Shown piece after piece: positions 1-64,000 of a stretch of 64,000 bases of DNA. This stretch comes from Paenibacillus sp. FSL H8-0548 (GTDB lineage Bacteria > Bacillota > Bacilli > Paenibacillales > Paenibacillaceae). The stretch lies in assembly GCF_038630985.1 (NCBI RefSeq), contig NZ_CP152049.1, positions 4,607,501 through 4,671,500 on the forward strand, written 5' to 3'. Both the position numbers and the translations under genes were made by a program. The notes beneath the pieces were generated by a model. That model ran no database searches. It saw only the letters and a list, made by a program, of their open reading frames with translations, and was not told the DNA's origin. Numbering within the stretch: position 1 is the stretch's first letter; every line of letters begins with the position of its first letter.

Positions 1-10
1 TATAAGAAAG

Positions 11-52
11 AGAGGGATGAGCGTCAGAGTGCCCGTCGCTTCATCCCCCTAG
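11..52 (-). terminator. Stem-loop after xylF
   Basis: On the minus strand a GC-rich stem with two small bulges (GGATGAAGCG side pairing with CGCTCATCC) is followed by a weak pyrimidine tract. It lies directly after the xylF stop codon. It may end the transcript or, as is common after binding-protein genes, reduce read-through into ABC transporter genes that would lie beyond the window edge. Confidence 0.55.
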
Positions 53-69
53 CGCCCCATCAAAAGCAG

Positions 70-1164
70 CTATTTCACGTTTTTGTAAACATCTTCCTTG
101 GAGTGGAAGCCATCCGCTATGACCGTCGCATCGATGTTCGATTTATCTACGGCTACTGGATCAAGCAAAACAGAGGGTACATCGATCTTGCCATTGTTCA
201 CTGATTTATCCGCTCCAACATCCTCGCCCTTAGCAAGCTTTACAGCAAGCTCCGCAGCTTTCTCGGCCAAATCCTTGATCGGCTTATACACGGTCATGAC
301 TTGTGTGCCTTCAACGATGCGCTGTGCTGCTGCAAGCTCCGCATCCTGACCGGATACCGGTATTTTACCAGCCATTCCTTGTGCTGCAAGCGCCTGAATT
401 ACTCCACCTGCTGTACCATCATTCGCTGCAACTACCGCATCCACTTTATTGTCGTTTGCCGTAAGTGCATTCTCCATATTCGCTAATGCATTCGCAGGAT
501 TCCAATCCTTCGTCCATTGATCGAATACGACTTGAATGTCACCGCTGTCAATAAGCGGCTGCAAAATATTAAAGGCGCCTTTCTTGAATAAATGCGCGTT
601 ATTGTCCGTTTCCGAGCCGCCGATGTAAACAAATTTACCTTTAGGAGCTAGCTTAACAATCGCTTCCGCCTGCATTTCTCCTACCTTCTCGTTATCAAAG
701 GAAATGTATAAATCCAAATCAGAGTTTTTAATTAAGCGGTCATAAGCAAGTACTTTAATGCCAGCTGCATGAGCCTTTTCTACAATTGCAGCCGTTGCTT
801 CCGCATTATGAGGAACGACAACAAGAACATCCACACCTTGGCTAATCAGGTTCTCTGCCTGCGAAATTTGCTTCGCATCATCACTGTTGGCTGCCTGTAC
901 TTCAACCTTCGCGCCTAGCGCCTCCGCTGCTGCAATGAACAAGTCACGATCACGCTGCCAGCGTTCCTCCTGCAGTGTATCCAGCGAGAAGCCGATGACC
1001 AGCTGTTCATCGCCTGACTTTACGTTGCTCTTTGTTGCAGTCGATCCCTTCGTATTCGATTTAGAAGCCCCTTCATTCCCGTTGCCTCCTGAGCAAGCCG
1101 CCAACACGAGCACTAACGCCAATACTAACGATATAGCCCCGCCTCTTTTAAATCTTTTCCTCAT
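70..1164 (-). CDS. xylF: D-xylose-type ABC transporter substrate-binding lipoprotein
   Basis: This is the extracytoplasmic binding protein of a high-affinity sugar ABC importer, most like XylF for D-xylose. The first ~24 residues form a lipoprotein signal ending in the lipobox LAAC, so the mature protein is lipid-anchored outside the membrane. A low-complexity Ser/Thr/Asn/Lys linker follows, then a periplasmic-binding-protein type I fold (about residues 55-350) with the typical phrases NLISQGVDVLVV, KVLAYDRLI and NDGTAGGVIQAL. Length (364 aa) is normal. The ATPase and permease genes are not in the window and would lie beyond base 1. The gene follows an XylFII-kinase-regulator operon and has its own promoter region with a cre site, so induction by the regulator and catabolite repression are both likely. 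Xylose specificity is inferred from family resemblance; ribose or another pentose is possible. Confidence 0.85.
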   Translation of the reverse strand: MRKRFKRGGAISLVLALVLVLAACSGGNGNEGASKSNTKGSTATKSNVKSGDEQLVIGFSLDTLQEERWQRDRDLFIAAAEALGAKVEVQAANSDDAKQISQAENLISQGVDVLVVVPHNAEATAAIVEKAHAAGIKVLAYDRLIKNSDLDLYISFDNEKVGEMQAEAIVKLAPKGKFVYIGGSETDNNAHLFKKGAFNILQPLIDSGDIQVVFDQWTKDWNPANALANMENALTANDNKVDAVVAANDGTAGGVIQALAAQGMAGKIPVSGQDAELAAAQRIVEGTQVMTVYKPIKDLAEKAAELAVKLAKGEDVGADKSVNNGKIDVPSVLLDPVAVDKSNIDATVIADGFHSKEDVYKNVK

Positions 1165-1190
1165 TTTCCCCGCTCCCTCATCTCACAAAA

Positions 1191-1204
1191 TGTAACTGCT
1201 TACA
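1191..1204. promoter_or_regulatory. cre-like catabolite repression site (xylF)
   Basis: TGTAACTGCTTACA is a near-perfect palindrome matching the CcpA cre consensus TGWAANCGNTNWCA except at one central base. It lies 27-40 bp upstream of the xylF start, downstream of the likely -10, where a roadblock-type repression site would be expected. Confidence 0.6.
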
Positions 1205-1211
1205 TTTTCAA

Positions 1212-1283
1212 ATATAGCATTTAAATGGAAGAGCGAAGTCGTGCAATTCCAGCACTCTTTTGCGATCGTCTGCATTTTTTTAC
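1212..1283 (-). promoter_or_regulatory. Probable activator-dependent xylF promoter with direct repeats
   Basis: On the minus strand GTAAAAAAATGC and GCAAAAGAGTGC occur as direct repeats starting 20 bp apart (1272-1283 and 1252-1263). They are followed by a -10-like TATATT (1212-1217) with no recognisable -35. That layout suits an AraC-type activator such as the response regulator encoded next door. The repeats match at only 9 of 12 positions, so the assignment is tentative. Confidence 0.4.
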
Positions 1284-1298
1284 GACGGACAGCCTCCT

Positions 1299-2840
1299 TT
1301 ATCTTTTGCTGCCAATAATCGATCTGCGATAATCGGTAGGCGACGCCCCCGATACCTTCTTAAACACCTTACTGAAGTAATTCGGATCGTTATAACCCAC
1401 CTCAAACGTAATTTCCTTGAAGCTGCGCTCCGGGTCCGCCATCAGCTGCTTTGCCTTCTCAATTCTGCACTCGGTAAGAAAATCGATATAATTAATGCCT
1501 TCCTGATCCTTGAACATTTTGCTCATATAGAACGGACTGAGGCCGATCCGCTTCGCCATCAGCTCCAGTGAAATATCCTGATCGGAATTTGCGATAATAT
1601 ATTGCTTCATTTGCGCAACCGCATCGGGCTGCACACTTTCCTGATGAGCCTTGACTCGCTCGATAAGCTTGCTGAGCAAGCATTCTGTTTCTGCACGAAG
1701 CTGCTGATACTGCCTCACTTGAAACGAAAATAGCGGCTTCTCTACCTCGATTCCCATTTCCATTGCAACACGGGCAATAATCCACAGTCGCTCCAGCACC
1801 CACTGCCCCGCCTCAGCCAATGCCGCATGACGTTGATCGCAGACTGCAATTAGATCCATAACGGTATTCCGAACCTCATCCCATTTCCCTAAACGGATAA
1901 TATCAATGAATTGCTTCTCGGCTGCTCTGTCCTGATAACCGCCGAGGCTTGTCGCCTGCAGCTGCATCTCCCCATAAAATTGATGCTTCACAGGTTGATC
2001 AACGTTTGCTGTCGCGAGCAAAGCCTCCTGATACGAAAACCTAACATTATCCAGACCCGTATAGGTATCCCCAATGCCTATGAAGAAATCGCCGGCTCCA
2101 AGGCGCTGCAGCAGCAATGTCTGAACTAGCGATACCGCTTGCGAGCGATACGTTTTTCCGGCCTCCCGGAAAATAATGATTGGAATTTGCCTGCCGGACA
2201 TCGCGCCGACCCAGCCGCCTCCCGTCTCTCTCAGCTTCGCTTTAAGAGCGCAGTAAAGCACATCGGCTGCGGCTTCTTTAGGCAATACAACGAGCATAAC
2301 AAACGCTTCGCTTGTAGCATCACCGCCAAGCAGGCGCAGCATATCATCAATATGCACATCATGGACATGGTCGAACAGCAGTTGAGTGACAACATCGGAT
2401 TCTATGAGCGGCATCACCTTGCGCAGAGCTGTCTCCTCATATAGATGCTGCTCCCTCAGCCTTCTTTCGAGCATGATCTCGTCGATTACTTTGCCAATCG
2501 TTGCTGCAATTTCGCTTGCCTTGCTCGGCTTGAGCAAATAGTCCTTAACCCCAAGCTTAATTGCCTTTCTTGCATAATCGAAAGAATCGTATGCGGTAAC
2601 CATAATGAATTTGGCATCCGGCAAAAACACCGAAATTTGCTCAATCGCCTCTATACCGTTTACGCCAGGCATTTTAATATCCATGAGAATAAGATCCGGC
2701 TGCCATTCGTTAGCAATTTCAATCGCCCTAGCACCATTTCTAGCTTGTTTATACTCGCAGGCAGGAAATCCTTTTTGCAAAATAGCCTGCAGCCCTTCGC
2801 GCTCAACCTGCTCATCATCTACGATTAATATTTTTAGCAT
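1299..2840 (-). CDS. YesN-type response regulator with AraC HTH domain
   Basis: This cytoplasmic DNA-binding response regulator of 513 aa starts with a receiver domain (ILIVDDE at residues 4-10, phospho-acceptor Asp in LILMDIKMPG near residue 55, conserved Lys in KDYLLKP near 105). A long central region that I cannot assign follows, then two AraC-type helix-turn-helix motifs in the last ~100 residues (KRIGLSPFYMSKMFK and ITFEVGYNDPNYFSKVFKK). It is encoded 6 bp after the sensor kinase and shares its operon, so it is the kinase's partner. By analogy with the XylFII-LytS-YesN system it should activate xylF, the next gene downstream. The target sugar is inferred. Confidence 0.88.
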   Translation of the reverse strand: MLKILIVDDEQVEREGLQAILQKGFPACEYKQARNGARAIEIANEWQPDLILMDIKMPGVNGIEAIEQISVFLPDAKFIMVTAYDSFDYARKAIKLGVKDYLLKPSKASEIAATIGKVIDEIMLERRLREQHLYEETALRKVMPLIESDVVTQLLFDHVHDVHIDDMLRLLGGDATSEAFVMLVVLPKEAAADVLYCALKAKLRETGGGWVGAMSGRQIPIIIFREAGKTYRSQAVSLVQTLLLQRLGAGDFFIGIGDTYTGLDNVRFSYQEALLATANVDQPVKHQFYGEMQLQATSLGGYQDRAAEKQFIDIIRLGKWDEVRNTVMDLIAVCDQRHAALAEAGQWVLERLWIIARVAMEMGIEVEKPLFSFQVRQYQQLRAETECLLSKLIERVKAHQESVQPDAVAQMKQYIIANSDQDISLELMAKRIGLSPFYMSKMFKDQEGINYIDFLTECRIEKAKQLMADPERSFKEITFEVGYNDPNYFSKVFKKVSGASPTDYRRSIIGSKR

Positions 2841-2846
2841 GACTAC

Positions 2847-4286
2847 TCATTCTCCCCTGATGCTCGGAATTTTTATCGTGACCTTCGTACCGTGTCCAGG
2901 CGCGCTGACAATGTCAATGACATCATCGTCACCAACGAATAAACGCAGCCTCTTAACGACGTTGCTGAATCCTATCCCTGTTGAATGTCCCAAGCCGTCA
3001 GCATTGCCGCCCTCCAGCAAAATATGATTGGCCTTCTCTGCCGTCATCCCTGCGCCGTCATCTTCAATCTCAATCTGAACCCAATCGTCCTTCTCGTAAA
3101 TGCGAAGCATAATCGAACCACCATCTACAAGCGGCTCAACCGCATGAATAACTGCATTTTCTATAATGGGCTGAAGCGTTAAGCATGGCAGCTTAATTTG
3201 CAAACAGCTTTCGTCTACCTCTTGCGTGAATCTAAGCCGATCCGTAAAGCGGGCGCTCTGAATTTCGATATATTTTAAAGCGACGGACAGCTCCTCTTCA
3301 AGGGTAACTGCCCGGTCCAAGCGGCGGAGATTATAGCGAAGCAAGCCCGCAACACTAGCGATCAAATCGCTCGTTTCCTCGGAGCCGTCCAGATATGCTT
3401 TTTTGGAGAGAGTATCTAAGGTGTTAAATAAGAAGTGGGGGTTTATCTGGCTTTGCAAGCTAATGAGCTGGCTCTCCTTAAGGAGAAGCTTGCTCTGCTG
3501 CAGCTCACTTTCAAGCTGTGCCTTCTGTTGAATCTCGGAAATCAGATTGTTAATATTTACGCGCATGCGGTCAAAGGTCTTCGCGAGGAATGAAATTTCA
3601 TCATTGGAGTGTACTTCAATTGGCTTATCGAAACGGCCGCGAGACAGCTCCTTAGCGGCAATGGTAAGTTTATAGATAGGTCTTGTAATGCTAAGAGAAA
3701 ACCAATACGTAAATAACAGCAAAATAATTGTAATTAACGAGAGCAACCATACGCCCAGCCGCTTCAGCTCTGTGCTTTGCTCAATAATGCCGCGGTAAAA
3801 CGTATCATAGGTTCGAACCTCTTTGTCGATAAGCGTAATGGTCGTCTCGGCGATATATTTATCAATTCGGGTGGCCTCTTCAAATCTCTCCGCCGATTGA
3901 TCGGTATTACCCTGCTCTAGAAACATGACCGACAAGTCTGCTGTCGCCACCAAGCTATCAATCATATTAATATAGCTCGCAAGTGTAAAAGCGTTGTCCC
4001 TGTTGCGCAGCGTCACAGAATGCAGCTTCGCTATCATCATGCTTTCCTTCGTTTGAGCAAGCTTATCGAGCTTAAGAGCCGATGGCTTCTGCAAGTAGTC
4101 ATTTAGAGCAATAATCGTCTGATGGCTGCGATCCGTTACTTCATTCATGCGCAAATAACGCTGCAATATATCATTATACTGCTCTTGCGTTTTCTGATTG
4201 TAATAGGTGAGAACCACCCAAATCGTCACCATAATAAACAGCACGATAACCGACATCGTTAATATTTTCCGCTGAATACTGTTCAT
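2847..4286 (-). CDS. YesM/LytS-type sensor histidine kinase
   Basis: Membrane sensor kinase, 479 aa. There is an N-terminal membrane helix (about residues 9-27), an extracytoplasmic helical region, a second helix (about 178-198), and a HAMP segment beginning SLSITRPIYKLT. The His_kinase domain carries the phospho-acceptor in QINPHFLFNTLD, and a HATPase_c domain shows N-box NAVIHAVEP and G-box motifs DDGAGM and GIGFSN. The start codon overlaps the stop of the upstream sugar-binding protein gene by 4 bp, so the two are translationally coupled and probably form one sensory complex. The sensing input is likely relayed from that binding protein rather than by direct sugar binding. Confidence 0.88.
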   Translation of the reverse strand: MNSIQRKILTMSVIVLFIMVTIWVVLTYYNQKTQEQYNDILQRYLRMNEVTDRSHQTIIALNDYLQKPSALKLDKLAQTKESMMIAKLHSVTLRNRDNAFTLASYINMIDSLVATADLSVMFLEQGNTDQSAERFEEATRIDKYIAETTITLIDKEVRTYDTFYRGIIEQSTELKRLGVWLLSLITIILLLFTYWFSLSITRPIYKLTIAAKELSRGRFDKPIEVHSNDEISFLAKTFDRMRVNINNLISEIQQKAQLESELQQSKLLLKESQLISLQSQINPHFLFNTLDTLSKKAYLDGSEETSDLIASVAGLLRYNLRRLDRAVTLEEELSVALKYIEIQSARFTDRLRFTQEVDESCLQIKLPCLTLQPIIENAVIHAVEPLVDGGSIMLRIYEKDDWVQIEIEDDGAGMTAEKANHILLEGGNADGLGHSTGIGFSNVVKRLRLFVGDDDVIDIVSAPGHGTKVTIKIPSIRGE

Positions 4287-5260
4287 CTAACATCCTCCGC
4301 CCGAAGGACTCTAATGTCTGTAAAATAACCGTCCGGGTTCAGCGGAACCAGCTCTCCGGTCAGCCACTTGATCATGTAGGCAACGCTTTTCTCTCCCATC
4401 GCACTCGGAGATTGAGCAATTAAAGCGTCGATCTTGCCTTGCTGCATAAGCGTCAGCGTTTCTGGAGAATCATCGAAGGAATAGATGAAGAATGGATCTA
4501 CTTGCATCCGTTTTCCAATTTCCTGAATAATTGAACCTGCATGATTCGCCGAAACCGCAATAAAGGCATCCGCATCCGGCACTTCATTTAACAGCTTAGT
4601 CGTTGCGCCCGCCACATCCACACGCGATTCTCCTGCCGCAACGATGATCGTCTCAATATCCTTATAGGGATTCAGTACATTTAATATGCCTGTCAGACGA
4701 GAGCGCTGGAAATGCTCCTGACGATCCGAGACCATTAATACCACCTTGCCAACAAAGCCCATGTCAGACACAAGCTGCCGAGCAATCATGCTGCCTGCTT
4801 CTAGATGATCGGAGCCAACATACGTTCGGCGCAAACTTTCATTCATTGGCACATCATTGGCAACGGTAATAATAGGAATGCCGCCGCTTGCTGCTTTTAC
4901 TTTAGTCAAGCTTTTGAACTCGTCTGTATCCAGCCCCTGCACGATGATGCCATCTACCTTGGAAGCGATCGCAATCTCAATATTTTTCAGAAAATCATCC
5001 CGGTTCGTTCCGTAAGTCCCCCATACCTCGAGGCTGACACCGTAGCTCTCGGCTGCAGCCATCGCGCCTTGCTCTACCTTCGCCCAAAAAGGGGTATCAA
5101 GCTCACGTGTAATGAGCACTAGGCGATAGGTGTTATGCTGCTCCACTGTTAATGCGGGCTCAATCAGCTCTGAGGAAAACACTTTAATCATTGAGGTCAA
5201 TGTAAAAAACAAAATGACTAAACAACCTGCAAATAAGCTAACTATGATCGTTTTACGCAA
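4283..5260 (-). CDS. Membrane-anchored sugar-binding sensor protein (XylFII-like)
   Basis: A 325-aa periplasmic-binding-protein type I fold with a single N-terminal hydrophobic anchor (about residues 5-27) and no lipobox Cys, so it should stay tethered to the outer face of the membrane. The fold is seen in LVLITRELDTPFWAKVEQG, VDGIIVQGLDTDEF, IPIITVANDVP and DAFIAVSANHAG. Its gene is first in the operon and overlaps the kinase gene by 4 bp. This is the order described for XylFII-LytS-YesN, where the sugar-bound XylFII contacts the kinase sensor domain. It is therefore more likely a sensor than a transport component. The exact ligand cannot be read from sequence; xylose is favoured because xylF is the next gene downstream of the operon. 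Confidence 0.8.
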   Translation of the reverse strand: MRKTIIVSLFAGCLVILFFTLTSMIKVFSSELIEPALTVEQHNTYRLVLITRELDTPFWAKVEQGAMAAAESYGVSLEVWGTYGTNRDDFLKNIEIAIASKVDGIIVQGLDTDEFKSLTKVKAASGGIPIITVANDVPMNESLRRTYVGSDHLEAGSMIARQLVSDMGFVGKVVLMVSDRQEHFQRSRLTGILNVLNPYKDIETIIVAAGESRVDVAGATTKLLNEVPDADAFIAVSANHAGSIIQEIGKRMQVDPFFIYSFDDSPETLTLMQQGKIDALIAQSPSAMGEKSVAYMIKWLTGELVPLNPDGYFTDIRVLRAEDVR

Positions 5261-5295
5261 CCTAATTGCCTCCTGCCAACAAAATAGAACATTAA

Positions 5296-5309
5296 TGATA
5301 GCGTTTTCA
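5296..5309. promoter_or_regulatory. cre-like site upstream of the sensor operon
   Basis: TGATAGCGTTTTCA matches the CcpA cre consensus with one mismatch. It lies 36-49 bp upstream of the start of the XylFII-like gene, suggesting that the sensor operon is also catabolite-repressed. Confidence 0.5.
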
Positions 5310-5380
5310 TTTTAAAATATGCTTCTTCATCATAACATCCCATTTTCATTCGCGTAAAGTTTTCTCATAGGTTGCAAAAT

Positions 5381-5482
5381 ACCAAGGTGAAACGGCTCTC
5401 GCCGTCCTTATGGCGGTGGCGCGTTTCATTCCGGAGAAATATAGGCGGAGTATAAATATGAAACTTATACTTTCCTATATTT
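5381..5482 (+). repeat. Family A two-hairpin intergenic repeat, copy 1
   Basis: About 100 bp with two inverted-repeat blocks. The outer arms TGAAACG and CGTTTCA enclose a CGCC/GGCG hairpin. AAATATAG and AGTATAA pair across a 9-nt loop with TTATACT and CTATATTT. Related copies lie at 15528, 31342, 33928, 38254 and 63178, with a half copy at 35466. The element's 3' end runs straight into the terminator at 5484. Confidence 0.8.
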
Positions 5483-5483
5483 A

Positions 5484-5524
5484 GAAAAAGACTGCCCGCG
5501 GTATTAAACCGATAGACAGCCTTT
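5484..5524 (-). terminator. Terminator of the fucose operon
   Basis: On the minus strand an imperfect stem (AGGCTGTC with GGCAGTCT, plus an inner TCGGT/ACCG pair) is followed by TTTTTC. It is the first terminator downstream of fucU, beyond the family C repeat. Confidence 0.6.
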
Positions 5525-5619
5525 ATGCTTCTAATACTGATTATTTTTCAACTTATCTAGTTGGAATACTTTAGCTTTCTTTCTCCGGTTCTTAGATTGG
5601 ACGTGCTAGCTCGATGGGT

Positions 5620-5837
5620 TCAGCGCTATAGGAAGAGGCTACGTTGCAGTTTGTACAACGTAATCGACGTTTCTAGCCTAACTAAGGCACGTACACTGTA
5701 GTTTGTGCAATAGAATGCCTATTCTAGGGCGATATTCGTTGGTTAGGAGCTAATTCTACTGCATAATTGCAATGTAGCCGTCTGAAACAGCTCTCATGGG
5801 AGGTTTCCATTGTACTAATTGCAGTGTAGACGCAGCC
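5620..5837 (+). repeat. Family C four-module intergenic repeat, copy 1
   Basis: This stretch, mostly non-coding, holds four copies of a ~19-bp module with core CTACACTGCAGTTTGTGCA. Two are forward (5639-5657, 5691-5709) and two reversed (cores 5769-5777, 5821-5829). Spacing is 52 bp in both arms. An obvious relative (~80% by eye) lies at 63262-63480 and a more diverged one at 32607-32810. It ends next to the fucU stop codon. Confidence 0.8.
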
Positions 5838-5841
5838 TTAA

Positions 5842-6276
5842 CTAGCTGTCGTTAATAACGCCCTTCTTCAGAATAAGATTGGCGTAAAGCGCACTTTCTC
5901 CTGTTGCGATGACGGCATATGCTTGTTTCGCTCGCTCGTAAAAGGCAAATCGTTCTACTTCTTCGAAAGGCTTGATCAGACCGGTACGCTGCTCGATAAT
6001 GGAACGATACTGCTCCCATATCGGCGTTTGCACATCGTCGCCAGGAACGACCTGCATGAGTGCAGCTGGCTTCTCAACATATTGATCAAGTGGAAATAAT
6101 TTTAAAATAGCATCCAGCAGTTCAGGCACATCATGTCCATCCGCGCGAATGAGGCGCTGCGCATGGCTGGCAGCTGGAAAGTTGCCATCTGCAAGAACGA
6201 TTTCATCGCTATGCCCCATCTCACTAAGCACCTTAAGCAGCTCTGGGGAAATCAATTTTGAAATGCCGATTAGCAT
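5842..6276 (-). CDS. fucU: L-fucose mutarotase (RbsD/FucU family)
   Basis: Cytoplasmic sugar mutarotase of 144 aa that interconverts anomers of L-fucose and so feeds FucI. The opening LIGISKLISPELLKVLSEMGHSDEIVLAD is the FucU signature, with the catalytic-type acidic and His residues of the family in GHSDEIVLAD and NFPAASHAQR. A Tyr-rich segment (FEEVERFAFYERAKQAYAVIATGE) matches the C-terminal part of the family. Length is normal. It is the last gene of the fuc operon, 29 bp after the kinase gene, with an AGGAAAG ribosome binding site. RbsD (ribose pyranase) is the closest alternative, but the neighbours make fucose by far the more likely substrate. Confidence 0.9.
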   Translation of the reverse strand: MLIGISKLISPELLKVLSEMGHSDEIVLADGNFPAASHAQRLIRADGHDVPELLDAILKLFPLDQYVEKPAALMQVVPGDDVQTPIWEQYRSIIEQRTGLIKPFEEVERFAFYERAKQAYAVIATGESALYANLILKKGVINDS

Positions 6277-6305
6277 ACTAGACTCTTCCTTTCCTAAATC
6301 TAGCT

Positions 6306-7805
6306 TTATTCCATAGTTAGGCTCTCAAACGCTTTATACGCTATATTCCATGCTTCAGAGTGTTCCGGTGCATATTCCTCGATCGGAAACGAGGCGGCAA
6401 CAAGCTCGCGCGACTCCTGCAAATTAGCGCACTCTCCCAGCGCGACGAGCTGCATGAGCATGTTGCCGATCGCGCTCGCTTCTACCGGACCTGTCCAAAC
6501 AAAGCGACCAATCGCATTCGCCGTTAGCTGGCAAAGCAGCTTGTTCTGAATGCCGCCGCCAACCATATGCAGTCCGCTGAACGACTGCTCCGTCAATTCC
6601 TCCATTTGAGTAAGCGCATGACGATATCGAAGTGCTAGACTCTCCAATATACAGCGGGCGATTTCCCCAACCGACTCTGGAACTGGCTGTGACGTTTGGC
6701 GACAGTAGGCTTTAATACGGCCTATCATGCCGGATGGCGCATAAAAGGAAGGATCATCAGGATGAATGAAGCTGCGGAACGGCTCTGCGCTTTGTGCTTG
6801 AACAACGATTTCCGCAAACGAAAGCTTGCTGCCCTGCTCATCCCACTCCCGCTTGCACTCCTGCAAAATCCACAGCCCCATTATGTTTTTGAGCAGCTGA
6901 TAGGTTCCACCGACCCCGCCCTCGTTAGAAAAATCCAGCGCCTGAGCCTCTGGTGTAACAATCGGGTGCTCAAGCTCGGTACCGAGCAGCGACCACGTCC
7001 CACATACGAGATAAGCAAATGGCAGATCCCCCTTCGCAGGAACAGCGGCAACTGCAGACTCTGTATCATGCGTACCGACTGCAACCGCAGCCATTGGCGA
7101 AGCATCCAGTTCCGCACAAATGTCGGGCGATAAGGTGCCGAAGATCGTACCCGGATGAATCGGCTCCATAAACAGCTGGCTCGGAATGCCGAGCTGATCC
7201 ATTAGCGCTGTATTCCACTGCTGCTCCTTTGGGTGGTACAGCTGCGTCGTCGTAGCCATTGTAAATTCGCATACCTTCTCGCCTGTCAGGAAATACGCCA
7301 GCAGATCAGGTGTAAGCAGCAGCGTGCTAGCCACATCGAGCTTAGGCGAATTCGCCTTTTTCATCGCATACAGCTGATTGATCGTATTAAAGGGCATGAA
7401 CTGCAAGCCGCCCTGCTCATACAAGCGATCTTTGCCGATCAGCTCGCTAAGCTCTTCTACGATCCCTTCTGTTTGGGAATCGCGATAATGATAAGGATTG
7501 CCGAGCAGCTCTCCACTCGCATCGAGCAATCCAAAGTCTACGCCCCAGGTATCAATACCAAAAGCCTGAGGAGCAAAGCCTTCTTGAAAGGCTTTGCGAA
7601 TAGCAGTCTTTAGCTCCTGCAGCAACCTTAAAATGTCCCAGTGCAAATGACCTCGCACTGCTATCGGTTCATTTGGAAAACGATGAATTTCGGTTACCTT
7701 CAGCTGTTTCCGTCCGCTTGCCTCATCAGGCAGCAGCTCGCCGATTAACGCTCTGCCGCTGCTGGCGCCTAGATCAAATGCGAGCACAGTCGCAAGCTTC
7801 GTCAT
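6306..7805 (-). CDS. FGGY sugar kinase, rhamnulokinase-like, probable L-fuculokinase
   Basis: ATP-dependent sugar kinase of 499 aa with the FGGY-family phosphate loop FDLGASSGRALIG at residues 10-22, the catalytic-type GIDTWGVDFG segment, VAVGTHDTESAV, and the C-terminal adenine-binding loop HMVGGGIQNKLLCQLTA. Overall it resembles RhaB (L-rhamnulokinase) more than classical FucK. Because it lies between fucose aldolase and fucose mutarotase genes and no rhamnose gene is nearby, its job here is most likely to phosphorylate L-fuculose to L-fuculose-1-phosphate. AAGGAGG stands 8 bp before the ATG. Substrate promiscuity toward L-rhamnulose or L-xylulose is possible. Confidence 0.85.
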   Translation of the reverse strand: MTKLATVLAFDLGASSGRALIGELLPDEASGRKQLKVTEIHRFPNEPIAVRGHLHWDILRLLQELKTAIRKAFQEGFAPQAFGIDTWGVDFGLLDASGELLGNPYHYRDSQTEGIVEELSELIGKDRLYEQGGLQFMPFNTINQLYAMKKANSPKLDVASTLLLTPDLLAYFLTGEKVCEFTMATTTQLYHPKEQQWNTALMDQLGIPSQLFMEPIHPGTIFGTLSPDICAELDASPMAAVAVGTHDTESAVAAVPAKGDLPFAYLVCGTWSLLGTELEHPIVTPEAQALDFSNEGGVGGTYQLLKNIMGLWILQECKREWDEQGSKLSFAEIVVQAQSAEPFRSFIHPDDPSFYAPSGMIGRIKAYCRQTSQPVPESVGEIARCILESLALRYRHALTQMEELTEQSFSGLHMVGGGIQNKLLCQLTANAIGRFVWTGPVEASAIGNMLMQLVALGECANLQESRELVAASFPIEEYAPEHSEAWNIAYKAFESLTME

Positions 7806-7857
7806 GCTTAGATCCTCCTTGCTTGATGACTGACGTATGCCTTGCGGCGACAGCCAA

Positions 7858-8517
7858 TTACTTCATCTTTTGCAGCAATTCAATGCGGTACGCTTCGCTT
7901 TCAAGCGATGCGATTTCTTCAAACTCTTCCTTTGTCAGCACCTTAGGCTCGCGAATGGCTTTGGCGATCAAATATATTTTCGTGCTTTCCTCTACGACCT
8001 CGGTCCGGTAATAGGCTTCACGCAAATTGCGCCCGGATGTTACTAAGCCGTGGTTGCCAAGCAGCACTGAGCTCGCTTCATTCACCTTTGCTACATAAGC
8101 ATCAGCAAGCTTATCTGTCGTTGGAAGAACATACGGAACGTAAACCGTTTTACCCACGAGTGCCGCTTGGTCCGGGAACATGATGGGAAGCTCCTGCTCC
8201 ACTAATGTAAAAGCGATACAATAAGGCGGATGCGTGTGAACGATCGCCCCAATATCTGGATTCGCGCGGTATGCATAAAGATGCATCAGCACCTCAGACG
8301 ATGGACGAAGACCAATATCGGTAATTTCTCCAGAATCGATGTCTACCTCGACCCATTGATGCGGTTCCACCTCATCAAGCGCGAAGCCGCTTGGCGAAAG
8401 GTACATTTTACCCTCGAATTTAGCGCTTATATTACCGCCTGGTCCTACAACCAGCTTATTTGCTACTGTTTTGCGCGCATATTTGCATAGCTCATTACGA
8501 ATGTCTGCACTGCTCAT
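7858..8517 (-). CDS. fucA: L-fuculose-1-phosphate aldolase (class II)
   Basis: Zinc-dependent class II aldolase of 219 aa that splits L-fuculose-1-phosphate into dihydroxyacetone phosphate and L-lactaldehyde. The zinc-binding HTHPPYC segment (AIVHTHPPY) and the downstream LLGNHGLVTSG histidine motif are both present, as is the phosphate-binding GGNISAK near residue 27. Length matches FucA (~215 aa). It lies 15 bp downstream of fucI in the same operon. AraD/SgbE-type epimerases share this fold, but they are slightly larger and would not fit the isomerase-kinase-mutarotase set. No lactaldehyde-processing gene is found nearby, so the fate of lactaldehyde is encoded elsewhere. Confidence 0.9.
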   Translation of the reverse strand: MSSADIRNELCKYARKTVANKLVVGPGGNISAKFEGKMYLSPSGFALDEVEPHQWVEVDIDSGEITDIGLRPSSEVLMHLYAYRANPDIGAIVHTHPPYCIAFTLVEQELPIMFPDQAALVGKTVYVPYVLPTTDKLADAYVAKVNEASSVLLGNHGLVTSGRNLREAYYRTEVVEESTKIYLIAKAIREPKVLTKEEFEEIASLESEAYRIELLQKMK

Positions 8518-8532
8518 TGTGATGCCTCCAAT

Positions 8533-10323
8533 TTATTTATAGATGGGTCCAAAATTTTGACAAGCCCGGTAATCCGCGCTTTCCGCATTCGCTGTGCCGA
8601 ACAAGCCCCATGCTCTTGGACGGAAAATTTGCTCTTCAGGAACATTGTGCATATTAACCGGAATACGAAGCATCGATGCGAGCGTAATCAAATCAGCTCC
8701 GATATGCCCATAGCTGATCGAGCCGTGATTCGCCCCCCAATTGTCCATAACCTCATAAACGGAGTGGAAAGCGCCCTCGCCTGTCAGTGTTGGAGCAAAC
8801 CAAGTGGTCGGCCAAGTTGGGTCTGTGCGGTTGTCCAGCGTGTCATGCACGTCCTGCGGCAAATCAACGGAATAGCCTTCGGCAATTTGAAGCACTGGAC
8901 CGATTCCTTTCACAAGGTTAATCCGAGACATCGTCATCGGCATACCGCCGCGCGTCAAGTAATCAGAGGAATAGCCGCCGCCGCGGAAATATTCTACGGA
9001 AGCCGGACGCCAAGATGTGGCATCCAGACATTTCTGTGCTTCTTCGTCTGTAATTTCCCAGAAAGGCTTCATCGCAGGCTGACCGTCCTTCGACTGCTCG
9101 CCCGTACCGTCCATCGTTGCAGAACCTGAGTTAATGAGATGAAGGATGCCCTTCTCAGCTGCGCCCGTCAGCTTATGTCCGGTAACACGCTCCACCGATT
9201 CAGCGCTCCAGTATGTGCGTACATCTGCGAAAATTTGTGCTGTATTCGTTAGCAAGTAACCAAACAGCATGATCACGCCGTTCAAGCTGTCATTTTCCGT
9301 TGCCACGATATACGGAGCACGTTTGCCGTTCCAATCGTAGGAGGAGTTCAGCACCGTTTCCATGAAATCGCCATTTGGAAAATGATCCGTCCATTGCCGC
9401 TGGCCTTGGAATCCGGCTACGATAGCGTTGTGGCCTCCCGCTTCTTCACCAAAGCCAAGCTCAGCAAGCCTTGGGTTGCCAACCATGAGATCCCTGGCGA
9501 TTTGAGTCATTTTCACAACCGTTTCCCAGTCCGCATCCTTCTGCTCTCTTGAGGTCTGGAGATGTGCAGCATTGTTATCCGGACCTTCGATGCAGTTCTC
9601 CTTCACCCACGTAAGCGCTTTCTCGAACTCTGCGCCATCATAAATTCCTTCTTCCATACGGCGTACAAACTCGCTCATATCAATATATTCCGTACGCATG
9701 CCGAGATACTCCTGGAAAAAGGCATCGTTTACGATCGATCCCGCAATCCCCATAGAAACCGAGCCCATCGACAAATATGATTTGCCGCGCATATAAGCAA
9801 CTGCAAGACCCGCTCTCGCAAATCCAATCAGCTTATCTTTCACATCAAATGGAATCGAGGTATCGCCGGAATCCTGAACATGCTCGCCATAAATACCAAA
9901 TGCAGGAAGCCCCTTTTGCGCATAACCGGACAAAACTGCGGCCAAATACACAGCACCAGGACGCTCTGTTCCGTTAAATCCCCATACCGCCTTAGGAACG
10001 GAAGGGTCCATATCCATCGTCTCGGTTCCGTAGCACCAGCACGGTGTTACGGTTATCGATACCCCTACTCCGGCTTTGACAAATTTATCTGCACAAGCTG
10101 CTGCTTCAGACACACCACCAATACAAGTATCTGCGATTACACACTCGACAGGCTCGCCATTTGGATAACGTAAATTTTCCGACAATAGCTTTGCGGTTGC
10201 GATAGCCATGTTCATCGTCTGTTCCTCTAACGACTCGCGAACGCCTTTTCTTCTGCCGTCAATCGTAGGACGAATTCCGATCTTTGGAAAGCTGCTTTGG
10301 AAACGCAAATTTGTATCCGTCAT
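8533..10323 (-). CDS. fucI: L-fucose isomerase
   Basis: Mn-dependent ketol isomerase that converts L-fucose to L-fuculose, the first step of the pathway; 596 aa from the chosen start, the usual FucI length. Family segments include [24 protein letters not shown] in the first 40 residues (quoted in part: [18 protein letters not shown]), [32 protein letters not shown] and [17 protein letters not shown] near the C-terminus. The reading frame opens 15 bp earlier, but that upstream ATG lies inside the GGAGG ribosome binding site. The ATG at 10323 has GGAGG eight bases ahead and is the real start. It heads the operon, and a LacI-type operator lies inside its promoter. D-arabinose is a known alternative substrate of this family. 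Confidence 0.93.
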
Positions 10324-10341
10324 GAATAAAACCTCCATTAA

Positions 10342-10369
10342 GTTATAATAATGTTACCGATAACATCAA
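10342..10369 (-). promoter_or_regulatory. fuc operon promoter overlapped by LacI operator
   Basis: On the minus strand TTGATG (10364-10369) and TATAAC (10342-10347) are 16 bp apart. The spacer and part of the -35 are covered by ATGTTACCGATAACAT (10351-10366), whose outer arms ATGTTA/TAACAT are a perfect inverted repeat around a CG centre, as is usual for LacI-family operators. Binding by the divergently encoded LacI protein would block the promoter directly. Confidence 0.75.
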
Positions 10370-10386
10370 AATAACAATAAAAAAGG

Positions 10387-10416
10387 TTGCTGTCAATGAC
10401 TACTTTTTTGTATGAT
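10387..10416 (+). promoter_or_regulatory. Probable promoter of the LacI-family gene
   Basis: TTGCTG (10387-10392) and TATGAT (10411-10416) are 18 bp apart and start 35 bp upstream of the LacI gene. The fuc operator lies ~20 bp further upstream, so the regulator may also affect its own expression. Confidence 0.5.
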
Positions 10417-10450
10417 AGAAACTATGATTTATCAATAAGGGGACTATGAA

Positions 10451-11461
10451 ATGATTACGATATACGATGTTGCGGCCAAGGCCGGCGTCTCCGCAATGAC
10501 CGTCTCCAGAGTTATCAATAACACTGGCAAAATAAGCGATAAAACAAGAGCAAAGGTACAGCGCGTTATGGAGGAGCTAGGATATGTGCCGAATCAAACG
10601 GCTCGAAGCCTCGTACTCCAGCAGACCAAGCTGCTTTTCCTGCTCATCACCGATATTATGAACCCGTTCTATACAACACTTGCACGCGGAGCCGAGGATG
10701 CCGCCAAACGTTCCGGCTACAGACTGCTGTTTGGCAATAGCGATGAAAGCTTGGAGAAGGAAGCCGATTATGTCACAACGATTTTGACGACTCGCGTGGA
10801 CGGCGTGCTCGTTGCGCCTGCCGGCGACCCGTCGCTTCCCCATCTCGAATCGCTGCGCAAGCATAACGTCCCATTCGTGCTGCTCGACCGTGAAGTGCCG
10901 GGCATTGCTTGCGACATCGTGCTAGGCGATAGCAAGGACGGCGCAAGACGTCTTGTCGAGCATCTTGCCGTGCACGGTCATAGAAGCATTGCCATGGTGA
11001 ACGGCTCACCATCCATCTCAAGCGCACGCCTGCGGCTGCAAGGATTTCAAGACGGATTAAAGCTCAGCGACCTTGTGTATGACGAGCAATACGTTTTTGA
11101 GAGCAGCTTCGGTCCGATTAACGATTTGACTGAAATGGGACAGTGGCTGGATCAGCTAAACCCGCCTCCAACCGCAATTGTTGCGGGCAACAACGTGCTC
11201 GCCGTCGAAATATTGCGCCTCCTTCGCAGCCGCGGAATAAGCGTGCCTGAGCAAATGTCGATCGTTTGCTTTGATGATCTCGGACCCTACTCGGAGGTGG
11301 AGCCCTTCTTAACGGTAGCTGCACAGCAAGCGTATCAATTCGGTTATATGGGGATGCAAATGCTCGTTGAGCGCATTCAAGAAAAGGAAACAATATTGCC
11401 GTGGAAGAAAATTGTTTTGCCAGCGGATTTGATCATACGAAGATCTGTGAGAAGCCTATAG
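10451..11461 (+). CDS. LacI-family regulator of the fucose operon
   Basis: Sugar-responsive DNA-binding repressor of 336 aa. The N-terminal helix-turn-helix (TIYDVAAKAGVSAMTVSRVI, residues 3-22) and hinge helix (YVPNQTARSLVLQQT) are canonical. They are followed by a periplasmic-binding-protein-like effector domain (LLFLLITDIMNPFYTTLARG, VDGVLVAPAGDPSLPH, GHRSIAMVNGSPS). It is transcribed away from fucI, with a matching palindromic operator in the fucI promoter, so it very likely represses the fuc operon until fucose or a fucose phosphate is present. A ribosome-binding AAGGGG lies ahead of the ATG. The effector is inferred from context. Confidence 0.88.
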   Translation: MITIYDVAAKAGVSAMTVSRVINNTGKISDKTRAKVQRVMEELGYVPNQTARSLVLQQTKLLFLLITDIMNPFYTTLARGAEDAAKRSGYRLLFGNSDESLEKEADYVTTILTTRVDGVLVAPAGDPSLPHLESLRKHNVPFVLLDREVPGIACDIVLGDSKDGARRLVEHLAVHGHRSIAMVNGSPSISSARLRLQGFQDGLKLSDLVYDEQYVFESSFGPINDLTEMGQWLDQLNPPPTAIVAGNNVLAVEILRLLRSRGISVPEQMSIVCFDDLGPYSEVEPFLTVAAQQAYQFGYMGMQMLVERIQEKETILPWKKIVLPADLIIRRSVRSL

Positions 11462-11532
11462 CTCGTTCGTTACTAACGCGGACGTTCATTTCCTAACTAC
11501 ACCTATTGTGTGCATGCAGTCTCCGCATTCGG

Positions 11533-11558
11533 AACTAAGCGCAGATCTGCGCTTAGTT
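11533..11558. terminator. 26-bp perfect palindrome between convergent genes
   Basis: AACTAAGCGCAGAT followed by its exact complement forms a perfect 26-bp palindrome between the 3' ends of the LacI and AraC genes. It could fold as a hairpin on either strand and serve as a weak bidirectional terminator, although the T tract is short. A regulator-binding palindrome is the alternative. Confidence 0.5.
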
Positions 11559-11577
11559 TGGTATCACATTTGGCTGA

Positions 11578-12477
11578 TTATGGAGACACCCTTCCTCTTA
11601 GCGCTCTGCGGAAATCTGTTGGAGATTGGCCGCTCCATTTGTGGAATTGCTTTGTGAAGAAAAGAGGATCGTTGAAGCCTACAGAGGCTGCAATCTGGGC
11701 AACGGTAAGCTCGCTCTCCAGCAGCTCCTCGGCCTTCTTCATCCGTACCTTTAATAAATACTGCATCGGCGGCATCCCTGTCGCCTCCTTGAACAGCCTC
11801 GTTAAATGAGCGCGATGATAGCCCAGCGACTGAGCAATCCCCTCGATCGACAGCTGCTGCCCGTACTGTAAGGACAGCAGACGAATGGCCTGATCGATTT
11901 GCCGATAGGAGCGTGCCACTGGCCTATGTATCTCGGTGTTCTCCAATAGCTGCAAACGTCCGAGCTCATGCAGCAAAAGTCTTAGCCAGCCTGAGGCCTC
12001 CATATTTCCGAGCGAGGGGACATTCGATTTCTCCATGCTTTTGCGGATGCTTCTAAACATTCTCTGCATGACAGACAACGAGCAATCGCGAATGACTGCA
12101 AAATCCGGCGTAATGCCGACAGAGCTAAGCGAAGACTCTACCAGCTCTCCTGAGAATCCTACCCACATATACTTCCAAGGCTTGGTCATACTAGCTTCAT
12201 ACTTCACTAGAATATCCGGAAAAACAACAAATGCGTCGCCAGCCCCACAGGAGTATGACTTTCCAAGCGTTTCAAATACGCCCTCTCCGTCAAGCACAAT
12301 ATGGATTAAATAGTAATCATGAACCGCCGGTCCGATAAAATGACCCTCCACCGGCTGCCCCTTGCCGCTGAACAATACCGACATTTCGCCCTTCAAGGGG
12401 GCTGCATTAATACTCAGGGAATGACTATGATGTGTTTCCAGGCGATACACCTCCGACAATTTAGCTCCATTCATCAT
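11578..12477 (-). CDS. AraC-family regulator with cupin sensor domain
   Basis: A 299-aa transcription factor. The N-terminal ~160 residues form an AraC-type cupin (HFIGPAVHDYYLIHIVLDGEG is typical; note VHDYYLIHIVLDG). Two C-terminal helix-turn-helix motifs follow (IAQSLGYHRAHLTRLFKEATG and IAASVGFNDPLFFTKQFHKWSG, abbreviated). It is divergent from the GH4 alpha-galactosidase gene, with 113 bp between the two starts, and probably activates it in response to an alpha-galactoside, as MsmR/RafR-type regulators do. No strong ribosome binding site is visible before the two adjacent ATG codons, so either ATG could be used. The target is inferred from position only. Confidence 0.82.
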   Translation of the reverse strand: MMNGAKLSEVYRLETHHSHSLSINAAPLKGEMSVLFSGKGQPVEGHFIGPAVHDYYLIHIVLDGEGVFETLGKSYSCGAGDAFVVFPDILVKYEASMTKPWKYMWVGFSGELVESSLSSVGITPDFAVIRDCSLSVMQRMFRSIRKSMEKSNVPSLGNMEASGWLRLLLHELGRLQLLENTEIHRPVARSYRQIDQAIRLLSLQYGQQLSIEGIAQSLGYHRAHLTRLFKEATGMPPMQYLLKVRMKKAEELLESELTVAQIAASVGFNDPLFFTKQFHKWSGQSPTDFRRALRGRVSP

Positions 12478-12590
12478 ACAAAATGATGCAACATTTATCC
12501 ATATAATGCTTCGTTCCTTCCATATTCTTTTTTTGTTTGCATCCTTATACTATAAGAGTCAGCAAATATTTTTTGGGAGGCCGTACATTC

Positions 12591-13889
12591 ATGCCTAAAA
12601 TTACTTTTATCGGTGCAGGAAGCACCGTATTTGCCAAAAACATTCTCGGCGACGTCATGCAAACACCAGCTCTGCAAGGCTTTGAAATCGCTTTATTTGA
12701 TATTGATGCCCAGCGTCTTCATGATTCCGAGCAAATGCTGCTCAATATTAAACAAACTAGCGAAAGCACCTGTCAAATTAAAGCTTATACCGACCGAAAA
12801 GAGGCTCTTCGCGGTGCCAAGTATGTGATCAATGCCATCCAAGTAGGCGGATATGATCCGTGCACTATTACTGACTTCGAAATTCCGAAAAAATACGGAC
12901 TCCGTCAAACGATAGCTGATACGGTCGGCATCGGCGGTCTTTTCCGAAATCTACGTACCATTCCTGTTATGCTTGATTTTGCACGTGATATTAATGAGGT
13001 TTGTCCGGATGCGCTGTTCCTCAACTATACGAACCCGATGGCAGTTCTAACCAACGTTATGAACACCTATGGAGGCGTCCAAACCGTCGGCCTATGCCAT
13101 AGTGTCCAGGTTTGTGTTCCGCATCTATTCGAGCATTTGGATCTGGACCCTACCGGCGTAAAATATAAAATTGCAGGCATCAACCATATGGCTTGGCTGC
13201 TTGAAGCTAGCAAGGACGGCGTCGATCTTTATCCTGAAATTAAACGCCGCGCAGCGGAGAAGCAGAAGGAGCAGCATCATGATATGGTGCGTTACGAGCT
13301 CATGCTCAAATTTGGCTACTATATTACCGAATCATCTGAGCATAACGCAGAATATCATCCCTACTTCATTAAACGAAACTACCCTGAGCTTATCGAGCGC
13401 TTCAATATTCCACTGGATGAATATCCGCGCCGCTGCGTGAACCAAATTGAAGGCTGGAAGTCGATGCGCGATTCACTCGTCAACGATACGAGCCTTGAGC
13501 ATTGCCGCAGCCATGAATATGCGTCCTATATTCTTGAAGCTATCGAAACGAACAATCCGTTCAAAATCGGCGGAAATGTGATGAATACGGGGCTGATCAC
13601 AAACCTCCCTAAGGAGGCCTGTGTTGAGGTGCCTTGTCTAATTGATGGAAATGGCGTTACACCTACCTTTGTAGGTGACCTGCCGCCGCAGCTCGCTGCC
13701 TTAAACCGTACTAACATCAATACACAGCTGCTTACGATCGAAGCTGCCATTACCGGCAAGCGCGATCATATTTATCACGCAGCAATGCTTGATCCGCATA
13801 CTTCCGCTGAGCTTTCTATGGATGATATCGTCTCCCTTTGCGATGAGCTGATTGAAGCCCATGGCAGCTGGCTCCCTGCTTACAAATAA
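12591..13889 (+). CDS. melA: GH4 alpha-galactosidase, NAD- and Mn-dependent
   Basis: Glycoside hydrolase family 4 enzyme of 432 aa from the chosen start. These cytoplasmic enzymes cleave alpha-galactosides such as melibiose by an NAD-mediated redox mechanism needing a divalent metal. The N-terminus PKITFIGAGSTVFAKNILGD carries the Rossmann GAGS loop. NYTNPMA and GLCHSVQ supply the substrate- and metal-binding Asn, Cys and His region, and GINHMAWL is a further family motif. The frame opens at 12537, but GGGAGG at ~12575 stands before the ATG at 12591, which begins at the first conserved residue. Length is as expected for MelA. Alpha-glucosidase or alpha-glucuronidase members share the fold, but the CHS motif fits MelA best. 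No transport gene is adjacent. Confidence 0.88.
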   Translation: MPKITFIGAGSTVFAKNILGDVMQTPALQGFEIALFDIDAQRLHDSEQMLLNIKQTSESTCQIKAYTDRKEALRGAKYVINAIQVGGYDPCTITDFEIPKKYGLRQTIADTVGIGGLFRNLRTIPVMLDFARDINEVCPDALFLNYTNPMAVLTNVMNTYGGVQTVGLCHSVQVCVPHLFEHLDLDPTGVKYKIAGINHMAWLLEASKDGVDLYPEIKRRAAEKQKEQHHDMVRYELMLKFGYYITESSEHNAEYHPYFIKRNYPELIERFNIPLDEYPRRCVNQIEGWKSMRDSLVNDTSLEHCRSHEYASYILEAIETNNPFKIGGNVMNTGLITNLPKEACVEVPCLIDGNGVTPTFVGDLPPQLAALNRTNINTQLLTIEAAITGKRDHIYHAAMLDPHTSAELSMDDIVSLCDELIEAHGSWLPAYK

Positions 13890-13902
13890 CGAAAAACGAA
13901 AG

Positions 13903-13952
13903 CGCGGCCGTTCTATGCATCATTAGATGCTTGAATGGCCGCGTTTTATTTT
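13903..13952 (+). terminator. Terminator of the GH4 gene
   Basis: CGCGGCC and GGCCGCG, with an inner GCATC/GATGC pair, form a long stem followed by TTTTATTTT, 14 bp after the GH4 stop codon. Confidence 0.85.
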
Positions 13953-14038
13953 GAATATCACTCACCTCAACATAGGCTAACACATATCCTAACCTCGTAA
14001 GACTATAAATCGCTTCTGAAAGAGGGCAGGATATCCGT

Positions 14039-14710
14039 ATGACTTCCTACACAGACTACACGTCTCCAGGGACGCAATTTACTTATGATTTGAGCAACAA
14101 TACTTTTTTCAAAAAAGATCCTTACAATTACATCAATTTATTATCTGTAAAGCAATTAAACACGCTCCCTAATTTGTCTTTGCTTGATATCTATCTGACC
14201 AAAGGAAATGTGATTGAACCCCATTATCATCAAAATGCCACCGAGCTCATTTATTGTATCGCTGGTTCAGCAGAAATCGCCCTACTCAATCCGTTTCTTA
14301 ATAAGTATCTGAATTTCTATATCGAACCCGGACAGGTCGTGAATGTGCCTCACGGCTGGTGGCACTATGAGATTGCTCTAACTGACGATACTCACCTCCT
14401 TGCGATCTTCGATGCTCCTACACCTGATGTCATCTTCGGCTCAGATATTTTGCGATTAACCCCTGCTAATGTGTTAGCTTATACGTACTGCCTGGATGAA
14501 GCACAATTAAAAACCGCACTGGCTCCGTTAACGAATACGGTAATTTTGGGCCCGCCAGCCAATTGCAGTTACAATCCTATTCATGGTCAAATGGCCGCTA
14601 ATCAAAAACCTAATCAAGCTCTTATGCAGCAGGCGACGGTTAATCAGGCACAGCCATACGGAGGACAGCATTACCCTATGTACGGACATCATCACCGCCA
14701 GCAGTATTAA
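14039..14710 (+). CDS. Cupin-domain protein with Gln/His-rich tail
   Basis: A 223-aa cytoplasmic or spore-associated protein without a signal peptide. Residues ~55-140 form one cupin domain: KGNVIEPHYHQNATELIYCIAG contains the metal-binding HxH and Glu (PHYHQNATELIY), and VPHGWWHYEIAL supplies the second-motif histidine. This resembles half of an oxalate decarboxylase or germin. The last ~45 residues are unlike an enzyme: rich in Gln, His, Tyr and Asn and ending YGHHHRQQY, as in some spore coat proteins. It stands alone between the GH4 gene and a repeat block. Metal binding is well supported by the motifs, but catalytic activity is not. Confidence 0.75.
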   Translation: MTSYTDYTSPGTQFTYDLSNNTFFKKDPYNYINLLSVKQLNTLPNLSLLDIYLTKGNVIEPHYHQNATELIYCIAGSAEIALLNPFLNKYLNFYIEPGQVVNVPHGWWHYEIALTDDTHLLAIFDAPTPDVIFGSDILRLTPANVLAYTYCLDEAQLKTALAPLTNTVILGPPANCSYNPIHGQMAANQKPNQALMQQATVNQAQPYGGQHYPMYGHHHRQQY

Positions 14711-14839
14711 TTATGAGGTAACTCCACCACCATCAACTAGAGCTAGCTCTACTATATAGAACCAACACGAACAGGCAAGACAACGCTGAAACAGTCAAAC
14801 TACGAGTTATTCGCAGCTTCGTTTAGCGCACGAGCCTCC

Positions 14840-15420
14840 GTCCTATCGCAAATGTGCTTGTCTATCCTGCACATTTGCAGTAACAGACTATCCACCGAAC
14901 ACAGTAGATTCACCTCCGCACGCAGGCTATCCTGCACATTTGCAGTAACTTCGCGCTTTTTGGCCTTCCTGAGCAGCCTATCCTGCACTTATGCATTAGA
15001 ATTGACTGATTTCGACTTAAGATACACCTGTGAAGCCCTCTACAGTGCTAGCGTGCAACATAGATATGCGGGAGCTCGAAAAACCAGCTGCTATCCTGCT
15101 ATAGTGCAGGATAGCGCAGTAGTTGGTTAGTTGAAGAGCCCCTTGGAGAACGGGTTGGAGGGTTAGATCTAGGTTAGTCATACATTTACTCCGAACACGA
15201 ACGTCCGCTTCCTCCGCACGCAGGCTATCCTGCACATTAGCAGTAACTTCGCGCTTTTTGGCCTCTCTGAGCTGCCTATCCTGCACTTATGCATTAGAAT
15301 TGACTGATTTCGACTTAAGACACACCTATGAAGCCCTTTATAGTGCGGACGTGCAACATAGATACGCGGGAGCTCGAAAAACCAGCTGCTATCCTGCTAT
15401 AGTGCAGGATAGCATTGGAG
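14840..15420. repeat. Family B four-module repeat, two tandem ~300-bp units
   Basis: Two head-to-tail units start ~300 bp apart (compare 14917-15114 with 15217-15414, nearly identical). In each, an 18-bp module CTATCCTGCACNTTTGCA occurs twice forward and twice reversed; in unit 1 at 14927, 14978, 15046 and 15097. Arm spacing is 51 bp on both sides. A third, inverted copy lies at 36660-37035. No credible gene is found here; the short open frames run through the repeat itself. This explains most of the 990-bp gap between the cupin and GH2 genes. Confidence 0.85.
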
Positions 15421-15527
15421 CAGTGTTAGTTGTAACTAAGAAAATTAATATGATGATCGGGAAGCATCTATCGAGTTCACAGGTATGTAGTTCAATAGGT
15501 GATAATATTAGTAGTGTTGCAATGGTA

Positions 15528-15628
15528 TACAAGGAAACGGCTATCGCCGTCCTTTGGCGATGCCAGCGCGTTTCATTTCGAGAAATATAGAGATAGTATG
15601 GCGAAATGAGCTACTTTCCTATATTTCA
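15528..15628 (+). repeat. Family A repeat, copy 2
   Basis: Same two-hairpin plan as copy 1, including GAAATATAG paired with CTATATTTC. Its 3' end abuts the T tract of the GH2 terminator starting at 15632. Confidence 0.8.
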
Positions 15629-15631
15629 AGT

Positions 15632-15669
15632 AAAAAGGGTGATCAGCAGCCAGTGGCTGTCGATCACCC
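15632..15669 (-). terminator. Terminator of the cohesin-dockerin operon
   Basis: On the minus strand GGGTGATC and GATCACCC pair, with an inner ACAGCC-type stem, followed by TTTTTAC. It lies 30 bp after the stop codon of the GH2 gene. Confidence 0.88.
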
Positions 15670-15700
15670 GTTTTCGATTCAAAGGTAGGCTCCTCTATCT

Positions 15701-18700
15701 TTATCCCAAAATCCATCTCGCCAGCATAGCAATATCCACGATATCTACAATACCATCGCCGTTCAGATCTGATTTCTTGTACTGCGACCAATCAGCATCC
15801 GTGCTTTTCTTGCCATAGACAGAAGCCACAATAGCCAAATCTCCGATCGTTACCTTCTGGTCGTTATTAATATCGCCTGATATTACCGAAGCCTTAAATA
15901 CGCTAACGGCGTCGTTAAGCTCCGTAATTGCCGTTTTCACTTGTTCTTCAGAGGTATCTGGATTAGCCGCTGCTGTCTGAGCTTTAGAGATCGCTTGACC
16001 AAGCGCTGCTTTGGCTGCTGCTGGATATTGGCCAGGCTGTGTACCTGCTGTCGCTCCATTATAGGTGGCCTCTGCTGCTGCAATTGCAGCTTTTAATGCC
16101 GTCAAATCCACATAAGCACCGATCTGTACTGTATGAGCAGCACCAGTCACCATAAGCTCATTGCCCAGGTGATTTGCCACCTCTATATTGCCAATCGATA
16201 TTTCTGCGAGAGATGAAGCTGCTGCTGCTTTCGTCAAGAAGCTAAGCTTCAGCCATTCTGTATTAGCAGCTATGCCGCTGCCTTGACCTGCTGCAATAAT
16301 CCGAACCTTGCCTGGCTCTATGAGCTTCTGCTCAACAATGCCGAATCCTTCCTTCAAGGAAGACGCGCCCGATAATTCGAGCAGATTAGGGTCAAAGCTG
16401 ATCGTCAAAATTTGTGCATACAGCGTTTGGAATTTTTCAGCTGTAATTTTGGATAATGCAACGTTTAAATCAAAGGCTTCCCCTGCTTTCACCTGTGCAG
16501 CACCCGTAATTACAGCCGTAGGCTCATCGGAAGCTGCAGGTATAACGGAAGCTGCAAATACTGCCGACGCTTCATTCAATGCTGTTACCGCCGCCTCAAC
16601 AGCTGATTGATTAACATTCATGTCAACCAATACGCCATTAGCCGCGGCAATAGCTGCTGCAAAAGCAATCTTTGACGCTTGTGAATATTGCCCCGGCTCC
16701 GTACCCACTACTGCTTTATCATGCTCAAGCTCGGCCGCGGCAACCGTAGATTGAAGAGTCGCCTTGTCAACGGTTTCTACTGGTCCAACCGAGAAATAAT
16801 CAAAATTCGCATGAATCGCAACCTTATCCGTCGAAGATAGGCCATAGAAGCCCACCTTCAAATTGCTTAGATCTACAGTCATTGGATCTGCTGCTGGCTT
16901 CCAAGCGATACCGTCCCAATAAAAGGTTGAAACCACATTGCCGACCTTCTTCATTTGCAAATAAGAAGTGTCGTAGCCTGGGTGGCTGGCCATATTGGTC
17001 GCTTTTACATACTTCGCATTTTTCTCATAGGCCGTTTCCAAGCTTTTTCCGCTCGCACCCTCCGTATCCCAAACATGGCCAAGCTTGACGTAATTATCTT
17101 CATTTTGCCAAATAAAAAGTCCGGCCTGCTGGAAATTTCTGCTTACGGGAGCTTCTACTTTGGCTGTGATGACGAAGTCGCCCGATGGCGCATCCTTCAA
17201 AAATATATTCGATAAGTTATTTTGTCCTTGGAAAGTATCGCCCGCCGACGTTTCTAGGCTCAAAAATCCTGGTTTACCCGTCAGTGACCACTTGCTGTTA
17301 TCGGCCTTGAATACGGTCCATGCTTTATCCAGTACCGCAGCTGCAAACGGATCAACCGTTGAGCTTGCTGGGATCGGATCATTCACAGATATAAACCATT
17401 GCTCACGCGCATTCTGAAGTGACTTCATCGCTGTCTGTAATTCATCTGGCCTAACATTCGGTTTTTCAGCTGCATCACGAGCAGATTGCACAGCGCTGCG
17501 ATATGCATCTTGGACTGCTTGCTTATACTCGCCAGCCCCATTTCCAGCCTTTGCATGCTGAAGGGACGCTTCAGCTTTGGCAATTTCAGCTAGCAAATCC
17601 GCTGCCGTAACCGTACCGATAAGCTCATGATGCGCCTTTGTAATGAGATCAAAATCCATCTTTTCAACCTTACGGTCATATGACAGCAAGCCATTAATCT
17701 CGTACTCTACATCTGTAATTTGCGTATAAATAGCTGCGCTGAGTCCTGTCTCCTTCAATTGCTTAATTGTATTAATATAAGCAATATAGGTGGATGTCAG
17801 CTGCTCCTTGCTGTTCATTAATTGATAAGAGAATACGAGCGGGCTCCATTCATGTCCGGGCACATGCAAGCCAAGACCCCCATATTCACCTAGAACCGCT
17901 GCCCTTGTGTCGCTTGGTTCCGGTGAGCCTGGACCCGGGTAACGATGCATATCCAGTAAATCTCCTGCGCCGGCATCCCACCAGCCGCTTGTGCTGTTGA
18001 CCAGACGAGTCGAATCAAGTCCTTTCACATAGGCTGTAGCATCCCTCGTTTGCTGTCCGCCTTGGTCAAATTGACCCCAACCCTCGTTAAACACTGTCCA
18101 TACGACAATAGAGGTAACGCTTCGAAGCTGATCTACCATTTCCTTGTATTCGGCAAACCACTGTGTCTTCGTAGGCTGTGTAATGTCTGATCCTTTTTTA
18201 TCTTGTCTATCCTCAAGACTCGGCATATCCTGCCATACAAGTACGCCAAGCTTATCAGCCCAATAATACCAACGGGCAGGCTCGATCTTAATGTGCTTGC
18301 GGATTGTGTTCATTCCGACACGCTTTACCGCTTCGATATCGAACCTCAAAGCTTCATCTGTAGGCGCTGTGTAAATACCATCCGGCCAGTACCCTTGATC
18401 AAGCGGTCCCATTTGGAACACGAATTCACCATTTAATAACGGCCGAGTAATACCATCGACTTTGCCTAGTTTAATTTCTCTCATGCCAAAATAGCTTGAG
18501 ACCTCATCAACGGTTTGCGCTCCAGCCTTCAAATAAACCTTTAAATCATAAAGATAGGGATCATCGGGAGACCATAGCCTCGCGTTCGGTACAGGGACAT
18601 TAATCTCCGCGCCCACTGCGCCAGCAGCAGAGCCAATTATTTGTCCATTGGAAAAAACAACTGCTTCAACCGTTTGACCTTGAATGCCGCTGCCGGCAAC

Positions 18701-20197
18701 GTTCAACTTCAGGACACCGTCATGAATATCGGTCACCATATCCAGCTTGTCGATGTGCGCTGCGGCAACAGGCTCTAGCCATACGGTCTGCCAGATGCCC
18801 GACGCTGAAGTATACCAAATGCCGCCTAGCTTTTTAACCGTTTGCTTGCCAACCGCTTGGTCTGCACCCATATCCGTCTCATCAAGCACATGAACGATAA
18901 GCTCATTGTCGCCTGGGACAAGATAATCGGTTATGTCAAAGCTAAAGGAAGTATAACCGCCCTTGTGATTGCCTACCTCTTGACCATTCACATAGACCGT
19001 TGCCAAATAATCAACTGCGCCAAAATTAATTTTGACACGCTGCCCGCTCCAATTGTCAGGAATGGTGAAGGAACGTTTATACCACATCAGATCCTCCACG
19101 CGATTAATGCCCGAGAGCTTCGCTTCTGCCGCAAAGGGAACGACAATTTTTTCTTTCAGCGTTTGGCCGAAAGGTACTGCCTCGCCCTTCCTAGCCGCTT
19201 GAAACTCCCACTCGCCATTCAGATTGCTCCAAGCCTCCCGCGCTAATTGAGGTCTTGGATATTCCGGCAGCACATTTTGGACATCCACATCCTCTGCCCA
19301 TGGCGACATGATCTGATATTTCGAGCCATTCACGAGCGGCTTATCGAAGCCTGCTACGACAACGCCTACCAGCGTTTCCAGACCGCCTTGCCCGTCATAA
19401 ATAACTTTGACATTTCCTGCATCCTTCGAATACAGCGCTTGCTGCAGCGTAACGACAACGATCTTGTCATTGCCTTCCTTCAAAGCGACAGAGGCGATAG
19501 GCAAGCTGCCTGACTCTATATTCAGCTTTAGATGATTGATCAGCTCTGCGGATACAGGCTTTAATGAATTTTCAAACAGCAGCTCAGCGTGGATACCATC
19601 CTCCTGTACCATTCCGCCAGGTACAAAGCCGTCAGGCAAATAAAACGCTTTTGAAGGGACGGCTTCCTTCGTTACGCTGGGGCTCGCCCAGTACATATGC
19701 ATATTAGAGCCGCCATTGTCCTCAAAAAACTCAAGCTTCATGCTGTATTTCTGTCCTGCGACTAGCTTTACTGGCATCGAGGTTTGTTCTTTGTCCCAAT
19801 CGGCAACCCAATGATCGATGGTTAGCTTCTCGTCAATCCAAAGCCGGAAACCATTATCTGCTGTAATATAAAAGGTATAGTCCTCCGAAAATTCAGGCTG
19901 GATAAATCCCGTCCACCGTATACCAACACGATTTTCTTGTCCTGTGAACATTTTTATCGCTGGTTCAAGATTTGAAATGTCCAAATGCGGATCAAAACCT
20001 ACTCCCTTAAAGGTTTCAAACGTAAAGTTAGGCCCCCCTCCTACTGTGTAATATTCCGACTTCAGTCCATGATATTGAGGAGCTGTCTCTGCTTCTGCCG
20101 CTGCAGCGCGCGGTACAAATGAAAAAGCGGATGAGACAATACTAAAAACCATAGTAATTGCAAGCAGCATACTTATTGATTTTTTTCTTGTTAACAT
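15701..20197 (-). CDS. Secreted multimodular GH2 glycosidase with PA14, FIVAR, cohesin and dockerin modules
   Basis: Extracellular enzyme of 1498 aa from the ATG preceded by GGAGG; the frame opens 36 bp earlier. Order: signal peptide (1-34), PA14 carbohydrate-binding module (~40-185), GH2 sugar-binding, immunoglobulin and TIM-barrel domains (~285-850), FIVAR (~866-932), concanavalin-like sandwich (~950-1136), FIVAR (~1140-1210), cohesin (~1222-1356), FIVAR (~1362-1436), dockerin (~1440-1498). The GH2 acid/base is E705 in FNEGWG and the nucleophile E771 in LGEYGG. The dockerin has two Ca-binding loops (DINNDQKVTIGDL and DLNGDGIVDIVDI). Beta-galactosidase or a related exo-activity is likely; the substrate is not readable. 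It is last in an operon with a GH127 enzyme and an SLH-cohesin anchor. FIVAR, cohesin and dockerin modules also occur together in clostridial toxin-like glycosidases. Confidence 0.88.
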   Translation of the reverse strand: MLTRKKSISMLLAITMVFSIVSSAFSFVPRAAAAEAETAPQYHGLKSEYYTVGGGPNFTFETFKGVGFDPHLDISNLEPAIKMFTGQENRVGIRWTGFIQPEFSEDYTFYITADNGFRLWIDEKLTIDHWVADWDKEQTSMPVKLVAGQKYSMKLEFFEDNGGSNMHMYWASPSVTKEAVPSKAFYLPDGFVPGGMVQEDGIHAELLFENSLKPVSAELINHLKLNIESGSLPIASVALKEGNDKIVVVTLQQALYSKDAGNVKVIYDGQGGLETLVGVVVAGFDKPLVNGSKYQIMSPWAEDVDVQNVLPEYPRPQLAREAWSNLNGEWEFQAARKGEAVPFGQTLKEKIVVPFAAEAKLSGINRVEDLMWYKRSFTIPDNWSGQRVKINFGAVDYLATVYVNGQEVGNHKGGYTSFSFDITDYLVPGDNELIVHVLDETDMGADQAVGKQTVKKLGGIWYTSASGIWQTVWLEPVAAAHIDKLDMVTDIHDGVLKLNVAGSGIQGQTVEAVVFSNGQIIGSAAGAVGAEINVPVPNARLWSPDDPYLYDLKVYLKAGAQTVDEVSSYFGMREIKLGKVDGITRPLLNGEFVFQMGPLDQGYWPDGIYTAPTDEALRFDIEAVKRVGMNTIRKHIKIEPARWYYWADKLGVLVWQDMPSLEDRQDKKGSDITQPTKTQWFAEYKEMVDQLRSVTSIVVWTVFNEGWGQFDQGGQQTRDATAYVKGLDSTRLVNSTSGWWDAGAGDLLDMHRYPGPGSPEPSDTRAAVLGEYGGLGLHVPGHEWSPLVFSYQLMNSKEQLTSTYIAYINTIKQLKETGLSAAIYTQITDVEYEINGLLSYDRKVEKMDFDLITKAHHELIGTVTAADLLAEIAKAEASLQHAKAGNGAGEYKQAVQDAYRSAVQSARDAAEKPNVRPDELQTAMKSLQNAREQWFISVNDPIPASSTVDPFAAAVLDKAWTVFKADNSKWSLTGKPGFLSLETSAGDTFQGQNNLSNIFLKDAPSGDFVITAKVEAPVSRNFQQAGLFIWQNEDNYVKLGHVWDTEGASGKSLETAYEKNAKYVKATNMASHPGYDTSYLQMKKVGNVVSTFYWDGIAWKPAADPMTVDLSNLKVGFYGLSSTDKVAIHANFDYFSVGPVETVDKATLQSTVAAAELEHDKAVVGTEPGQYSQASKIAFAAAIAAANGVLVDMNVNQSAVEAAVTALNEASAVFAASVIPAASDEPTAVITGAAQVKAGEAFDLNVALSKITAEKFQTLYAQILTISFDPNLLELSGASSLKEGFGIVEQKLIEPGKVRIIAAGQGSGIAANTEWLKLSFLTKAAAASSLAEISIGNIEVANHLGNELMVTGAAHTVQIGAYVDLTALKAAIAAAEATYNGATAGTQPGQYPAAAKAALGQAISKAQTAAANPDTSEEQVKTAITELNDAVSVFKASVISGDINNDQKVTIGDLAIVASVYGKKSTDADWSQYKKSDLNGDGIVDIVDIAMLARWILG

Positions 20198-20275
20198 AAA
20201 TTGAACCTCCAATAAATCATAGTAATAAAGCATCCTTTATAAGGAGGAAGTGATGTCCCTTCCTCCCAGATTCAT

Positions 20276-23200
20276 TTACCCAATGATTAGTCTTGAAAGT
20301 ATAGCTAGATCTGCAATATCCACTTTACCGTCGTGATTTAAATCTGCCTTCTGGTACTGCGCCCAATTCGGCTGATCGCTAGCTTTGCCATAGGCCGCAG
20401 CTACAATAGCAAGATCGCCGACTGATATTCTGCTATCACCGTTCACATCTCCAGATAACGATGATGCAGCCGCTATTTGTATTTTGTGATTAGCATCATT
20501 AAACGTAAGCTTAGCCCCATTGCCACTCTCAAAGGTAGTGCCCGTTAAGGTAACAATTGCTTCTCCCGCTTCCTGCAACACACTCGTTTGGAAGGTCAGC
20601 TTCAGCGAATCACCGTTAGCAGCCAAGCCTTCTCCTTGCGCAGTAACTAGAATACGAACCTTTCCAGGTTCAAGCTCTTGCCGCTCGATCACACTCTCTC
20701 CTGCTTTAAGCGAGGATACGCCGGCAAGGCTTAACTTTTCAGAATCAAAGTTAACCGTAATATCCTGAACATTAACATTTTGATAAGCGCTGTCTATTAT
20801 CCCGCTCACCCCAAATGAGAGATCGATCATTTGCCCGCTCTGCGCATTTGCAGCGCCTGTTAGCTTTGCCACCGGCTCTTCCACAGGCTCTAGAACTTCA
20901 GGTTTTAATTCAGATAAGGCAATATAGTCGAGCTCATAAAAGCCCGCGCTTGCGCCTGTTCCCCTCATGAACTTAATCGAGTTAACGCCTTCTTTCAGCT
21001 CAACGTTTACGCTCGTTGCCATAAATCTGCCCCAGTTGATCGTTCCTGCGAGCTTAGCAGATAGCTCCTGATCATCATTTACGACGATTTTCGCTGTCGC
21101 TGGCTGGTAGTCATTTGTGCGCTGAGCGTACCAAAAGAACATTTTATACGCCCCAGCTTTTGGAGCATTTACTTGATCGAAGTTAACATAGCTATCTGCG
21201 TAATCGATTCCGCCTACGTAGCTTGATTCGGATGCATAGACATTATTTGTGCGTGCTTCCGTTTTAAACAGCTGAGCCTTCTCTGCTTCATATTTAGCAG
21301 GCTGTGTGTCCATATCGTCAGTTGCCTCAGGGAAATAAGTCACCCGCAGATTTTCTGCCCCGAAAGGCACAAGCGTAATATTTTCGGTAGCCTCTGCGGA
21401 GTAAACTGGTCCGACTGGCGGCTCTGCCGCTGACACACCGTTATTCGCTTTGCCCCATGACGGTATTCGCTTCCCTTTAGCTATGAGCTTAATCGGAGTC
21501 GTCTCCTGTATGAATGGATTTTCCGGCATCGGAGACGTGATCACTTCGATCGATGCGGCAGGATTTTCGCGATCAATCAATAGTCCATAATTCCACGGCG
21601 ATGCGGCATGAATGTTATATTCCTTAAACCCAGGTGCATTTACTTGAGGCGCTGGATTGAATTGCTCCACCCAGTTTTCTTCGATTTTCAAAGAGAACAC
21701 GAGTGGTCCGCGCTCAATTCCAATAGAATTGTTTACCCATGTTGAGGTTTTGATTTCCATTGGTACAGTGAGTACAACGGTATCTCCCTTTTCCCATGTA
21801 CGATCAATCGTGAAATATTGTCCAGATTTCACCGCTTGCTGCGGCTGCCCGTTCACGGTGATGGTTGCCTTTTCCGTCCAGCTTGGAATTCGCAGCTTAA
21901 GCGGGAACTTAACACTCTCCGACGCTTCTTCGATCGTAAAGCGAATTTGATCCTCAAACGGATAATTCGTCGTTTCTTTTACCGTAATATTTGCCCCTTT
22001 AATTTTTGCTGAGACGCGGCTAGGCCCGTATGCGATGACACCAAGCCCCCCATCTCCTGTGCCCGACCACATATCCTTCACAAAATACGGCCAGCCCATA
22101 TGCAAATTAAAGCGACAGCAAGGGAATCCCGAATAAGGTGATTGTACTGTGCCGTTCCCATAATTTTGCTTAAAGCCATTATCAGTAGGTGAGCTCTGTA
22201 CTTGATTAGGCAGTGAGAAATATTGATGAGTCTTAATATCCTTGCTCATGGCTCCTGGAAGCGAGTTGAATGTAATTTTCTCCAGTGCGTCCCCCATAGA
22301 AGGATCACCCGTTATCATCGCCGCAACAGCATTGCTGTGTATCCTCTCTACAATGGCACAAAGCTCAACCCCTTGCGTCGAGGATAGTCCAGCCAGCATT
22401 TCTGTTCCCGAATTCATTCCAGTAATTTGGTTATGTGACTGATCCAAATGCTCTACACCTGCATGAAAAGCATCCCTGTCCGCTTCATCCTTCGATAATT
22501 GATAATAAATAGCTGGTGTCTTAATGGATTCATTCACATTGACCGTATGCTGTGAGTAAAAATCTGCAGGATTGCTCTTGGCCGCTTCGAGAAAATTGTT
22601 GTTAGTTAAAATATCAGTCACATCTGTGCCTTGAGTATTAAGCTTTTCTGCCAATTGAAGCAGGAAGGCATCTTCAGTGCGGTTATAAAGCCAAAGCACA
22701 ACATTTAAATTGTCCCCGCTGCGTATTTGTCCCCAATCCCGTAAAGGTCGCTGATCCAAGTGGCTGTGCTGGTATTGAAAATAATTCGTTAAGAAGGAGA
22801 TGACCCGCTCATCGTTTGTCGCCTCGTAATAATCCTTCAACACATAAATGGCTACCATTCGCGGCCACCAGTCATTATCACTGGCAGGACCGAAGAAGCC
22901 GTCATCACGCTGGCTCTCCAGCATCCAGTTGACCCACTTCTGAGACTTCGCAATCAGGTCCGGATCATTCAGTGTATAGGCTAGTGCGATTAAGCCCTTC
23001 ACATAATAAATGGGGCGTTCCCAGTTCGACTCCGGTGCCGTGCCGCCTAGCCATTCCGAATTGGTGTTTAGCTCGCCGTACAAATCTTCCGCATAGCCTG
23101 TTGCTCCTTCCTTCATGAGCTCAAGCTGTTTAAGCAGCCATCCTTCCGCCTTTACAGAGCCTAAAGGGAGAGGTAGGAATGGTGTTTGAAGCAGCGGCTC

Positions 23201-24424
23201 CTTATTGGCAACAGGCTCCTTAAACGACTCGGATGGAACATAATAATCACTGGCAATAAAGTTGTCGAAAAGAGGCTTAGCGCCGTCATCCCATAAGCCG
23301 ATGCCGCCTGAAGCAAATTGCCCGCTATCGTCGTCATAGTATTCCAGAGCCGCGTTGTGCATATCATCCAAAAATACTTTAATCCCATTACCATAGGTAA
23401 CAACCTTCAACTGATAGAGCTTGCTCGTAGAGACTACATCCAATACTTTAACAACTTGGAGATCGGTCCATTCCTCGCTCAGACGGCGAAGAATCAGGCT
23501 CCCATCCCCTCTCAATCCCGCATAGTAGCCTTGAACTGATTTTCCTATTTCACTAGATTGGCTTCTAAACAAAAGCCCGGCAGCACCAGCTGTTGCCGTT
23601 AGCTGAACATCTGTCTCCACTGTAAAGTCATGAAACCGGGTATCTTTTACAAGCAGCGTTTGATTAGCTCCGTCACCAACCGTTACACCACCGGATTGCA
23701 GTTTCCAGTCCCCTTGACTCGCTTGCCAATTGGGGAGCGCTATTCCTTCGACCTCTGTATCAAACGAATCTGTGAATACAAGCTCTTGCTTGTCATCCCA
23801 TACTTGAAAAAGATCATACGTCGGCTGTGATTGATAGATTCTTGCGCCAACCTGTCCCTTTCCAAACATCGAGTCCGTTTGCTCTAAAACCAGCTGGTCA
23901 TTCACATAAAATTTAATCTGCGAGCCTTCAGCACTAACTTTAAATCGATAAACCGTGTTCGGATCAACGGTCAACTTTACACGCTTCAGCTCCGTCCAAT
24001 TGTTGTTCATTTGCCCTAGAAAAACGCTGCCGTTATCTTTAGCGGAAATGCCTGCATAATATCCCTTAACATTATCCGCGCCTGGCTCTGCGCTGACTGT
24101 GCGAAACAGTATGCCTGCATCTCCGTTGCGATTTGTGAAACTGATATCTGCTTCAACACTTCCATTCTCGAACTCCGCTTGCTTCACTAACGCTTTCGAA
24201 CCGGAGCCGCTCTCTACAGTCAGCTGTCCACTCGACGTTGACCAATTGCCGTCAATCACACTCCAATGATCATTAATAACGGATCTATTAAAATGATCTT
24301 CAAAAAATCCAGGTTCCTCTTCCGCTGAGGCATCCACGTGAACAGCAGGCAAAAACAAACTGACATACATGCTGATAATCAGCATGATGACCATTGGCGT
24401 TTTCAACTTTGCTCCGAATTTCAT
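20276..24424 (-). CDS. Secreted multimodular GH127-type beta-L-arabinofuranosidase with cohesin and dockerin
   Basis: A 1382-aa secreted enzyme. Order: signal peptide (1-33), two concanavalin/LamG-like sandwiches (~40-205, ~215-395), a GH127-family (DUF1680) catalytic domain (~415-1010), a CBM6/CBM35-like module (~1050-1180), cohesin (~1184-1324), dockerin (1325-1382). GH127 enzymes use a cysteine nucleophile held by a zinc site of one Glu and three Cys. The matching residues here are E687 and C689 in VELCAI and C769-C770 in FPCCRF, and I see no other cysteine in the protein. Dockerin Ca loops are DVNGDSRISVGDL and DLNHDGKVDIADL. Substrates of the family are beta-linked L-arabinofuranosides of plant cell walls, such as extensin glycans. 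Other clan members cleave other furanosides, so specificity is inferred. Confidence 0.85.
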   Translation of the reverse strand: MKFGAKLKTPMVIMLIISMYVSLFLPAVHVDASAEEEPGFFEDHFNRSVINDHWSVIDGNWSTSSGQLTVESGSGSKALVKQAEFENGSVEADISFTNRNGDAGILFRTVSAEPGADNVKGYYAGISAKDNGSVFLGQMNNNWTELKRVKLTVDPNTVYRFKVSAEGSQIKFYVNDQLVLEQTDSMFGKGQVGARIYQSQPTYDLFQVWDDKQELVFTDSFDTEVEGIALPNWQASQGDWKLQSGGVTVGDGANQTLLVKDTRFHDFTVETDVQLTATAGAAGLLFRSQSSEIGKSVQGYYAGLRGDGSLILRRLSEEWTDLQVVKVLDVVSTSKLYQLKVVTYGNGIKVFLDDMHNAALEYYDDDSGQFASGGIGLWDDGAKPLFDNFIASDYYVPSESFKEPVANKEPLLQTPFLPLPLGSVKAEGWLLKQLELMKEGATGYAEDLYGELNTNSEWLGGTAPESNWERPIYYVKGLIALAYTLNDPDLIAKSQKWVNWMLESQRDDGFFGPASDNDWWPRMVAIYVLKDYYEATNDERVISFLTNYFQYQHSHLDQRPLRDWGQIRSGDNLNVVLWLYNRTEDAFLLQLAEKLNTQGTDVTDILTNNNFLEAAKSNPADFYSQHTVNVNESIKTPAIYYQLSKDEADRDAFHAGVEHLDQSHNQITGMNSGTEMLAGLSSTQGVELCAIVERIHSNAVAAMITGDPSMGDALEKITFNSLPGAMSKDIKTHQYFSLPNQVQSSPTDNGFKQNYGNGTVQSPYSGFPCCRFNLHMGWPYFVKDMWSGTGDGGLGVIAYGPSRVSAKIKGANITVKETTNYPFEDQIRFTIEEASESVKFPLKLRIPSWTEKATITVNGQPQQAVKSGQYFTIDRTWEKGDTVVLTVPMEIKTSTWVNNSIGIERGPLVFSLKIEENWVEQFNPAPQVNAPGFKEYNIHAASPWNYGLLIDRENPAASIEVITSPMPENPFIQETTPIKLIAKGKRIPSWGKANNGVSAAEPPVGPVYSAEATENITLVPFGAENLRVTYFPEATDDMDTQPAKYEAEKAQLFKTEARTNNVYASESSYVGGIDYADSYVNFDQVNAPKAGAYKMFFWYAQRTNDYQPATAKIVVNDDQELSAKLAGTINWGRFMATSVNVELKEGVNSIKFMRGTGASAGFYELDYIALSELKPEVLEPVEEPVAKLTGAANAQSGQMIDLSFGVSGIIDSAYQNVNVQDITVNFDSEKLSLAGVSSLKAGESVIERQELEPGKVRILVTAQGEGLAANGDSLKLTFQTSVLQEAGEAIVTLTGTTFESGNGAKLTFNDANHKIQIAAASSLSGDVNGDSRISVGDLAIVAAAYGKASDQPNWAQYQKADLNHDGKVDIADLAILSRLIIG

Positions 24425-24514
24425 CTTGCTCCACTCCTTCAGACTTTGTTTTACAAGGCATAGGCAAGGCAGTGTTTAATCATCTGCTCGTCCCAAGAAG
24501 GCATCCTTCCCCTG

Positions 24515-25111
24515 TCACCTCCCCTCTGTTATTCGATCCAACTTGAGCTTGAATTCCAGAGGGTCTAGTAGATGAAAGGTATCAAGCACCGTTCCATCTG
24601 TATCAATAATGAATGTGGTTGGAAGTGCGTGCAGCTCGTATAAGTAAGAAGCGCGTTTATTAGCATCCAGCAGGTTTATAAAACCCCATTGATTTTGCTG
24701 TACAAATGCGCTAATATCGTCGGCTTGCTTCTCCTCCGAGGACAGGTTAATACCATAGAAGTCGATATTATTTTGATATGCCTCGTGCAGCCTCTTCATC
24801 GTTGGCGCCTCCACAGTGCAAGCCTCGCACCAGCTTGCCCAAAATTGCAGAACAATCGGTTTGCTATTCTCTCCTCCAATGGTGTACGTGTTGCCATCAA
24901 GCGCTTTTAATGTAACGATAGGAGCTTTGACACCTGCTGCGTCGCTGCGATGCAAAGCTGAGTCTTGGTCCACGCTTAAGATACGCTCCAGAGAGGCAGC
25001 ATTTAGCTTCGATCCCTCTTTGCTGCTAGAATGACTAGAATAAAAGATTAAAGCTGTACCAAAGGCAGTAGCCAGCACCAGCGCTGCAACAGTCCAAATC
25101 GAGGCTTTCAT
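24515..25111 (-). CDS. TlpA/ResA-like extracytoplasmic thiol-disulfide oxidoreductase
   Basis: A 198-aa thioredoxin-fold protein tethered by one N-terminal helix (about residues 5-25, no lipobox), so the active site faces outside. The redox motif is WCEAC (C95, C98), within VLQFWASWCEACTVEAPTM. The cis-Pro loop lies in LHALPTTFIIDTDG. A ~40-residue insert before strand 3 is typical of TlpA/ResA. Usual roles are reduction of apocytochrome c or other exported thiols, with electrons delivered by CcdA. No cytochrome or ccdA gene is nearby. Instead it sits between a cohesin anchor gene (30 bp away) and a zinc-thiolate GH127 gene (90 bp away), so a role in keeping the GH127 cysteines reduced is plausible but unproven. 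Confidence 0.85.
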   Translation of the reverse strand: MKASIWTVAALVLATAFGTALIFYSSHSSSKEGSKLNAASLERILSVDQDSALHRSDAAGVKAPIVTLKALDGNTYTIGGENSKPIVLQFWASWCEACTVEAPTMKRLHEAYQNNIDFYGINLSSEEKQADDISAFVQQNQWGFINLLDANKRASYLYELHALPTTFIIDTDGTVLDTFHLLDPLEFKLKLDRITEGR

Positions 25112-25141
25112 CCACTCTACTCCTCCCTGCTTAATTCTCTA

Positions 25142-26158
25142 TTATTTCAAATCAATTAAGGAGAGCAGCAGTGTTACTGCCTCAGCACGTGTCGCTATTG
25201 CGTTAGGAACGAATTGATTCGCGCCCCTCCCTTTCAGAATGCCTGCTTCGGCAGCCATTGCTACTGAAGGCTGCGCCCATGCTGGGATATCTTCAGCGTC
25301 AGCAAAAGTTGGTTTTTTAGCCGGATCAACTTCCCACTTCAGTGCTCGAGTAATCATTACAGCAATTTCACTGCGTTTAATTGGTGTGCTAGCCCGGAAC
25401 GTATCATCCTCATAGCCGGTAATAATGCCCGCATTCACCGCAGCTGTTACATAACCAACTGCCCATGCCGGTATGCTCCCAGTATCCTTAAACGATAAGC
25501 TCTCACTTATCTCTGTCGGCATCGAAAGAGCTCGAGCTAGCATTGCCGCAAACTCAGCTCGAGTTACTAGTGAATTGGGACGGAATGTACCATCCGTATA
25601 GCCGTTAACGAAACCAAGCTCCACAGCTCGTTCAATTGACGTTGCAGCCCAGTGTCCCGCAACATCCTTAAAAGAAATATTCACTCCTTCAAGCTGTACC
25701 TCGAATTTCATTTTAGGCTCCAATGTGACGGACTCCATTGCACTATTTACGAGCTTCACAGCGGTAAGATTTATGACCGCTTTTCCCTTTCCTAAAGCTG
25801 AAAAGTTCAAGCTGCCTAACGTAATTTTCCCATTGTCGCCTGTTTTTGGGCCTATTTTGGTCGAGGCGTATATCACTTGGCTGTCTTCAACAATAGGTTT
25901 AATAGAATAGCCTGTAATGCTTGAGCTCGCACTCTCGAAACGGAGCTGCTTGGTATCAAATTCCACCTTTAGCTCAAACGCGTACACATCCTTTAATTTA
26001 TCTCCTGTAATGTCGATCCTAATTTGCTTGTCCTGCTTATGCTGCGAAAGAATAAACACTGGCGCGTCAGCAGATGCTGCCCCTGCCAAGCTGGCGAGCA
26101 CTGAGGACAGCAATAAAACTGATAAAACAGCAAGAATAAAACGCTTACAATTCGTCAT
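25142..26158 (-). CDS. Cell-surface anchoring protein with cohesin domain and three SLH repeats
   Basis: A 338-aa exported protein. After a signal peptide (1-29, ending GAASA) comes one cohesin-like beta-sandwich (~31-158), with FELKVEFDTKQLRFESA and the hydrophobic close GKAVINLTAVKLV. Three SLH repeats follow (~163-215, ~222-275, ~283-338), each starting F-K/A-D and carrying TRAE or KRSE, the motif that binds pyruvylated secondary cell-wall polymer. This is the layout of a cellulosome anchoring protein: the SLH repeats hold it to the wall and the cohesin receives a dockerin. It is the first gene of an operon whose last two genes encode dockerin-bearing enzymes, which makes them its likely cargo. 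The pairing itself is inferred. A GC-rich hairpin and T tract separate it from the upstream operon. Confidence 0.85.
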   Translation of the reverse strand: MTNCKRFILAVLSVLLLSSVLASLAGAASADAPVFILSQHKQDKQIRIDITGDKLKDVYAFELKVEFDTKQLRFESASSSITGYSIKPIVEDSQVIYASTKIGPKTGDNGKITLGSLNFSALGKGKAVINLTAVKLVNSAMESVTLEPKMKFEVQLEGVNISFKDVAGHWAATSIERAVELGFVNGYTDGTFRPNSLVTRAEFAAMLARALSMPTEISESLSFKDTGSIPAWAVGYVTAAVNAGIITGYEDDTFRASTPIKRSEIAVMITRALKWEVDPAKKPTFADAEDIPAWAQPSVAMAAEAGILKGRGANQFVPNAIATRAEAVTLLLSLIDLK

Positions 26159-26302
26159 TGGAATCGTCCTTTCTATTAGGTGGAATGTGAAACCTAGCTC
26201 AACTAGCTACATTGTACAAACATAAATTAAGAAAGTATTTACAATATTAAGCAAAAATTTAAGGTTTTCAGCATTTATTTGCGACCATGACGATAGAAGA
26301 AA

Positions 26303-26341
26303 CAAAAAAAGCCGCTCTCCGATAAAACGGAAAGCGGCCCT
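26303..26341 (-). terminator. Terminator after the GH51 operon
   Basis: On the minus strand GCCGCTTTCCG pairs with CGGAGAGCGGC and is followed by TTTTTTTG, 20 bp after the stop of the Cys-rich protein gene. It insulates the cohesin operon, whose first gene starts 145 bp further on. Confidence 0.88.
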
Positions 26342-26361
26342 TCATCCATATAATATTGTTC

Positions 26362-26634
26362 CTACGCGTATTTCGCCCAGCGGCTGTCGCCCGGCTTTGG
26401 ACAAGCTCGATCCTTGTATTTAGCAGCAATTCTTACGAAGCAGCCGCATATCGAACACGTCGTGCCATATTGAAACTTTGGACAGCCGCTGCATTCTGCA
26501 AGCCGCCGTTCATACACATCATTGGGTACGCTAATGTCAGTTTGGAACATCGGCGCTGCCAATATACGATCAATCTGCTCGTCTGTTACACGGTATTCGT
26601 CACGACAGCCCTTGCACTGACTTTTGCTGCTCAT
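26362..26634 (-). CDS. Small Cys-rich protein (DUF6171-like)
   Basis: A 90-aa cytoplasmic protein with eight or so cysteines in paired CxxC-type motifs: CKGCRDEY near the N-terminus, then CSGCPKFQYGTTCSICGCF, and a final CPKPGDSRWAKY. The pattern suggests binding of one or two zinc ions. It resembles a family annotated as DUF6171 in Paenibacillaceae; no function is known to me. It starts 12 bp after the GH51 stop codon and ends at a strong terminator, so it is the second gene of a two-gene transcript. The link to arabinose metabolism may be only positional. Confidence 0.75.
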   Translation of the reverse strand: MSSKSQCKGCRDEYRVTDEQIDRILAAPMFQTDISVPNDVYERRLAECSGCPKFQYGTTCSICGCFVRIAAKYKDRACPKPGDSRWAKYA

Positions 26635-26646
26635 CTAAAGGCTTCC

Positions 26647-28140
26647 TTATTCCGAAATCAGCTCAAGCACAGTAACCGACATCGGCGAGAGCTTCGCGCT
26701 AATGGTTGTACCGTTTACAGTAAAGGCTTGATAAGCGGTCGGTACCACCGCATCCGGCTGCTCAAACGTATTATGTGCATCCTTTATAGAAGCTGTAAGC
26801 TCCGTTCCTGTAACCTTAAGGCCAGCGCTTGCCAAACCGCGAAGATCGATCTCCACATCAGCACCTGACTGATTGTCCAGATTGCAAAGGCTGACATGAA
26901 TGCGGCCTTCTGCATCCTTCGAAGCAGATACGGAAACCTGAGGTATCTTCTGCTCATTATGCGCATAATCCTGGCTGTCGATCGACGTTGTAAGAAGCGT
27001 CGCATCCTGATGCACCTTATACATATCGAACACATGATACGTTGGTGTCAGAACCATCTTCTCACCCTCGGTCAGAATTACAGATTGCAGCACATTGATA
27101 ACTTGCGCAATGTTAGCCATTTGAACCCGATCACAATGATCGTGGAAAATATTAAGCGTTACACCTGCAACAAGCGCATCCCGAATCGTATTTTGTTGGT
27201 ACAGGAAGCCAGGGTTCGTTCCCGGCTCAACATCGAACCAAGTGCCCCACTCGTCAACGATAAGCCCGATACGCTTGCTTGGATCATAACGATCCATGAT
27301 CGTGGAATGACGCTCGATCAGCTCATCCATCGTAAGTGCTTTCTTAAGCGTACTGTACCATTCATCCTCATTGAAGCCTGTCGCTGCGCCTTTTTCATGC
27401 CAGGTTTCACCCGGAATTGTGTAATAATGCAAGGAAATCGAATCCATCATCCCGTGCGCCTCGCGCATAAGAACTTCCATCCAGCGATAGTCGTCGACAT
27501 TCGGTCCGCACGCGATTTTATGAATTTTGTTCTCTCCATAATTGCGTACATAGGTTTGATATCTTCGATAAAGGTCAGCATAATATTCAGGACGCATATT
27601 GCCGCCGCAGCCCCAGTTCTCATTGCCTACGCCAAAATATTTCACATTCCACGGCTTTTCTCTGCCATTCTCCTGACGAAGCTCTGCCATCGGGGAAACT
27701 CCATCGAAGGTCATGTATTCCACCCACTCCGACATTTCCTGAACGGTACCACTTCCCACATTACCCGAAATATAAGGCTCGCACTCCAGCATTTCACAAA
27801 GCATCAAAAACTCATGGGTTCCAAAATGGTTGTTCTCCACTACGCCGCCCCAATGGGTATTGATCATCCGTTTACGTGCTTCGCGCGGTCCAATGCCGTC
27901 CTTCCAATGATACTCGTCGGCAAAGCAGCCGCCCGGCCAGCGAAGAACAGGAATCTTCAGTTGTTTAAGAGCTGCTACGATGTCATTGCGAATGCCGTTC
28001 GTGTTCGGAATCGGAGAATCCTCGCCTACCCAAATGCCCTCATAAATACAACGGCCTAAATGCTCGGAGAAATGCCCGTAAATATTACGGTTAATTGTGC
28101 CTGCTGCCAAATCTGCGTTAATCGTTACTCGGTTTGCCAA
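26647..28140 (-). CDS. abfA: GH51 alpha-L-arabinofuranosidase
   Basis: Cytoplasmic exo-enzyme of 497 aa without signal peptide that releases L-arabinose from imported arabino-oligosaccharides. Retaining GH51 residues are visible: acid/base E174 in GNENWGCGG and nucleophile E297 in VDEWGTWF. Other family segments are [27 protein letters not shown] and the C-terminal beta-sandwich ending [11 protein letters not shown]. The start codon is TTG, with GAGGCG some 10 bases ahead; no nearby ATG starts at the conserved N-terminus. It would complete intracellularly what the extracellular GH127/GH2 enzymes begin. A long inverted repeat in its promoter region suggests specific control. Confidence 0.92.
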
Positions 28141-28193
28141 TTGCTTCGCCTCAATTCTGTATGTTTAGAATATAATATCTTTATCAGTTCTTT

Positions 28194-28235
28194 GGATTAA
28201 TATATTTATTCATCCAGTAATGTATATATTAATCC
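28194..28235. promoter_or_regulatory. Inverted repeat upstream of the GH51 gene
   Basis: GGATTAATATA and its exact complement TATATTAATCC lie 20 bp apart, centred ~75 bp upstream of the GH51 start. The half-site centres are 31 bp apart, close to three helical turns, so a dimeric regulator could bind both on one face. It is too A+T-rich and has no T tract to be a convincing terminator. Confidence 0.5.
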
Positions 28236-28349
28236 TAATCAAATCATAATGGGAGCGGATACATTTTGCAACCCTAAAAATCATTTTATCGGCTATTTAT
28301 TTATGAACAGAACAAAATCACCCTTACGGATGATTCGAAATCGCGGTCG

Positions 28350-28560
28350 CGTCAGCTCACACTTCTAACGGAAACCACAGACGCTAAATCGCCTTTATTT
28401 TTCGTTTCAAGATTCTAACGGAAACACGAGCCCCTATTTGTACCATACATGCCCGATTTCGCTTCATTTCTGCGGAATAGCGTCTCCCACTTCCGTTAAA
28501 ATGTGACGCTAACCCAAAATGCAACTTTAGCGTCTCTGGCTTCCGTTAGCTTTCGTTATC
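28350..28560. repeat. Family D four-module intergenic repeat
   Basis: Two forward modules beginning TTCTAACGGAAAC (28363, 28413) and two reversed modules ending TTCCGTTA (28491, 28541). Spacing is exactly 50 bp in each arm. The best module reads CTAACGGAAACCANAGACGC with its complement in the last copy. It fills the gap between the GH51 and esterase genes. Only one copy is in the window, but its plan equals that of families B and C. The rest of the 555-bp gap shows no gene. Confidence 0.7.
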
Positions 28561-28695
28561 TGCTCACTGGCTGCTTCCGCAGCATCATTATCAACAGGTT
28601 CGGAGAATGCATAGTTTCCTATACAATGAAAAAAAGCTACCTGCCCCTCGGCATGATAGCTTCCTTCTTCATTGATATATATATAATTCAAACGC

Positions 28696-29481
28696 TTATT
28701 GATCCGATAATGGCAGCCAAGCTAAAAAATGCTGAATATGTGTATCCCAGTAGCCCCATTCATGACTGCCCGGGCCCTCTACGTACGTTAATGGATAATC
28801 TTCTTGTGTGCACGCATCTCGGAAAGCGATATTATCGTTGTACAAGAAATCTTCGGTACCGCAGCACTGATAAAGTGCCGGCTTCTTCACCATCGACTTC
28901 GATTTCGTAGAGAGAAGATGCAGCAAGTCATTATCCGTTCCTAAAATCTCTTTCTCGCCATAGATGAGATTAAAGTACGGCTTCATATGCGGCATTGCAG
29001 GGTCCTTCACATGATTAGCCATGTCCAGCGCACCAGACAAGCTTCCCGCAGCAGCAAAACGATCAGGATAGCTTAAAGCCCATTTGAACGCTCCATAGCC
29101 GCCCATAGACAAGCCTGCAACATAATTATCCTCTCTAGCGTCTGATAAAGGAAAGAAGGATCTAGCGACTTGAGGAAGCTCTTCGGTTAGAAAGGTCCAA
29201 TATTTGTTGCCGTATTCCATATCGGTATAGAAGCTTTGATGCACATTAGGCATAACAACAGCAAGTCCAAGCTCCGCAACATAACGTTCGACAGAGGTTC
29301 GTCTAGCCCAGATCGTATCGTCATCAGAAAAGCCATGCAGCAAGTACAGCGTTTTATGCAGCTTTTTGCCACTGCGATTGTTTAGTCCAATTTGCGAGGT
29401 CGTTTGCTGCGGTAAAATGACAGTCATTGACGTACTAAGGCCTAATGCTTCTGAATAAAAATGACAGGTAATGAGCGCCAA
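28696..29481 (-). CDS. CE1-like esterase (EstA / acyl-esterase family)
   Basis: A 261-aa serine esterase of the esterase-D/acetyl-xylan-esterase type, without a signal peptide. The nucleophile is S125 in AGLSMGGYGAFKWAL, the oxyanion-hole region is LYLLHGFSDDDTIW, and the catalytic His lies in GSHEWGYWDTH near the C-terminus; the acid is probably the Asp in CCGTEDFLY. Related proteins hydrolyse short acyl esters (tributyrin, acetyl or feruloyl groups) and in polysaccharide-utilising bacteria often deacetylate imported oligosaccharides. Its location behind an arabinofuranosidase fits removal of side-chain esters, but the natural substrate is not evident. Confidence 0.85.
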   Translation of the reverse strand: MALITCHFYSEALGLSTSMTVILPQQTTSQIGLNNRSGKKLHKTLYLLHGFSDDDTIWARRTSVERYVAELGLAVVMPNVHQSFYTDMEYGNKYWTFLTEELPQVARSFFPLSDAREDNYVAGLSMGGYGAFKWALSYPDRFAAAGSLSGALDMANHVKDPAMPHMKPYFNLIYGEKEILGTDNDLLHLLSTKSKSMVKKPALYQCCGTEDFLYNDNIAFRDACTQEDYPLTYVEGPGSHEWGYWDTHIQHFLAWLPLSDQ

Positions 29482-29691
29482 TTGATATTCCTCCCTAGGA
29501 GATCTAAATTAAAATCTATTATATCTACATAATGATCTATTCTACCTTAATTATCTATTGAAATGCAGTATCAATTTAGTACGTAGCAAAGTTAGTTAGT
29601 GAACTTTTTTTCAGTACTTCTATCATTTGGAAGATCAAGGTATAATAGTATCCGTCGAATAGATAAATCAAATAAGCGGAGGTTGACAAAA

Positions 29692-30672
29692 ATGAAATTG
29701 ATGCCACTTGAGCGTCGTGGAATATCGGACAGCCGTCTTGCTCTGGGCTGCATGGGACTTGGCGGTAGCTGGGATCTCGCAGACCCTATTACGACTAATC
29801 ATATCCGTCAAGCGGAGGAAGCTGTTGAAGCTGCTTTATCCATCGGCATTACGATGTACGATCACGCGGACATTTATACAAGAGGCAAGGCTGAATCTGT
29901 ATTCGGACAAGTACTGAAGCAGCAGCCCAAGCTTCGAGAGCAAATCGTTATTCAATCCAAAGTAGGCATTCAGCTCGCTGATGGCACTTTGCCAGGACGT
30001 TTCAATTTCTCGAAAGAGCATATTTTGCCATCGGTGAACGGTATTTTAGAACGGCTTGGAACGGAGTACTTAGATGTGCTGCTGCTTCACCGCCCAGATC
30101 CTCTCATGGAGCCGGACGACATTGCAGAAGCATTCACGAAGCTAAAGCTGTCAGGCAAGGTGCGTAATTTCGGTGTATCCAATATGAGTCCTGGGCAAAT
30201 TCGCTTCCTTCAGCGTTCACTCCCTGATCCCATTGTCGTAAACCAGCTTGAGCTTAGTCTCCTTCGTCATGACTTTATTGATCAAGGTATCCATGTCAAC
30301 CAAAAGGCTGGCTTAAAAGATAATTTCGCTGAAGGTCTAGTGGAATTTATGCAAATGGAAGATATTCAAATGCAAGCATGGGGTCCGCTTGCACAAGGCA
30401 GATTCTCTGGCAGAGTATCCGAGGCTGCTTCTGAGGCAGAATTAAAAACATCCGCCTTAGTGAAACAGATCGCAGAAGAGAATGAAACCACTACAGTGGC
30501 CATTGTGCTAGCTTGGCTGATGAAGCATCCTGCGCGTATTCAGCCTGTCATTGGAACGGTTAACGCTACGCGAATTCTTTCCTGCAAGGACGCAGCTAAA
30601 CAAGCTGATATCATGACTCGGGAGCAGTGGTATTCCCTACTTGTAAGCGCTCGCGGCGTTAATATGCCGTAA
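29692..30672 (+). CDS. Aldo/keto reductase
   Basis: NADPH-dependent oxidoreductase of 326 aa with a TIM-barrel AKR fold. The N-terminus LALGCMGLGGSWD, the catalytic Asp/Tyr region in GITMYDHADIYTRGKAESVFG (note YDHADIY), the Lys in VIQSKVGI and the His in VLLLHRPDPLM form the AKR tetrad. NQLELSLL and PVIGTVNATRI are cofactor-binding segments. It resembles the YdhF-like subgroup. The frame opens at 29599, but GCGGAGG lies 9 bp before the ATG at 29692, which begins the conserved region. It stands alone, divergent from the esterase gene. The physiological substrate is unknown. Confidence 0.88.
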   Translation: MKLMPLERRGISDSRLALGCMGLGGSWDLADPITTNHIRQAEEAVEAALSIGITMYDHADIYTRGKAESVFGQVLKQQPKLREQIVIQSKVGIQLADGTLPGRFNFSKEHILPSVNGILERLGTEYLDVLLLHRPDPLMEPDDIAEAFTKLKLSGKVRNFGVSNMSPGQIRFLQRSLPDPIVVNQLELSLLRHDFIDQGIHVNQKAGLKDNFAEGLVEFMQMEDIQMQAWGPLAQGRFSGRVSEAASEAELKTSALVKQIAEENETTTVAIVLAWLMKHPARIQPVIGTVNATRILSCKDAAKQADIMTREQWYSLLVSARGVNMP

Positions 30673-30838
30673 TATTTATTACAAGCCAATAATTATTAAT
30701 AATTTTTCATTATATTCTCATAATCGCTCATAATCCCTTCTGCTGCTAGCTTCGCGTTCTAATAAGCCCAAATAGCCCTGTTTCAATTATGTTATAGTCA
30801 AATACATAAACCGAAACGCGGAGGGACAACCTGACAGC

Positions 30839-31324
30839 ATGAGAAAATTAAACATTATGAAATCGATTGCCAAAGCAGGCTTATGCAGCGCGATCGTACT
30901 ATCGGCAATCACTTTCGGCTCATTTGCGCAGAAGGCAAGTGCAGCGACACCAGAAACTATCAATCTTATCTCTGAAGGCAAACAATATCTCGGAACACCT
31001 TATAAATTCGGTGCACCCGCTGGCGTTACATACGCTTTTGATTGTTCATCCTTTACTCAGTTCTTATTCAAAGGTCTTGACGTTAAGCTCCCGCGTACTT
31101 CATCAGCACAGGCGACAGTTGGCAAGACCGTAGCGAAGGGCTCTCTGAGCATGGGCGATCTTGTTTTCTTTAAAACCAATGGAAAATCCATTAGTCATGT
31201 AGCGATTTACGCAGGAGATAACAAAATCATTCACAGCTCTACGAGTCAAGGCGTCACCGTTTCCAGCCTAGGCACCAGCTATTGGGCCAAAAGCTACGTG
31301 ACTGCAAAACGTGTTTTAAGCTAA
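30839..31324 (+). CDS. Secreted NlpC/P60 cell-wall endopeptidase
   Basis: A 161-aa exported peptidase with a signal peptide (1-~31, ending QKASA) and one NlpC/P60 domain. The catalytic Cys is in FDCSSFTQFLF, the His in SHVAIYAGDNKIIH, and a third polar residue lies in the final IIHSS stretch. Such enzymes cut gamma-D-Glu to diamino-acid bonds in peptidoglycan stem peptides. No SH3 or LysM targeting domain is present, so it is a minimal catalytic unit. A CGGAGGG ribosome binding site lies ~13 bp ahead of the first ATG. A second in-frame ATG six codons later is an alternative start. A perfect terminator follows. Confidence 0.88.
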   Translation: MRKLNIMKSIAKAGLCSAIVLSAITFGSFAQKASAATPETINLISEGKQYLGTPYKFGAPAGVTYAFDCSSFTQFLFKGLDVKLPRTSSAQATVGKTVAKGSLSMGDLVFFKTNGKSISHVAIYAGDNKIIHSSTSQGVTVSSLGTSYWAKSYVTAKRVLS

Positions 31325-31341
31325 TTATGATTTCAAATATG

Positions 31342-31443
31342 CCAAGCGTAAACGGCTGTCGCCGTCCTTTAAAGGCAAAGCTCGTTTCGCAGTGATATAT
31401 AAGCCTATTTATAATTGAAAACTTATAAATTCTTATATATTTA
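31342..31443 (+). repeat. Family A repeat, copy 3 (diverged)
   Basis: Retains AAACGGCTGTCGCCGTCC and the second hairpin, but the stem bases have changed on both sides together: ATATATAAG pairs with CTTATATAT where other copies have AATATAG/CTATATT. It abuts the NlpC terminator at 31447. Confidence 0.7.
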
Positions 31444-31446
31444 AGA

Positions 31447-31485
31447 AAGAAGCTGCTCTCGCAATTGCGATGGCAGCTTCTTTGT
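31447..31485 (+). terminator. Terminator of the NlpC/P60 gene
   Basis: GAAGCTGC and GCAGCTTC pair across a loop that itself contains CGCAATTGCG, followed by TTTGTTGTT. Confidence 0.8.
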
Positions 31486-31508
31486 TGTTAATATGCCAGC
31501 TAAAACAT

Positions 31509-32390
31509 CTATATCAGGCTTCCTTTATGCCGTTGTCGATACCTCAATGGAGTAACACCGACGACCTTTTTGAACGTATGGATAAAATAAGAATCATTCG
31601 GATAGCCAACCTGAATCCCTACTTGCTCAATTGAATATGCCGTCGATTGCAGCAGCCTGCTTGCTTGCTTAATTCTTCTTGCCGTTAAATAATCCGTAAT
31701 ATTGCTCCCGGTCTCCTCATGAAACACGCGAGAAACATAAAACTTGGATAAATGCATATGCTCAGCCAGCTGTTCAAGGCTAACCTCCTCCGCATAATGC
31801 CCCTCAATCCATTGCATAATCTGTTCTGAGTAACGAAGAGCTCTTCCACTCGTTATTATATTCTCATGAATTTGCTTATCGCCTTGCGATCTATGGATAA
31901 GCCCCATTATCTGCAGCAGCAGCATCGCTACCTCTTCCTGCGTCTGCCCTCTCCCCTGCTGGCTCATCTCCTCGTAATGTATGAAGCAATCTTCTAATTC
32001 ATCACTTACCGTCAGTAAATCAAAGGCCGGTCCAACCTCTTTACCCTGCCATACCTTCATCAGCAAGCTGTGCCGCAGTGGAAAGGACACTATACCTTCC
32101 GCCACAGCCGACGGATCGAAGAAAGAGATGGATCGTGTATAAGGCGTCTCTTCGCTTACGCTCGCAAACACTTTATGCAATTGGAAGGGCTGAAATAAAA
32201 ACAGCATGCCTCGCCTCAGCTCATAGCTATGTTGATTTACGATAACACTGCCTTCACCTTCATGAATATAAAGAAGCTCCATGCATTGATGCCAGTGATA
32301 AAAGCCTGGATAAGCAGTATCCGTTCGTACCGTATGCGACCACAAAAAATTATGGCCTTCGAATTTGACAGGATCGAATAAGAAATTCAT
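31509..32390 (-). CDS. AraC-family regulator with cupin sensor
   Basis: A 293-aa regulator (the frame extends 4 codons further upstream). The N-terminal cupin domain (FYHWHQCMELLYIHEGEGSV, quoted in part as HWHQCMELLYIHEG) binds a small effector. The C-terminal pair of helix-turn-helix motifs (LAEHMHLSKFYVSRVFHEETG and GIQVGYPNDSYFIHTFKK) binds DNA. GTGGGG six bases ahead favours the inner ATG at 32390. It has no obvious partner gene: the NlpC gene and the ligase-like gene flank it, separated by terminators and repeats. It therefore probably controls a distant sugar locus. Confidence 0.82.
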   Translation of the reverse strand: MNFLFDPVKFEGHNFLWSHTVRTDTAYPGFYHWHQCMELLYIHEGEGSVIVNQHSYELRRGMLFLFQPFQLHKVFASVSEETPYTRSISFFDPSAVAEGIVSFPLRHSLLMKVWQGKEVGPAFDLLTVSDELEDCFIHYEEMSQQGRGQTQEEVAMLLLQIMGLIHRSQGDKQIHENIITSGRALRYSEQIMQWIEGHYAEEVSLEQLAEHMHLSKFYVSRVFHEETGSNITDYLTARRIKQASRLLQSTAYSIEQVGIQVGYPNDSYFIHTFKKVVGVTPLRYRQRHKGSLI

Positions 32391-32480
32391 GCAGCACCCC
32401 ACGATAACAAGATAACAACATTTCTATCTCTAGTATTACAACTTTATAAAGATTTGCAAAGCTTTAATTTGAAAATTCAC

Positions 32481-32518
32481 AAAAAAAAGATGCTTGCGAC
32501 TACAGCTGCAGGCATCCT
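32481..32518 (-). terminator. Minus-strand terminator upstream of the AraC gene
   Basis: GGATGCCTGC pairs imperfectly with GCAAGCATC, followed by TTTTTTTTG on the minus strand. It lies ~370 bp downstream of the ligase-like gene, beyond a family C repeat, and probably ends that transcript. Confidence 0.65.
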
Positions 32519-32606
32519 TTTCATCAAATTATTAATCCAAGTACTCAGGCTGCAGACTCTCACTGCCGCGCAGAACGAACAAGGCTACCTGTCCGCATAA
32601 AACGAT

Positions 32607-32810
32607 ACTGCCTACACTTCCCGCCTACAGTGTACTTTTTGCAACAGAAACCTCACATGAACGCCAATTCCTCCGGCTACAATGTACTAATGCAATAGTA
32701 TTAGCTCCTAACAAATGATTTATAGCGAATTATAGGTATACTACTGCAGAAAGTGCAGTGTAAGCGAACAGCTTATCGAGTAACTTCGAGTCCATTGCAG
32801 AACTATTCAT
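32607..32810 (-). repeat. Family C repeat, copy 2 (diverged, inverted)
   Basis: Modules CTACAGTGTACTTTTTGCA (32625) and CTACAATGTACTAATGCA (32677) are 52 bp apart. A reversed module with core GCAGTGTAAG lies near 32755 and the fourth is degenerate. The central part matches copy 1 in reverse (TTGTTAGGAGCTAAT). With the nearby terminator it accounts for most of the 490-bp gap. Confidence 0.7.
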
Positions 32811-32883
32811 AGCCTGTTAGCCGAAGACCGAAAATGAAAGTAAAAGTGTCTATTGCCGCCTCGCTTGTATCTCTATCCCGAAA

Positions 32884-33513
32884 CTAACTTCCCTGAGCGT
32901 GGCTATGGCATGCAATCGAATGATACTCGTTATTTTTAACTTTTATCCAGCTATTCCCTCGCCCTTCGGCGTACAAGCTGTCCTTTCTTTTGCACGCTAC
33001 ACCCTCGAGCTCCGAGCGCTTAACGAGCTCAAATAAAGCTACGCCCTCGTCCTCTACAAAAAGCATTTTTTTGTAAAAAGCATTATCCTCCAAAACCAAT
33101 TGCAGCAGCTTCTTACGTGCAAGCAGCGGTGTCTTCCGCAAATCCATGCCATTGTAATAAAGAATATCGAATACAAAAAAAATAACAGGATTGCTTCGCT
33201 TAGCCTCGCGGATGCGCGGATCTTTGTTCATTCTGTACCTCTCCTGCAATGTTTCAAACTCCACGGCTCCCGTTTCCGGATTTACATAAGCAACCTCGCC
33301 GTCCAAAATAACATCAGCGGGCTGTCCCAAAGGAACATTATGTAATTCAGGATATTGCCGTGTAACTTCATTAAAGTGTCTAGTATATAGCTTTACTTTG
33401 CTCGCAAATAAAGAAAGCTGCAAACGGTGACCATCAATAATCGGCTCAAAAATATAATTAGGATCATCAAAGGGCTTGTCGTGCTCGGTCAAGAGCATTG
33501 GTTTCATAAACAA
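32884..33513 (-). CDS. ATP-dependent DNA ligase-like protein lacking the catalytic lysine
   Basis: A 209-aa protein matching only the nucleotidyltransferase (adenylation) domain of LigD/LigC-type ligases. Motif III (FVFDILYYNG), motif IV (LEGVACKRKD) and motif V (SWIKVKN) are intact. Motif I, normally E-P-K-x-D-G-x-R, reads EPIIDGHR: the lysine that accepts AMP is isoleucine (residue 25, codon ATT). Two base changes separate ATT from a Lys codon, so a single sequencing error is unlikely. The C-terminal OB-fold is absent, giving about two-thirds of a normal ligase. Start is TTG at 33513 or the ATG two codons later, with GGAG ahead. It is either inactive or has a non-catalytic role such as DNA-end binding. 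No Ku or polymerase gene is adjacent. Confidence 0.8.
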   Translation of the reverse strand: MFMKPMLLTEHDKPFDDPNYIFEPIIDGHRLQLSLFASKVKLYTRHFNEVTRQYPELHNVPLGQPADVILDGEVAYVNPETGAVEFETLQERYRMNKDPRIREAKRSNPVIFFVFDILYYNGMDLRKTPLLARKKLLQLVLEDNAFYKKMLFVEDEGVALFELVKRSELEGVACKRKDSLYAEGRGNSWIKVKNNEYHSIACHSHAQGS

Positions 33514-33644
33514 TTCGCTTCATCTCCTGTGTATCCATTTTAACATGGACTCATCCCAAAAATCGGCGGTAAATTCAGGTCGAATTAGCGAATAATCTCT
33601 GTGCCTATTCCACATAATAGTTCAGGAAGGAGGCTGATAAAAAA

Positions 33645-33857
33645 ATGGCAAACCGAAACAATCAACTTTTAGTCCCGCAAGCACGTGCAGCGCTGGAGCA
33701 GCTAAAATATGAAATTGCTCAAGAGCTAGGGATACAACTTCCGCAGGATGGCTACTACGGAAACATGACCACACGCGATATGGGTTCCATCGGCGGATCA
33801 ATTACTCGCCGCCTTGTTCAAATGGCCGAGCAGCAGCTCACAAGCCGTCACTCGTAA
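33645..33857 (+). CDS. Alpha/beta-type small acid-soluble spore protein
   Basis: A 70-aa SASP that coats and protects spore DNA and is degraded on germination. The germination-protease cleavage region is seen in KYEIAQELGI, and the conserved DNA-binding core in GNMTTRDMGSIGGSITRRLVQMAEQQL. Length is typical. AAGGAGG lies 10 bp before the ATG. It is transcribed alone, as expected for a forespore-specific gene; the forespore promoter itself is not clear to me. Confidence 0.95.
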   Translation: MANRNNQLLVPQARAALEQLKYEIAQELGIQLPQDGYYGNMTTRDMGSIGGSITRRLVQMAEQQLTSRHS

Positions 33858-33927
33858 TTAATTGCTAAGCGCCGAGAATGCAGAGATGCGGATTCGACGC
33901 TTATTTATTTGCAAAAAAATAGTCGTC

Positions 33928-34030
33928 ACAAGGTGAAGCAGCTGTCGTCGTCCTTTGGCGGCGTCAGCCGTTTCATTCCGAGAAATATAGAGTTAGTATC
34001 GCGAAATGTTCTATTTTCCTATGTTTTGAA
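33928..34030 (+). repeat. Family A repeat, copy 4
   Basis: Contains GTCGTCCTTTGGCGGCGTC and GAAATATAGAGTTAGTAT, with a partly decayed right arm (CCTATGTTTTG). Unlike other copies it is not clearly joined to a terminator. It fills the gap before fabV. Confidence 0.75.
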
Positions 34031-34153
34031 AAAATCCATTCTATCATGAACGGAAAACTTCCCTTCTGTTGCAAAAATCGGTAAAATGAAATAGAGTTGC
34101 CATGCTACATAACGTTATTATGCAAATTCCATAACAGAGAGGAATATTCTAAT

Positions 34154-35344
34154 ATGATTATTCAACCAAAAACACGCGGATTTATTTGTACAACAGCTCA
34201 TCCAGAGGGCTGCGCGCAGCAGGTACAGCGCCAAATCAATTATGTAAGTGCACAGCCGCCCATTAAAGGGCCTAAAAACGTACTAGTCATTGGCGCATCA
34301 ACAGGCTACGGTCTCGCTTCCCGTATCGTCTCCTCCTTCGCAGCAGGCGCCAATACGATTGGCGTTTATTTCGACAAAGCTGCTGAAGGCGCTCGCACAG
34401 CATCGGCTGGCTGGTATAATTCCGCCGCATTCGAAGAGGCAGCAGCTGCCGCTGGACGCAAATCCTACAGCATCGTTGGCGATGCATTCTCGGATGAGAT
34501 TAAAGCAAAAACCATTGATCTTATTCGTACTGAGCTTGGTCAAATTGATCTCGTCGTATACAGCGTCGCTTCTCCTCGGCGTACACATCCAAAAACGGGT
34601 GAAACCTTCTCTTCCGTTATTAAACCGCTTGGCGGCACCTATACGAACAAAACGGTTAACTTCCACAGCGGAGACGTTACTCAAGCAACGATTGAGCCTG
34701 CTACAGAAGACGAGCTTCGTCAAACGATAGCTGTTATGGGCGGCGAAGACTGGCAAATGTGGATTGACGAGCTATCGCAAGCAGGCGCACTTGCAGAAGG
34801 TGCAACGACCGTAGCCTACTCCTATATTGGACCGGAAATTACGCATGCCGTTTACCGCGAAGGTACGATCGGTGCTGCCAAAAACGACCTGGAAGCAACA
34901 GCTCACCGTCTCAACGAGCAGCTTAGCCATCAAGGCGGACGTGCTTTCGTATCGGTTAATAAAGCACTGGTAACACAATCAAGCTCCGCTATTCCAGTGG
35001 TTCCGCTTTATATTTCTGCACTGTACAAGGTAATGAAGGAAAAAGGCATTCACGAGGGCTGTATCGAGCAAATGTATCGCCTATTCTCCGATCGCCTATA
35101 CAGTAAAGATGACGCGCTCGTTGACGAGAGAGGTCTTATCCGTGTAGATGATTGGGAAATGCGCCCTGAAATTCAAGCTGAGGTTGCAGAGGTTTGGGCT
35201 AAGCTTACAACGGAGAACGTATATGAGCTTTCTGATCTTGAAGGCTACCGTCGTGAGTTTTTCCAACTGTTCGGCTTTGAAACGGACGGCATTGATTACG
35301 AAGCAGATGTTAATCCGGATGTTAACATCACTAATCTTAAATAA
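34154..35344 (+). CDS. fabV: Trans-2-enoyl-ACP/CoA reductase FabV
   Basis: A 396-aa NADH-dependent enoyl reductase of the FabV/Ter type, which catalyses the last reduction of fatty-acid elongation and is insensitive to triclosan in characterised cases. The cofactor loop is VIGASTGYGLASR near residue 45. The active-site pair lies in YREGTIGAAK, the Y-x8-K spacing specific to this family. The C-terminal segment WAKLTTENVYELSDLEGYRREF (abbreviated) is also typical. The frame opens at 34097, but AGAGAGG lies 10-16 bp before the ATG at 34154, which begins the conserved MIIQPKTRGFIC. Monocistronic, with a perfect terminator. Confidence 0.93.
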   Translation: MIIQPKTRGFICTTAHPEGCAQQVQRQINYVSAQPPIKGPKNVLVIGASTGYGLASRIVSSFAAGANTIGVYFDKAAEGARTASAGWYNSAAFEEAAAAAGRKSYSIVGDAFSDEIKAKTIDLIRTELGQIDLVVYSVASPRRTHPKTGETFSSVIKPLGGTYTNKTVNFHSGDVTQATIEPATEDELRQTIAVMGGEDWQMWIDELSQAGALAEGATTVAYSYIGPEITHAVYREGTIGAAKNDLEATAHRLNEQLSHQGGRAFVSVNKALVTQSSSAIPVVPLYISALYKVMKEKGIHEGCIEQMYRLFSDRLYSKDDALVDERGLIRVDDWEMRPEIQAEVAEVWAKLTTENVYELSDLEGYRREFFQLFGFETDGIDYEADVNPDVNITNLK

Positions 35345-35356
35345 CAATTACAACAA

Positions 35357-35399
35357 AAAGCCCATTCAAGCGTGATTCGCTTGAATGGGCTTTTTTTCT
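35357..35399 (+). terminator. Terminator of fabV
   Basis: AAGCCCATTCAAGCG pairs with CGCTTGAATGGGCTT across a 4-5 nt loop, followed by TTTTTC; the stem is perfect. Confidence 0.93.
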
Positions 35400-35465
35400 C
35401 AATGCTTCAGATATAAGAAGAAACGAATACGTCTGCCTTATCTAAGGGCAAGAAGTTTCTTGCAA

Positions 35466-35512
35466 AATTATAGGTGGAGTATACAGGTGGAACGTATACT
35501 TTCCCATATTTC
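35466..35512 (+). repeat. Family A half copy (second hairpin only)
   Basis: AGTATAC and GTATACT pair across a 9-nt loop, flanked by ATTATAG and CCATATTTC. Compared with copy 1, an A-T pair in the stem has become C-G on both sides. It joins directly to the csp terminator. Confidence 0.65.
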
Positions 35513-35548
35513 AAAAAAAAGCTCTCAACCCGAAGGTTAAGAGCTCTT
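35513..35548 (-). terminator. Terminator of the cold-shock gene
   Basis: On the minus strand AGCTCTTAACC, tetraloop TTCG, then GGTTGAGAGCT and a run of eight T. Confidence 0.9.
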
Positions 35549-35558
35549 AATTTTAATA

Positions 35559-35759
35559 CTATAGTTTTACAACGTTTTCTGCTTGTGGTCCACGGTTGCC
35601 TTGAGTTACGTTGAACTCAACGCGTTGACCTTCGTCAAGTGATTTGAAGCCTTCGCCTTGAATAGCGGAGAAATGAACGAATACGTCATTGCCGCCCTCT
35701 ACTTCAATAAAGCCAAAGCCTTTCTCTGCGTTAAACCATTTTACTGTACCTTGTTCCAT
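35559..35759 (-). CDS. Cold-shock protein (CspA/CspB family)
   Basis: A 66-aa single cold-shock domain that binds single-stranded RNA and DNA and prevents RNA secondary structure. RNP1 is KGFGFIEV (residues 13-20) and RNP2 is VFVHFS (26-31). The opening [18 protein letters not shown] is the family hallmark. Length is standard. AGGTAATCAATT places a ribosome binding site (GGAGG) at the usual distance from the ATG. It is transcribed alone. Confidence 0.96.
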
Positions 35760-35890
35760 AATTGATTACCTCCAATAAGTTATTAACATGTTTTTTCCAG
35801 GAATACTAAAAATCACACATTGAAAAAGATATCATCATACAAATGACAACCTTTTTCAACACGTGATTTCAAGGTTAGATTTGTTGTTTG
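35760..35890 (-). promoter_or_regulatory. Long untranslated leader region of the cold-shock gene
   Basis: About 130 bp upstream of the csp start contains no other gene and includes TTGAAAAAGG and GTATGATGATATC. Cold-shock genes usually have long, thermoresponsive leaders. I cannot fix the transcription start or draw a specific fold, so this is noted as a candidate regulatory leader only. Confidence 0.35.
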
Positions 35891-36042
35891 TTTGTATTGA
35901 TAATATACCATAGGCATTTACAATAAGCAAGTCATCTTTTAAAAAATTTTAAAATTAATTGCGCACGGGTTAACCCCACTGCATTCGGGAATAAATAAAG
36001 ATATCCAGATTCACTCGATTAAATAATAAAGGTGTTGAAACT

Positions 36043-36618
36043 ATGAAGAAGCTTATTGTATTTGTCGCCTTATTATGTGCTGTTGGCTGCTCTGCTACTC
36101 CCATTACTCCCAAGGGAAGCGGACCCAACGTCACACAAGCCTCATCGATTGCCTCACAGGCATCTACCCCAACGTCGCTTTCATTGAAATCCAAATGGAC
36201 TTCAACAGATCTATCGTCGAAAGCTTACACAGCCGATCAAGCCAAAACCTCTATCCATTATGACCAGGAAGTATTAGCGTTCGTGAACGCTGAACGAGCT
36301 AAACTCGGCTTGCAGGTTCTGATTATGGACGATTCATTAACCAAAATGGCTTTGGTAAAAGCTCAGGATCTGCACAACAATCGCTATTTCGATCATAACT
36401 CTCCGACCTACGGAACACCATTTCAAATGATGGAGAAATTCAAAATCAGCTATGATGTGGCTGGAGAAAATATTGCGAAGGGCCAGCCTACCCCTGTGAA
36501 GGTCATGAATGATTGGATGAATAGCGCAGGCCATCGAGCTAATATTTTAAATAAAAGCTTCACTAAAGTTGGCATCGCTTATTTTAAAGGTACATGGGCG
36601 CAAGAATTTACCGGCTGA
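36043..36618 (+). CDS. CAP/SCP-domain lipoprotein (YkwD-like)
   Basis: A 191-aa exported protein with a lipoprotein signal (lipobox AVGC, Cys17), a Ser/Thr-rich linker (~18-75) and a CAP domain (~80-191). Domain marks are VLAFVNAERAKLGL, AQDLHNNRYFDHNSPTYGTP, YDVAGENIA and NDWMNSAGHRANILN, the last holding the His/Glu-type cavity residues. The C-terminus stops at TWAQEFTG, the normal final strand of bacterial members. Function in bacteria is poorly defined; some members are spore or cell-wall associated. It has its own upstream region and is followed by a family B repeat. Confidence 0.88.
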   Translation: MKKLIVFVALLCAVGCSATPITPKGSGPNVTQASSIASQASTPTSLSLKSKWTSTDLSSKAYTADQAKTSIHYDQEVLAFVNAERAKLGLQVLIMDDSLTKMALVKAQDLHNNRYFDHNSPTYGTPFQMMEKFKISYDVAGENIAKGQPTPVKVMNDWMNSAGHRANILNKSFTKVGIAYFKGTWAQEFTG

Positions 36619-36659
36619 TCAGCCATGTCGCTGTCATCGATTCATTCTTCTTAGGCCTG

Positions 36660-37035
36660 TCTAACAGCCCGCTCTCTGAAGCTATCCTGCACTTTCGCAG
36701 GATAGCAGCTGTTTCTTCGAGCTCTCACGTGACTATGTTGCACTCCCGCAATATAGGCAGCCTTACAGACATGTCTTAAGCTGAAACTAAGCTATTCTAA
36801 TGCATAGGTGCAGGATAGGCTGCTCGATGAGGCTAAAAAGTGCGAAGTTAGTGCTAATGTGCAGGATAGCTGGCGTGTGGAGGAAGCCGGGGTTCGTGCT
36901 CGGGGTGAATTTATGAATAACCTATAACAAACCCACCAGCCAGTCCGCCAACGCTCCTTTCAGCGGGCTCTCCCAACTAACCATCTAACCAACTACGGCA
37001 CTATCCTGCACTTTAGAAAGACTGCGGCTCTGTCC
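36660..37035 (-). repeat. Family B repeat, copy 3 (inverted)
   Basis: The same ~300-bp unit as at 14840-15420, in reverse, including the linker GTAGTTGGTTAG and the four modules. Arm spacings are 51-52 bp (36681 to 36733, and 36801 to 36852). GCTATCCTGC and GCAGGATAGC also form a local hairpin. It occupies nearly the whole 450-bp gap between the CAP and hisC genes. Confidence 0.82.
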
Positions 37036-37071
37036 CGCTCTTCTCACCTTGCTCTCTAACTTACTTCGTCA

Positions 37072-38172
37072 TTATAGAAGCTCTTTGAGCACTGATACCA
37101 AAATATCGTTCTCCTCAGCCGTTCCGATAGAAATACGAATATACGCCGGCAGTGACCAAATTCCCGCGTGACGAACGATGATTCCTCGTGCCATTAGCTG
37201 CTCATAAATAGCTTCTGCTCTTTCTCCTAGCTTGACGAGCACGAAGTTGCTCATACTAACCGTATACTCAATGCTGAGCTGGCGGAAAGCTTCATATAAT
37301 CGTTCACGCTCTTCCTTCACTAGCGCTTGCGAACGCGAGATATGATCAATATCATCAATTGCAGCTGCGGCCGCCGCTTGTGCCAGAGCATTTACGTTAA
37401 AAGGCTCCTTCACCTGAAGGATATTTTGAATAATTTGTTCAGATGCAGCTCCGAAACCAACCCGAATGCCGGCAAGTCCATAAATTTTAGAGAAGGTTTT
37501 TAAGACCAGCAAAGGATAGCCCGCCCGTACAAATTCCATCCCATCGGAATAATCCTCTACTGAAACAAAATGACTATACGCTGCATCAAGCATTACGAGA
37601 ACTCGTTTGGGCAACGCATCAAGCAGCTGCTTTAGCACTATTTTGGACAATATGGTACCTGTTGGATTATTGGGCGAGCATAAATATACGATTTTTGTGC
37701 GATCAGTTACAGCAGATAAAATAGACGCTAGATCATAATCAAAATTTTCTTTAAGCTGAACCGTTACCGCTCTTGCTCCCATGATCTGTGCACCGAATTC
37801 ATATTCACTAAACGTAGGTCCCGGTATGATGATTTCATCACCAGCATCCAAAAAAGCTTCCGATACGAGCGTAATCAGCTCATCGCCGCCATTCGTTACA
37901 ATAACTTGATTGCTGCTAAGATCATAATGCTCTGCAATTTTACGCTTCAAACCGATCGTCTGAGCGTCCGGGTAGCGATGAAGATCTGTAAGTACCCCTT
38001 GTATCGCTTCCAGCGCTTTCGGAGACGGCCCCAGCGGGTTTTCATTAGACGCAAGCTTAATTACTCGCTCCAATCCAAGCTCCTCCTGCACCTCCCATAT
38101 CGGCTTTCCTGGCGAATACGGCTTCATGATATCCAATGCTTTGCGCGGCTGAACCTCAAGCTTCTCTTTCAT
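37072..38172 (-). CDS. hisC: Histidinol-phosphate aminotransferase
   Basis: A 366-aa PLP-dependent class I/II aminotransferase that converts imidazole-acetol phosphate and glutamate to histidinol phosphate; many relatives also transaminate aromatic 2-oxo acids. ASNENPLGPSPKALEA, NGGDELI, CSPNNPTGTI and LDAAYSHFV bind substrate and cofactor. The PLP lysine is in TFSKIYGLAGIRVGFG. The frame opens 18 bp upstream, but that ATG is part of the AAGGTGAT ribosome binding site, so the ATG at 38172 is preferred. It stands apart from other histidine genes, which suggests a paralogue with a broader or aromatic role. Confidence 0.87.
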   Translation of the reverse strand: MKEKLEVQPRKALDIMKPYSPGKPIWEVQEELGLERVIKLASNENPLGPSPKALEAIQGVLTDLHRYPDAQTIGLKRKIAEHYDLSSNQVIVTNGGDELITLVSEAFLDAGDEIIIPGPTFSEYEFGAQIMGARAVTVQLKENFDYDLASILSAVTDRTKIVYLCSPNNPTGTILSKIVLKQLLDALPKRVLVMLDAAYSHFVSVEDYSDGMEFVRAGYPLLVLKTFSKIYGLAGIRVGFGAASEQIIQNILQVKEPFNVNALAQAAAAAAIDDIDHISRSQALVKEERERLYEAFRQLSIEYTVSMSNFVLVKLGERAEAIYEQLMARGIIVRHAGIWSLPAYIRISIGTAEENDILVSVLKELL

Positions 38173-38253
38173 AAATAAAATCACCTTCATCTAATATAGT
38201 CATATTGCTTTATTATGATAATACATTAATTCTGTGTCGCGGTAAAGTTGTGA

Positions 38254-38354
38254 GGCGAGGTGGAACGGTTTTCGCCGTCCTTATGGCGGTGGCGCGTTTC
38301 ATTCCGGAGAAATATAGAGAAAGTACGGCGAATTGATCTACTTTCCTATATTTC
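38254..38354 (+). repeat. Family A repeat, copy 5
   Basis: Nearly identical to copy 1 in its first half. Its second hairpin pairs GAAATATAG-GAAAGTA with TACTTTC-CTATATTTC. The 3' end runs into the T tract of the mannosidase terminator, now split by the insertion sequence. Confidence 0.82.
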
Positions 38355-38363
38355 AAAAAAAAA

Positions 38364-38374
38364 GACGCCAGAGA
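38364..38374 (-). terminator. Distal arm of the beta-mannosidase terminator, split by an IS
   Basis: GACGCCAGAGA here and TCTCTAGCGCC at 40080-40090 would pair, on the minus strand, as an 11-bp stem with two G-U wobbles, followed by nine T. In the uninterrupted sequence the loop would be ~12 nt. The insertion sequence and its 11-bp target duplication now lie between the two arms, about 1.7 kb apart. Confidence 0.7.
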
Positions 38375-38424
38375 TGACACAGGCCACTGAAAATCTGTCG
38401 TTTTTAAATGCACAAGCATGTCTC

Positions 38425-38484
38425 TGCACAAAACAAAGGCTAATTCCATTCGAGATTGAATGAGAATTAGCCTTGTTTTATGCA
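38425..38484 (-). terminator. Transposase terminator
   Basis: On the minus strand AACAAGGCTAATTC pairs with GAATTAGCCTTTGTT, followed by TTGTG, inside the left end of the insertion sequence just after the transposase stop codon. Confidence 0.75.
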
Positions 38485-38498
38485 TTTTCTGCCCTATT

Positions 38499-39950
38499 CT
38501 ACTTCATTAGTTTCAATATCCGCTTCACATTGACCGTGAATATCGCCACGGCACCTTGCATCTCCATTCCTAATAAACCCGAGGCATCGGCTACATCATA
38601 CCCGTGTCGGTGCTTTAGTTCGCTATTCTTCGCTTCAATTTTATAGCGTTCTTTTGCCTTCTCTTTGAAGTACTCACTATCTTGAAATTCCTTTTGTCCG
38701 CTATGTTCTGCTGATTTAATGCTAACCGAGTACGTCTTTGTCTTTGCTCCTTCTTTATAGCAGCCATCTTTGAAAGGACATTGCTGACATTTGTTTATAT
38801 CAAAATAAAAGGTGTTGACTTGGTTTTTCGCTACATTCTTTGTTCCAGTTCTTGCCTTGCGGATGGCCATATGTCCAGCTTTGCACACGTACATGCCTGC
38901 ATCTTTATTGAAATCAAATTCGTCCTCTTTACGACGAGCGCCATCTGAAATCATTGGATTTAATTTGGATACCAGTTTAAGTTCGTTTTCATTGGCGTAC
39001 TGGATATTATCCTTTTCTGAATAAGCGGTATCCCCAATAACGGTGTCAATCTCCATACCTGTTTCTATACTCTTCTCAATCAAGGTTTGCAATTGCTTTC
39101 CATCATTCTTTTCTCCCGTTGTCACGATAGCGGCAGTGATGATTCGCTCTTCATTCATGGCAATATGTGTTTTGTAACCAAAGAAGGAAGAATCGGCTGA
39201 CTTGTGTCCCACACGAGCATCCGTGTCGTTTGAGAGTTGCAATTGCTCATGATGATCCGCTACTATCTCTTTCAAGTAGTTCAGCTTTTCCTGAACTTTT
39301 GGATATTGGCTGATGGCTTCTTCCTTTTCAACAACCGCAATCACTTTTTGACAATACGCCAATTCATCTGTTAATTCGTTGGTTGTTGTTTTCGATGGAA
39401 ATTTCTCTTTCATCGATTCGTCGATCTGGTAGACAGCTTTGCGAAGTAATTTTGATTTCTCGATTAAGAATTCCTTCGGCGATTGCTGATTATATCTTGC
39501 TTTTGTATGTGTCGCATCTACGATGATTGATTTGCTTTTAATGAGTTCTTTTTCCAAGGCGATTTCTACTGTTTTTTGGATAAGCATATCGAGCAGAAGG
39601 ATATCTTTCAAGCGAAGCTTGCGAAACTTCGTTAATGAACTGGGATTGATAACTGCGTCTTCTGGCGCCATATCTAAGAAATATTTAAAAGACATGTCGT
39701 ATTTTGAGCGTTCAACCACATCTACGTCCGATAAATCGAAGATGGATTTCAATAACAAATATTTAAACATCCGAATAGGGGGAACAGCATTTCGACCATT
39801 GTCCAAACAATAATTCACTTCTAACTCTTCATGGATAAAAGAGAAATCCACAAGGTCATTAATCTCTCGAAGCATATTATCTTTAGGGACAACGATATCG
39901 TATATGCCCATATAAGGACTAAGGTTTAAGCTTTGTTGATTTGAAATCAT
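38499..39950 (-). CDS. IS1182-family DDE transposase
   Basis: A 483-aa transposase from the ATG at 39950. The frame extends to a TTG at 39989, but that TTG overlaps the -10-like TATAAT and is an unlikely start. The N-terminal region (LREINDLVDFSFIHEELEVNYC, abbreviated) is the DUF772-type domain of IS1182/IS5-like transposases. DDE acidic residues fall in SIIVDATHTKAR, VIGDTAYSEKDN and the C-terminal RYKIEAKNSELKHRHGYD. A CxxC-type cluster (CQQCPFKDGC) precedes the last acidic motif. No frameshift or stop is seen, so it may be active. Confidence 0.88.
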   Translation of the reverse strand: MISNQQSLNLSPYMGIYDIVVPKDNMLREINDLVDFSFIHEELEVNYCLDNGRNAVPPIRMFKYLLLKSIFDLSDVDVVERSKYDMSFKYFLDMAPEDAVINPSSLTKFRKLRLKDILLLDMLIQKTVEIALEKELIKSKSIIVDATHTKARYNQQSPKEFLIEKSKLLRKAVYQIDESMKEKFPSKTTTNELTDELAYCQKVIAVVEKEEAISQYPKVQEKLNYLKEIVADHHEQLQLSNDTDARVGHKSADSSFFGYKTHIAMNEERIITAAIVTTGEKNDGKQLQTLIEKSIETGMEIDTVIGDTAYSEKDNIQYANENELKLVSKLNPMISDGARRKEDEFDFNKDAGMYVCKAGHMAIRKARTGTKNVAKNQVNTFYFDINKCQQCPFKDGCYKEGAKTKTYSVSIKSAEHSGQKEFQDSEYFKEKAKERYKIEAKNSELKHRHGYDVADASGLLGMEMQGAVAIFTVNVKRILKLMK

Positions 39951-39990
39951 CCGGGTCACCGCCTGTTTATTGTTACCTCTATTATACAAG

Positions 39991-40036
39991 AAAACAGGGT
40001 ACTCTTCCGCATCTCTGCGGAAGAGTACCCTGTTTT
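39991..40036. terminator. 21-bp perfect hairpin at the right end of the IS
   Basis: Bases 39991-40011 and 40016-40036 are exact complements around the loop TCTC; the stem contains CAGGGTACTCTTCCGC and is flanked by A and T runs. Lying between the right end and the transposase promoter, it can stop transcription entering from the flank and so limit transposase expression. Confidence 0.85.
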
Positions 40037-40130
40037 TAATTAAAGGACTTTTTCAGTGGCCTCGAGATGACACAGCCACTCTCTAGCGCCTACTTACATC
40101 AAAGCTTCGCTCTCATCCTCAGCGAAACGC

Positions 40131-42683
40131 TTATTTTTCAATAATTTTCAAAAAATCAATCATGGAACGAGCCCCTATCCTGCCTGCTGCTGCCGGCTTG
40201 CTTGCCGCTTCGCCGCTGTCCCGCAATCGGAACTCCACCAGCTTCGTCACGCCCGGAATAAGATCAAAATAGTTGTCAGAGAACATGCCCTCATGCTCTG
40301 CAGTAAGCCAAACCTGCTTCGCCAGAGAGTCTGACGCAAGCTCAAACTCAGTGCCGTCGCTGCCTTCCACCTCTTTTATGCTAACAGCAGCCATGGTCAG
40401 TTTCAGATCTTTCGAATTTACAAAATAATACTCCTTGCTATCTACCAGCAAGCTGCCCTGAACTAGCTCTGCATACAGAACAACGCTGCCTTCTTCAAGG
40501 CCAGTCAACCATTCCTGCTCGTTAATTGAACTGACAATTGCGGCGCTGTTGCCCGGTACCTCTGCCTTGGCCGTAATTTGCTTAAGCTGTACACCGGAAA
40601 AATCATATAATGTTATCCGCAGCTCACCTGCAACGGGCGCAAGCGAATCCGTTACGACATGTATATTTATCATTCCGTCAGCCAGCTTATCGAAGGATAT
40701 CATCGTATCGGCAAAGCTTTTTTTGGCATAATACTGCATCGCCTTCCACTTGCCGTAATAATCCATACCTGCCCACGAGGCAACCGGCCAACAATCATTC
40801 ATTTGCCAATACAGTGTCCCCATGCAATAAGGCATGCTCCTGCGGTGTGCTTCAATGGCCATTTTCATTGCTTCCGCTTGCAGAACCTGGCTCATATAGA
40901 GAAACGAAGTGAAGTCCTTCGGCTCGCTCATATAAATATCCATGTACTCTTTAATAAGACGATTGCCATCGCCATTTTTCTGATGGGCACGCATCACCTT
41001 CGAATCAAGTGCCAAGTCTTGCTCCGTTGCAAAGGTCATAACCGTATCATATTCAGGGAACGACTGAAAGCCATATTCACTCATAAAGCGTCCGATTTTC
41101 AGCTTATAGTTCTCAAACGGCTCAACCGCATGCCATACACCCCAATAATGAACGTCTCCTTCTGTGGATAACGGATGAGCATGCTGATTAATATCTCCGG
41201 TTAGAGAAATGAGCGGCGAAGATGGCCAATATTGAGTTCCAGGAGCGAAGGCAGCAACCGCTTCCGGTAAAATATGATGGAACAACGCCTCATAATCAGC
41301 CCAGATCACTGTGCGCTGCTCTTTCGTATAGTCCTTTTTCCAGCCCCAGCCGCCTTCCTCATCATATTCCGCCCAAGCCGAATCAATCTCATTATTGCCG
41401 CACCAGAGCACAATCGAAGGATGATTGCGCAGGCGCTTTACATTTTCCTCCGCTTCAATACGGACATTGTCGAGAAAAGCTTGATCTCCCGGATACATGC
41501 TGCATGCGAACATAAAATCCTGCCACACTAAAATGCCATACTCATCACATAGCTCATAAAAAACAGATTGCTCATAAATACCGCCGCCCCAAACGCGCAG
41601 CATATTCATATTGGATTCAGCGGCTGTCACAATTTCATGTCGATAGCGCTCATCCGACACATCAGTGATGAAGCTGTCATTCGGAATATGATTAGCGCCC
41701 TTAGCAAACACAGGTACGCCATTCAGCTCAAAATAAAACGTTGCTCCTGCTGCATCCTTGTCACGTACCAATCGAATCGAGCGGAGTCCAATTCGAACGG
41801 TTTTGGCAGCTACACATTGCTTCACCTCAAACAATTCCGCCTGAAAGGTGTACAGATAAGCATCGCCGAGACCTCTGCTCCACCACAGCTTAGGCCCCTC
41901 AATCACAACTGGAACATGAACCACATTGATGCCCTGCTGCAAATGAACCTCCTGCTCCCAAATCTGACCTTCTGTGCTGATCTTCACCAAACCGTTCCAA
42001 ACATTCGCTGACTCAATTTCAACATCAACGATCAAGCTGGCCTGCGAAGCACTTACATGCTCCTGCTTCACATATACGTCAATAATTTGGCTGTCTGACC
42101 AGCCTTCAAGTCTAGCTTCACGCCATATTCCGCTCGTAACAAACCTAGGACCCCAATCCCATCCGTAATGATAAGGCGCTTTCCTTGCGAAAATACTAAT
42201 CTTCTGAGCGCCAAGCCCTCCTAGCTCTGATTGATCATTCGATGCCGGCAAATTGTAGCCAAGCTTCTCGATTTTCGGCAGATCCTCTTGCACAGGTGAG
42301 CGGAATTTGATTAATACACGATTATCCTTCTCTGCAACTACTGCTTTGACATCGGCTCTCCACGTTCTAAACATATTATCTGCGGACAAAATAGGTGTAC
42401 CATTCACATAAACGTCTGCGTAGGTATCCAGTCCATCGAACACGAGCTCTAATGAAGATGCGTGGAACAAGTCCGTCTCCACATCGAACCGAGCTTCATA
42501 TTCCCAATCAAGTTTGTCGATCCACTGTAAATCATGCTCGTTAGTCCCATAGAATGGATTTTTGATCACCCCATTGCGAAGCAGATCCGTATGTACACAC
42601 CCTGGTACGATAGCTTGCATCCATTCGTTATCTTGGCAAGCTTTAAATTTCCAATTGTTAAGCAATAGCTGTGATTTTTTCAT
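40131..42683 (-). CDS. GH2 beta-mannosidase
   Basis: An 850-aa cytoplasmic retaining exo-beta-mannosidase of the GH2 type, with no signal peptide. The sugar-binding domain is LNNWKFKACQDNEWMQAIVPG (in part), followed by KAPYHYGWDWGPRFVTSGIWR, a mannosidase-specific block. The acid/base is E432 in CGNNEIDSAW and the nucleophile E536 in MSEYGFQSF. GTLYWQMNDCWPVASWAGMD is also typical of beta-mannosidases. The start at 42683 has AGGAGG five bases ahead; the open frame runs 39 bp further. It has a strong promoter and its own terminator, the latter split by the insertion sequence. It probably acts on manno-oligosaccharides from mannan or N-glycans. Confidence 0.9.
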   Translation of the reverse strand: MKKSQLLLNNWKFKACQDNEWMQAIVPGCVHTDLLRNGVIKNPFYGTNEHDLQWIDKLDWEYEARFDVETDLFHASSLELVFDGLDTYADVYVNGTPILSADNMFRTWRADVKAVVAEKDNRVLIKFRSPVQEDLPKIEKLGYNLPASNDQSELGGLGAQKISIFARKAPYHYGWDWGPRFVTSGIWREARLEGWSDSQIIDVYVKQEHVSASQASLIVDVEIESANVWNGLVKISTEGQIWEQEVHLQQGINVVHVPVVIEGPKLWWSRGLGDAYLYTFQAELFEVKQCVAAKTVRIGLRSIRLVRDKDAAGATFYFELNGVPVFAKGANHIPNDSFITDVSDERYRHEIVTAAESNMNMLRVWGGGIYEQSVFYELCDEYGILVWQDFMFACSMYPGDQAFLDNVRIEAEENVKRLRNHPSIVLWCGNNEIDSAWAEYDEEGGWGWKKDYTKEQRTVIWADYEALFHHILPEAVAAFAPGTQYWPSSPLISLTGDINQHAHPLSTEGDVHYWGVWHAVEPFENYKLKIGRFMSEYGFQSFPEYDTVMTFATEQDLALDSKVMRAHQKNGDGNRLIKEYMDIYMSEPKDFTSFLYMSQVLQAEAMKMAIEAHRRSMPYCMGTLYWQMNDCWPVASWAGMDYYGKWKAMQYYAKKSFADTMISFDKLADGMINIHVVTDSLAPVAGELRITLYDFSGVQLKQITAKAEVPGNSAAIVSSINEQEWLTGLEEGSVVLYAELVQGSLLVDSKEYYFVNSKDLKLTMAAVSIKEVEGSDGTEFELASDSLAKQVWLTAEHEGMFSDNYFDLIPGVTKLVEFRLRDSGEAASKPAAAGRIGARSMIDFLKIIEK

Positions 42684-42749
42684 CGTATCCTCCTGAAATC
42701 TATGTCTTCCTAGCAATTTCACTAATATCTCATAAAATAGAACATAACA

Positions 42750-42778
42750 AACATATCACCACAAACAAATATGGTCAA
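42750..42778 (-). promoter_or_regulatory. Beta-mannosidase promoter
   Basis: On the minus strand TTGACC (42773-42778) and TATGTT (42750-42755) are exactly 17 bp apart. GAACATAACAAA overlaps the -10 and start region (42740-42751) and recurs at 42879-42890. Confidence 0.75.
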
Positions 42779-42878
42779 TTGTTTTGTTTTTGTTATTCAA
42801 ATTAAAAATATAATAACGATAAAAGCCGTATTTTTCGTATAAATCACTTGTAAACTCAAGATAAACTTTATATTTTAA

Positions 42879-42890
42879 GAACATAACAAA
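42879..42890. repeat. Upstream copy of GAACATAACAAA, candidate operator
   Basis: This 12-bp sequence is identical to 42740-42751 at the mannosidase start region, 139 bp away and in the same orientation. The pair could bind a regulator that loops the intervening A+T-rich DNA. The stretch 42780-42960 otherwise shows no gene. Confidence 0.4.
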
Positions 42891-42963
42891 ATAACAAACA
42901 AGGAAAAAAGTAACCATTCTATCTATCACTAAGGCTGAGCTTATGACTAGAAGCTGATAAAAC

Positions 42964-43013
42964 AAAGAGGAAGAGCATAAACGAAGGTATCGTTAGTGCT
43001 CTTCCTCTTTATA
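42964..43013. terminator. Terminator of the HNH gene
   Basis: AAAGAGGAAGAGCA pairs perfectly with TGCTCTTCCTCTTT, with an inner AACGA/TCGTT pair. A and T runs on both sides allow bidirectional use. Confidence 0.88.
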
Positions 43014-43039
43014 TTATTTGATGATTAATCATCTTTTTA

Positions 43040-43693
43040 TTACATGCTTGATGAATCGGAATTGTCTTCAAATTTCATAAACGCATTCAGATCCTGATCA
43101 GCCTTCGACTGATTGCATGCATTACAAGCACAGACACAGTTGATTGGCGTCGTATGACCGCCTTTGGCGCGCGGCAGCAGATGGTCGATGGTGTCACCGA
43201 ATTCCCCGCAAAAATAACAAATAAATCGATCCCGCTCCAAAATATAGCGACGAAAATCTTTGTTGCTGTACAAACGGCGAATGGTGTGTCGATTAATGAT
43301 TACCGCAGCATGCTCCTCCACCAGTGTTACCGCAAGCGCTAACTCGATTTCTTGATACCAGCGTCGTCCCTTGTCCGTCCTGCCTCTCATCCAGATTGTC
43401 CCCTGACGAGTCATTCTTAACGATGAGGCATCTTTCGGCAGCAGGCTGCTAGGCGGTGAGGGCGAGAGCAACAGCTTGCTCGCATGTGCTTTCCTGCTTA
43501 TCGCTTTGAGGTCTATGATTTGTAGGGTAGGCGATGAAATAGCAGCGAGCTTCACCTGCCTGCAAGCTCGGCAAGTACCACGGCGTGATCCAGTGCTTGA
43601 GCGTTTACCCGTTCGACGCAAAAAATGTGTAATGGGTTTTATTTCGTTGCAATTTGCACATTGCTTCGTTTCAAGAGGTTCCGTATCATCCAT
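43040..43693 (-). CDS. HNH endonuclease-domain protein with N-terminal zinc finger
   Basis: A 217-aa protein in two parts. Residues ~12-47 hold a Cys4 finger (CANC then CRAC, with a basic stretch between). Residues ~155-205 hold an HNH module with a structural Cys4 site (CYFC and CNAC), the catalytic-type His in DTIDHLLPRAKGGHT and the Asn in NCVCACNACNQSKAD. The middle (~60-120) is low in conserved motifs. Such stand-alone HNH proteins may cut DNA in repair, phage or restriction settings; I see no methylase or phage genes around it. It has its own terminator and no operon partner. Confidence 0.8.
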   Translation of the reverse strand: MDDTEPLETKQCANCNEIKPITHFLRRTGKRSSTGSRRGTCRACRQVKLAAISSPTLQIIDLKAISRKAHASKLLLSPSPPSSLLPKDASSLRMTRQGTIWMRGRTDKGRRWYQEIELALAVTLVEEHAAVIINRHTIRRLYSNKDFRRYILERDRFICYFCGEFGDTIDHLLPRAKGGHTTPINCVCACNACNQSKADQDLNAFMKFEDNSDSSSM

Positions 43694-43823
43694 TAGTTAT
43701 CCGAGGTACAGCTCGTACTGCACGCCCGATCTCTTCCCCTCATGTTTTTCTACTATTGTAGCATTATTTGCATGATGAGGGGAATTTCATACCCGGCATC
43801 CTGATTTGGATTACTCAAGGTGA

Positions 43824-43964
43824 CTAATAGTGCCTGCCCTTATCCTCTTTGTCCGAATCTTCCCATCTGCGCGAATAAGCTTTATTTGTAATCCAAATGG
43901 TCATCCACACTAACACGATTACAATGATGGCCGAGGCGACCCAAACGCCAACTGGTACTCCCAT
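43824..43964 (-). CDS. 46-residue single-pass membrane protein
   Basis: A short gene with a strong ribosome binding site (AGGAGGAG, 7 bp before ATG). The product starts MGVPVGVWVASAIIVIVLVW, a single hydrophobic helix (about residues 5-27), and ends in a charged tail (RRWEDSDKEDKGRHY). It lies between the HNH and nitrilase genes. I do not recognise the family. Its shape resembles small subunits that accompany transporters or oxidases, yet no such large partner is adjacent. Confidence 0.65.
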   Translation of the reverse strand: MGVPVGVWVASAIIVIVLVWMTIWITNKAYSRRWEDSDKEDKGRHY

Positions 43965-44060
43965 TTGATCTCCTCCTGAAAATTTTTTTGAAGAAAAAAT
44001 TACTTCGTAAGCATATGCTTAGTTTTGTGAAGCAAAACGTAAATTTATTGTTTAACTTAT

Positions 44061-45008
44061 CTAATTGAAAGTAACAATGCTTTGCTTCGATTCATTAACG
44101 GACAGCTTAAACACATCAGGTCGATTATAATGCCCAACAACATCAAAGTCAAAACGGCTTGCTGTTACGAGCGACATATCCAAATCCGCATATATAATAG
44201 TCTCTTGCCCATAAACCGGCTCCGTTACATATTCGCCTAAGGGATCTACAATCGCGCTCCCGCCTCGGCAAAGAGGATCAGAATCCTGTTCAAGCTCAGA
44301 ATAACCGTTCAAATCGATCGGGTACGACGCCTTTGTCACATACTGATTGCTCGACAATACATAACATCTTCCTTCGCATGCAATATGCTTAAGCGTCGAT
44401 TGCCATGTATCTCTCGCATCCGCTGTCGGCGTCACCAAAATATCTATTCCCTTTGCATACATGGCCGTTCTGGCCAGTGGCATATAGTTTTCCCAACAAA
44501 TCAATCCGCCAATCCGCCCGAACGGCGTTTCGATGACCGTAAGTGTGCTTCCATCACCATTGCCCCATAAAAGCCGCTCTGAGCCCGTTGGCATCAGCTT
44601 CCTATGCTTGCCAAGCAGCTGTCCATCTGGACCGATATAAACAATGCTGTTATATAACGTAGAGCCACTATACTCCTGATCGCGCTCCACGACACCAACG
44701 ATTAAGTATAACCCCGTTTCTTTGGCGATTTCCGCTAGCAAATCAGTATCTGTTCCAGGAATAGCAATCGCACTATCGCAATATCTTGCCCAATCCTTGC
44801 GCCCCTCCATCGTACGGCTGCCGACTCTGGCACCGAAGGACAGACCTCTTGGATAGCCACCAATAAATACTTCAGGAAATACTAGCAATTTGGCGCCTTG
44901 TGCCTGCGCTTCCTTTGCACTGGCAGCGACTTTCTGAAAGGCTGATTGTTTATCAAATAAAATTGGAGCCGCCTGAACGACTGCCACCCTTACATTTCGT
45001 TCGCTCAT
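44061..45008 (-). CDS. Nitrilase / carbon-nitrogen hydrolase
   Basis: A 315-aa cytoplasmic hydrolase of the nitrilase superfamily. The catalytic triad is E46 in FPEVFIGGYPRG, K137 in GKHRKLMPT and C171 in GLICWENYMPLAR. The surrounding motifs, especially CWENYMPLAR and the first-motif GGYPRG, match true nitrilases (branch 1), which hydrolyse nitriles directly to acids, rather than amidases. Length is right for that branch. AGAAGGAG precedes the ATG. Plant-derived nitriles such as indole-3-acetonitrile or cyanogenic products are natural candidate substrates for a rhizosphere organism, but this is inference. Confidence 0.9.
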   Translation of the reverse strand: MSERNVRVAVVQAAPILFDKQSAFQKVAASAKEAQAQGAKLLVFPEVFIGGYPRGLSFGARVGSRTMEGRKDWARYCDSAIAIPGTDTDLLAEIAKETGLYLIVGVVERDQEYSGSTLYNSIVYIGPDGQLLGKHRKLMPTGSERLLWGNGDGSTLTVIETPFGRIGGLICWENYMPLARTAMYAKGIDILVTPTADARDTWQSTLKHIACEGRCYVLSSNQYVTKASYPIDLNGYSELEQDSDPLCRGGSAIVDPLGEYVTEPVYGQETIIYADLDMSLVTASRFDFDVVGHYNRPDVFKLSVNESKQSIVTFN

Positions 45009-45165
45009 AATCGCTGTCTCCTTCTTTTACTCCCAAGAAAGTTGTACTTTCATTACTGTATAGCACCATCATATAACGATCACTCCTTGCTGTAACCGTC
45101 CAATTGGCATGTTATTGCCCCAACCAATTCATTGATTTGCTTTCCAAAGTACAGGAGAAAAGAAA

Positions 45166-45210
45166 ATAAAACCAAGAGGCAGTCCTCACACGGACTGCCT
45201 CTTGGTTTGG
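45166..45210 (-). terminator. Terminator of the LmrAB-like operon
   Basis: AACCAAGAGGCAGTCC and its exact complement flank a 6-nt loop; on the minus strand they are followed by TTTTATTTTC. It lies 7 bp after the efflux gene. Confidence 0.93.
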
Positions 45211-45216
45211 AGAATA

Positions 45217-46659
45217 TTAATGCTGCTTGCTTACAATCACGCGTTTAATGAAGAAAGAGACGATTAAGCCTACAATCGCAACGATCATGGCAAAAATAAA
45301 TGCATTCTGAATACCCGCAGTCATTGCAAGCGGAGCATTTGCCGGATCTGTAGGATCTGCTGCATTTTTCATGAAGCTGGTCATGCCAGCCGTCATAATA
45401 CTAACTGCAACCGCCGTACCAATAGCGCCGGCAACCTGCTGGAGGGTATTCATAATCGCAGTTCCATCAGGGTAAAGCTCCCGCGGCAGCTGATTCAAAC
45501 CATTGGTTTGCGCTGGCATCCATACCATGGAAATACCGATCATCAAACAAGAGTGAAGTATGATTATTAGCGTTAAAGTTGACGCTGTTGTAATGCCCGA
45601 GAAAAACCAAAGCACCGCAGCTACAATAACCAGTCCTGGAATAACCAGCCATTTTGGACCGTATTTATCGAACAGGCCTCCCATAATCGGAGACATAATA
45701 CCGTTAATAAGACCCCCAGGCAGCAAGACAAGACCTGCAGTTAGTGCACTTAGTCCGAGTCCGCTGATCAAATACATTGGCAGCACGAGCATCGACGATA
45801 AAATAACCATCATACAAATAAAAACCATAAGTGTACCAACAACAAACATGGGATGCTTGAAAGCTCGCAGGTTCATCATTGGCTGCTTCATCGTCAATTG
45901 GCGAATCGCGAAAATAATCAGTGCTGCTATACCAATGATCATGAAGGAAACTACCTTCGTACTGCCCCACCCGCCATCATCTTCTCCAGCGCTGCTAAAA
46001 GCAAATACGATGCCGCCGAAGCCAAGTGTAGAAAACACGAGTGAAAAAATATCAATTTTCGGTTTCGTAATGGTGGATACATTTTGCATATAGAGTATGC
46101 CGAACAGCAAAGCAATCACGAGAAAGGGAAGCGATACCCAGAAAATCCAATGCCAGCTAAGGTTCTCAATCAGGAGACCGGCAATCGTAGGACCAATTGC
46201 AGGCGCGACCATAATGACAAGTCCGATTACACCCATTGCTGCTCCACGTTTCTCTGCTGGAAAAATAATCAGTATCGTATTAAACATCAGAGGCAGCAAT
46301 AACGCTGTGCCTATAGCCTGAATAACACGTGCCGTCATCAACAGCTCGAAGCTCGGCGAAAGCGCCGCAATAAGCGTGCCCAAAATAGAGAAGCTTACAG
46401 CTGCAATAAATAGCTGCCTTGTCGAGAACCACTGGAGCAATAAACCCGATAAAGGCACTAAGATACCAAGTGTAAGCAAATATCCTGTCGTCAGCCATTG
46501 TACCGTTGGTGCAGTAATTTTAAATATTTGAATGAGGTCAGTTAAAGCTACATTTAAGGCGGTTTCACTGAACATTCCAATAAATCCGCTTAATAATAAT
46601 GAGATCATAATAGGGAGTACTTTATATTTTTGTCCCGTATTTTGTTGTGTTTTTGACAT
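45217..46659 (-). CDS. DHA2-family MFS multidrug efflux transporter (LmrB-like)
   Basis: A 480-aa inner-membrane proton/drug antiporter with ~14 predicted helices. The motif LTLGILVPLSGLLLQWFSTRQLF (around the loop 2-3 region) and GPTIAGLLIENLSWHWIFWVSLP (motif C, written in part) are diagnostic for DHA2. It follows a TetR gene of the LmrA/YxaF type by 57 bp, in the same order as lmrAB of Bacillus subtilis, which exports lincomycin and puromycin. The frame opens at 46707; the ATG at 46659 is used here, but a TTG four codons earlier is better spaced from GGAGAG. The actual drug range cannot be predicted. Confidence 0.88.
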   Translation of the reverse strand: MSKTQQNTGQKYKVLPIMISLLLSGFIGMFSETALNVALTDLIQIFKITAPTVQWLTTGYLLTLGILVPLSGLLLQWFSTRQLFIAAVSFSILGTLIAALSPSFELLMTARVIQAIGTALLLPLMFNTILIIFPAEKRGAAMGVIGLVIMVAPAIGPTIAGLLIENLSWHWIFWVSLPFLVIALLFGILYMQNVSTITKPKIDIFSLVFSTLGFGGIVFAFSSAGEDDGGWGSTKVVSFMIIGIAALIIFAIRQLTMKQPMMNLRAFKHPMFVVGTLMVFICMMVILSSMLVLPMYLISGLGLSALTAGLVLLPGGLINGIMSPIMGGLFDKYGPKWLVIPGLVIVAAVLWFFSGITTASTLTLIIILHSCLMIGISMVWMPAQTNGLNQLPRELYPDGTAIMNTLQQVAGAIGTAVAVSIMTAGMTSFMKNAADPTDPANAPLAMTAGIQNAFIFAMIVAIVGLIVSFFIKRVIVSKQH

Positions 46660-46716
46660 CGATGCTTGCAAGCATTTCACTCTCCTATAATCTAACTTTC
46701 TAGTCATGTTTCCTTC

Positions 46717-47301
46717 TCAGAGAGTAGGACATTTGTTAATCAAGTACGGGATGGTTTTGGCTGCGGTTAATAAAGGCTGCTTGTTCCGGCTCGTAATCGC
46801 TAAGATCAGAGCACCCTCAAGCAAAGAAACAAGAACAATCCCTACATCCGCCGCTCTTTGCTCATCCATCCCTCTCTCGGACAAACGCTCGGATATTAAA
46901 CCTTGCCATGATGTAAATACGTTTTGTCCAGCAGCTCTAAGCGTCTCACTGATACAAGAGGTTTCTGCCGCCATCCATAAGCTGAATGGCATATAGCCTT
47001 GGTAATCCATTTTCTCTGCTTCCTCCGCTATAGCTACAACGAATGCTTGTACAGCTTCAGCTGGATCTTCATAAGCAGCAAATTTAATTTTCCATTTCTC
47101 CATAACGTGTTCTCTTGTACTATTAATGCACTCCAGTACAAGCTCTTCCTTTCCGTTCGGAAAATAATAATAAAGGGAGCCCTTCGGACAATTGCTCTCT
47201 TTAATAATTTGGCTTAGCCCCGTGGCGTGATACCCCTTTGTGAAAAACAGCCTTGACGCTGTATCAATAATCATATTGCGTGTATTTTGTTTTTCCGACA
47301 T
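46717..47301 (-). CDS. TetR-family repressor (LmrA/YxaF-like)
   Basis: A 194-aa repressor. The N-terminal helix-turn-helix spans GLSQIIKESNCPKGSLYYYF, and the rest is a helical ligand pocket. The phrase CPKGSLYYYFPNGKEEL and the C-terminal region (SLLEGALILAITSRNKQPL) resemble LmrA/YxaF rather than TetR or QacR. It is the first gene of an operon with the efflux pump, so it should repress both until an inducing drug binds. An imperfect palindrome lies 15-38 bp before its start. GGAGGAATTG precedes the ATG. Confidence 0.87.
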   Translation of the reverse strand: MSEKQNTRNMIIDTASRLFFTKGYHATGLSQIIKESNCPKGSLYYYFPNGKEELVLECINSTREHVMEKWKIKFAAYEDPAEAVQAFVVAIAEEAEKMDYQGYMPFSLWMAAETSCISETLRAAGQNVFTSWQGLISERLSERGMDEQRAADVGIVLVSLLEGALILAITSRNKQPLLTAAKTIPYLINKCPTL

Positions 47302-47315
47302 TCAATTCCTCCTTA

Positions 47316-47339
47316 ATTATAACGATTGGTCTACATAAT
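47316..47339. promoter_or_regulatory. Candidate operator for the LmrA-like repressor
   Basis: ATTATAACGATTGGTCTACATAAT has ATTAT/ATAAT ends and a GTAGACCAATC core on the minus strand, resembling the GTAGACC-containing boxes of LmrA/YxaF regulators (quoted here in two parts: core GATTGGTCTAC). The symmetry is imperfect. Confidence 0.45.
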
Positions 47340-47523
47340 AAAAGCATGTTTCTGCTATTAAAGTCAATTCTTTTTTGCTTCCAAACCTACAGCACCAAAG
47401 TACTTATCCCCATTCGTTATGGGTACCCATCCTTAAATAAAGCAGTTATAATTTGTTCTCCACCGCTTAGTTTGTTATGATTGAACGAAGAATGTCGCTT
47501 ATCGTAGTTTTAAGGAGGCTCTC

Positions 47524-48468
47524 ATGCAAAAGGTTAAAATTTTTTCCGGCACTTCAAATCCAAAGCTGGCAGAAGAGATGTGCAAGGAACTTGAACTTCC
47601 ACTAGGCAATGTTGCCATATCGAGGCTGCAAAGCGGTGAGATTCATGTTTCCTATGGTGAATCCATACGTACCTGTGATGTATTTATCGTACAATCACTT
47701 TCTCATCCCGTAAATGAGCACTTAATCGAAACGCTCGTTATGATTGATGCCGCAAAGCGTGCATCAGCCAAAACCATCAATATCGTGATGCCGTATTACG
47801 GCTATGCTCGTCAAGAAAGAAAATCCGCCCCGCGCGAGCCGATCTCCGCTAAGCTGGTTGCAGACGTATTGACAACCGTTGGTGCTAATCGGATCGTTAC
47901 TGTTGATTTACATGCCGATCCAATTCAAGGATTCTTCGACATTCCCGTCGATCATTTAACGGCGCTCGATTTGATCATTTCCTATCTAAGAGACAAAAAA
48001 ATTAAGAATCCCGTTGTCGTATCGCCAGATGCGGGACGAGCAACAACCGCTGAGAAGCTAGCAGGGCTGCTTGATTGCCCATTCGCGATCATGATTAAAA
48101 ATCGTCCTGCTCATAACCAGTCTGAAATTACGCATATTATCGGTGATGTTGAGGATATGACGCCTATCATTATTGAAGACTTAATCGATACGGGCAGCAC
48201 AATTGTCAATGTTGTTGAGGCGCTTAAGAAAAAAGGCGCTCATGATTCTTACATATGTGCAACGCATGGACTATTTTCTGCCAATGCGCTTGAGAAGCTT
48301 GATCATCCTAACATTCGTGAAGTTATCATAACGGACACGATTGCAATTAGCGAAGTGCATTCTGATAAGTTTAAAGTATTGCCAATGTCACCGTTGCTTG
48401 CTACTGCTATCAAGATTATTACAGAAGGCGGCTCGATAGCGACCTTATTCAAAGCAGGCTCCTCCTAG
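47524..48468 (+). CDS. prs: Ribose-phosphate pyrophosphokinase (PRPP synthetase)
   Basis: A 314-aa cytoplasmic enzyme that makes PRPP from ribose-5-phosphate and ATP for nucleotide, histidine and tryptophan synthesis. The ATP/flexible loop region is YGYARQERKSAPREPISAKL (20 residues), followed by VDLHADPIQGFFDIPVDHL, VVSPDAGR and the PRPP loop DLIDTGSTIVN (usually D-M-I-D-T-A/G-G-T-I). The GSTI variant and the isolated position suggest a second paralogue rather than the main prs, which in Bacilli usually follows glmU. AAGGAGG precedes the ATG. Confidence 0.9.
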   Translation: MQKVKIFSGTSNPKLAEEMCKELELPLGNVAISRLQSGEIHVSYGESIRTCDVFIVQSLSHPVNEHLIETLVMIDAAKRASAKTINIVMPYYGYARQERKSAPREPISAKLVADVLTTVGANRIVTVDLHADPIQGFFDIPVDHLTALDLIISYLRDKKIKNPVVVSPDAGRATTAEKLAGLLDCPFAIMIKNRPAHNQSEITHIIGDVEDMTPIIIEDLIDTGSTIVNVVEALKKKGAHDSYICATHGLFSANALEKLDHPNIREVIITDTIAISEVHSDKFKVLPMSPLLATAIKIITEGGSIATLFKAGSS

Positions 48469-48506
48469 GTTTTCACGACTGCTTTTTACTCATATTTGAT
48501 CCTCTT

Positions 48507-48540
48507 ACCCTCTTGCTGAGAAGCAAGAGGGTATTTGTAT
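48507..48540 (+). terminator. Terminator of prs
   Basis: TACCCTCTTGCT pairs with AGCAAGAGGGTA across a short GAGA loop, followed by TTTGTATT. Confidence 0.88.
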
Positions 48541-48619
48541 TGACTGCGTATAGCTATGGAAAACCGTGGCAAAATAAACAAGCGAACGATGTCTGCGATG
48601 AGAAATGGAGGACTATTCC

Positions 48620-50129
48620 TTGAAAAACAATAAAACCGAGAAAAAAACATCCGATCCCTCAGATCTAATTCGCTCAGACCTCACAGAAAATATACTCCGG
48701 ATAGAAAGCATCTTTTCCGAAACACCAGATATGGTAATTAGAAAGCTTACGATCAAGCATACTAGCGAATCCGCCGCCCTTATTTATCTCAATGGATTGA
48801 CCGATCGACCTGCATTAAATAATGATGTGCTTCGTCCGCTGCAGCTCGAATCCAATGATGGAAAGCCTGGCGATGAGCCTATCCTGGCGGTTGGCCATAT
48901 GGAGAAAGAGTCCGAATTTACATCTATCGAGCTATCTATTCTACTTGGCAGCAGCGTGCTGTTTATTGAGGGAAGAGAGTACGCCTATATTCTTGGCACT
49001 AGCGGCTGGCCGCAGCGTGCAATCGAGGATCCGCAACTAGAAACCTCTTTGAAAGGCGCCCATCAAGGCTTCGTGGAAACCAGCGGGGTCAACATTGCAC
49101 TGGTACGTCGCTATATCCCGAGCCATCAGCTGAAAATGAGAAGATTGGTCATCGGTGAACGAGGTCAAACGAGTCTAACGATTATGTATCTGGCAGATGT
49201 TATGAACCCCCAGCTTAATAGACGAGCTTGAAGATCGGATTAAGAAAGTCAAGGTAGACGTCATATTGAATACAGGTGAGCTGGCGGAGCTTATCGAGGA
49301 TAATCCATACTCCCTCTTCCCACAGTTTGTATTAACAGAGAGGCCTGATTCAGCTGCTTCGCAAATTTTGCAAGGGCGATGTGTCGTTGTTGTTGACCGC
49401 TCACCAAGCGTGCTTGTAGCTCCTGTTGGCTTCTTTTCCTATTTTCAAAATATAGATGATTACAGCTCCCGATGGTCTATCGCTACTTTTTTGAGATTGC
49501 TGCGGCTATTCGCATTTATAACCGCTGCATTTCTGCCTGCAGTTTACATCGGTATTGTTTCTTATCACTTTGAAATTATTCCGATGAAGCTGCTGCTAAC
49601 ATTAGGCGAATCACGCGGTCAAGTACCTTTCCCTCCGTTTGTAGAGGCAATTATTATGGAAATCACTCTTGAAATGCTGCGTGAAGCAGGGGTTCGACTT
49701 CCGGCTCCCGTCGGTCAGACCGTTGGCATTGTAGGAGGGATCGTGCTTGGACAAGCTGTCGTTCAAGCAGGCTTAATAAGCAACGTAATGGTCATTGTTG
49801 TAGCGTTCACCGCGATATCATCCTTTATCTTGCCAAACTACGATATGGTTGCAGCCGTCCGCCTGATTCGTTTTGGGCTTATGATTCTTGCTTCCTTGTT
49901 CGGCTTTGTTGGAATTATTGTTGGCTTGATGGTCATGATCGCTCATCTATTGACTCTCAAATCACTGGGCATGCCCTATGGTACCCCGTTTGCCCCTGTT
50001 CGTTTCTCAGATTGGAAGGACACCCTGATTCGCGCACCACTTTGGTTAATGAAAAAACGACCCACAAGCACATTGCCGTTACAAGACATACGTCAAACTA
50101 CAACCCCACAACAGGAGGACGACCTTTGA
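48620..50129 (+). pseudogene. Germinant receptor subunit A (GerA/GerKA family), one frameshift
   Basis: The product of the first part (to the stop at 49231) matches the N-terminal cytoplasmic half of GerA proteins (RSDLTENILRIESIF, GVNIALVRRYIPS, MRRLVIGERGQTSLTIMYLADV). From ~49212 the second frame continues without loss: SLIDELEDRIKKVKVD, then FSYFQNIDDYSSRW and the membrane half with PFPPFVEAIIMEITLEMLREAG. The frames join if one C is removed from CCCCC at 49207-49211, which restores MNPSLIDEL. The intact protein would be ~500 aa, normal for the family. Start is probably TTG at 48620, with GGAGG eight bases ahead. It is either a true lesion, a slippery phase-variable site or an assembly error. 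Confidence 0.85.
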
Positions 50130-51225
50130 AAAGTATGGCGAAAGACACCATCACCTCCATGCAATTCATTTTTATCATTTCCGGCATTCAAATCAGCGTT
50201 GCCGTCCTATCCTTGCCGAGAAAATTAGCCGAGATTGCTGGCACCGATGGTTGGCTTGCCATTCCGCTTGGCTATGCCATAAACATCTTTTGCAGCTATA
50301 TTATCGTTATGGTCATGAAAAATTGCTCTGGCAAAACATTGATGGATGCGTTATCCACAATGGTAGGAAAATGGTTCGGCAAAGGCTTTGCGCTTGTGCT
50401 AGCCCTCTTTTTTCTGCATCTTCTATACGATGGCTTGATACGCGCAATCCTTATTATAAAAACATGGCTAATGCCAAATACCCAGGGCTATGTATTATTA
50501 ATTTTACTTTTAATTCCAGCTTATAAAGTAGCCATCGCCGGTCCGCGCATTATTGGCAGATATGCAGAGCTCATTGTTGTTATTTCCTGCTGGCTGCCCT
50601 TTGTTTACTTGTTCACGTTAAAATATGCCCATTGGCTCAATTTACTGCCGCTATTCAAAGCAGGCTTCATGCCCGTTCTTTCTGCAGTGAGTGCCACGGT
50701 TTACCCAAGCCTTGGCATTTCATCGGTATTTATTTTGTATCCCTATTTAAAACATAAAGAAAAAGCCGCTCCTGCTCTATTTATATCCAATACACTTACT
50801 ATGGCGGTATATCTCTTTATTACGATCATCTGCTATATCTACTTCAGCCCGCATGAAGCGACTTTGTTTAATGATCCGATTATCAGTATTTTAAAAACGA
50901 TAGAATTTCGTTTCATTGAACGTATCGAGGTGCCTTTCATTTCTTTTTATATCTTTGTATTCTCGATGGTATGGATTCCATCCCTTATTTCGTTTCCCTC
51001 TGCGTATCCTATGCTTTTGGATTAAAGGATCATCGTGTGCCGCTTCGACTTCTCTGTATCCTACTCGCAATCGGCACATACTTTTATATGCCTACCTTTA
51101 ATCAGAGCAATACGCTGGTAACATGGCTTGCTATTTTTGGATTTGGAATGGAATATATCCTGCCTTCCCTCTTGCTTATTTATATTTTGCTTTATAAAAA
51201 GCTTCACAGGAGGAGTCGCTTATGA
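50126..51225 (+). pseudogene. Germinant receptor subunit B (GerB/GerKB family), one frameshift
   Basis: A ten-helix inner-membrane transporter-like subunit (APC superfamily). The frame from TTG at 50126, which overlaps the A-gene stop and has AGGAGG ahead, gives SMQFIFIISGIQISVAVLSL and the following helices, then ends early at 51025. A second frame supplies the missing end (FGLKDHRVPLRLLCILLAIG to YILLYKKLHRRSRL at 51225). The frames join if one base is added near 50990-51000, around CGTTTCCCTC. The full protein would be ~365 aa, the family norm. The end overlaps the C-subunit start by 4 bp, so the operon organisation is preserved. Confidence 0.83.
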
Positions 51226-52346
51226 AACTGCGAACCGTGGGGGCTAGCCTAATACTGCTTGCCGTTTGCCTTGCATCATCCGCATGCACTGATCAGCTGA
51301 GTTTGGAAGAGGCTGCTACTCCACTCGCTCTCGGCATGGATTTAGATGAAAATGAGAAGTTCCATTTTTACTCCTCTATTCCCGTATTTAGCAAAAACAT
51401 TAAGAAAAAAGGCCAAGAAATTGCTGGTGAGGCTGACACGCTTCGCCAGTCGAGATCGATTCAGGATGCCCAAACAGGCGGGTCAAACCAAGGCCGAAAT
51501 TATCAGGTGGTTTTGCTTGGCAGACATTTTTTGAAATACGAGGATTGGTTTCCAATGCTTGATGTCCTTTTTCGTGATGCACGAAATACGGTTACGGACC
51601 GCGTTATTGCTGTTGATGGTCCTGTAAAGGATCTCATTTATTTGAATCCGCCTGATCAACCGCTGCTGCCTATATTACTCCGCAACATGATCGACACCAA
51701 AACAAAAAGATCAGAGACGTATGCGACAACTGTCCAAGAATTTCACCGGCAATTTTATGATAAAGGACTCACCCCCTACATCGCAGAGGTGAAGTTAGTA
51801 AACAAAAAAGTTGTGCTCAAAGGCTCTGCTCTATTAAATTCAAGAGGAAAATATGTCCTTTCATTAGGTGCACAAGAAACCGTGCTGCTAAATATTTTGC
51901 AGAAGCAAGCAGACGCTGGATATAGCTTATCCTACCGGATACCAGGCAAGTCTGTCAGCGGGCCTTTCGCGACGGATACCGTCAGCTTCACAGGTGGAAA
52001 AGTAAAGTTGAAAATCAAAACCGCTTATAAAAACGACAGATTTATTTTTAATATTCTGGTCAAAACAACAGTGGGACTCTCAGAGCATCTATTCCCAATC
52101 GACATTTCAAGTGAATCGACTTGGCTTGAGAAGGAATTGAACAATCTTATGCAAAAGCAATATGAAGCTCTAATAAAAAAGCTGCAAAAAAATAATTTGG
52201 ACCCCATTGGATTAGGTGTATATGCCAGAGCCTATCATTACAAGCAATTTATGAAAGTAGAGGACCATTGGGGGGAGGCCCTGGCGGATGCTGACATCAA
52301 TATAAAGGTTGATTTAACCATCCGCGCGATGGGACCCATTAAGTAG
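51222..52346 (+). CDS. Germinant receptor lipoprotein subunit C (Ger(x)C family)
   Basis: A 374-aa spore inner-membrane lipoprotein. The signal peptide ends in the lipobox SSAC (Cys22). The body shows the GerAC-type layout, with RNYQVVLLGRHFLKYEDWFP, DAFRDAR-like LDVLFRDARNTVTDRV, and a C-terminal domain with VKLKIKTAYKNDRFIFNI and LQKNNLDPIGLGVYARAYH (all abbreviated). GCTTCACAGGAGGAG lies just ahead of the ATG, and the start overlaps the B gene end. Its frame is intact although both partners are frameshifted; GerC alone cannot form a receptor. Confidence 0.88.
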   Translation: MKLRTVGASLILLAVCLASSACTDQLSLEEAATPLALGMDLDENEKFHFYSSIPVFSKNIKKKGQEIAGEADTLRQSRSIQDAQTGGSNQGRNYQVVLLGRHFLKYEDWFPMLDVLFRDARNTVTDRVIAVDGPVKDLIYLNPPDQPLLPILLRNMIDTKTKRSETYATTVQEFHRQFYDKGLTPYIAEVKLVNKKVVLKGSALLNSRGKYVLSLGAQETVLLNILQKQADAGYSLSYRIPGKSVSGPFATDTVSFTGGKVKLKIKTAYKNDRFIFNILVKTTVGLSEHLFPIDISSESTWLEKELNNLMQKQYEALIKKLQKNNLDPIGLGVYARAYHYKQFMKVEDHWGEALADADINIKVDLTIRAMGPIK

Positions 52347-52359
52347 AAGTTCTTACGAT

Positions 52360-53124
52360 TTATTCGATCCGCTTTGATCGAAATATTAGCTTATGCTCCT
52401 TCAGCTGCTCGCGCTGATAAGCAGCTGCGATACCGTTTGCGCCAATGGAAGCCTTGCTTACCTCCTTATAGAAGAGCGAGGCTTCGACTTCTTTACTGAA
52501 AGGAAACGGATCTAGTGTAATCGTTGAATGATCCTTCCAATCGGCAATCAAGGACGTTTGGCCTGATCGATCGAACCAATACGGGAATCCGTTAGCGAAC
52601 CATTCGTAATTTTGTCTTGGCGTGCCTGGCTGATCCATACATACAAATAAGGAAAGCTCATCACAAAGCAGCAGCGCCTTCGCATGCAGCTGAAGCAGCT
52701 TCACATCCAGCTGAAGCCGCTCGATAATCGCACTCTGACGAGAGAACTCTCGTTCAACAAAAGGAACGGTATCTTCATTTCTGAACCTCTCAGCCAGCGT
52801 CGTATACAAAATACTGCCGAGCAATGCCGCATATTCGCTTGTTTCTTGCACGCGGTCCAGTCCTCTGGAATAAAAGAAAAATCGAATATTGCCCGGATAA
52901 TCGCGAAACGAAAAGGGGGCCTGCACGGCATCATTCCATAACGGAATACGGTCTAGGTCAATCCAGCTGCTATCATGCTCATAAGCGGCATACGCCAGCT
53001 CTTCTCTGCGTTCCGCGCTATGAAACAATTCATCTTGCCATGCAGAAACAAGATCTCCCGAAATACGAGCATGATCATGCTGCGCGATCAGAATAAACGA
53101 CTCTTCCTTCTCGTATACGATCAT
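52360..53124 (-). CDS. DUF3891 family protein
   Basis: A 254-aa cytoplasmic protein matching a family annotated DUF3891. Conserved features include IAQHDHARISGDLVSAW near residue 12 and AAYEHDSSWIDLDRIPLW near 45, both with His/Asp pairs that suggest metal binding, perhaps an HD-like hydrolase. No signal or membrane segment is visible. It starts 5 bp after the chorismate mutase stop, so the two are cotranscribed, although no functional link is known. It is convergent with the ger operon. Confidence 0.8.
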   Translation of the reverse strand: MIVYEKEESFILIAQHDHARISGDLVSAWQDELFHSAERREELAYAAYEHDSSWIDLDRIPLWNDAVQAPFSFRDYPGNIRFFFYSRGLDRVQETSEYAALLGSILYTTLAERFRNEDTVPFVEREFSRQSAIIERLQLDVKLLQLHAKALLLCDELSLFVCMDQPGTPRQNYEWFANGFPYWFDRSGQTSLIADWKDHSTITLDPFPFSKEVEASLFYKEVSKASIGANGIAAAYQREQLKEHKLIFRSKRIE

Positions 53125-53129
53125 CGATA

Positions 53130-53420
53130 TCAGTCCTTCCTACCATTCTCTATTTCTATGTGCCGCGTAATAACAACGTCCATTAAGCGTCTATAAATTG
53201 CGCTCGCATATTGTGGATTCAGACCGCACGATGCAGCTAGACCCTCGATTTTATCAAATTGCTCAGCCTCCCGGCTCGAATCCTGCGCAGCGAGCTTGTT
53301 GCTTGCTTTATATATACCAACCTCTTCTGTCAATTGAAACCGTTTGGCTAACAAAGAAATAATTTGTTGATCCAAATGATCAATGCCTTGTCTTAATTCA
53401 TCTAGTCTGGAAGCTTCCAT
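53130..53420 (-). CDS. Chorismate mutase (AroQ type)
   Basis: A 96-aa all-helical enzyme converting chorismate to prephenate for phenylalanine and tyrosine synthesis. LDELRQGIDHLDQQIISLLAKRF is the family's first helix (written in part LRQGIDHLDQQII), with the catalytic Arg and Lys in RLDELR and the EVGIYKASN segment, and the Glu/Gln region in YASAIYRRLMDVVI. The frame opens at 53474, but GGGAG lies six bases before the ATG at 53420, which begins the conserved domain. It is a stand-alone monofunctional form, first in a two-gene transcript with DUF3891. Confidence 0.85.
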   Translation of the reverse strand: MEASRLDELRQGIDHLDQQIISLLAKRFQLTEEVGIYKASNKLAAQDSSREAEQFDKIEGLAASCGLNPQYASAIYRRLMDVVITRHIEIENGRKD

Positions 53421-53499
53421 ATTAATCTCCCTTGCATGCTGTTTTCTTACGATTGTACCATCTCCTTCACTCAAACGGCTATAAGCTTTCGTGAGAAGA

Positions 53500-53537
53500 A
53501 AAAAAACTGCCTGCGGGCTTAGGAAGCCAGCGGCAGT
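53500..53537 (-). terminator. Terminator of the LLM oxidoreductase gene
   Basis: On the minus strand ACTGCC and GGCAGT pair, with an inner GGCTT/AAGCC stem, followed by TTTTTTTT. Confidence 0.88.
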
Positions 53538-53557
53538 CTATTTGTCATACCATTTTA

Positions 53558-54721
53558 TTAGTTGGAATGTTTCTTTGCCAGCTCTTTGCGAACAACCGGC
53601 ATCACCTTCGCAGCGAATAATTCAATAGAAGTCGCTACTTTGGAGAAGGGAATGCCTCCAATATCGAACTGCGCCATAAACCTTGTATGGCCAAACAACT
53701 CATGCTGCGCCAAAATTTTCTGAACAATCAACTCCGGACTGCCTACCGCGAGTGCATTCACAGGACTTGCCAGCTGCTCGAAGCGTTCTCTTGACAGCTT
53801 CTCTCCTCGTTCTTTGCCACCCATAAATTCGTGCAAGTAATTCGCATAATAAGGATAATATTCATCCTTAGCCTGCTCCGTTGTATTGGCAATATAACCA
53901 TGGCTAGTTATCCCCACTTTAAGAGTGTCCCGCTTATGCCCTGCTTGTATGCCCGCAGTACGATAAACGTCAACAAGCGATTTGAAATACTCAGGATTGC
54001 CGCCAAGTATCGCAAGCGCCATTCCTGCTCCCAGACTGCCGGCCAGCTCAGCGCTCTGAGGAGTACCTCCTACACCAATCCATACCGGCAAACGAGCTTG
54101 AAGCGGACGAGGCGCAATTTCAGCATCGTTAAGCGCAGAACGAAAACGACCGCTCCAGGTCATTCGCTCGGTTTCATTGAGCTTTAGAAGCAGGTTGATT
54201 TTCTCATAAAATAGTTCCTTATAATCGCCGAGATCATAACCGAACAAAGGGAACGATTCTACATAGGCTCCCCGCCCAGCAATCATTTCTGCTCGTCCAT
54301 CGGACAGCAGGTCCAAAGAAGAGAAATCTTCAAAAACTCTTACCGGATCAGAGGTTCCAAGCACCGTAGTTGCACTAGTCAGCCGAATTTGTTTCGTTAC
54401 TTGAGCAATGGCTGCCAATACGACAGGAGGTGATGTTACAACGAAATCCAATCGATGATGCTCGCCTACTCCAAACACATTAATACCTGCCTCATCAGCA
54501 AGCTTCGCTGCTTCAATAATTTCTTTCATACGGTCTCTCGGGCTCAGAGAAGTACCATTTACTGGATCAGTGCTAAGATCGCCTAATGTATAAATGCCAA
54601 ATTCGAATTCTTCTATATGCTCCTTCGTTTTTAGACCATTAATCGTTGTTTCCTCTTTGATGACAAACACCGCTTTCGTCGATTTATATCGAAAGACGTA
54701 TGACGTCTTTATCCGAAACAC
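53558..54721 (-). CDS. LLM-class flavin-dependent oxidoreductase
   Basis: A luciferase-like monooxygenase of up to 387 aa. Family marks are FGIYTLGD at the start of the barrel, GVGEHHRLDF, TTVLGTSDPVRVFEDFSSLDLLSDGRAEMIAGRG (in part) and LPVWIGVGGTPQSAELAG. FMN or F420 may be used; the fold alone does not decide. The conserved region begins ~40 residues into the open frame, so the true start may lie near 54620. I see no convincing ATG with a ribosome binding site there; an ATT or GTG is possible. Monocistronic. Substrate unknown. Confidence 0.82.
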   Translation of the reverse strand: MFRIKTSYVFRYKSTKAVFVIKEETTINGLKTKEHIEEFEFGIYTLGDLSTDPVNGTSLSPRDRMKEIIEAAKLADEAGINVFGVGEHHRLDFVVTSPPVVLAAIAQVTKQIRLTSATTVLGTSDPVRVFEDFSSLDLLSDGRAEMIAGRGAYVESFPLFGYDLGDYKELFYEKINLLLKLNETERMTWSGRFRSALNDAEIAPRPLQARLPVWIGVGGTPQSAELAGSLGAGMALAILGGNPEYFKSLVDVYRTAGIQAGHKRDTLKVGITSHGYIANTTEQAKDEYYPYYANYLHEFMGGKERGEKLSRERFEQLASPVNALAVGSPELIVQKILAQHELFGHTRFMAQFDIGGIPFSKVATSIELFAAKVMPVVRKELAKKHSN

Positions 54722-54817
54722 TTAGTTACTTTACGTAAGTAATATTACATAAGTTATTAAGTTACGTCAAGTTAAACGGTCAGAAATTGGTTGCTTATCC
54801 CCTATTTAGCGTACGCA

Positions 54818-54857
54818 AATAAGGCTGAAACAAGTCTCGCTTGTTTCAGCCTTATTT
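54818..54857 (-). terminator. Terminator of the GH42 transporter operon
   Basis: AATAAGGCTGAAACAAG and its exact complement flank TCTCG; T runs follow on both strands. Confidence 0.93.
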
Positions 54858-54863
54858 TGTATT

Positions 54864-56861
54864 CTACTCTTCTATAATAAGTATGCCCCATGGTGCAAGG
54901 TTCAATTGCTGACCGGTTTCAACTGGGCTTTCCGTAAGCAGCTCTAGGCCCCCTTGATGCTGATATACGAGTGTGACAGCCGCATTCGAATAGTTAAAAT
55001 AATAACGTATGCGCTTCCCGCTCCTGTTCACACCTGTCTTAGTGATCATTGGAAAGGCTAGTTCTTGATTCACTTCCCAAAGCCCTGCAACTCGCAACAC
55101 GCGGCTCAGCGCCTCACGAACTACAGCTGCTCCCGGCATGCAGCCTATATAGGTTGCAGTACCTTCACCATATTGATTATGTGTGATTGCTGCATATTCG
55201 CCCCATTGCGAATGATCGTAATAGGCAAGCACCTCCGCAGTCGTCGGTATAATCAACTCCATCCAGGATTCAACCTGAGCATCCATACCATTTTCAGCGA
55301 TCAGCTTGCCTTTGAGTCCAACCTGATTTGGCTTTATGAACATGTTGTAGGATATGCCGCATGCCTCATGAATGATACCTGGCTGCACCGAGTCTCGAAC
55401 CTTAACGACCTCGTCCGTGAAGCCGCTCTTGAAGGTGTATACGACATGTCCGCCTGCGCGAACATATTCATTTAATCGTTCCAGATGCTCGGAAGCAGCG
55501 GAGTACAATGCAGGGACGATGATGAGCTTGTAATCATTCAGCGTCTTATACGACGGCTGAATGAAATCAACTTCAACATTCAATCCATACAATTCATCAT
55601 ATAGTGATCGGACCACATCATTGTACGTTTTGCCATCAGGCAGCTTAAACCATTCCATCGCAGAAAGTGCTTCATTGCTGACCATTACGGCAACTTGATT
55701 CGTTTTCCGCAGACCAACAAGCTTGCTGCTCAGTTTAGCGAAATCAGCACCGATCGTTTTGGCCTCGTTATAAACGGGGTTCGGCATAAAGTCATGGCTA
55801 AGCAATCCCTTCCAATACGTTTCGAATGAATTATGAATCGAATGCCAGTGCCAATAAGCAACCATGTTCGCTCCCGATGCAATATGACTGAAGGCTTGCA
55901 GCCGCAATTGACCGGGATACGGCGTCCAATTCGGGAAAGCCTGTGCTTGCGTCTCAAGCACCAAATAATTGTCATGTTTCAACGACCGCGTCATATCGCC
56001 CCCAAATGATATTTCAATGCCGGTTAAATCATCCTGCGAGGGATGATAAATATCTACACCTGCAATGTCGAAAGGCTCTGAAGCTGCAAAATGATCTACA
56101 GAAGGCTGAACACCGAATGAATAACCTCGCCATTCAAAATCAAAGTTTTGCGTTACGAATTGTCCAGGCTGCTTATATTCATTTACAAGACCCACTTGCC
56201 AGGATAAGAAGTTGTTGACGAGCTTTCGCTGAAATTTAGCGAACTCAGCACCAAGGCTGCCGTTAATTGTACCGACTACAGACGGGAATTCCTCCCAGCT
56301 ATTGATTCGGTTGCTCCAGTAATCCAGACCGAACATCCGATTTACACGCTCTAACGTTTCATACGTTTCTCGCATATACTTGACGAATTGCAGCTGAACA
56401 TTGGGCCCTGCCGTATCATAATGCTTCGTCTCATTATCCGTCTGATAGCCAATTACAGCTGGATGCTTGCTTACGCGGCTAATTAGCTTGCGAATAATTC
56501 TCTCCGAATAATAAAGATAGGCCGGATTGGTAATGTCCATAATTTGACGAGCCCCATACTTCCCTGGACCTCTAGGTGTAACCGCAAGCACATCTGGATG
56601 CTCCTTGATCATCCAAGCCGGCACTGCATAGGTGGGGGTTCCTACGATCACCGCTATTTCTGCCTGGTGCATCGCATCCAGCACCTTATCAACAGAAGAG
56701 AAATCAAATACGCCGTTTTGCGGCTCATGTGTGCTCCACGTTGATTCTGCAATTCGAACGACGTTGATGCCAGCCTCCTTCATCATTCGGATATCTTCAT
56801 CGAGACGCTCATAAGGCATATATTCATCGTAATAAGCAACGCCATACATCAATTTGTTCAT
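54864..56861 (-). CDS. GH42 beta-galactosidase
   Basis: A 665-aa cytoplasmic retaining beta-galactosidase. The acid/base is E144 in QTDNETKHYD and the nucleophile E303 in LVLETQAQAF. The opening GVAYYDEYMPYERLDEDIRM (20 residues) and the trimer-forming region typical of GH42 follow, and a C-terminal beta-domain ends LNLAPWGILIIEE. No signal peptide, so the substrate is imported, presumably by the ABC system of the same operon. GH42 enzymes of soil bacteria often act on galacto-oligosaccharides from pectic galactan or arabinogalactan rather than on lactose. It is the last gene of the operon. Confidence 0.92.
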   Translation of the reverse strand: MNKLMYGVAYYDEYMPYERLDEDIRMMKEAGINVVRIAESTWSTHEPQNGVFDFSSVDKVLDAMHQAEIAVIVGTPTYAVPAWMIKEHPDVLAVTPRGPGKYGARQIMDITNPAYLYYSERIIRKLISRVSKHPAVIGYQTDNETKHYDTAGPNVQLQFVKYMRETYETLERVNRMFGLDYWSNRINSWEEFPSVVGTINGSLGAEFAKFQRKLVNNFLSWQVGLVNEYKQPGQFVTQNFDFEWRGYSFGVQPSVDHFAASEPFDIAGVDIYHPSQDDLTGIEISFGGDMTRSLKHDNYLVLETQAQAFPNWTPYPGQLRLQAFSHIASGANMVAYWHWHSIHNSFETYWKGLLSHDFMPNPVYNEAKTIGADFAKLSSKLVGLRKTNQVAVMVSNEALSAMEWFKLPDGKTYNDVVRSLYDELYGLNVEVDFIQPSYKTLNDYKLIIVPALYSAASEHLERLNEYVRAGGHVVYTFKSGFTDEVVKVRDSVQPGIIHEACGISYNMFIKPNQVGLKGKLIAENGMDAQVESWMELIIPTTAEVLAYYDHSQWGEYAAITHNQYGEGTATYIGCMPGAAVVREALSRVLRVAGLWEVNQELAFPMITKTGVNRSGKRIRYYFNYSNAAVTLVYQHQGGLELLTESPVETGQQLNLAPWGILIIEE

Positions 56862-56913
56862 GAGATAAACCCCTTCTTTAATTCGATAATTTGCATTCGC
56901 ACCCTACTTGGAG

Positions 56914-57741
56914 CTAGCCTTTAATAGCCCCTTCAGCTATACCGTGCATAATAAATTTTTGAAAGAAAGAATAAATAATAATGACAGGGATTGCGGTCAG
57001 CACAAGTGCTGCCAGGATGAGCGACCATTCCTTGTTGTACTCACCAAACAATGTGTTTGTAGACAAGATAAGCGTATAGTTGCTTGTATCCGTCAGCATG
57101 AGCAGCGGCAGCAAGAAATCATTCCATATCCATAAAAAATCAAGAATCGCGATCGTGACCGTGATCGGCACAAGCAGCGGGAATATAATTTTGAAGAAGG
57201 TTTGATATTCATTACAGCCGTCGATTTGTGCAGCTTCCTCCAGCTCTCTCGGGATCGACTTCACAAAACCATGGTATAAGAAAATCGCCATATTGACGCC
57301 AAGGCCAATATATATGATTGCAAGCCCATACGTGCTGCCTTGTACCGACATCGTTTTGGCCATTCTAGTCAATGGGATCATAATCGAATGAAACGGAACG
57401 AGCATTGATGCGATAAATAAGAAGAAAATGAGATTGCTCAACCTTCCGGTAGTGCGAGAAAGCTTATAACCAGCCAATGAAGCACATAATACGATTCCTC
57501 CAATGCCAAGCACGGAGATAATGATCGAATTAAGCGTGCTGTTCAACAAATTAATTGCCTTGAACGCATCGACATAATTGTTGAAATTAATTTTTGTAGG
57601 CAGCGATAAGAACGAGCTGAACATCTCTCCTTGCGTCTTGAACGAATTAATAACCGCTAAGTAAATTGGGAAAAAGGAAATGGCGGCACAGATTGAAAGT
57701 ATAATGGTAATGAGAAAGGAGCTAGATTTTTTATTATTCAT
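56914..57741 (-). CDS. Carbohydrate ABC transporter permease (MalG-like)
   Basis: A 275-aa membrane protein with six helices. The ABC-permease EAA loop is ELEEAAQIDGCNEYQTFFKIIFPLL (around residue 165; EAAQIDG at its core). The C-terminus IMHGIAEGAIKG is the usual MalG/CUT1 ending. It overlaps the first permease gene by 4 bp (ATGA) and forms the translocation pore with it. No ATPase gene is present, so a shared MsmX-type ATPase encoded elsewhere is likely, as is common for CUT1 importers of Bacilli. Confidence 0.9.
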   Translation of the reverse strand: MNNKKSSSFLITIILSICAAISFFPIYLAVINSFKTQGEMFSSFLSLPTKINFNNYVDAFKAINLLNSTLNSIIISVLGIGGIVLCASLAGYKLSRTTGRLSNLIFFLFIASMLVPFHSIMIPLTRMAKTMSVQGSTYGLAIIYIGLGVNMAIFLYHGFVKSIPRELEEAAQIDGCNEYQTFFKIIFPLLVPITVTIAILDFLWIWNDFLLPLLMLTDTSNYTLILSTNTLFGEYNKEWSLILAALVLTAIPVIIIYSFFQKFIMHGIAEGAIKG

Positions 57742-58622
57742 GCTTCCACCTCTTTTCTCTTCATAACTTGAATTTGGATAAAGGTGAAAATTAAAATAAC
57801 GAGAAATAGAATGACCGACTTGGCACTCGCGTAGCCGTAACGGAAATTGTTCGAGAACGCTTCTTCGAATATATTCATCGTGATGACCTGCGTGCTTCGT
57901 CCTGGACCTCCGCCAGTCAAGCCGTATACAACCTCAAATACTTTAAAAGCACCGTTAAGTGTAAGGAAGAAACAAATCGTAATCGCATGTGTAATCATCG
58001 GCAGCGTGACATTGCGAAACGTTTGGAATGGAGATGCTCCATCAATCATTGCAGCTTCCTTTAAGCTTTGCGGAACGCCCTGCAAGCCTGCCAAATAAAT
58101 AATCATCATATATCCGACACCATTCCAAAGCGATACGATCAGAATGGAGAAAAAGCTAACCTTTGGATCCCCAATCCATGCTTGATCCAAGAAAGCAAAC
58201 GCTGTCTTCTCAGCTATCTGAGGCAATACTTGAGCGAATACAAACGTCCACATAAATGCGCTAATGATGGTGCTTATCATGTTCGGCATAAAAAATATAG
58301 TACGGAAAAAGCCTTTGCTTTTGCGGCGGGATTCTATAAAAACAGCCAGCAGCAAAGCAAATAGATTTTGTAGAACAACCATAAATACGACATACTTCAG
58401 AGTGAAAAACAAGGAGCCTACAAAATCGGGATCTTCGGCAAGCGCCTCGACAAAGTTTCCAAAGCCAATGAAGTCATAATCCCTATTTAAGCCATTCCAA
58501 TCGGTAAAGCTGTAAAACATGCCTCCGAGCGTTGGAATTAGCAAGAAGATGGCATACAAAATGAATGCAGGTCCAACAAACATTAATAATGAGATATACT
58601 TTTTGTAGCTCTTGACCGGCAT
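57738..58622 (-). CDS. Carbohydrate ABC transporter permease (MalF-like)
   Basis: A 294-aa membrane protein with six helices. The EAA loop is SLKEAAMIDGASPFQTFRNVTLPM (core EAAMIDGA). GGPGRSTQVITMNIFEEAF is a typical periplasmic/helix 5-6 region of sugar permeases. The frame opens 75 bp upstream at 58697, but that part codes for the intergenic hairpin and is not conserved. The ATG at 58622, behind AGGGGCGG, starts MPVKSYKKYISLLMF, a normal permease N-terminus. It pairs with the next permease in the operon. Confidence 0.9.
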   Translation of the reverse strand: MPVKSYKKYISLLMFVGPAFILYAIFLLIPTLGGMFYSFTDWNGLNRDYDFIGFGNFVEALAEDPDFVGSLFFTLKYVVFMVVLQNLFALLLAVFIESRRKSKGFFRTIFFMPNMISTIISAFMWTFVFAQVLPQIAEKTAFAFLDQAWIGDPKVSFFSILIVSLWNGVGYMMIIYLAGLQGVPQSLKEAAMIDGASPFQTFRNVTLPMITHAITICFFLTLNGAFKVFEVVYGLTGGGPGRSTQVITMNIFEEAFSNNFRYGYASAKSVILFLVILIFTFIQIQVMKRKEVEA

Positions 58623-58660
58623 AGTATCCGCCCCTCTCCTATTTGTCTCTACTAAGTAAA

Positions 58661-58700
58661 GGGATGAAGCGAAGATGGATGTTCTTCTCCACTTCATCCC
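58661..58700 (-). promoter_or_regulatory. Intercistronic hairpin between binding-protein and permease genes
   Basis: GGGATGAAG and CTTCATCCC pair across 22 nt and are followed only by TTTAC. This partial terminator or processing/stabilising stem is in the usual place for raising binding-protein expression over permease expression. Confidence 0.65.
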
Positions 58701-58713
58701 AAGCCAAAGGTCA

Positions 58714-60006
58714 TTATTTATTTACTTTGTTGTACGACTTCCAAGCTTTGTCAAGCGCTTTGATTACATCGTCCTGCGTTAATTGACCCGCATAATACGC
58801 TTGTAATCCTTTGCCAACCTCATCCTTCACGGATTGTGGAATAGCAGGATCTTGATAAGATTTCCCTTCTTTTACATAGACCATTGCATCATTTACCCAT
58901 GGATAGCTGTCATACGTGTGAACCGCCGAGATTGGATTAAACTTGAGTGCTTGGAAAAAGTCATTTGAAGCGGTGTCATCCAGTACATAATTGATAAAAT
59001 CGAGTGCAACCTCTTTGTTTTTGGTGCTCTTCGATACAGCCAAAGATGTTGAAGCACTTAGATTAATTAATGTCGCTTCTGGATTGTCATTGATAGGCAA
59101 TGCCGCTACTCCAAAATCAAGATCTGGATTTGATTTGAGAATCGTTTCCGCATACCATGGGCCTTGCAGCCACATCGCTCCTTTGCCCGTAGCGAACGCT
59201 GCCGCACCGTCATCGCCACCGACCTCAGTAGCTTTATCAGTACCGTTTGCATTAATTAGATCAAAGATATCGAACATCGCTTTCATTTCTGTAAAAGAGC
59301 CTTCATCCTTATTCATGCGGTCAATAAAATCAGCGTTTTCCGTATTGATTATTGCGCCTGCAGCAAGCGGCAGGACAAGCTGCGGTATCCATGATTCTTT
59401 GTACGACAGTACAAATGGCGAGATATTGTTCGCTTTCAGCTTCTCGACAACCGCTTTCATTTCAGTCAACGTTGTCGGCGGTGTGAGTTCGAGATCCGAA
59501 AACATCTTTTTGTTGTAGAGGTATCCCCACGATAAGGTTTCCAAAGGAACGGCAACTACTTTACCGTCTGTCGTTGTGACGGATGGTTTTACGCTATCCA
59601 AAAGCTTGCCAACAAACGGCTGATCCGATAAATCTTCCAGGTATCCCGCCTTATAGTAGGATGGAATTTCGTTTATCGCATGCAGTGCGAAAATATCCGG
59701 CGCATCGTTTGAAGCCAATCTCGTTTTTAAAATTTGCGCTGCGTTGTCTGCTGTCGGCATCTCTAGCTGAATCGAAACATCGATATTTTTTTCTGCTTTC
59801 TCTTTGGCAATAAAATCATTCACATATTTATCGTAGTGCTCCTTAAACCTTGGCTGAGCGATAAACATTTTGAGCTTGACGCTTTTCGCCTCTCCGACGT
59901 TTGGTGCTCCTTCTGCATCGCCCGAGTTGTTTGCGTTATTTCCGCAGCCAGCCAGCAAGGTTGTTGCAAGTACCGTGATCAGTAGACCTTTAATCATTTT
60001 TTTCAT
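58714..60006 (-). CDS. Carbohydrate ABC transporter substrate-binding lipoprotein (family 1)
   Basis: A 430-aa extracellular binding lipoprotein with lipobox LLAGC (Cys21) and an Asn/Gly-rich linker. The two-lobed solute-binding family 1 fold is seen in VKLKMFIAQPRFKEHYDKYVNDF (in part), DAPDIFALHA, GYLYNKKMFSDLELTPPTTLTEM and GKGAMWLQGPWY. The oligosaccharide ligand is not readable; linkage to a GH42 gene suggests a galactoside. It is the first and probably most abundant product of its operon, and cre and tandem regulator sites lie just upstream. Confidence 0.9.
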   Translation of the reverse strand: MKKMIKGLLITVLATTLLAGCGNNANNSGDAEGAPNVGEAKSVKLKMFIAQPRFKEHYDKYVNDFIAKEKAEKNIDVSIQLEMPTADNAAQILKTRLASNDAPDIFALHAINEIPSYYKAGYLEDLSDQPFVGKLLDSVKPSVTTTDGKVVAVPLETLSWGYLYNKKMFSDLELTPPTTLTEMKAVVEKLKANNISPFVLSYKESWIPQLVLPLAAGAIINTENADFIDRMNKDEGSFTEMKAMFDIFDLINANGTDKATEVGGDDGAAAFATGKGAMWLQGPWYAETILKSNPDLDFGVAALPINDNPEATLINLSASTSLAVSKSTKNKEVALDFINYVLDDTASNDFFQALKFNPISAVHTYDSYPWVNDAMVYVKEGKSYQDPAIPQSVKDEVGKGLQAYYAGQLTQDDVIKALDKAWKSYNKVNK

Positions 60007-60033
60007 TTCATTTGACCCCCCAGAAGCTTGTTT

Positions 60034-60047
60034 TGTTTACGCTTTCA
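60034..60047. promoter_or_regulatory. cre-like site of the GH42 transporter operon
   Basis: TGTTTACGCTTTCA (reverse TGAAAGCGTAAACA) matches the CcpA cre consensus with one mismatch, 28-41 bp before the binding-protein start. Confidence 0.6.
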
Positions 60048-60071
60048 TTGTATCTAAAATTTGAAAGCGTT

Positions 60072-60113
60072 TTATTGGACAGAATTAGACTCTTTTTATG
60101 GATAATTTTAAAC
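60072..60113 (-). promoter_or_regulatory. Tandem response-regulator sites at the transporter promoter
   Basis: TTATTGGACAGAATTAGAC (60072-60090) and TTTATGGATAATTTTAAAC (60095-60113) are direct repeats 23 bp apart. The same pair, with the same spacing, occurs at 63117-63158. They lie 66-107 bp before the binding-protein start, overlapping the last codons of the regulator gene. AraC-type regulators bind such head-to-tail sites at two-turn spacing. Confidence 0.7.
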
Positions 60114-61163
60114 CTCGCTATTTTTTCTCATCTCACCCGGAGCGATGCCAAAATGTTTTTTGAATACGCGGTAAAAATAAGTTAAATCCTCATACCCTGC
60201 CATTTCCGCAATCGTTTTGATCGGGATGCTCTCATCGAGCAGCCACTCCTTCGCTTTCACCATACGCAAATGCAGCAGATAGTCCGTTACATTACGGCCA
60301 AATTCCTGCTTGAACATCTTACTCAAATATTCCTTGCTTACGAAAAAGGCTCTTGCAAGCTGCTCTAACGTGACCGATTCCGTGTAATGCTCCTCCATAA
60401 AGTGTCTAACCTCATCCAAGTTCAGCTTATTTTTAAACTTCCGTCGCTGAATTAGCTGCTCTAATACATAGACATATTGCTGAGTGAGAAATTGCTTTGT
60501 ATTCGAGCTCGATTCCACTGCTTCTTGGGCATATAGCGCGGACAGACTTTCACTATCCTGTGAGTTCGCGTTCATAAGCTCCTTCAGCAGCAGAAGCAGC
60601 TCCTGCACAACCTGTTCTCTCATCGCGGAATTAATTGCTTCCTTAGTCTCAAGCTCCCTCATCATATGACCTAACGTAGTGGTTACACCTTCTAGGTTGA
60701 GGTCATTATAGTGAGACTTAAGCAACTGCTTATAGGTAGACAACGCATAAGAGAGATCCAAAGATAATGGACTGCGCTCAATAAGGGCTGTCTCCAGTAT
60801 TTTTTTGCAATTTAGTAGAGCTGCGTTCAGCTCCTTCGGGTCAACTGGCTTAAGCAAATAATCAATCGCTTTATTGCGAAGCGCATGCTTGGCATACTCA
60901 AAGTCATCATAGCCGCTAATGACAATCGTCAGGATTTGACTATGCCGTTCATTCAGCTGCTGCAGCAGCTGTACCCCATCGAGCCCAGGCATCCGCATAT
61001 CCGTAATAACAATTTGCGGCTGTAATTCCTCGGTTAGTCTAAGCGCCTCCTTCCCGTCCTCTGCTTCTCCTATAATGTGCATCCCAAGCTCCTGCCATTC
61101 ACCAAACGCTCTTATAATATCTCTTGTCCAGCTTTCATCATCCACAATTAATACATTAATCAT
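60108..61163 (-). CDS. YesN-type response regulator with AraC HTH domain
   Basis: A 351-aa response regulator: receiver domain (INVLIVDDESWTRDII, phospho-acceptor Asp in IVITDMRMPGLDG near residue 54, Lys in IDYLLKPVDP), a short central region (~125-240), and two AraC helix-turn-helix motifs (LARAFFVSKEYLSKMFKQEFG and MAGYEDLTYFYRVFKK). Its start overlaps the kinase stop by 4 bp. The adjacent downstream operon is the sugar importer with GH42, whose promoter carries tandem sites also found before the kinase gene; so it probably activates both. Confidence 0.9.
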   Translation of the reverse strand: MINVLIVDDESWTRDIIRAFGEWQELGMHIIGEAEDGKEALRLTEELQPQIVITDMRMPGLDGVQLLQQLNERHSQILTIVISGYDDFEYAKHALRNKAIDYLLKPVDPKELNAALLNCKKILETALIERSPLSLDLSYALSTYKQLLKSHYNDLNLEGVTTTLGHMMRELETKEAINSAMREQVVQELLLLLKELMNANSQDSESLSALYAQEAVESSSNTKQFLTQQYVYVLEQLIQRRKFKNKLNLDEVRHFMEEHYTESVTLEQLARAFFVSKEYLSKMFKQEFGRNVTDYLLHLRMVKAKEWLLDESIPIKTIAEMAGYEDLTYFYRVFKKHFGIAPGEMRKNSEV

Positions 61164-62935
61164 ACTGAGCCGCCTCCTGATTCCATCGGAATGGTTACCG
61201 TTACTGTCGTTCCTGCTCCTAGCTCGCTTTCAATGGAAACACCGAATGCCAAGCCAAAATGCATCTGGATGCGAGAAGCTACGTTTTGGATACCGATTCG
61301 ATTGCCATGCGTCCATAATTGACCATTTTGATTGTTCAAACGTCTCTGCAATTCACTAAGCTTGGATGCACTTATTCCTGCACCGTTATCTCTGATTTGA
61401 ATACGAATCGTATTTTGCACACAAGCTACTGCTAAATGGACTTGCCACTCGCCTGATTTGTTTTCTAAACCGTGGATAAAAGAGTTTTCAACTATTGGCT
61501 GCAGCGTCAGCTTCGGAATGGGACTGTTCATTGCATAATCATCCACGCTAATGGTGTAGATCAGCTTAGAAGAAAACCGCTGCTTCTGAATGAGCAAATA
61601 ATTGTTGAGATGATCCATCTCCGCCTTTAAGGTTGCAAGATCATTCGGATCTCGAATGATATATCGAAACATATCACTAAGCGAGCGAATAATTTCATAG
61701 CTCTCGATCGGTTTTTTCGTAAACAGCATGCTGCCTATCATTTGAAGTGTATTTTGCAAAAAATGCGGATTAATTTGCGCTTGAAGCGCCTTTAGCTCTG
61801 CTGTCTTCTTCTCCAGATTCATACTGTATTCCGTTTTAATATGCTCCCTTATGCGATAGGACATGTTATACAGCTTCGATTCAAGCAGGCCTATCTCGTC
61901 TACACGATTGGTTTGCACCAGCTCTGTATCTTTGATAATGCCAAGCCCTTGCATCGATCTTGCTAGTGTTACGATCGGCGTCGCTGTACGCCATGCCAGC
62001 CAAATAGCGATCAAGATGGACAATATAATAGATATGGCTCCGACAATAAGTCCAAAATGCATCGTAGACTGTGCGCTTTTGTTAATAAAACTTGTCGGTA
62101 TTATGGTCACCAGCTTTAAGCCCACTGGATCGATCGTATTATAGAAGACATATTCCATTGGTGTTTTGAAATAGCCTTGTCCATCCTCCATCTGCTGCAC
62201 TCGCGACATTATTTCCTGAGAGGGCTCTTCCCCAAAGGGCTGGTACATAATGCTTCCGTCTTCACCAGCGATCAATACTTTATGCTCCTCGCCTCTGCCA
62301 ATTAAATCAAGCGTTTGATCAAGCATCGACCACTGAATATTCAAGGAAATGCCGCCGAGCTTCTCCCGGTTTTCAAACCGATTAATGCTGCGAATAAGCT
62401 GGAATTGTCCATTTTCCACGTTGGACTGGATAACAAAATCCTTCTGCTGCTCAAATAGCTTATCATAGGGTGCTGGTACTCTTTGCGGAGTTTCGAGATC
62501 ATATTGCGAAGAACTTATCGTAAATAATTTGTTCGGCTCGCTTAAATAAAGCTCTGCACCGATAACCTGATTGCCTGCGGAATAAAATAAATTACTAAGC
62601 GTGTCCAAAACATTTTTTTGCGCCGCGAATTGATTATAGATGGTCGATCCTTCTACACTGAGCAGGTAATCATTGATATGCGGGCTGATTAACACGGTGT
62701 AAATCAAATTGTTTAATAGAGTGAATTGATCTTCCAAATAAACGCCTGTCCATTTCATATTGGAGAGGTTGGTACCGATCACTTCCGCCTCCATCGATTT
62801 GCGATTATTCTCAGCTGCAAGCAACGTTACTGCGACGATCGGCATGACGGATAATATAATCATCGTAAAAATCAATTTATTGCGAATGCTACGCCGAAAA
62901 GGATCGATCAGTTTACGTATAAGCTTGGCCAACAT
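61160..62935 (-). CDS. YesM-type sensor histidine kinase
   Basis: A 591-aa membrane sensor kinase. An N-terminal helix (~20-40), a ~250-residue extracytoplasmic dCache-like sensor, a second helix (~298-320), then HAMP (TATPIVTLARSM), the phospho-acceptor motif QINPHFLQNTLQMI and a HATPase_c domain (NSFIHGLENK, RDNGAGIS, RIGIQNV). HFLQNTL replaces the usual HFLFNTL, a mild variation. It forms a two-gene operon with the response regulator and probably senses the oligosaccharide imported by the neighbouring ABC system. Confidence 0.9.
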   Translation of the reverse strand: MLAKLIRKLIDPFRRSIRNKLIFTMIILSVMPIVAVTLLAAENNRKSMEAEVIGTNLSNMKWTGVYLEDQFTLLNNLIYTVLISPHINDYLLSVEGSTIYNQFAAQKNVLDTLSNLFYSAGNQVIGAELYLSEPNKLFTISSSQYDLETPQRVPAPYDKLFEQQKDFVIQSNVENGQFQLIRSINRFENREKLGGISLNIQWSMLDQTLDLIGRGEEHKVLIAGEDGSIMYQPFGEEPSQEIMSRVQQMEDGQGYFKTPMEYVFYNTIDPVGLKLVTIIPTSFINKSAQSTMHFGLIVGAISIILSILIAIWLAWRTATPIVTLARSMQGLGIIKDTELVQTNRVDEIGLLESKLYNMSYRIREHIKTEYSMNLEKKTAELKALQAQINPHFLQNTLQMIGSMLFTKKPIESYEIIRSLSDMFRYIIRDPNDLATLKAEMDHLNNYLLIQKQRFSSKLIYTISVDDYAMNSPIPKLTLQPIVENSFIHGLENKSGEWQVHLAVACVQNTIRIQIRDNGAGISASKLSELQRRLNNQNGQLWTHGNRIGIQNVASRIQMHFGLAFGVSIESELGAGTTVTVTIPMESGGGSV

Positions 62936-63075
62936 AGCTGCTGTGCACCTCCCTTTTCTCTTTCTACTTATAGCATAACCGAGTCGGGCGCAAAAAAACT
63001 AACGCCCCTAATAAAGCTGGCGTTAGTCGCTATGCTGCGGTTTCCATTCGATTCCTTACTGCAATCATATTTTTT

Positions 63076-63089
63076 TGTAAACGCTTTAA
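63076..63089. promoter_or_regulatory. cre-like site upstream of the kinase operon
   Basis: TGTAAACGCTTTAA matches the cre consensus with one mismatch (final CA is AA) and lies ~140 bp before the kinase start, just downstream of the tandem regulator sites. Confidence 0.45.
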
Positions 63090-63116
63090 TCATTATATCC
63101 TGACCATGTATAGGTA

Positions 63117-63158
63117 TTATTGGATAATATTAAACGTTTTTATTGGACTATTTTAAAC
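63117..63158 (-). promoter_or_regulatory. Tandem response-regulator sites before the kinase-regulator operon
   Basis: TTATTGGATAATATTAAAC (63117-63135) and TTATTGGACTATTTTAAAC (63140-63158) are direct repeats 23 bp apart, nearly identical to the pair before the ABC transporter operon. They indicate autoregulation. Confidence 0.7.
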
Positions 63159-63177
63159 CACCTGCAAAGGCGAACAC

Positions 63178-63245
63178 TTCGTTTCTCCGGAATAAAACGC
63201 GCAGCACCGCCAAAGGACGGCGACAGCCATTTCACCTCGGTTCAA
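63178..63245 (-). repeat. Family A repeat, copy 6 (first half, inverted)
   Basis: Reverse of GGTGAAATGGCTGTCGCCG through CGTTTTATTCCGGAGAAA. The second hairpin is missing. It lies directly beside a family C element. Confidence 0.75.
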
Positions 63246-63261
63246 CTTGTATCGTTTAAGG

Positions 63262-63480
63262 AGAAGCAGCTTAGACTGCACTTATTACAACAGAAACCTC
63301 ACATGAGAGCGGTTTCTGCTGGCTACATTGTAGTTTTGCAGGAGAATGAGCTCCAAACCAACGAATATCGCCCTAGAATAGGCATTCTATTGCACAAACT
63401 GCAATGTACGTATCGAGTCAAGCAAGTAACGTCAATTACGTTGCACAAACTGCAGCGTAGCCTCGTCCCATAGCGCTATT
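63262..63480 (-). repeat. Family C repeat, copy 3 (inverted)
   Basis: Closely similar in reverse to 5620-5837, sharing TAGAATGCCTATTCTAGGGC and GATATTCGTTGGTT. All four modules are present. The following 63481-63688 shows no gene, repeat or site that I can support. Confidence 0.8.
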
Positions 63481-63689
63481 CCCTAAACGAACTAACCCAA
63501 CTATATCAGTTGAACCAAAGATATTGGCGGTGTCCTAGACTGCTTCTCCCTTAAGATATAAATATAACGCTTGATAACGTTCATATCTGCTTATTCGAAT
63601 TATTTGCTTTCTTATTCGACATGTAGGTCTTTATTTCCTTACCATAGGTTTCTAAAACTTTAGTTCAACCTATATAGAAATTATATAGA

Positions 63690-63737
63690 AAAAAATCGGC
63701 CTAGACATTTGTTCAATGTCTAGGCCGATTTTTTTCT
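63690..63737 (-). terminator. Terminator of the partial gene at the window end
   Basis: AAAATCGGCCTAGACATT pairs with AATGTCTAGGCCGATTTT, followed by a T run on the minus strand; it overlaps the stop codon by two bases. Confidence 0.92.
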
Positions 63738-64000
63738 AAAAGCTTGATTTTTCCCATAGCTGCTGTACGAGCCCCTTCAAATAAAGCGACTGACTCCAGC
63801 GGTTACTAATCTCTACTTGTCTGGAAGCAGCCTCATCGACAGTTATTGCATAAGGGGCTGGTCCAAGCTCTATGACCACGGGGAAATTTCTATTCTCTGC
63901 CTTGGATGCCATTCGCCAATGTCTCATCGCGCTTTCCCACCATCCCGCAAAATGAGGCAGCATCGGATGATTGCCCTCAGGCCCCGCATCAATCTGAATC
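63736..64000 (-). CDS. C-terminal part of an unassigned protein, cut by the window edge
   Basis: The frame is open from the window end (64000) to the stop at 63736, giving ~87 residues of a C-terminus. Readable segments are IQIDAGPEGNHPMLPHFAGW, VVIELGPAPYAITV and SNRWSQSLYLKGLVQQLWEK. The phrase ending ELGPAPYAIT resembles C-termini of TIM-barrel sugar-phosphate isomerase/epimerase-like proteins of Paenibacillus, but the visible part is too short to be sure. The start lies outside the window. Confidence 0.55.
   Translation of the reverse strand, partial: IQIDAGPEGNHPMLPHFAGWWESAMRHWRMASKAENRNFPVVIELGPAPYAITVDEAASRQVEISNRWSQSLYLKGLVQQLWEKSSF

Follow-up and report, generated by a model that had tools for sequence, protein, structure and literature searches.

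Cohesin-dockerin enzymes encoded beside an SLH-cohesin anchor in Paenibacillus: candidate scaffold-free surface display

The window, a 64,000-nucleotide stretch of the Paenibacillus sp. FSL H8-0548 genome, contains four open reading frames, all on the minus strand, that encode in order an SLH anchor, a TlpA-like protein, a GH127-type enzyme and a GH2-type enzyme (Table 1). A sequence-only reading had proposed this order, with a dockerin closing each enzyme, and both the frames and their Pfam domains bear it out. By inspection of the sequence, the true GH2 start is probably Met13 (about 20197). Terminator-like hairpins lie upstream of the anchor gene and downstream of the GH2 gene, found by a consensus scan that gave 15 against 10.7 expected in shuffles. 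A search of relatives, which had been suggested as a check, found the anchor-TlpA-GH127-GH2 order kept in 9/9 orthologous loci, TlpA included, so the arrangement is not due to chance. Chance or mis-called domains were also rejected on the anchor alignment, local models, predicted folds and profile-profile comparison.

Table 1 Features of the locus. Local-model scores come from cohesin and dockerin models trained on this genome's own sequences and are biased accordingly.
Feature	Position	Strand	Content
Terminator-like hairpin, 16-pair	26306..26343	-	between upstream DUF6171 gene and anchor gene; consensus scan
SLH anchor	25142..26158	-	signal peptide, anchor-type cohesin (residues ~32-156), three SLH repeats (163-337)
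TlpA/ResA/StoA-like thiol-disulfide oxidoreductase	24515..25111	-	CxxC (WCEAC); N-terminal membrane segment by inspection
GH127-type enzyme	20276..24424	-	two N-terminal 3-keto-disaccharide-hydrolase-like stretches, GH127 catalytic and middle domains, CBM35, cohesin, dockerin
Cohesin within GH127 protein	20480..20875	-	residues 1184-1315; Pfam 26.6 bits (residues 1191-1308)
Dockerin of GH127 protein	20276..20467	-	residues 1320-1382; Pfam 38.0 bits, local model 100 bits
GH2-type enzyme	15701..20233	-	PA14, GH2 domains, GH43_C2-like lectin module, FIVAR modules, cohesin, FIVAR, dockerin
Cohesin within GH2 protein	16127..16522	-	residues 1238-1369; local model 97 bits; Pfam 37.9 bits (genome-wide search; missing from the operon's own Pfam table)
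Dockerin of GH2 protein	15701..15889	-	residues 1449-1510; FIVAR module just before; Pfam 34.7 bits
Terminator-like hairpin, 11-pair	15387..15414	-	downstream of GH2 gene; consensus scan

Pfam recognised three SLH repeats in the anchor (144 bits) and scored its cohesin at 15.3 bits, below the cut-off of 24.1, which five of the nine anchors of this genome pass. Aligned with one another, the nine anchor cohesins make up a subfamily of their own, in which 11 positions never vary. Profile-profile comparison by hhalign matched the anchor cohesin to six GH3-tail cohesins (probability 94, E 9e-8), and the predicted anchor fold is a cohesin plus SLH, with the cohesin 2vo8 as its best non-SLH PDB match (rank 7, E 1.7e-7, TM 0.73 by target length). 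Because family alignment, hhalign and predicted fold agree, we accept the cohesin despite its sub-threshold Pfam score; cohesin and SLH repeats sit in one exported protein, as the sequence-only reading had it. Its module assignments thus fared unevenly in profile searches: both dockerins were recovered by Pfam, while the anchor cohesin failed by Pfam alone and was upheld by family, hhalign and fold.

The description of the two enzymes needed correction as well. Each does end in a dockerin, but neither is a plain dockerin enzyme, since the cohesin that each also carries had been overlooked. Each of the eight ligand positions examined is D or N in both dockerins, giving each two calcium loops, and the GH127 dockerin has the canonical ligands in both. 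In the predicted GH127 tail (pLDDT 86.9) the top PDB matches are cohesins, in a fold comparison that covers essentially the cohesin part (model residues 1-141). The closest solved cohesin folds among the PDB matches are those of the Clostridium perfringens cohesin (X82); the sequence matches in the PDB include 2jnk/2ozn, which we take to be a FIVAR-dockerin entry.

The GH127 catalytic domain scored 90.5 bits in Pfam. The protein has exactly three cysteines, at the same places in all nine orthologs, and its motifs VELC (689) and CC (769-770) are identical in the nine; these E-x-C and C-C cysteines presumably form a zinc site, as in HypBA1. A zinc-coordinated cysteine is described as the nucleophile of GH127 enzymes (PMC10728902, in part). 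The sole NCBIfam match of the protein is aceric acid hydrolase, at 97 bits against a cut-off of 950, and the best models for GH2, beta-galactosidase and beta-glucuronidase, are likewise all far under cut-off. On these matches, the arabinan or arabinogalactan substrate proposed for the pair is a candidate, as is beta-L-arabinofuranosidase activity for GH127. A second GH127 with cohesin and dockerin is encoded elsewhere in the genome, at locus L017. The TlpA-like protein is AhpC-TSA/thioredoxin-like in Pfam (68.5 bits), with StoA (71.9 bits) and ResA (68.0 bits) each under its own cut-off in NCBIfam. Its gene is a conserved third partner of the operon, always beside GH127 in the nine orthologous loci.

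At E ≤ 10, Pfam located 30 cohesin places in the genome, all of which could be assigned: 18 in proteins with both cohesin and dockerin (Coh-Doc proteins), nine in SLH-cohesin anchors, two in one small Coh-Doc-Coh-Doc protein (425 aa) and one in an SLH phosphoesterase-like protein. The 425-aa protein is the only one in the genome with more than one cohesin. No multi-cohesin scaffoldin was found among the 30 places, just as the sequence-only reading had stated, so the system is not a classical cellulosome, which would include a non-catalytic scaffoldin of this kind. Cohesin and dockerin occur in cis in all 18 Coh-Doc proteins, and 17 of them have a recognised catalytic domain. Nor does the operon stand alone as a minimal unit, as had been supposed: it is one of nine anchor loci. 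Every anchor (9/9) neighbours a Coh-Doc gene on the same strand, with the TlpA gene lying between them in the operon studied here; within the stretches examined, no anchor accompanies the Coh-Doc loci L017, L019 and L024.

The sequence-only reading held that cellulosomes are no standard feature of Paenibacillus. Cohesins and dockerins as such are not exceptional in the genus: cohesins occur in 44/51 and dockerins in 41/51 of its genomes (Pfam, E ≤ 0.001), and the anchor family is strong in 37/51. Across the 51 genomes, counts of cohesins and dockerins rise together (Spearman 0.96), as do matches to the anchor alignment, which include some enzyme cohesins, and dockerins (0.91). We sampled a single anchor from each of 40 genomes, 36 of the genus and four others of the family; 36 of these anchors had a Coh-Doc frame within about 8 kb, on the same strand in every case. 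Records found by sequence for three of five loci include Bacillus sp. FJAT-28004, Paenibacillus castaneae DSM 19417 and P. eucommiae. Among uncut dockerin frames in a first set of loci, 97/99 carried a cohesin in cis. An enlarged set, 60 stretches hand-picked from the strongest cohesin, dockerin and anchor matches listed, gave 177 unique Coh-Doc tails against nine distinct dockerin proteins without a cohesin. Four dockerin proteins at L048 belong to another type present in the genus without a cohesin, so the cis rule is limited to the Coh-Doc class. By sequence, the genus also has a dockerin class in which most calcium ligands are lost in both loops; locus L027 holds a pair of this class, an anchor at 7383-8429 and a GH53 dockerin. 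Some clusters combine one anchor with several consecutive Coh-Doc genes, for example in the G045 and G019 stretches.

Distances between modules were correlated as well. For anchor cohesins and dockerins, r was 0.71, or 0.48 after removing SLH distance (45 anchors); for 28 non-redundant anchors the values were 0.48 and 0.29. SLH and dockerin distances gave 0.62, falling to 0.18 once the anchor cohesin was removed. Enzyme cohesins tracked dockerins at least as well as anchor cohesins did (0.76). Once the enzyme cohesin was taken into account, the correlation between anchor cohesin and dockerin dropped to 0.27 in the set of 45 anchors and 0.23 in that of 28; within this genome's own nine anchors it was 0.04 (p 0.41). 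The tightest coupling was that of enzyme cohesin and dockerin given the anchor cohesin (partial r 0.58, 28 anchors). These sequence distances fit matched module classes, but are confounded by linked inheritance. Residue coupling across the 177 tails exceeded 30 row shuffles (top-ten mean 0.194; highest shuffled value 0.152) but was not clearly enriched on the cohesin face where contacts would be expected: the ratio of face to other strands was 7:12 among the top 30 pairs, 18:18 among the top 60 and 36:28 among the top 100, with a background of 39:45. The leading coupled positions look like subtype markers, and the signal does not distinguish binding between enzymes from binding within one enzyme.

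Taken as a whole, we favour scaffold-free, cellulosome-like surface enzyme display as the somewhat more probable explanation. We strongly infer that three SLH repeats would hold the secreted anchor in the cell wall, where it would present one cohesin. This cohesin is likely to bind the C-terminal dockerin of GH127 or GH2, which would place the enzyme on the surface. Since the enzymes carry cohesins of their own, the unit need not end at one enzyme per anchor: it is plausible, at even chances, that the cohesin of a docked enzyme, N-terminal of its dockerin, would catch the dockerin of another, giving short chains or mixed oligomers that extend outwards without a scaffoldin. With an anchor and Coh-Doc unit at eight other loci, each with other enzymes, there may be several substrate-specific surface sets. 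More speculatively, the TlpA-like protein might keep the active-site cysteines of exported GH127 reduced. Still more tentative is the fullest version, in which every enzyme would be both plug and socket, each locus would supply its own wall socket, matched module classes would keep locus-specific daisy chains apart, and the calcium-poor class would dock without calcium.

A simpler arrangement has a single tier, in which dockerins would bind SLH anchors, and enzyme cohesins would recruit other dockerin proteins or nothing, leaving single enzymes on the surface. The position of anchors beside Coh-Doc genes (9/9 here, 36/40 sampled) suits it, as does the separate subfamily of anchor cohesins with its 11 invariant positions. 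We consider it rather unlikely, because it leaves unexplained both the retention of an enzyme cohesin with the dockerin (177 tails against nine exceptions in the hand-picked set) and the clusters in which one anchor serves as neighbour to several Coh-Doc genes.

The tightly coupled distances of enzyme cohesin and dockerin (partial r 0.58, 28 anchors) would also be expected if the dockerin folded onto the cohesin of the same enzyme, as an intramolecular clasp whose closed, protected tail opens only on the anchor. The two modules are in cis, and in 107 of the 177 tails fewer than 20 residues separate them between model ends. The spacer varies, however: it reaches 60 or more residues in 67 tails, enough to fit between one and three FIVAR modules, and among the nine GH127 orthologs a FIVAR-sized insertion is present in seven and absent in two. 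In addition, the GH127 tail, predicted like our other structures as a single chain and not a complex, has both domains confident with a pTM of 0.69, about the value expected from the cohesin's share of the chain; to judge from these scores, a fixed mutual placement seems not to be predicted. We regard the clasp as improbable. That a classical cellulosome has been overlooked, with its multi-cohesin scaffoldin elsewhere and the anchor as only one port, is scarcely credible: the genome does hold 30 cohesin places in Pfam at E ≤ 10, but each is assigned and none is such a scaffoldin.

The display reading has partial precedents. In 2024, 35 cohesin proteins were reported for P. guangzhouensis, 28 with a single dockerin-cohesin pair and many with a GH domain, alongside five SLH-anchoring proteins; the genome was called 'scaffoldin-containing' and judged architecturally distinct from conventional cellulosomes (PMC11557425). 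The same layout is found here: single cohesin-dockerin pairs on GH proteins, SLH anchors and no large scaffoldin. That account takes up a portion of a single paragraph on a single species, in a section that is silent on gene order, on which anchor goes with which enzyme, on how widely the layout occurs in the genus, on classes of dockerin and on tests of binding (PMC11557425). The layout is therefore already described, and what is new here is its genus-wide spread, the anchor-enzyme pairing and the calcium-poor dockerin class. Among the open-licence PMC papers listed, judged by titles, abstract openings and the passages cited, we found the P. guangzhouensis paragraph as a prior description and no binding study of such Paenibacillus modules.

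Other systems resemble this one in part. Cellulosomes of the Acetivibrio thermocellus type share cohesin-dockerin pairing, SLH-anchored cohesin proteins and enzymes with two-loop dockerins (PMC11557425, in part); here, by contrast, no multi-cohesin scaffoldin was found, and there are cohesins on the enzymes themselves. In Clostridium perfringens, one GH31 has both cohesin and dockerin, but enzymes mostly carry one module each and form pairwise complexes, and the passage describing them does not mention SLH anchors (PMC12997984). Amy4 of Ruminococcus bromii likewise combines dockerin and cohesin, with proposed self-aggregation and recruitment of other amylases on a surface anchor; it is the one such enzyme in that excerpt, with sortase-anchored scaffoldins (PMC5814915), whereas here all 18 proteins of the Coh-Doc class combine the two modules, and the anchors are of the SLH kind. 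An R. bromii-type amylosome was rejected, as the anchors carry SLH and Pfam scans found no GH13 in any of the 18 Coh-Doc proteins.

Cellulosomes have been studied mostly in anaerobes. Should enzymes indeed bind to single-socket anchors and also to one another, surface complexes of several enzymes would be common among soil bacteria of the Paenibacillus type. Docking and chaining would also explain the unplaced SLH-cohesin proteins and dockerin-cohesin pairs of earlier Paenibacillus scans (PMC2838879, PMC11557425, both in part). GASdb in 2010 listed four surface-anchoring proteins, defined by SLH and cohesin, for Paenibacillus sp. JDR-2 and flagged them as puzzling; its authors detected no dockerins and invoked a mechanism unknown to them (PMC2838879), whereas we find dockerins in 41/51 genus genomes, which may not include JDR-2. 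The modules, being small and supplied in matched sets, are possible orthogonal connectors for enzyme display, and the calcium-poor dockerin class offers a direct way to ask whether dockerins need calcium.

The minus-strand operon that the sequence-only reading had described was confirmed at the positions tabulated below: an exported anchor with one cohesin and three SLH repeats, then TlpA-like, GH127-type and GH2-type genes, separated by 30, 90 and 42 bases (by coordinate subtraction). That reading had taken the last two products for plain dockerin enzymes. Both do carry dockerins, but each also has a cohesin of its own ahead of the dockerin. In the GH127 protein this cohesin was placed at residues 1191–1308 by Pfam (26.6 bits) and at residues 1184–1315 by a local model (133 bits), just a few residues before the dockerin. 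The GH2 cohesin (residues 1238–1369, 97 bits by local model) is separated from its dockerin by a FIVAR module; its Pfam score in the genome-wide search was 37.9 bits, but it was absent from the table of the window domain scan. Local-model scores on this genome are not independent, because the models were built from its own domains.

Terminator-like hairpins lie on either side of the operon, from a scan with 15 hits where 10.7 were expected. The same strand also carries, upstream of the operon, a DUF6171 gene and one for a GH51 arabinofuranosidase. A few kilobases downstream of the operon are an FGGY kinase gene, a class II aldolase gene and an L-fucose isomerase gene, which form a route for pentose or fucose, together with a LacI gene.

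Features of the window and of other fetched loci (L handles)
Feature	Locus	Position	Strand	Remark
Anchor	window	25142-26158	minus	cohesin, three SLH repeats
TlpA-like	window	24515-25111	minus	
GH127-type	window	20276-24424	minus	
GH2-type	window	15701-20233	minus	
Terminator-like hairpin	window	26343-26306	minus	16 pairs, directly upstream of anchor gene
Terminator-like hairpin	window	15414-15387	minus	11 pairs, downstream of GH2 gene
Sugar-route and LacI genes	window	6306-11461		
Coh-Doc-Coh-Doc protein	L020	7670-8947		425 aa, exported, two alternating pairs, no enzyme
Large SLH protein with phosphoesterase domain	L028	6495-10619		weak cohesin-like stretch, 21.7 bits
Dockerin proteins of another type	L048	3044-19877		Ig-like or NHL domains, no recognised enzyme
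Calcium-poor dockerins	L018	1841-15053		
Calcium-poor dockerins	L027	8490-14309		
Calcium-poor dockerins	L099, L102, L103, L104, L108, L109, L110, L119			

The cohesin of the window anchor falls below the Pfam cut-off (15.3 bits against 24.1). Pfam alone would thus reject it, and it is assigned as a cohesin on the strength of its family. Over the ~130 positions at which they align, the genome's nine anchors share 11 invariant residues; five (L020, L021, L022, L023, L026) pass the cut-off and four (window, L018, L025, L027) miss it. Profile comparison of the anchor cohesin with six GH3-tail cohesins gave a probability of 94 (E 9e-8). When the window anchor was modelled with AlphaFold2 (pLDDT 79.9, from 5 sequences), SLH structures took ranks 1–6 among the structural matches, followed by the cohesin 2vo8 (E 1.7e-7; target-length TM 0.73).

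Across this genome (7.35 Mb, a single contig), Pfam at E <= 10 found 30 cohesin places (25 above cut-off) and 20 dockerin places (14 above cut-off). From the fetched loci all 30 cohesins were assigned: 18 to proteins with a cohesin and then a dockerin (Coh-Doc proteins), nine to SLH anchors, two to a Coh-Doc-Coh-Doc protein and one to L028, whose cohesin-like stretch has no match in the local cohesin models. Sixteen dockerin places lie in Coh-Doc proteins, two in the Coh-Doc-Coh-Doc protein, and two are seemingly spurious; with two further degenerate dockerins found by the local model (L024 and the first protein of L018), each of the 18 Coh-Doc proteins has exactly one cohesin. Catalytic domains were recognised in 17 of them: GH43, GH127, GH51, GH3, GH5, GH30, GH53, GH2, GH141-like/esterase, rhamnogalacturonan lyase 11, GDSL esterase and alginate-lyase-like. 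Pfam gave none for the second Coh-Doc protein of L018.

All nine anchors adjoin at least one Coh-Doc gene on the same strand, with the TlpA gene intervening in the window. No anchor was found within the fetched stretches of Coh-Doc loci L017, L019 and L024; the anchor nearest to L017 is ~24 kb on, in L018. The Coh-Doc-Coh-Doc gene sits directly before an anchor gene, and its product seems to be a natural extender or branch piece, a putative role. Loci L021 and L026 each hold an anchor, a GH3-Coh-Doc gene and ABC transporter genes, and the protein ends compared are identical or nearly so; this looks like a duplicated locus.

Of 51 genomes of the genus searched at E <= 0.001, 44 have a Pfam cohesin, 41 a Pfam dockerin and 41 a match to the anchor cohesin alignment; of these last, 37, this genome included, are strong (>= 89.9 bits) and four weak (G002, G034, G035, G047). 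In total there were 421 cohesin places, 266 dockerin places and 218 places matching the anchor alignment; among these 218 are some cross-matches to enzyme cohesins (15 places for nine anchors in this genome). Per-genome counts rise together (Spearman 0.96 for cohesin and dockerin, 0.91 for anchor alignment and dockerin). In a class sample of 398 genomes, the alignment matched 13 at E <= 1e-4, this genome included; the five matches beyond the genus above 100 bits were all from same-family genomes. Relatives by name include Bacillus sp. FJAT-28004, Paenibacillus castaneae and P. eucommiae.

We considered the neighbourhood of the best anchor in 36 of the 40 other genus genomes with a match (four weak ones omitted) and in four of the seven matching same-family genomes outside the genus (G227, G216 and G346 omitted). 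A Coh-Doc frame lay within ~8 kb in 36 of these 40 stretches, always on the same strand. The four misses are L088, where the stretch ends within the cohesin frame; L093, whose contig stops ~3 kb past the anchor; L100, where the contig begins inside the dockerin frame; and L111, where no Coh-Doc frame was found near the anchor. In some relatives, such as G045 and G019, one anchor is followed by several consecutive Coh-Doc genes.

By the local model, 97 of 99 uncut dockerin frames (17 of the 99 from this genome) in the first fetched loci carry an enzyme-type cohesin. An enlarged set, which includes hand-picked stretches, holds 177 unique Coh-Doc tails against 10 rows (nine distinct proteins) lacking a cohesin, five of the nine being incomplete frames that run into the end of a stretch or contig. 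This linkage in cis is limited to the dockerin class that the local model recognises. Genome G047 has another type, missed by that model and without cohesin: at its locus L048, four of seven scanned proteins have a dockerin, none of these four has a cohesin, and separate Coh-SLH proteins lie alongside. Similar genes seem present in G034.

What the analysis establishes is which domains are present, in what order, and how they are linked and distributed. We infer that the anchor attaches to the cell wall by its SLH repeats. An enzyme dockerin would probably dock on the anchor, and the chances are about even that the enzymes' own cohesins, in this putative scheme, would extend the chain. Ruminococcus bromii Amy4, which has both modules and for which self-aggregation is proposed (PMC5814915), offers a precedent for such chain extension. 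The same architecture as in this genome is reported for P. guangzhouensis, with 35 cohesin proteins, 28 of them with a single dockerin-cohesin pair and often a GH domain, together with five SLH anchors, in a system its authors call 'architecturally distinct from conventional cellulosomes' (PMC11557425); the window operon thus belongs to a kind known at genome level, with a putative function. GASdb gives SLH anchoring proteins yet no dockerins for Paenibacillus sp. JDR-2 (PMC2838879), and 'cohesin' and 'dockerin' are absent from the main text of that strain's 2016 genome and transcriptome paper (PMC4765114). P. curdlanolyticus S1, formerly thought a scaffoldin, has neither module according to its authors (PMC6823336). 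Within the literature searched, our additions are the genus-wide pairing of anchor and enzyme, the conserved TlpA partner and a calcium-poor class.

The order anchor, TlpA, GH127, GH2 is kept at the loci of all nine long GH127 orthologs in the genus (71–77% identity); in seven of the nine tails, cohesin and dockerin are separated by an insertion the size of a FIVAR module, which the other two lack. The three GH127 cysteines (VELC at 689, CC at 769–770) keep their positions in all nine. The window GH2 protein has none, as do three of four orthologs examined, the other having one. The nucleophile of GH127 enzymes is described as a zinc-coordinated cysteine (PMC10728902). That a TlpA/ResA-like gene always adjoins an exported enzyme with an active-site cysteine suggests that the TlpA-like protein keeps the site reduced; tentatively, it might be a dedicated reductant of the GH127 active-site cysteines.

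Finally, the more distant two anchor cohesins are, the more distant the dockerins beside them tend to be (r 0.71 over 45 anchor loci, 0.48 given SLH distance; r 0.48 and 0.29 over 28 non-redundant anchors). Enzyme-cohesin and dockerin distances correlate equally or better (r 0.76 and 0.68, respectively), and once the enzyme cohesin is controlled for, the value for anchor and dockerin falls to 0.27 (45), 0.23 (28) and 0.04 (p 0.41; this genome's nine anchors). Because a locus passes on its genes jointly, these correlations fit matched sets without proving binding. In ten of the 45 loci, among them L018 and L027 of this genome, the dockerins have at most four of eight D/N calcium ligands. Several genomes, relatives among them, have such dockerins, every one next to an anchor of its own, and the anchor cohesins of these loci also resemble one another more than expected (permutation p 0.002; for SLH, p 0.04).
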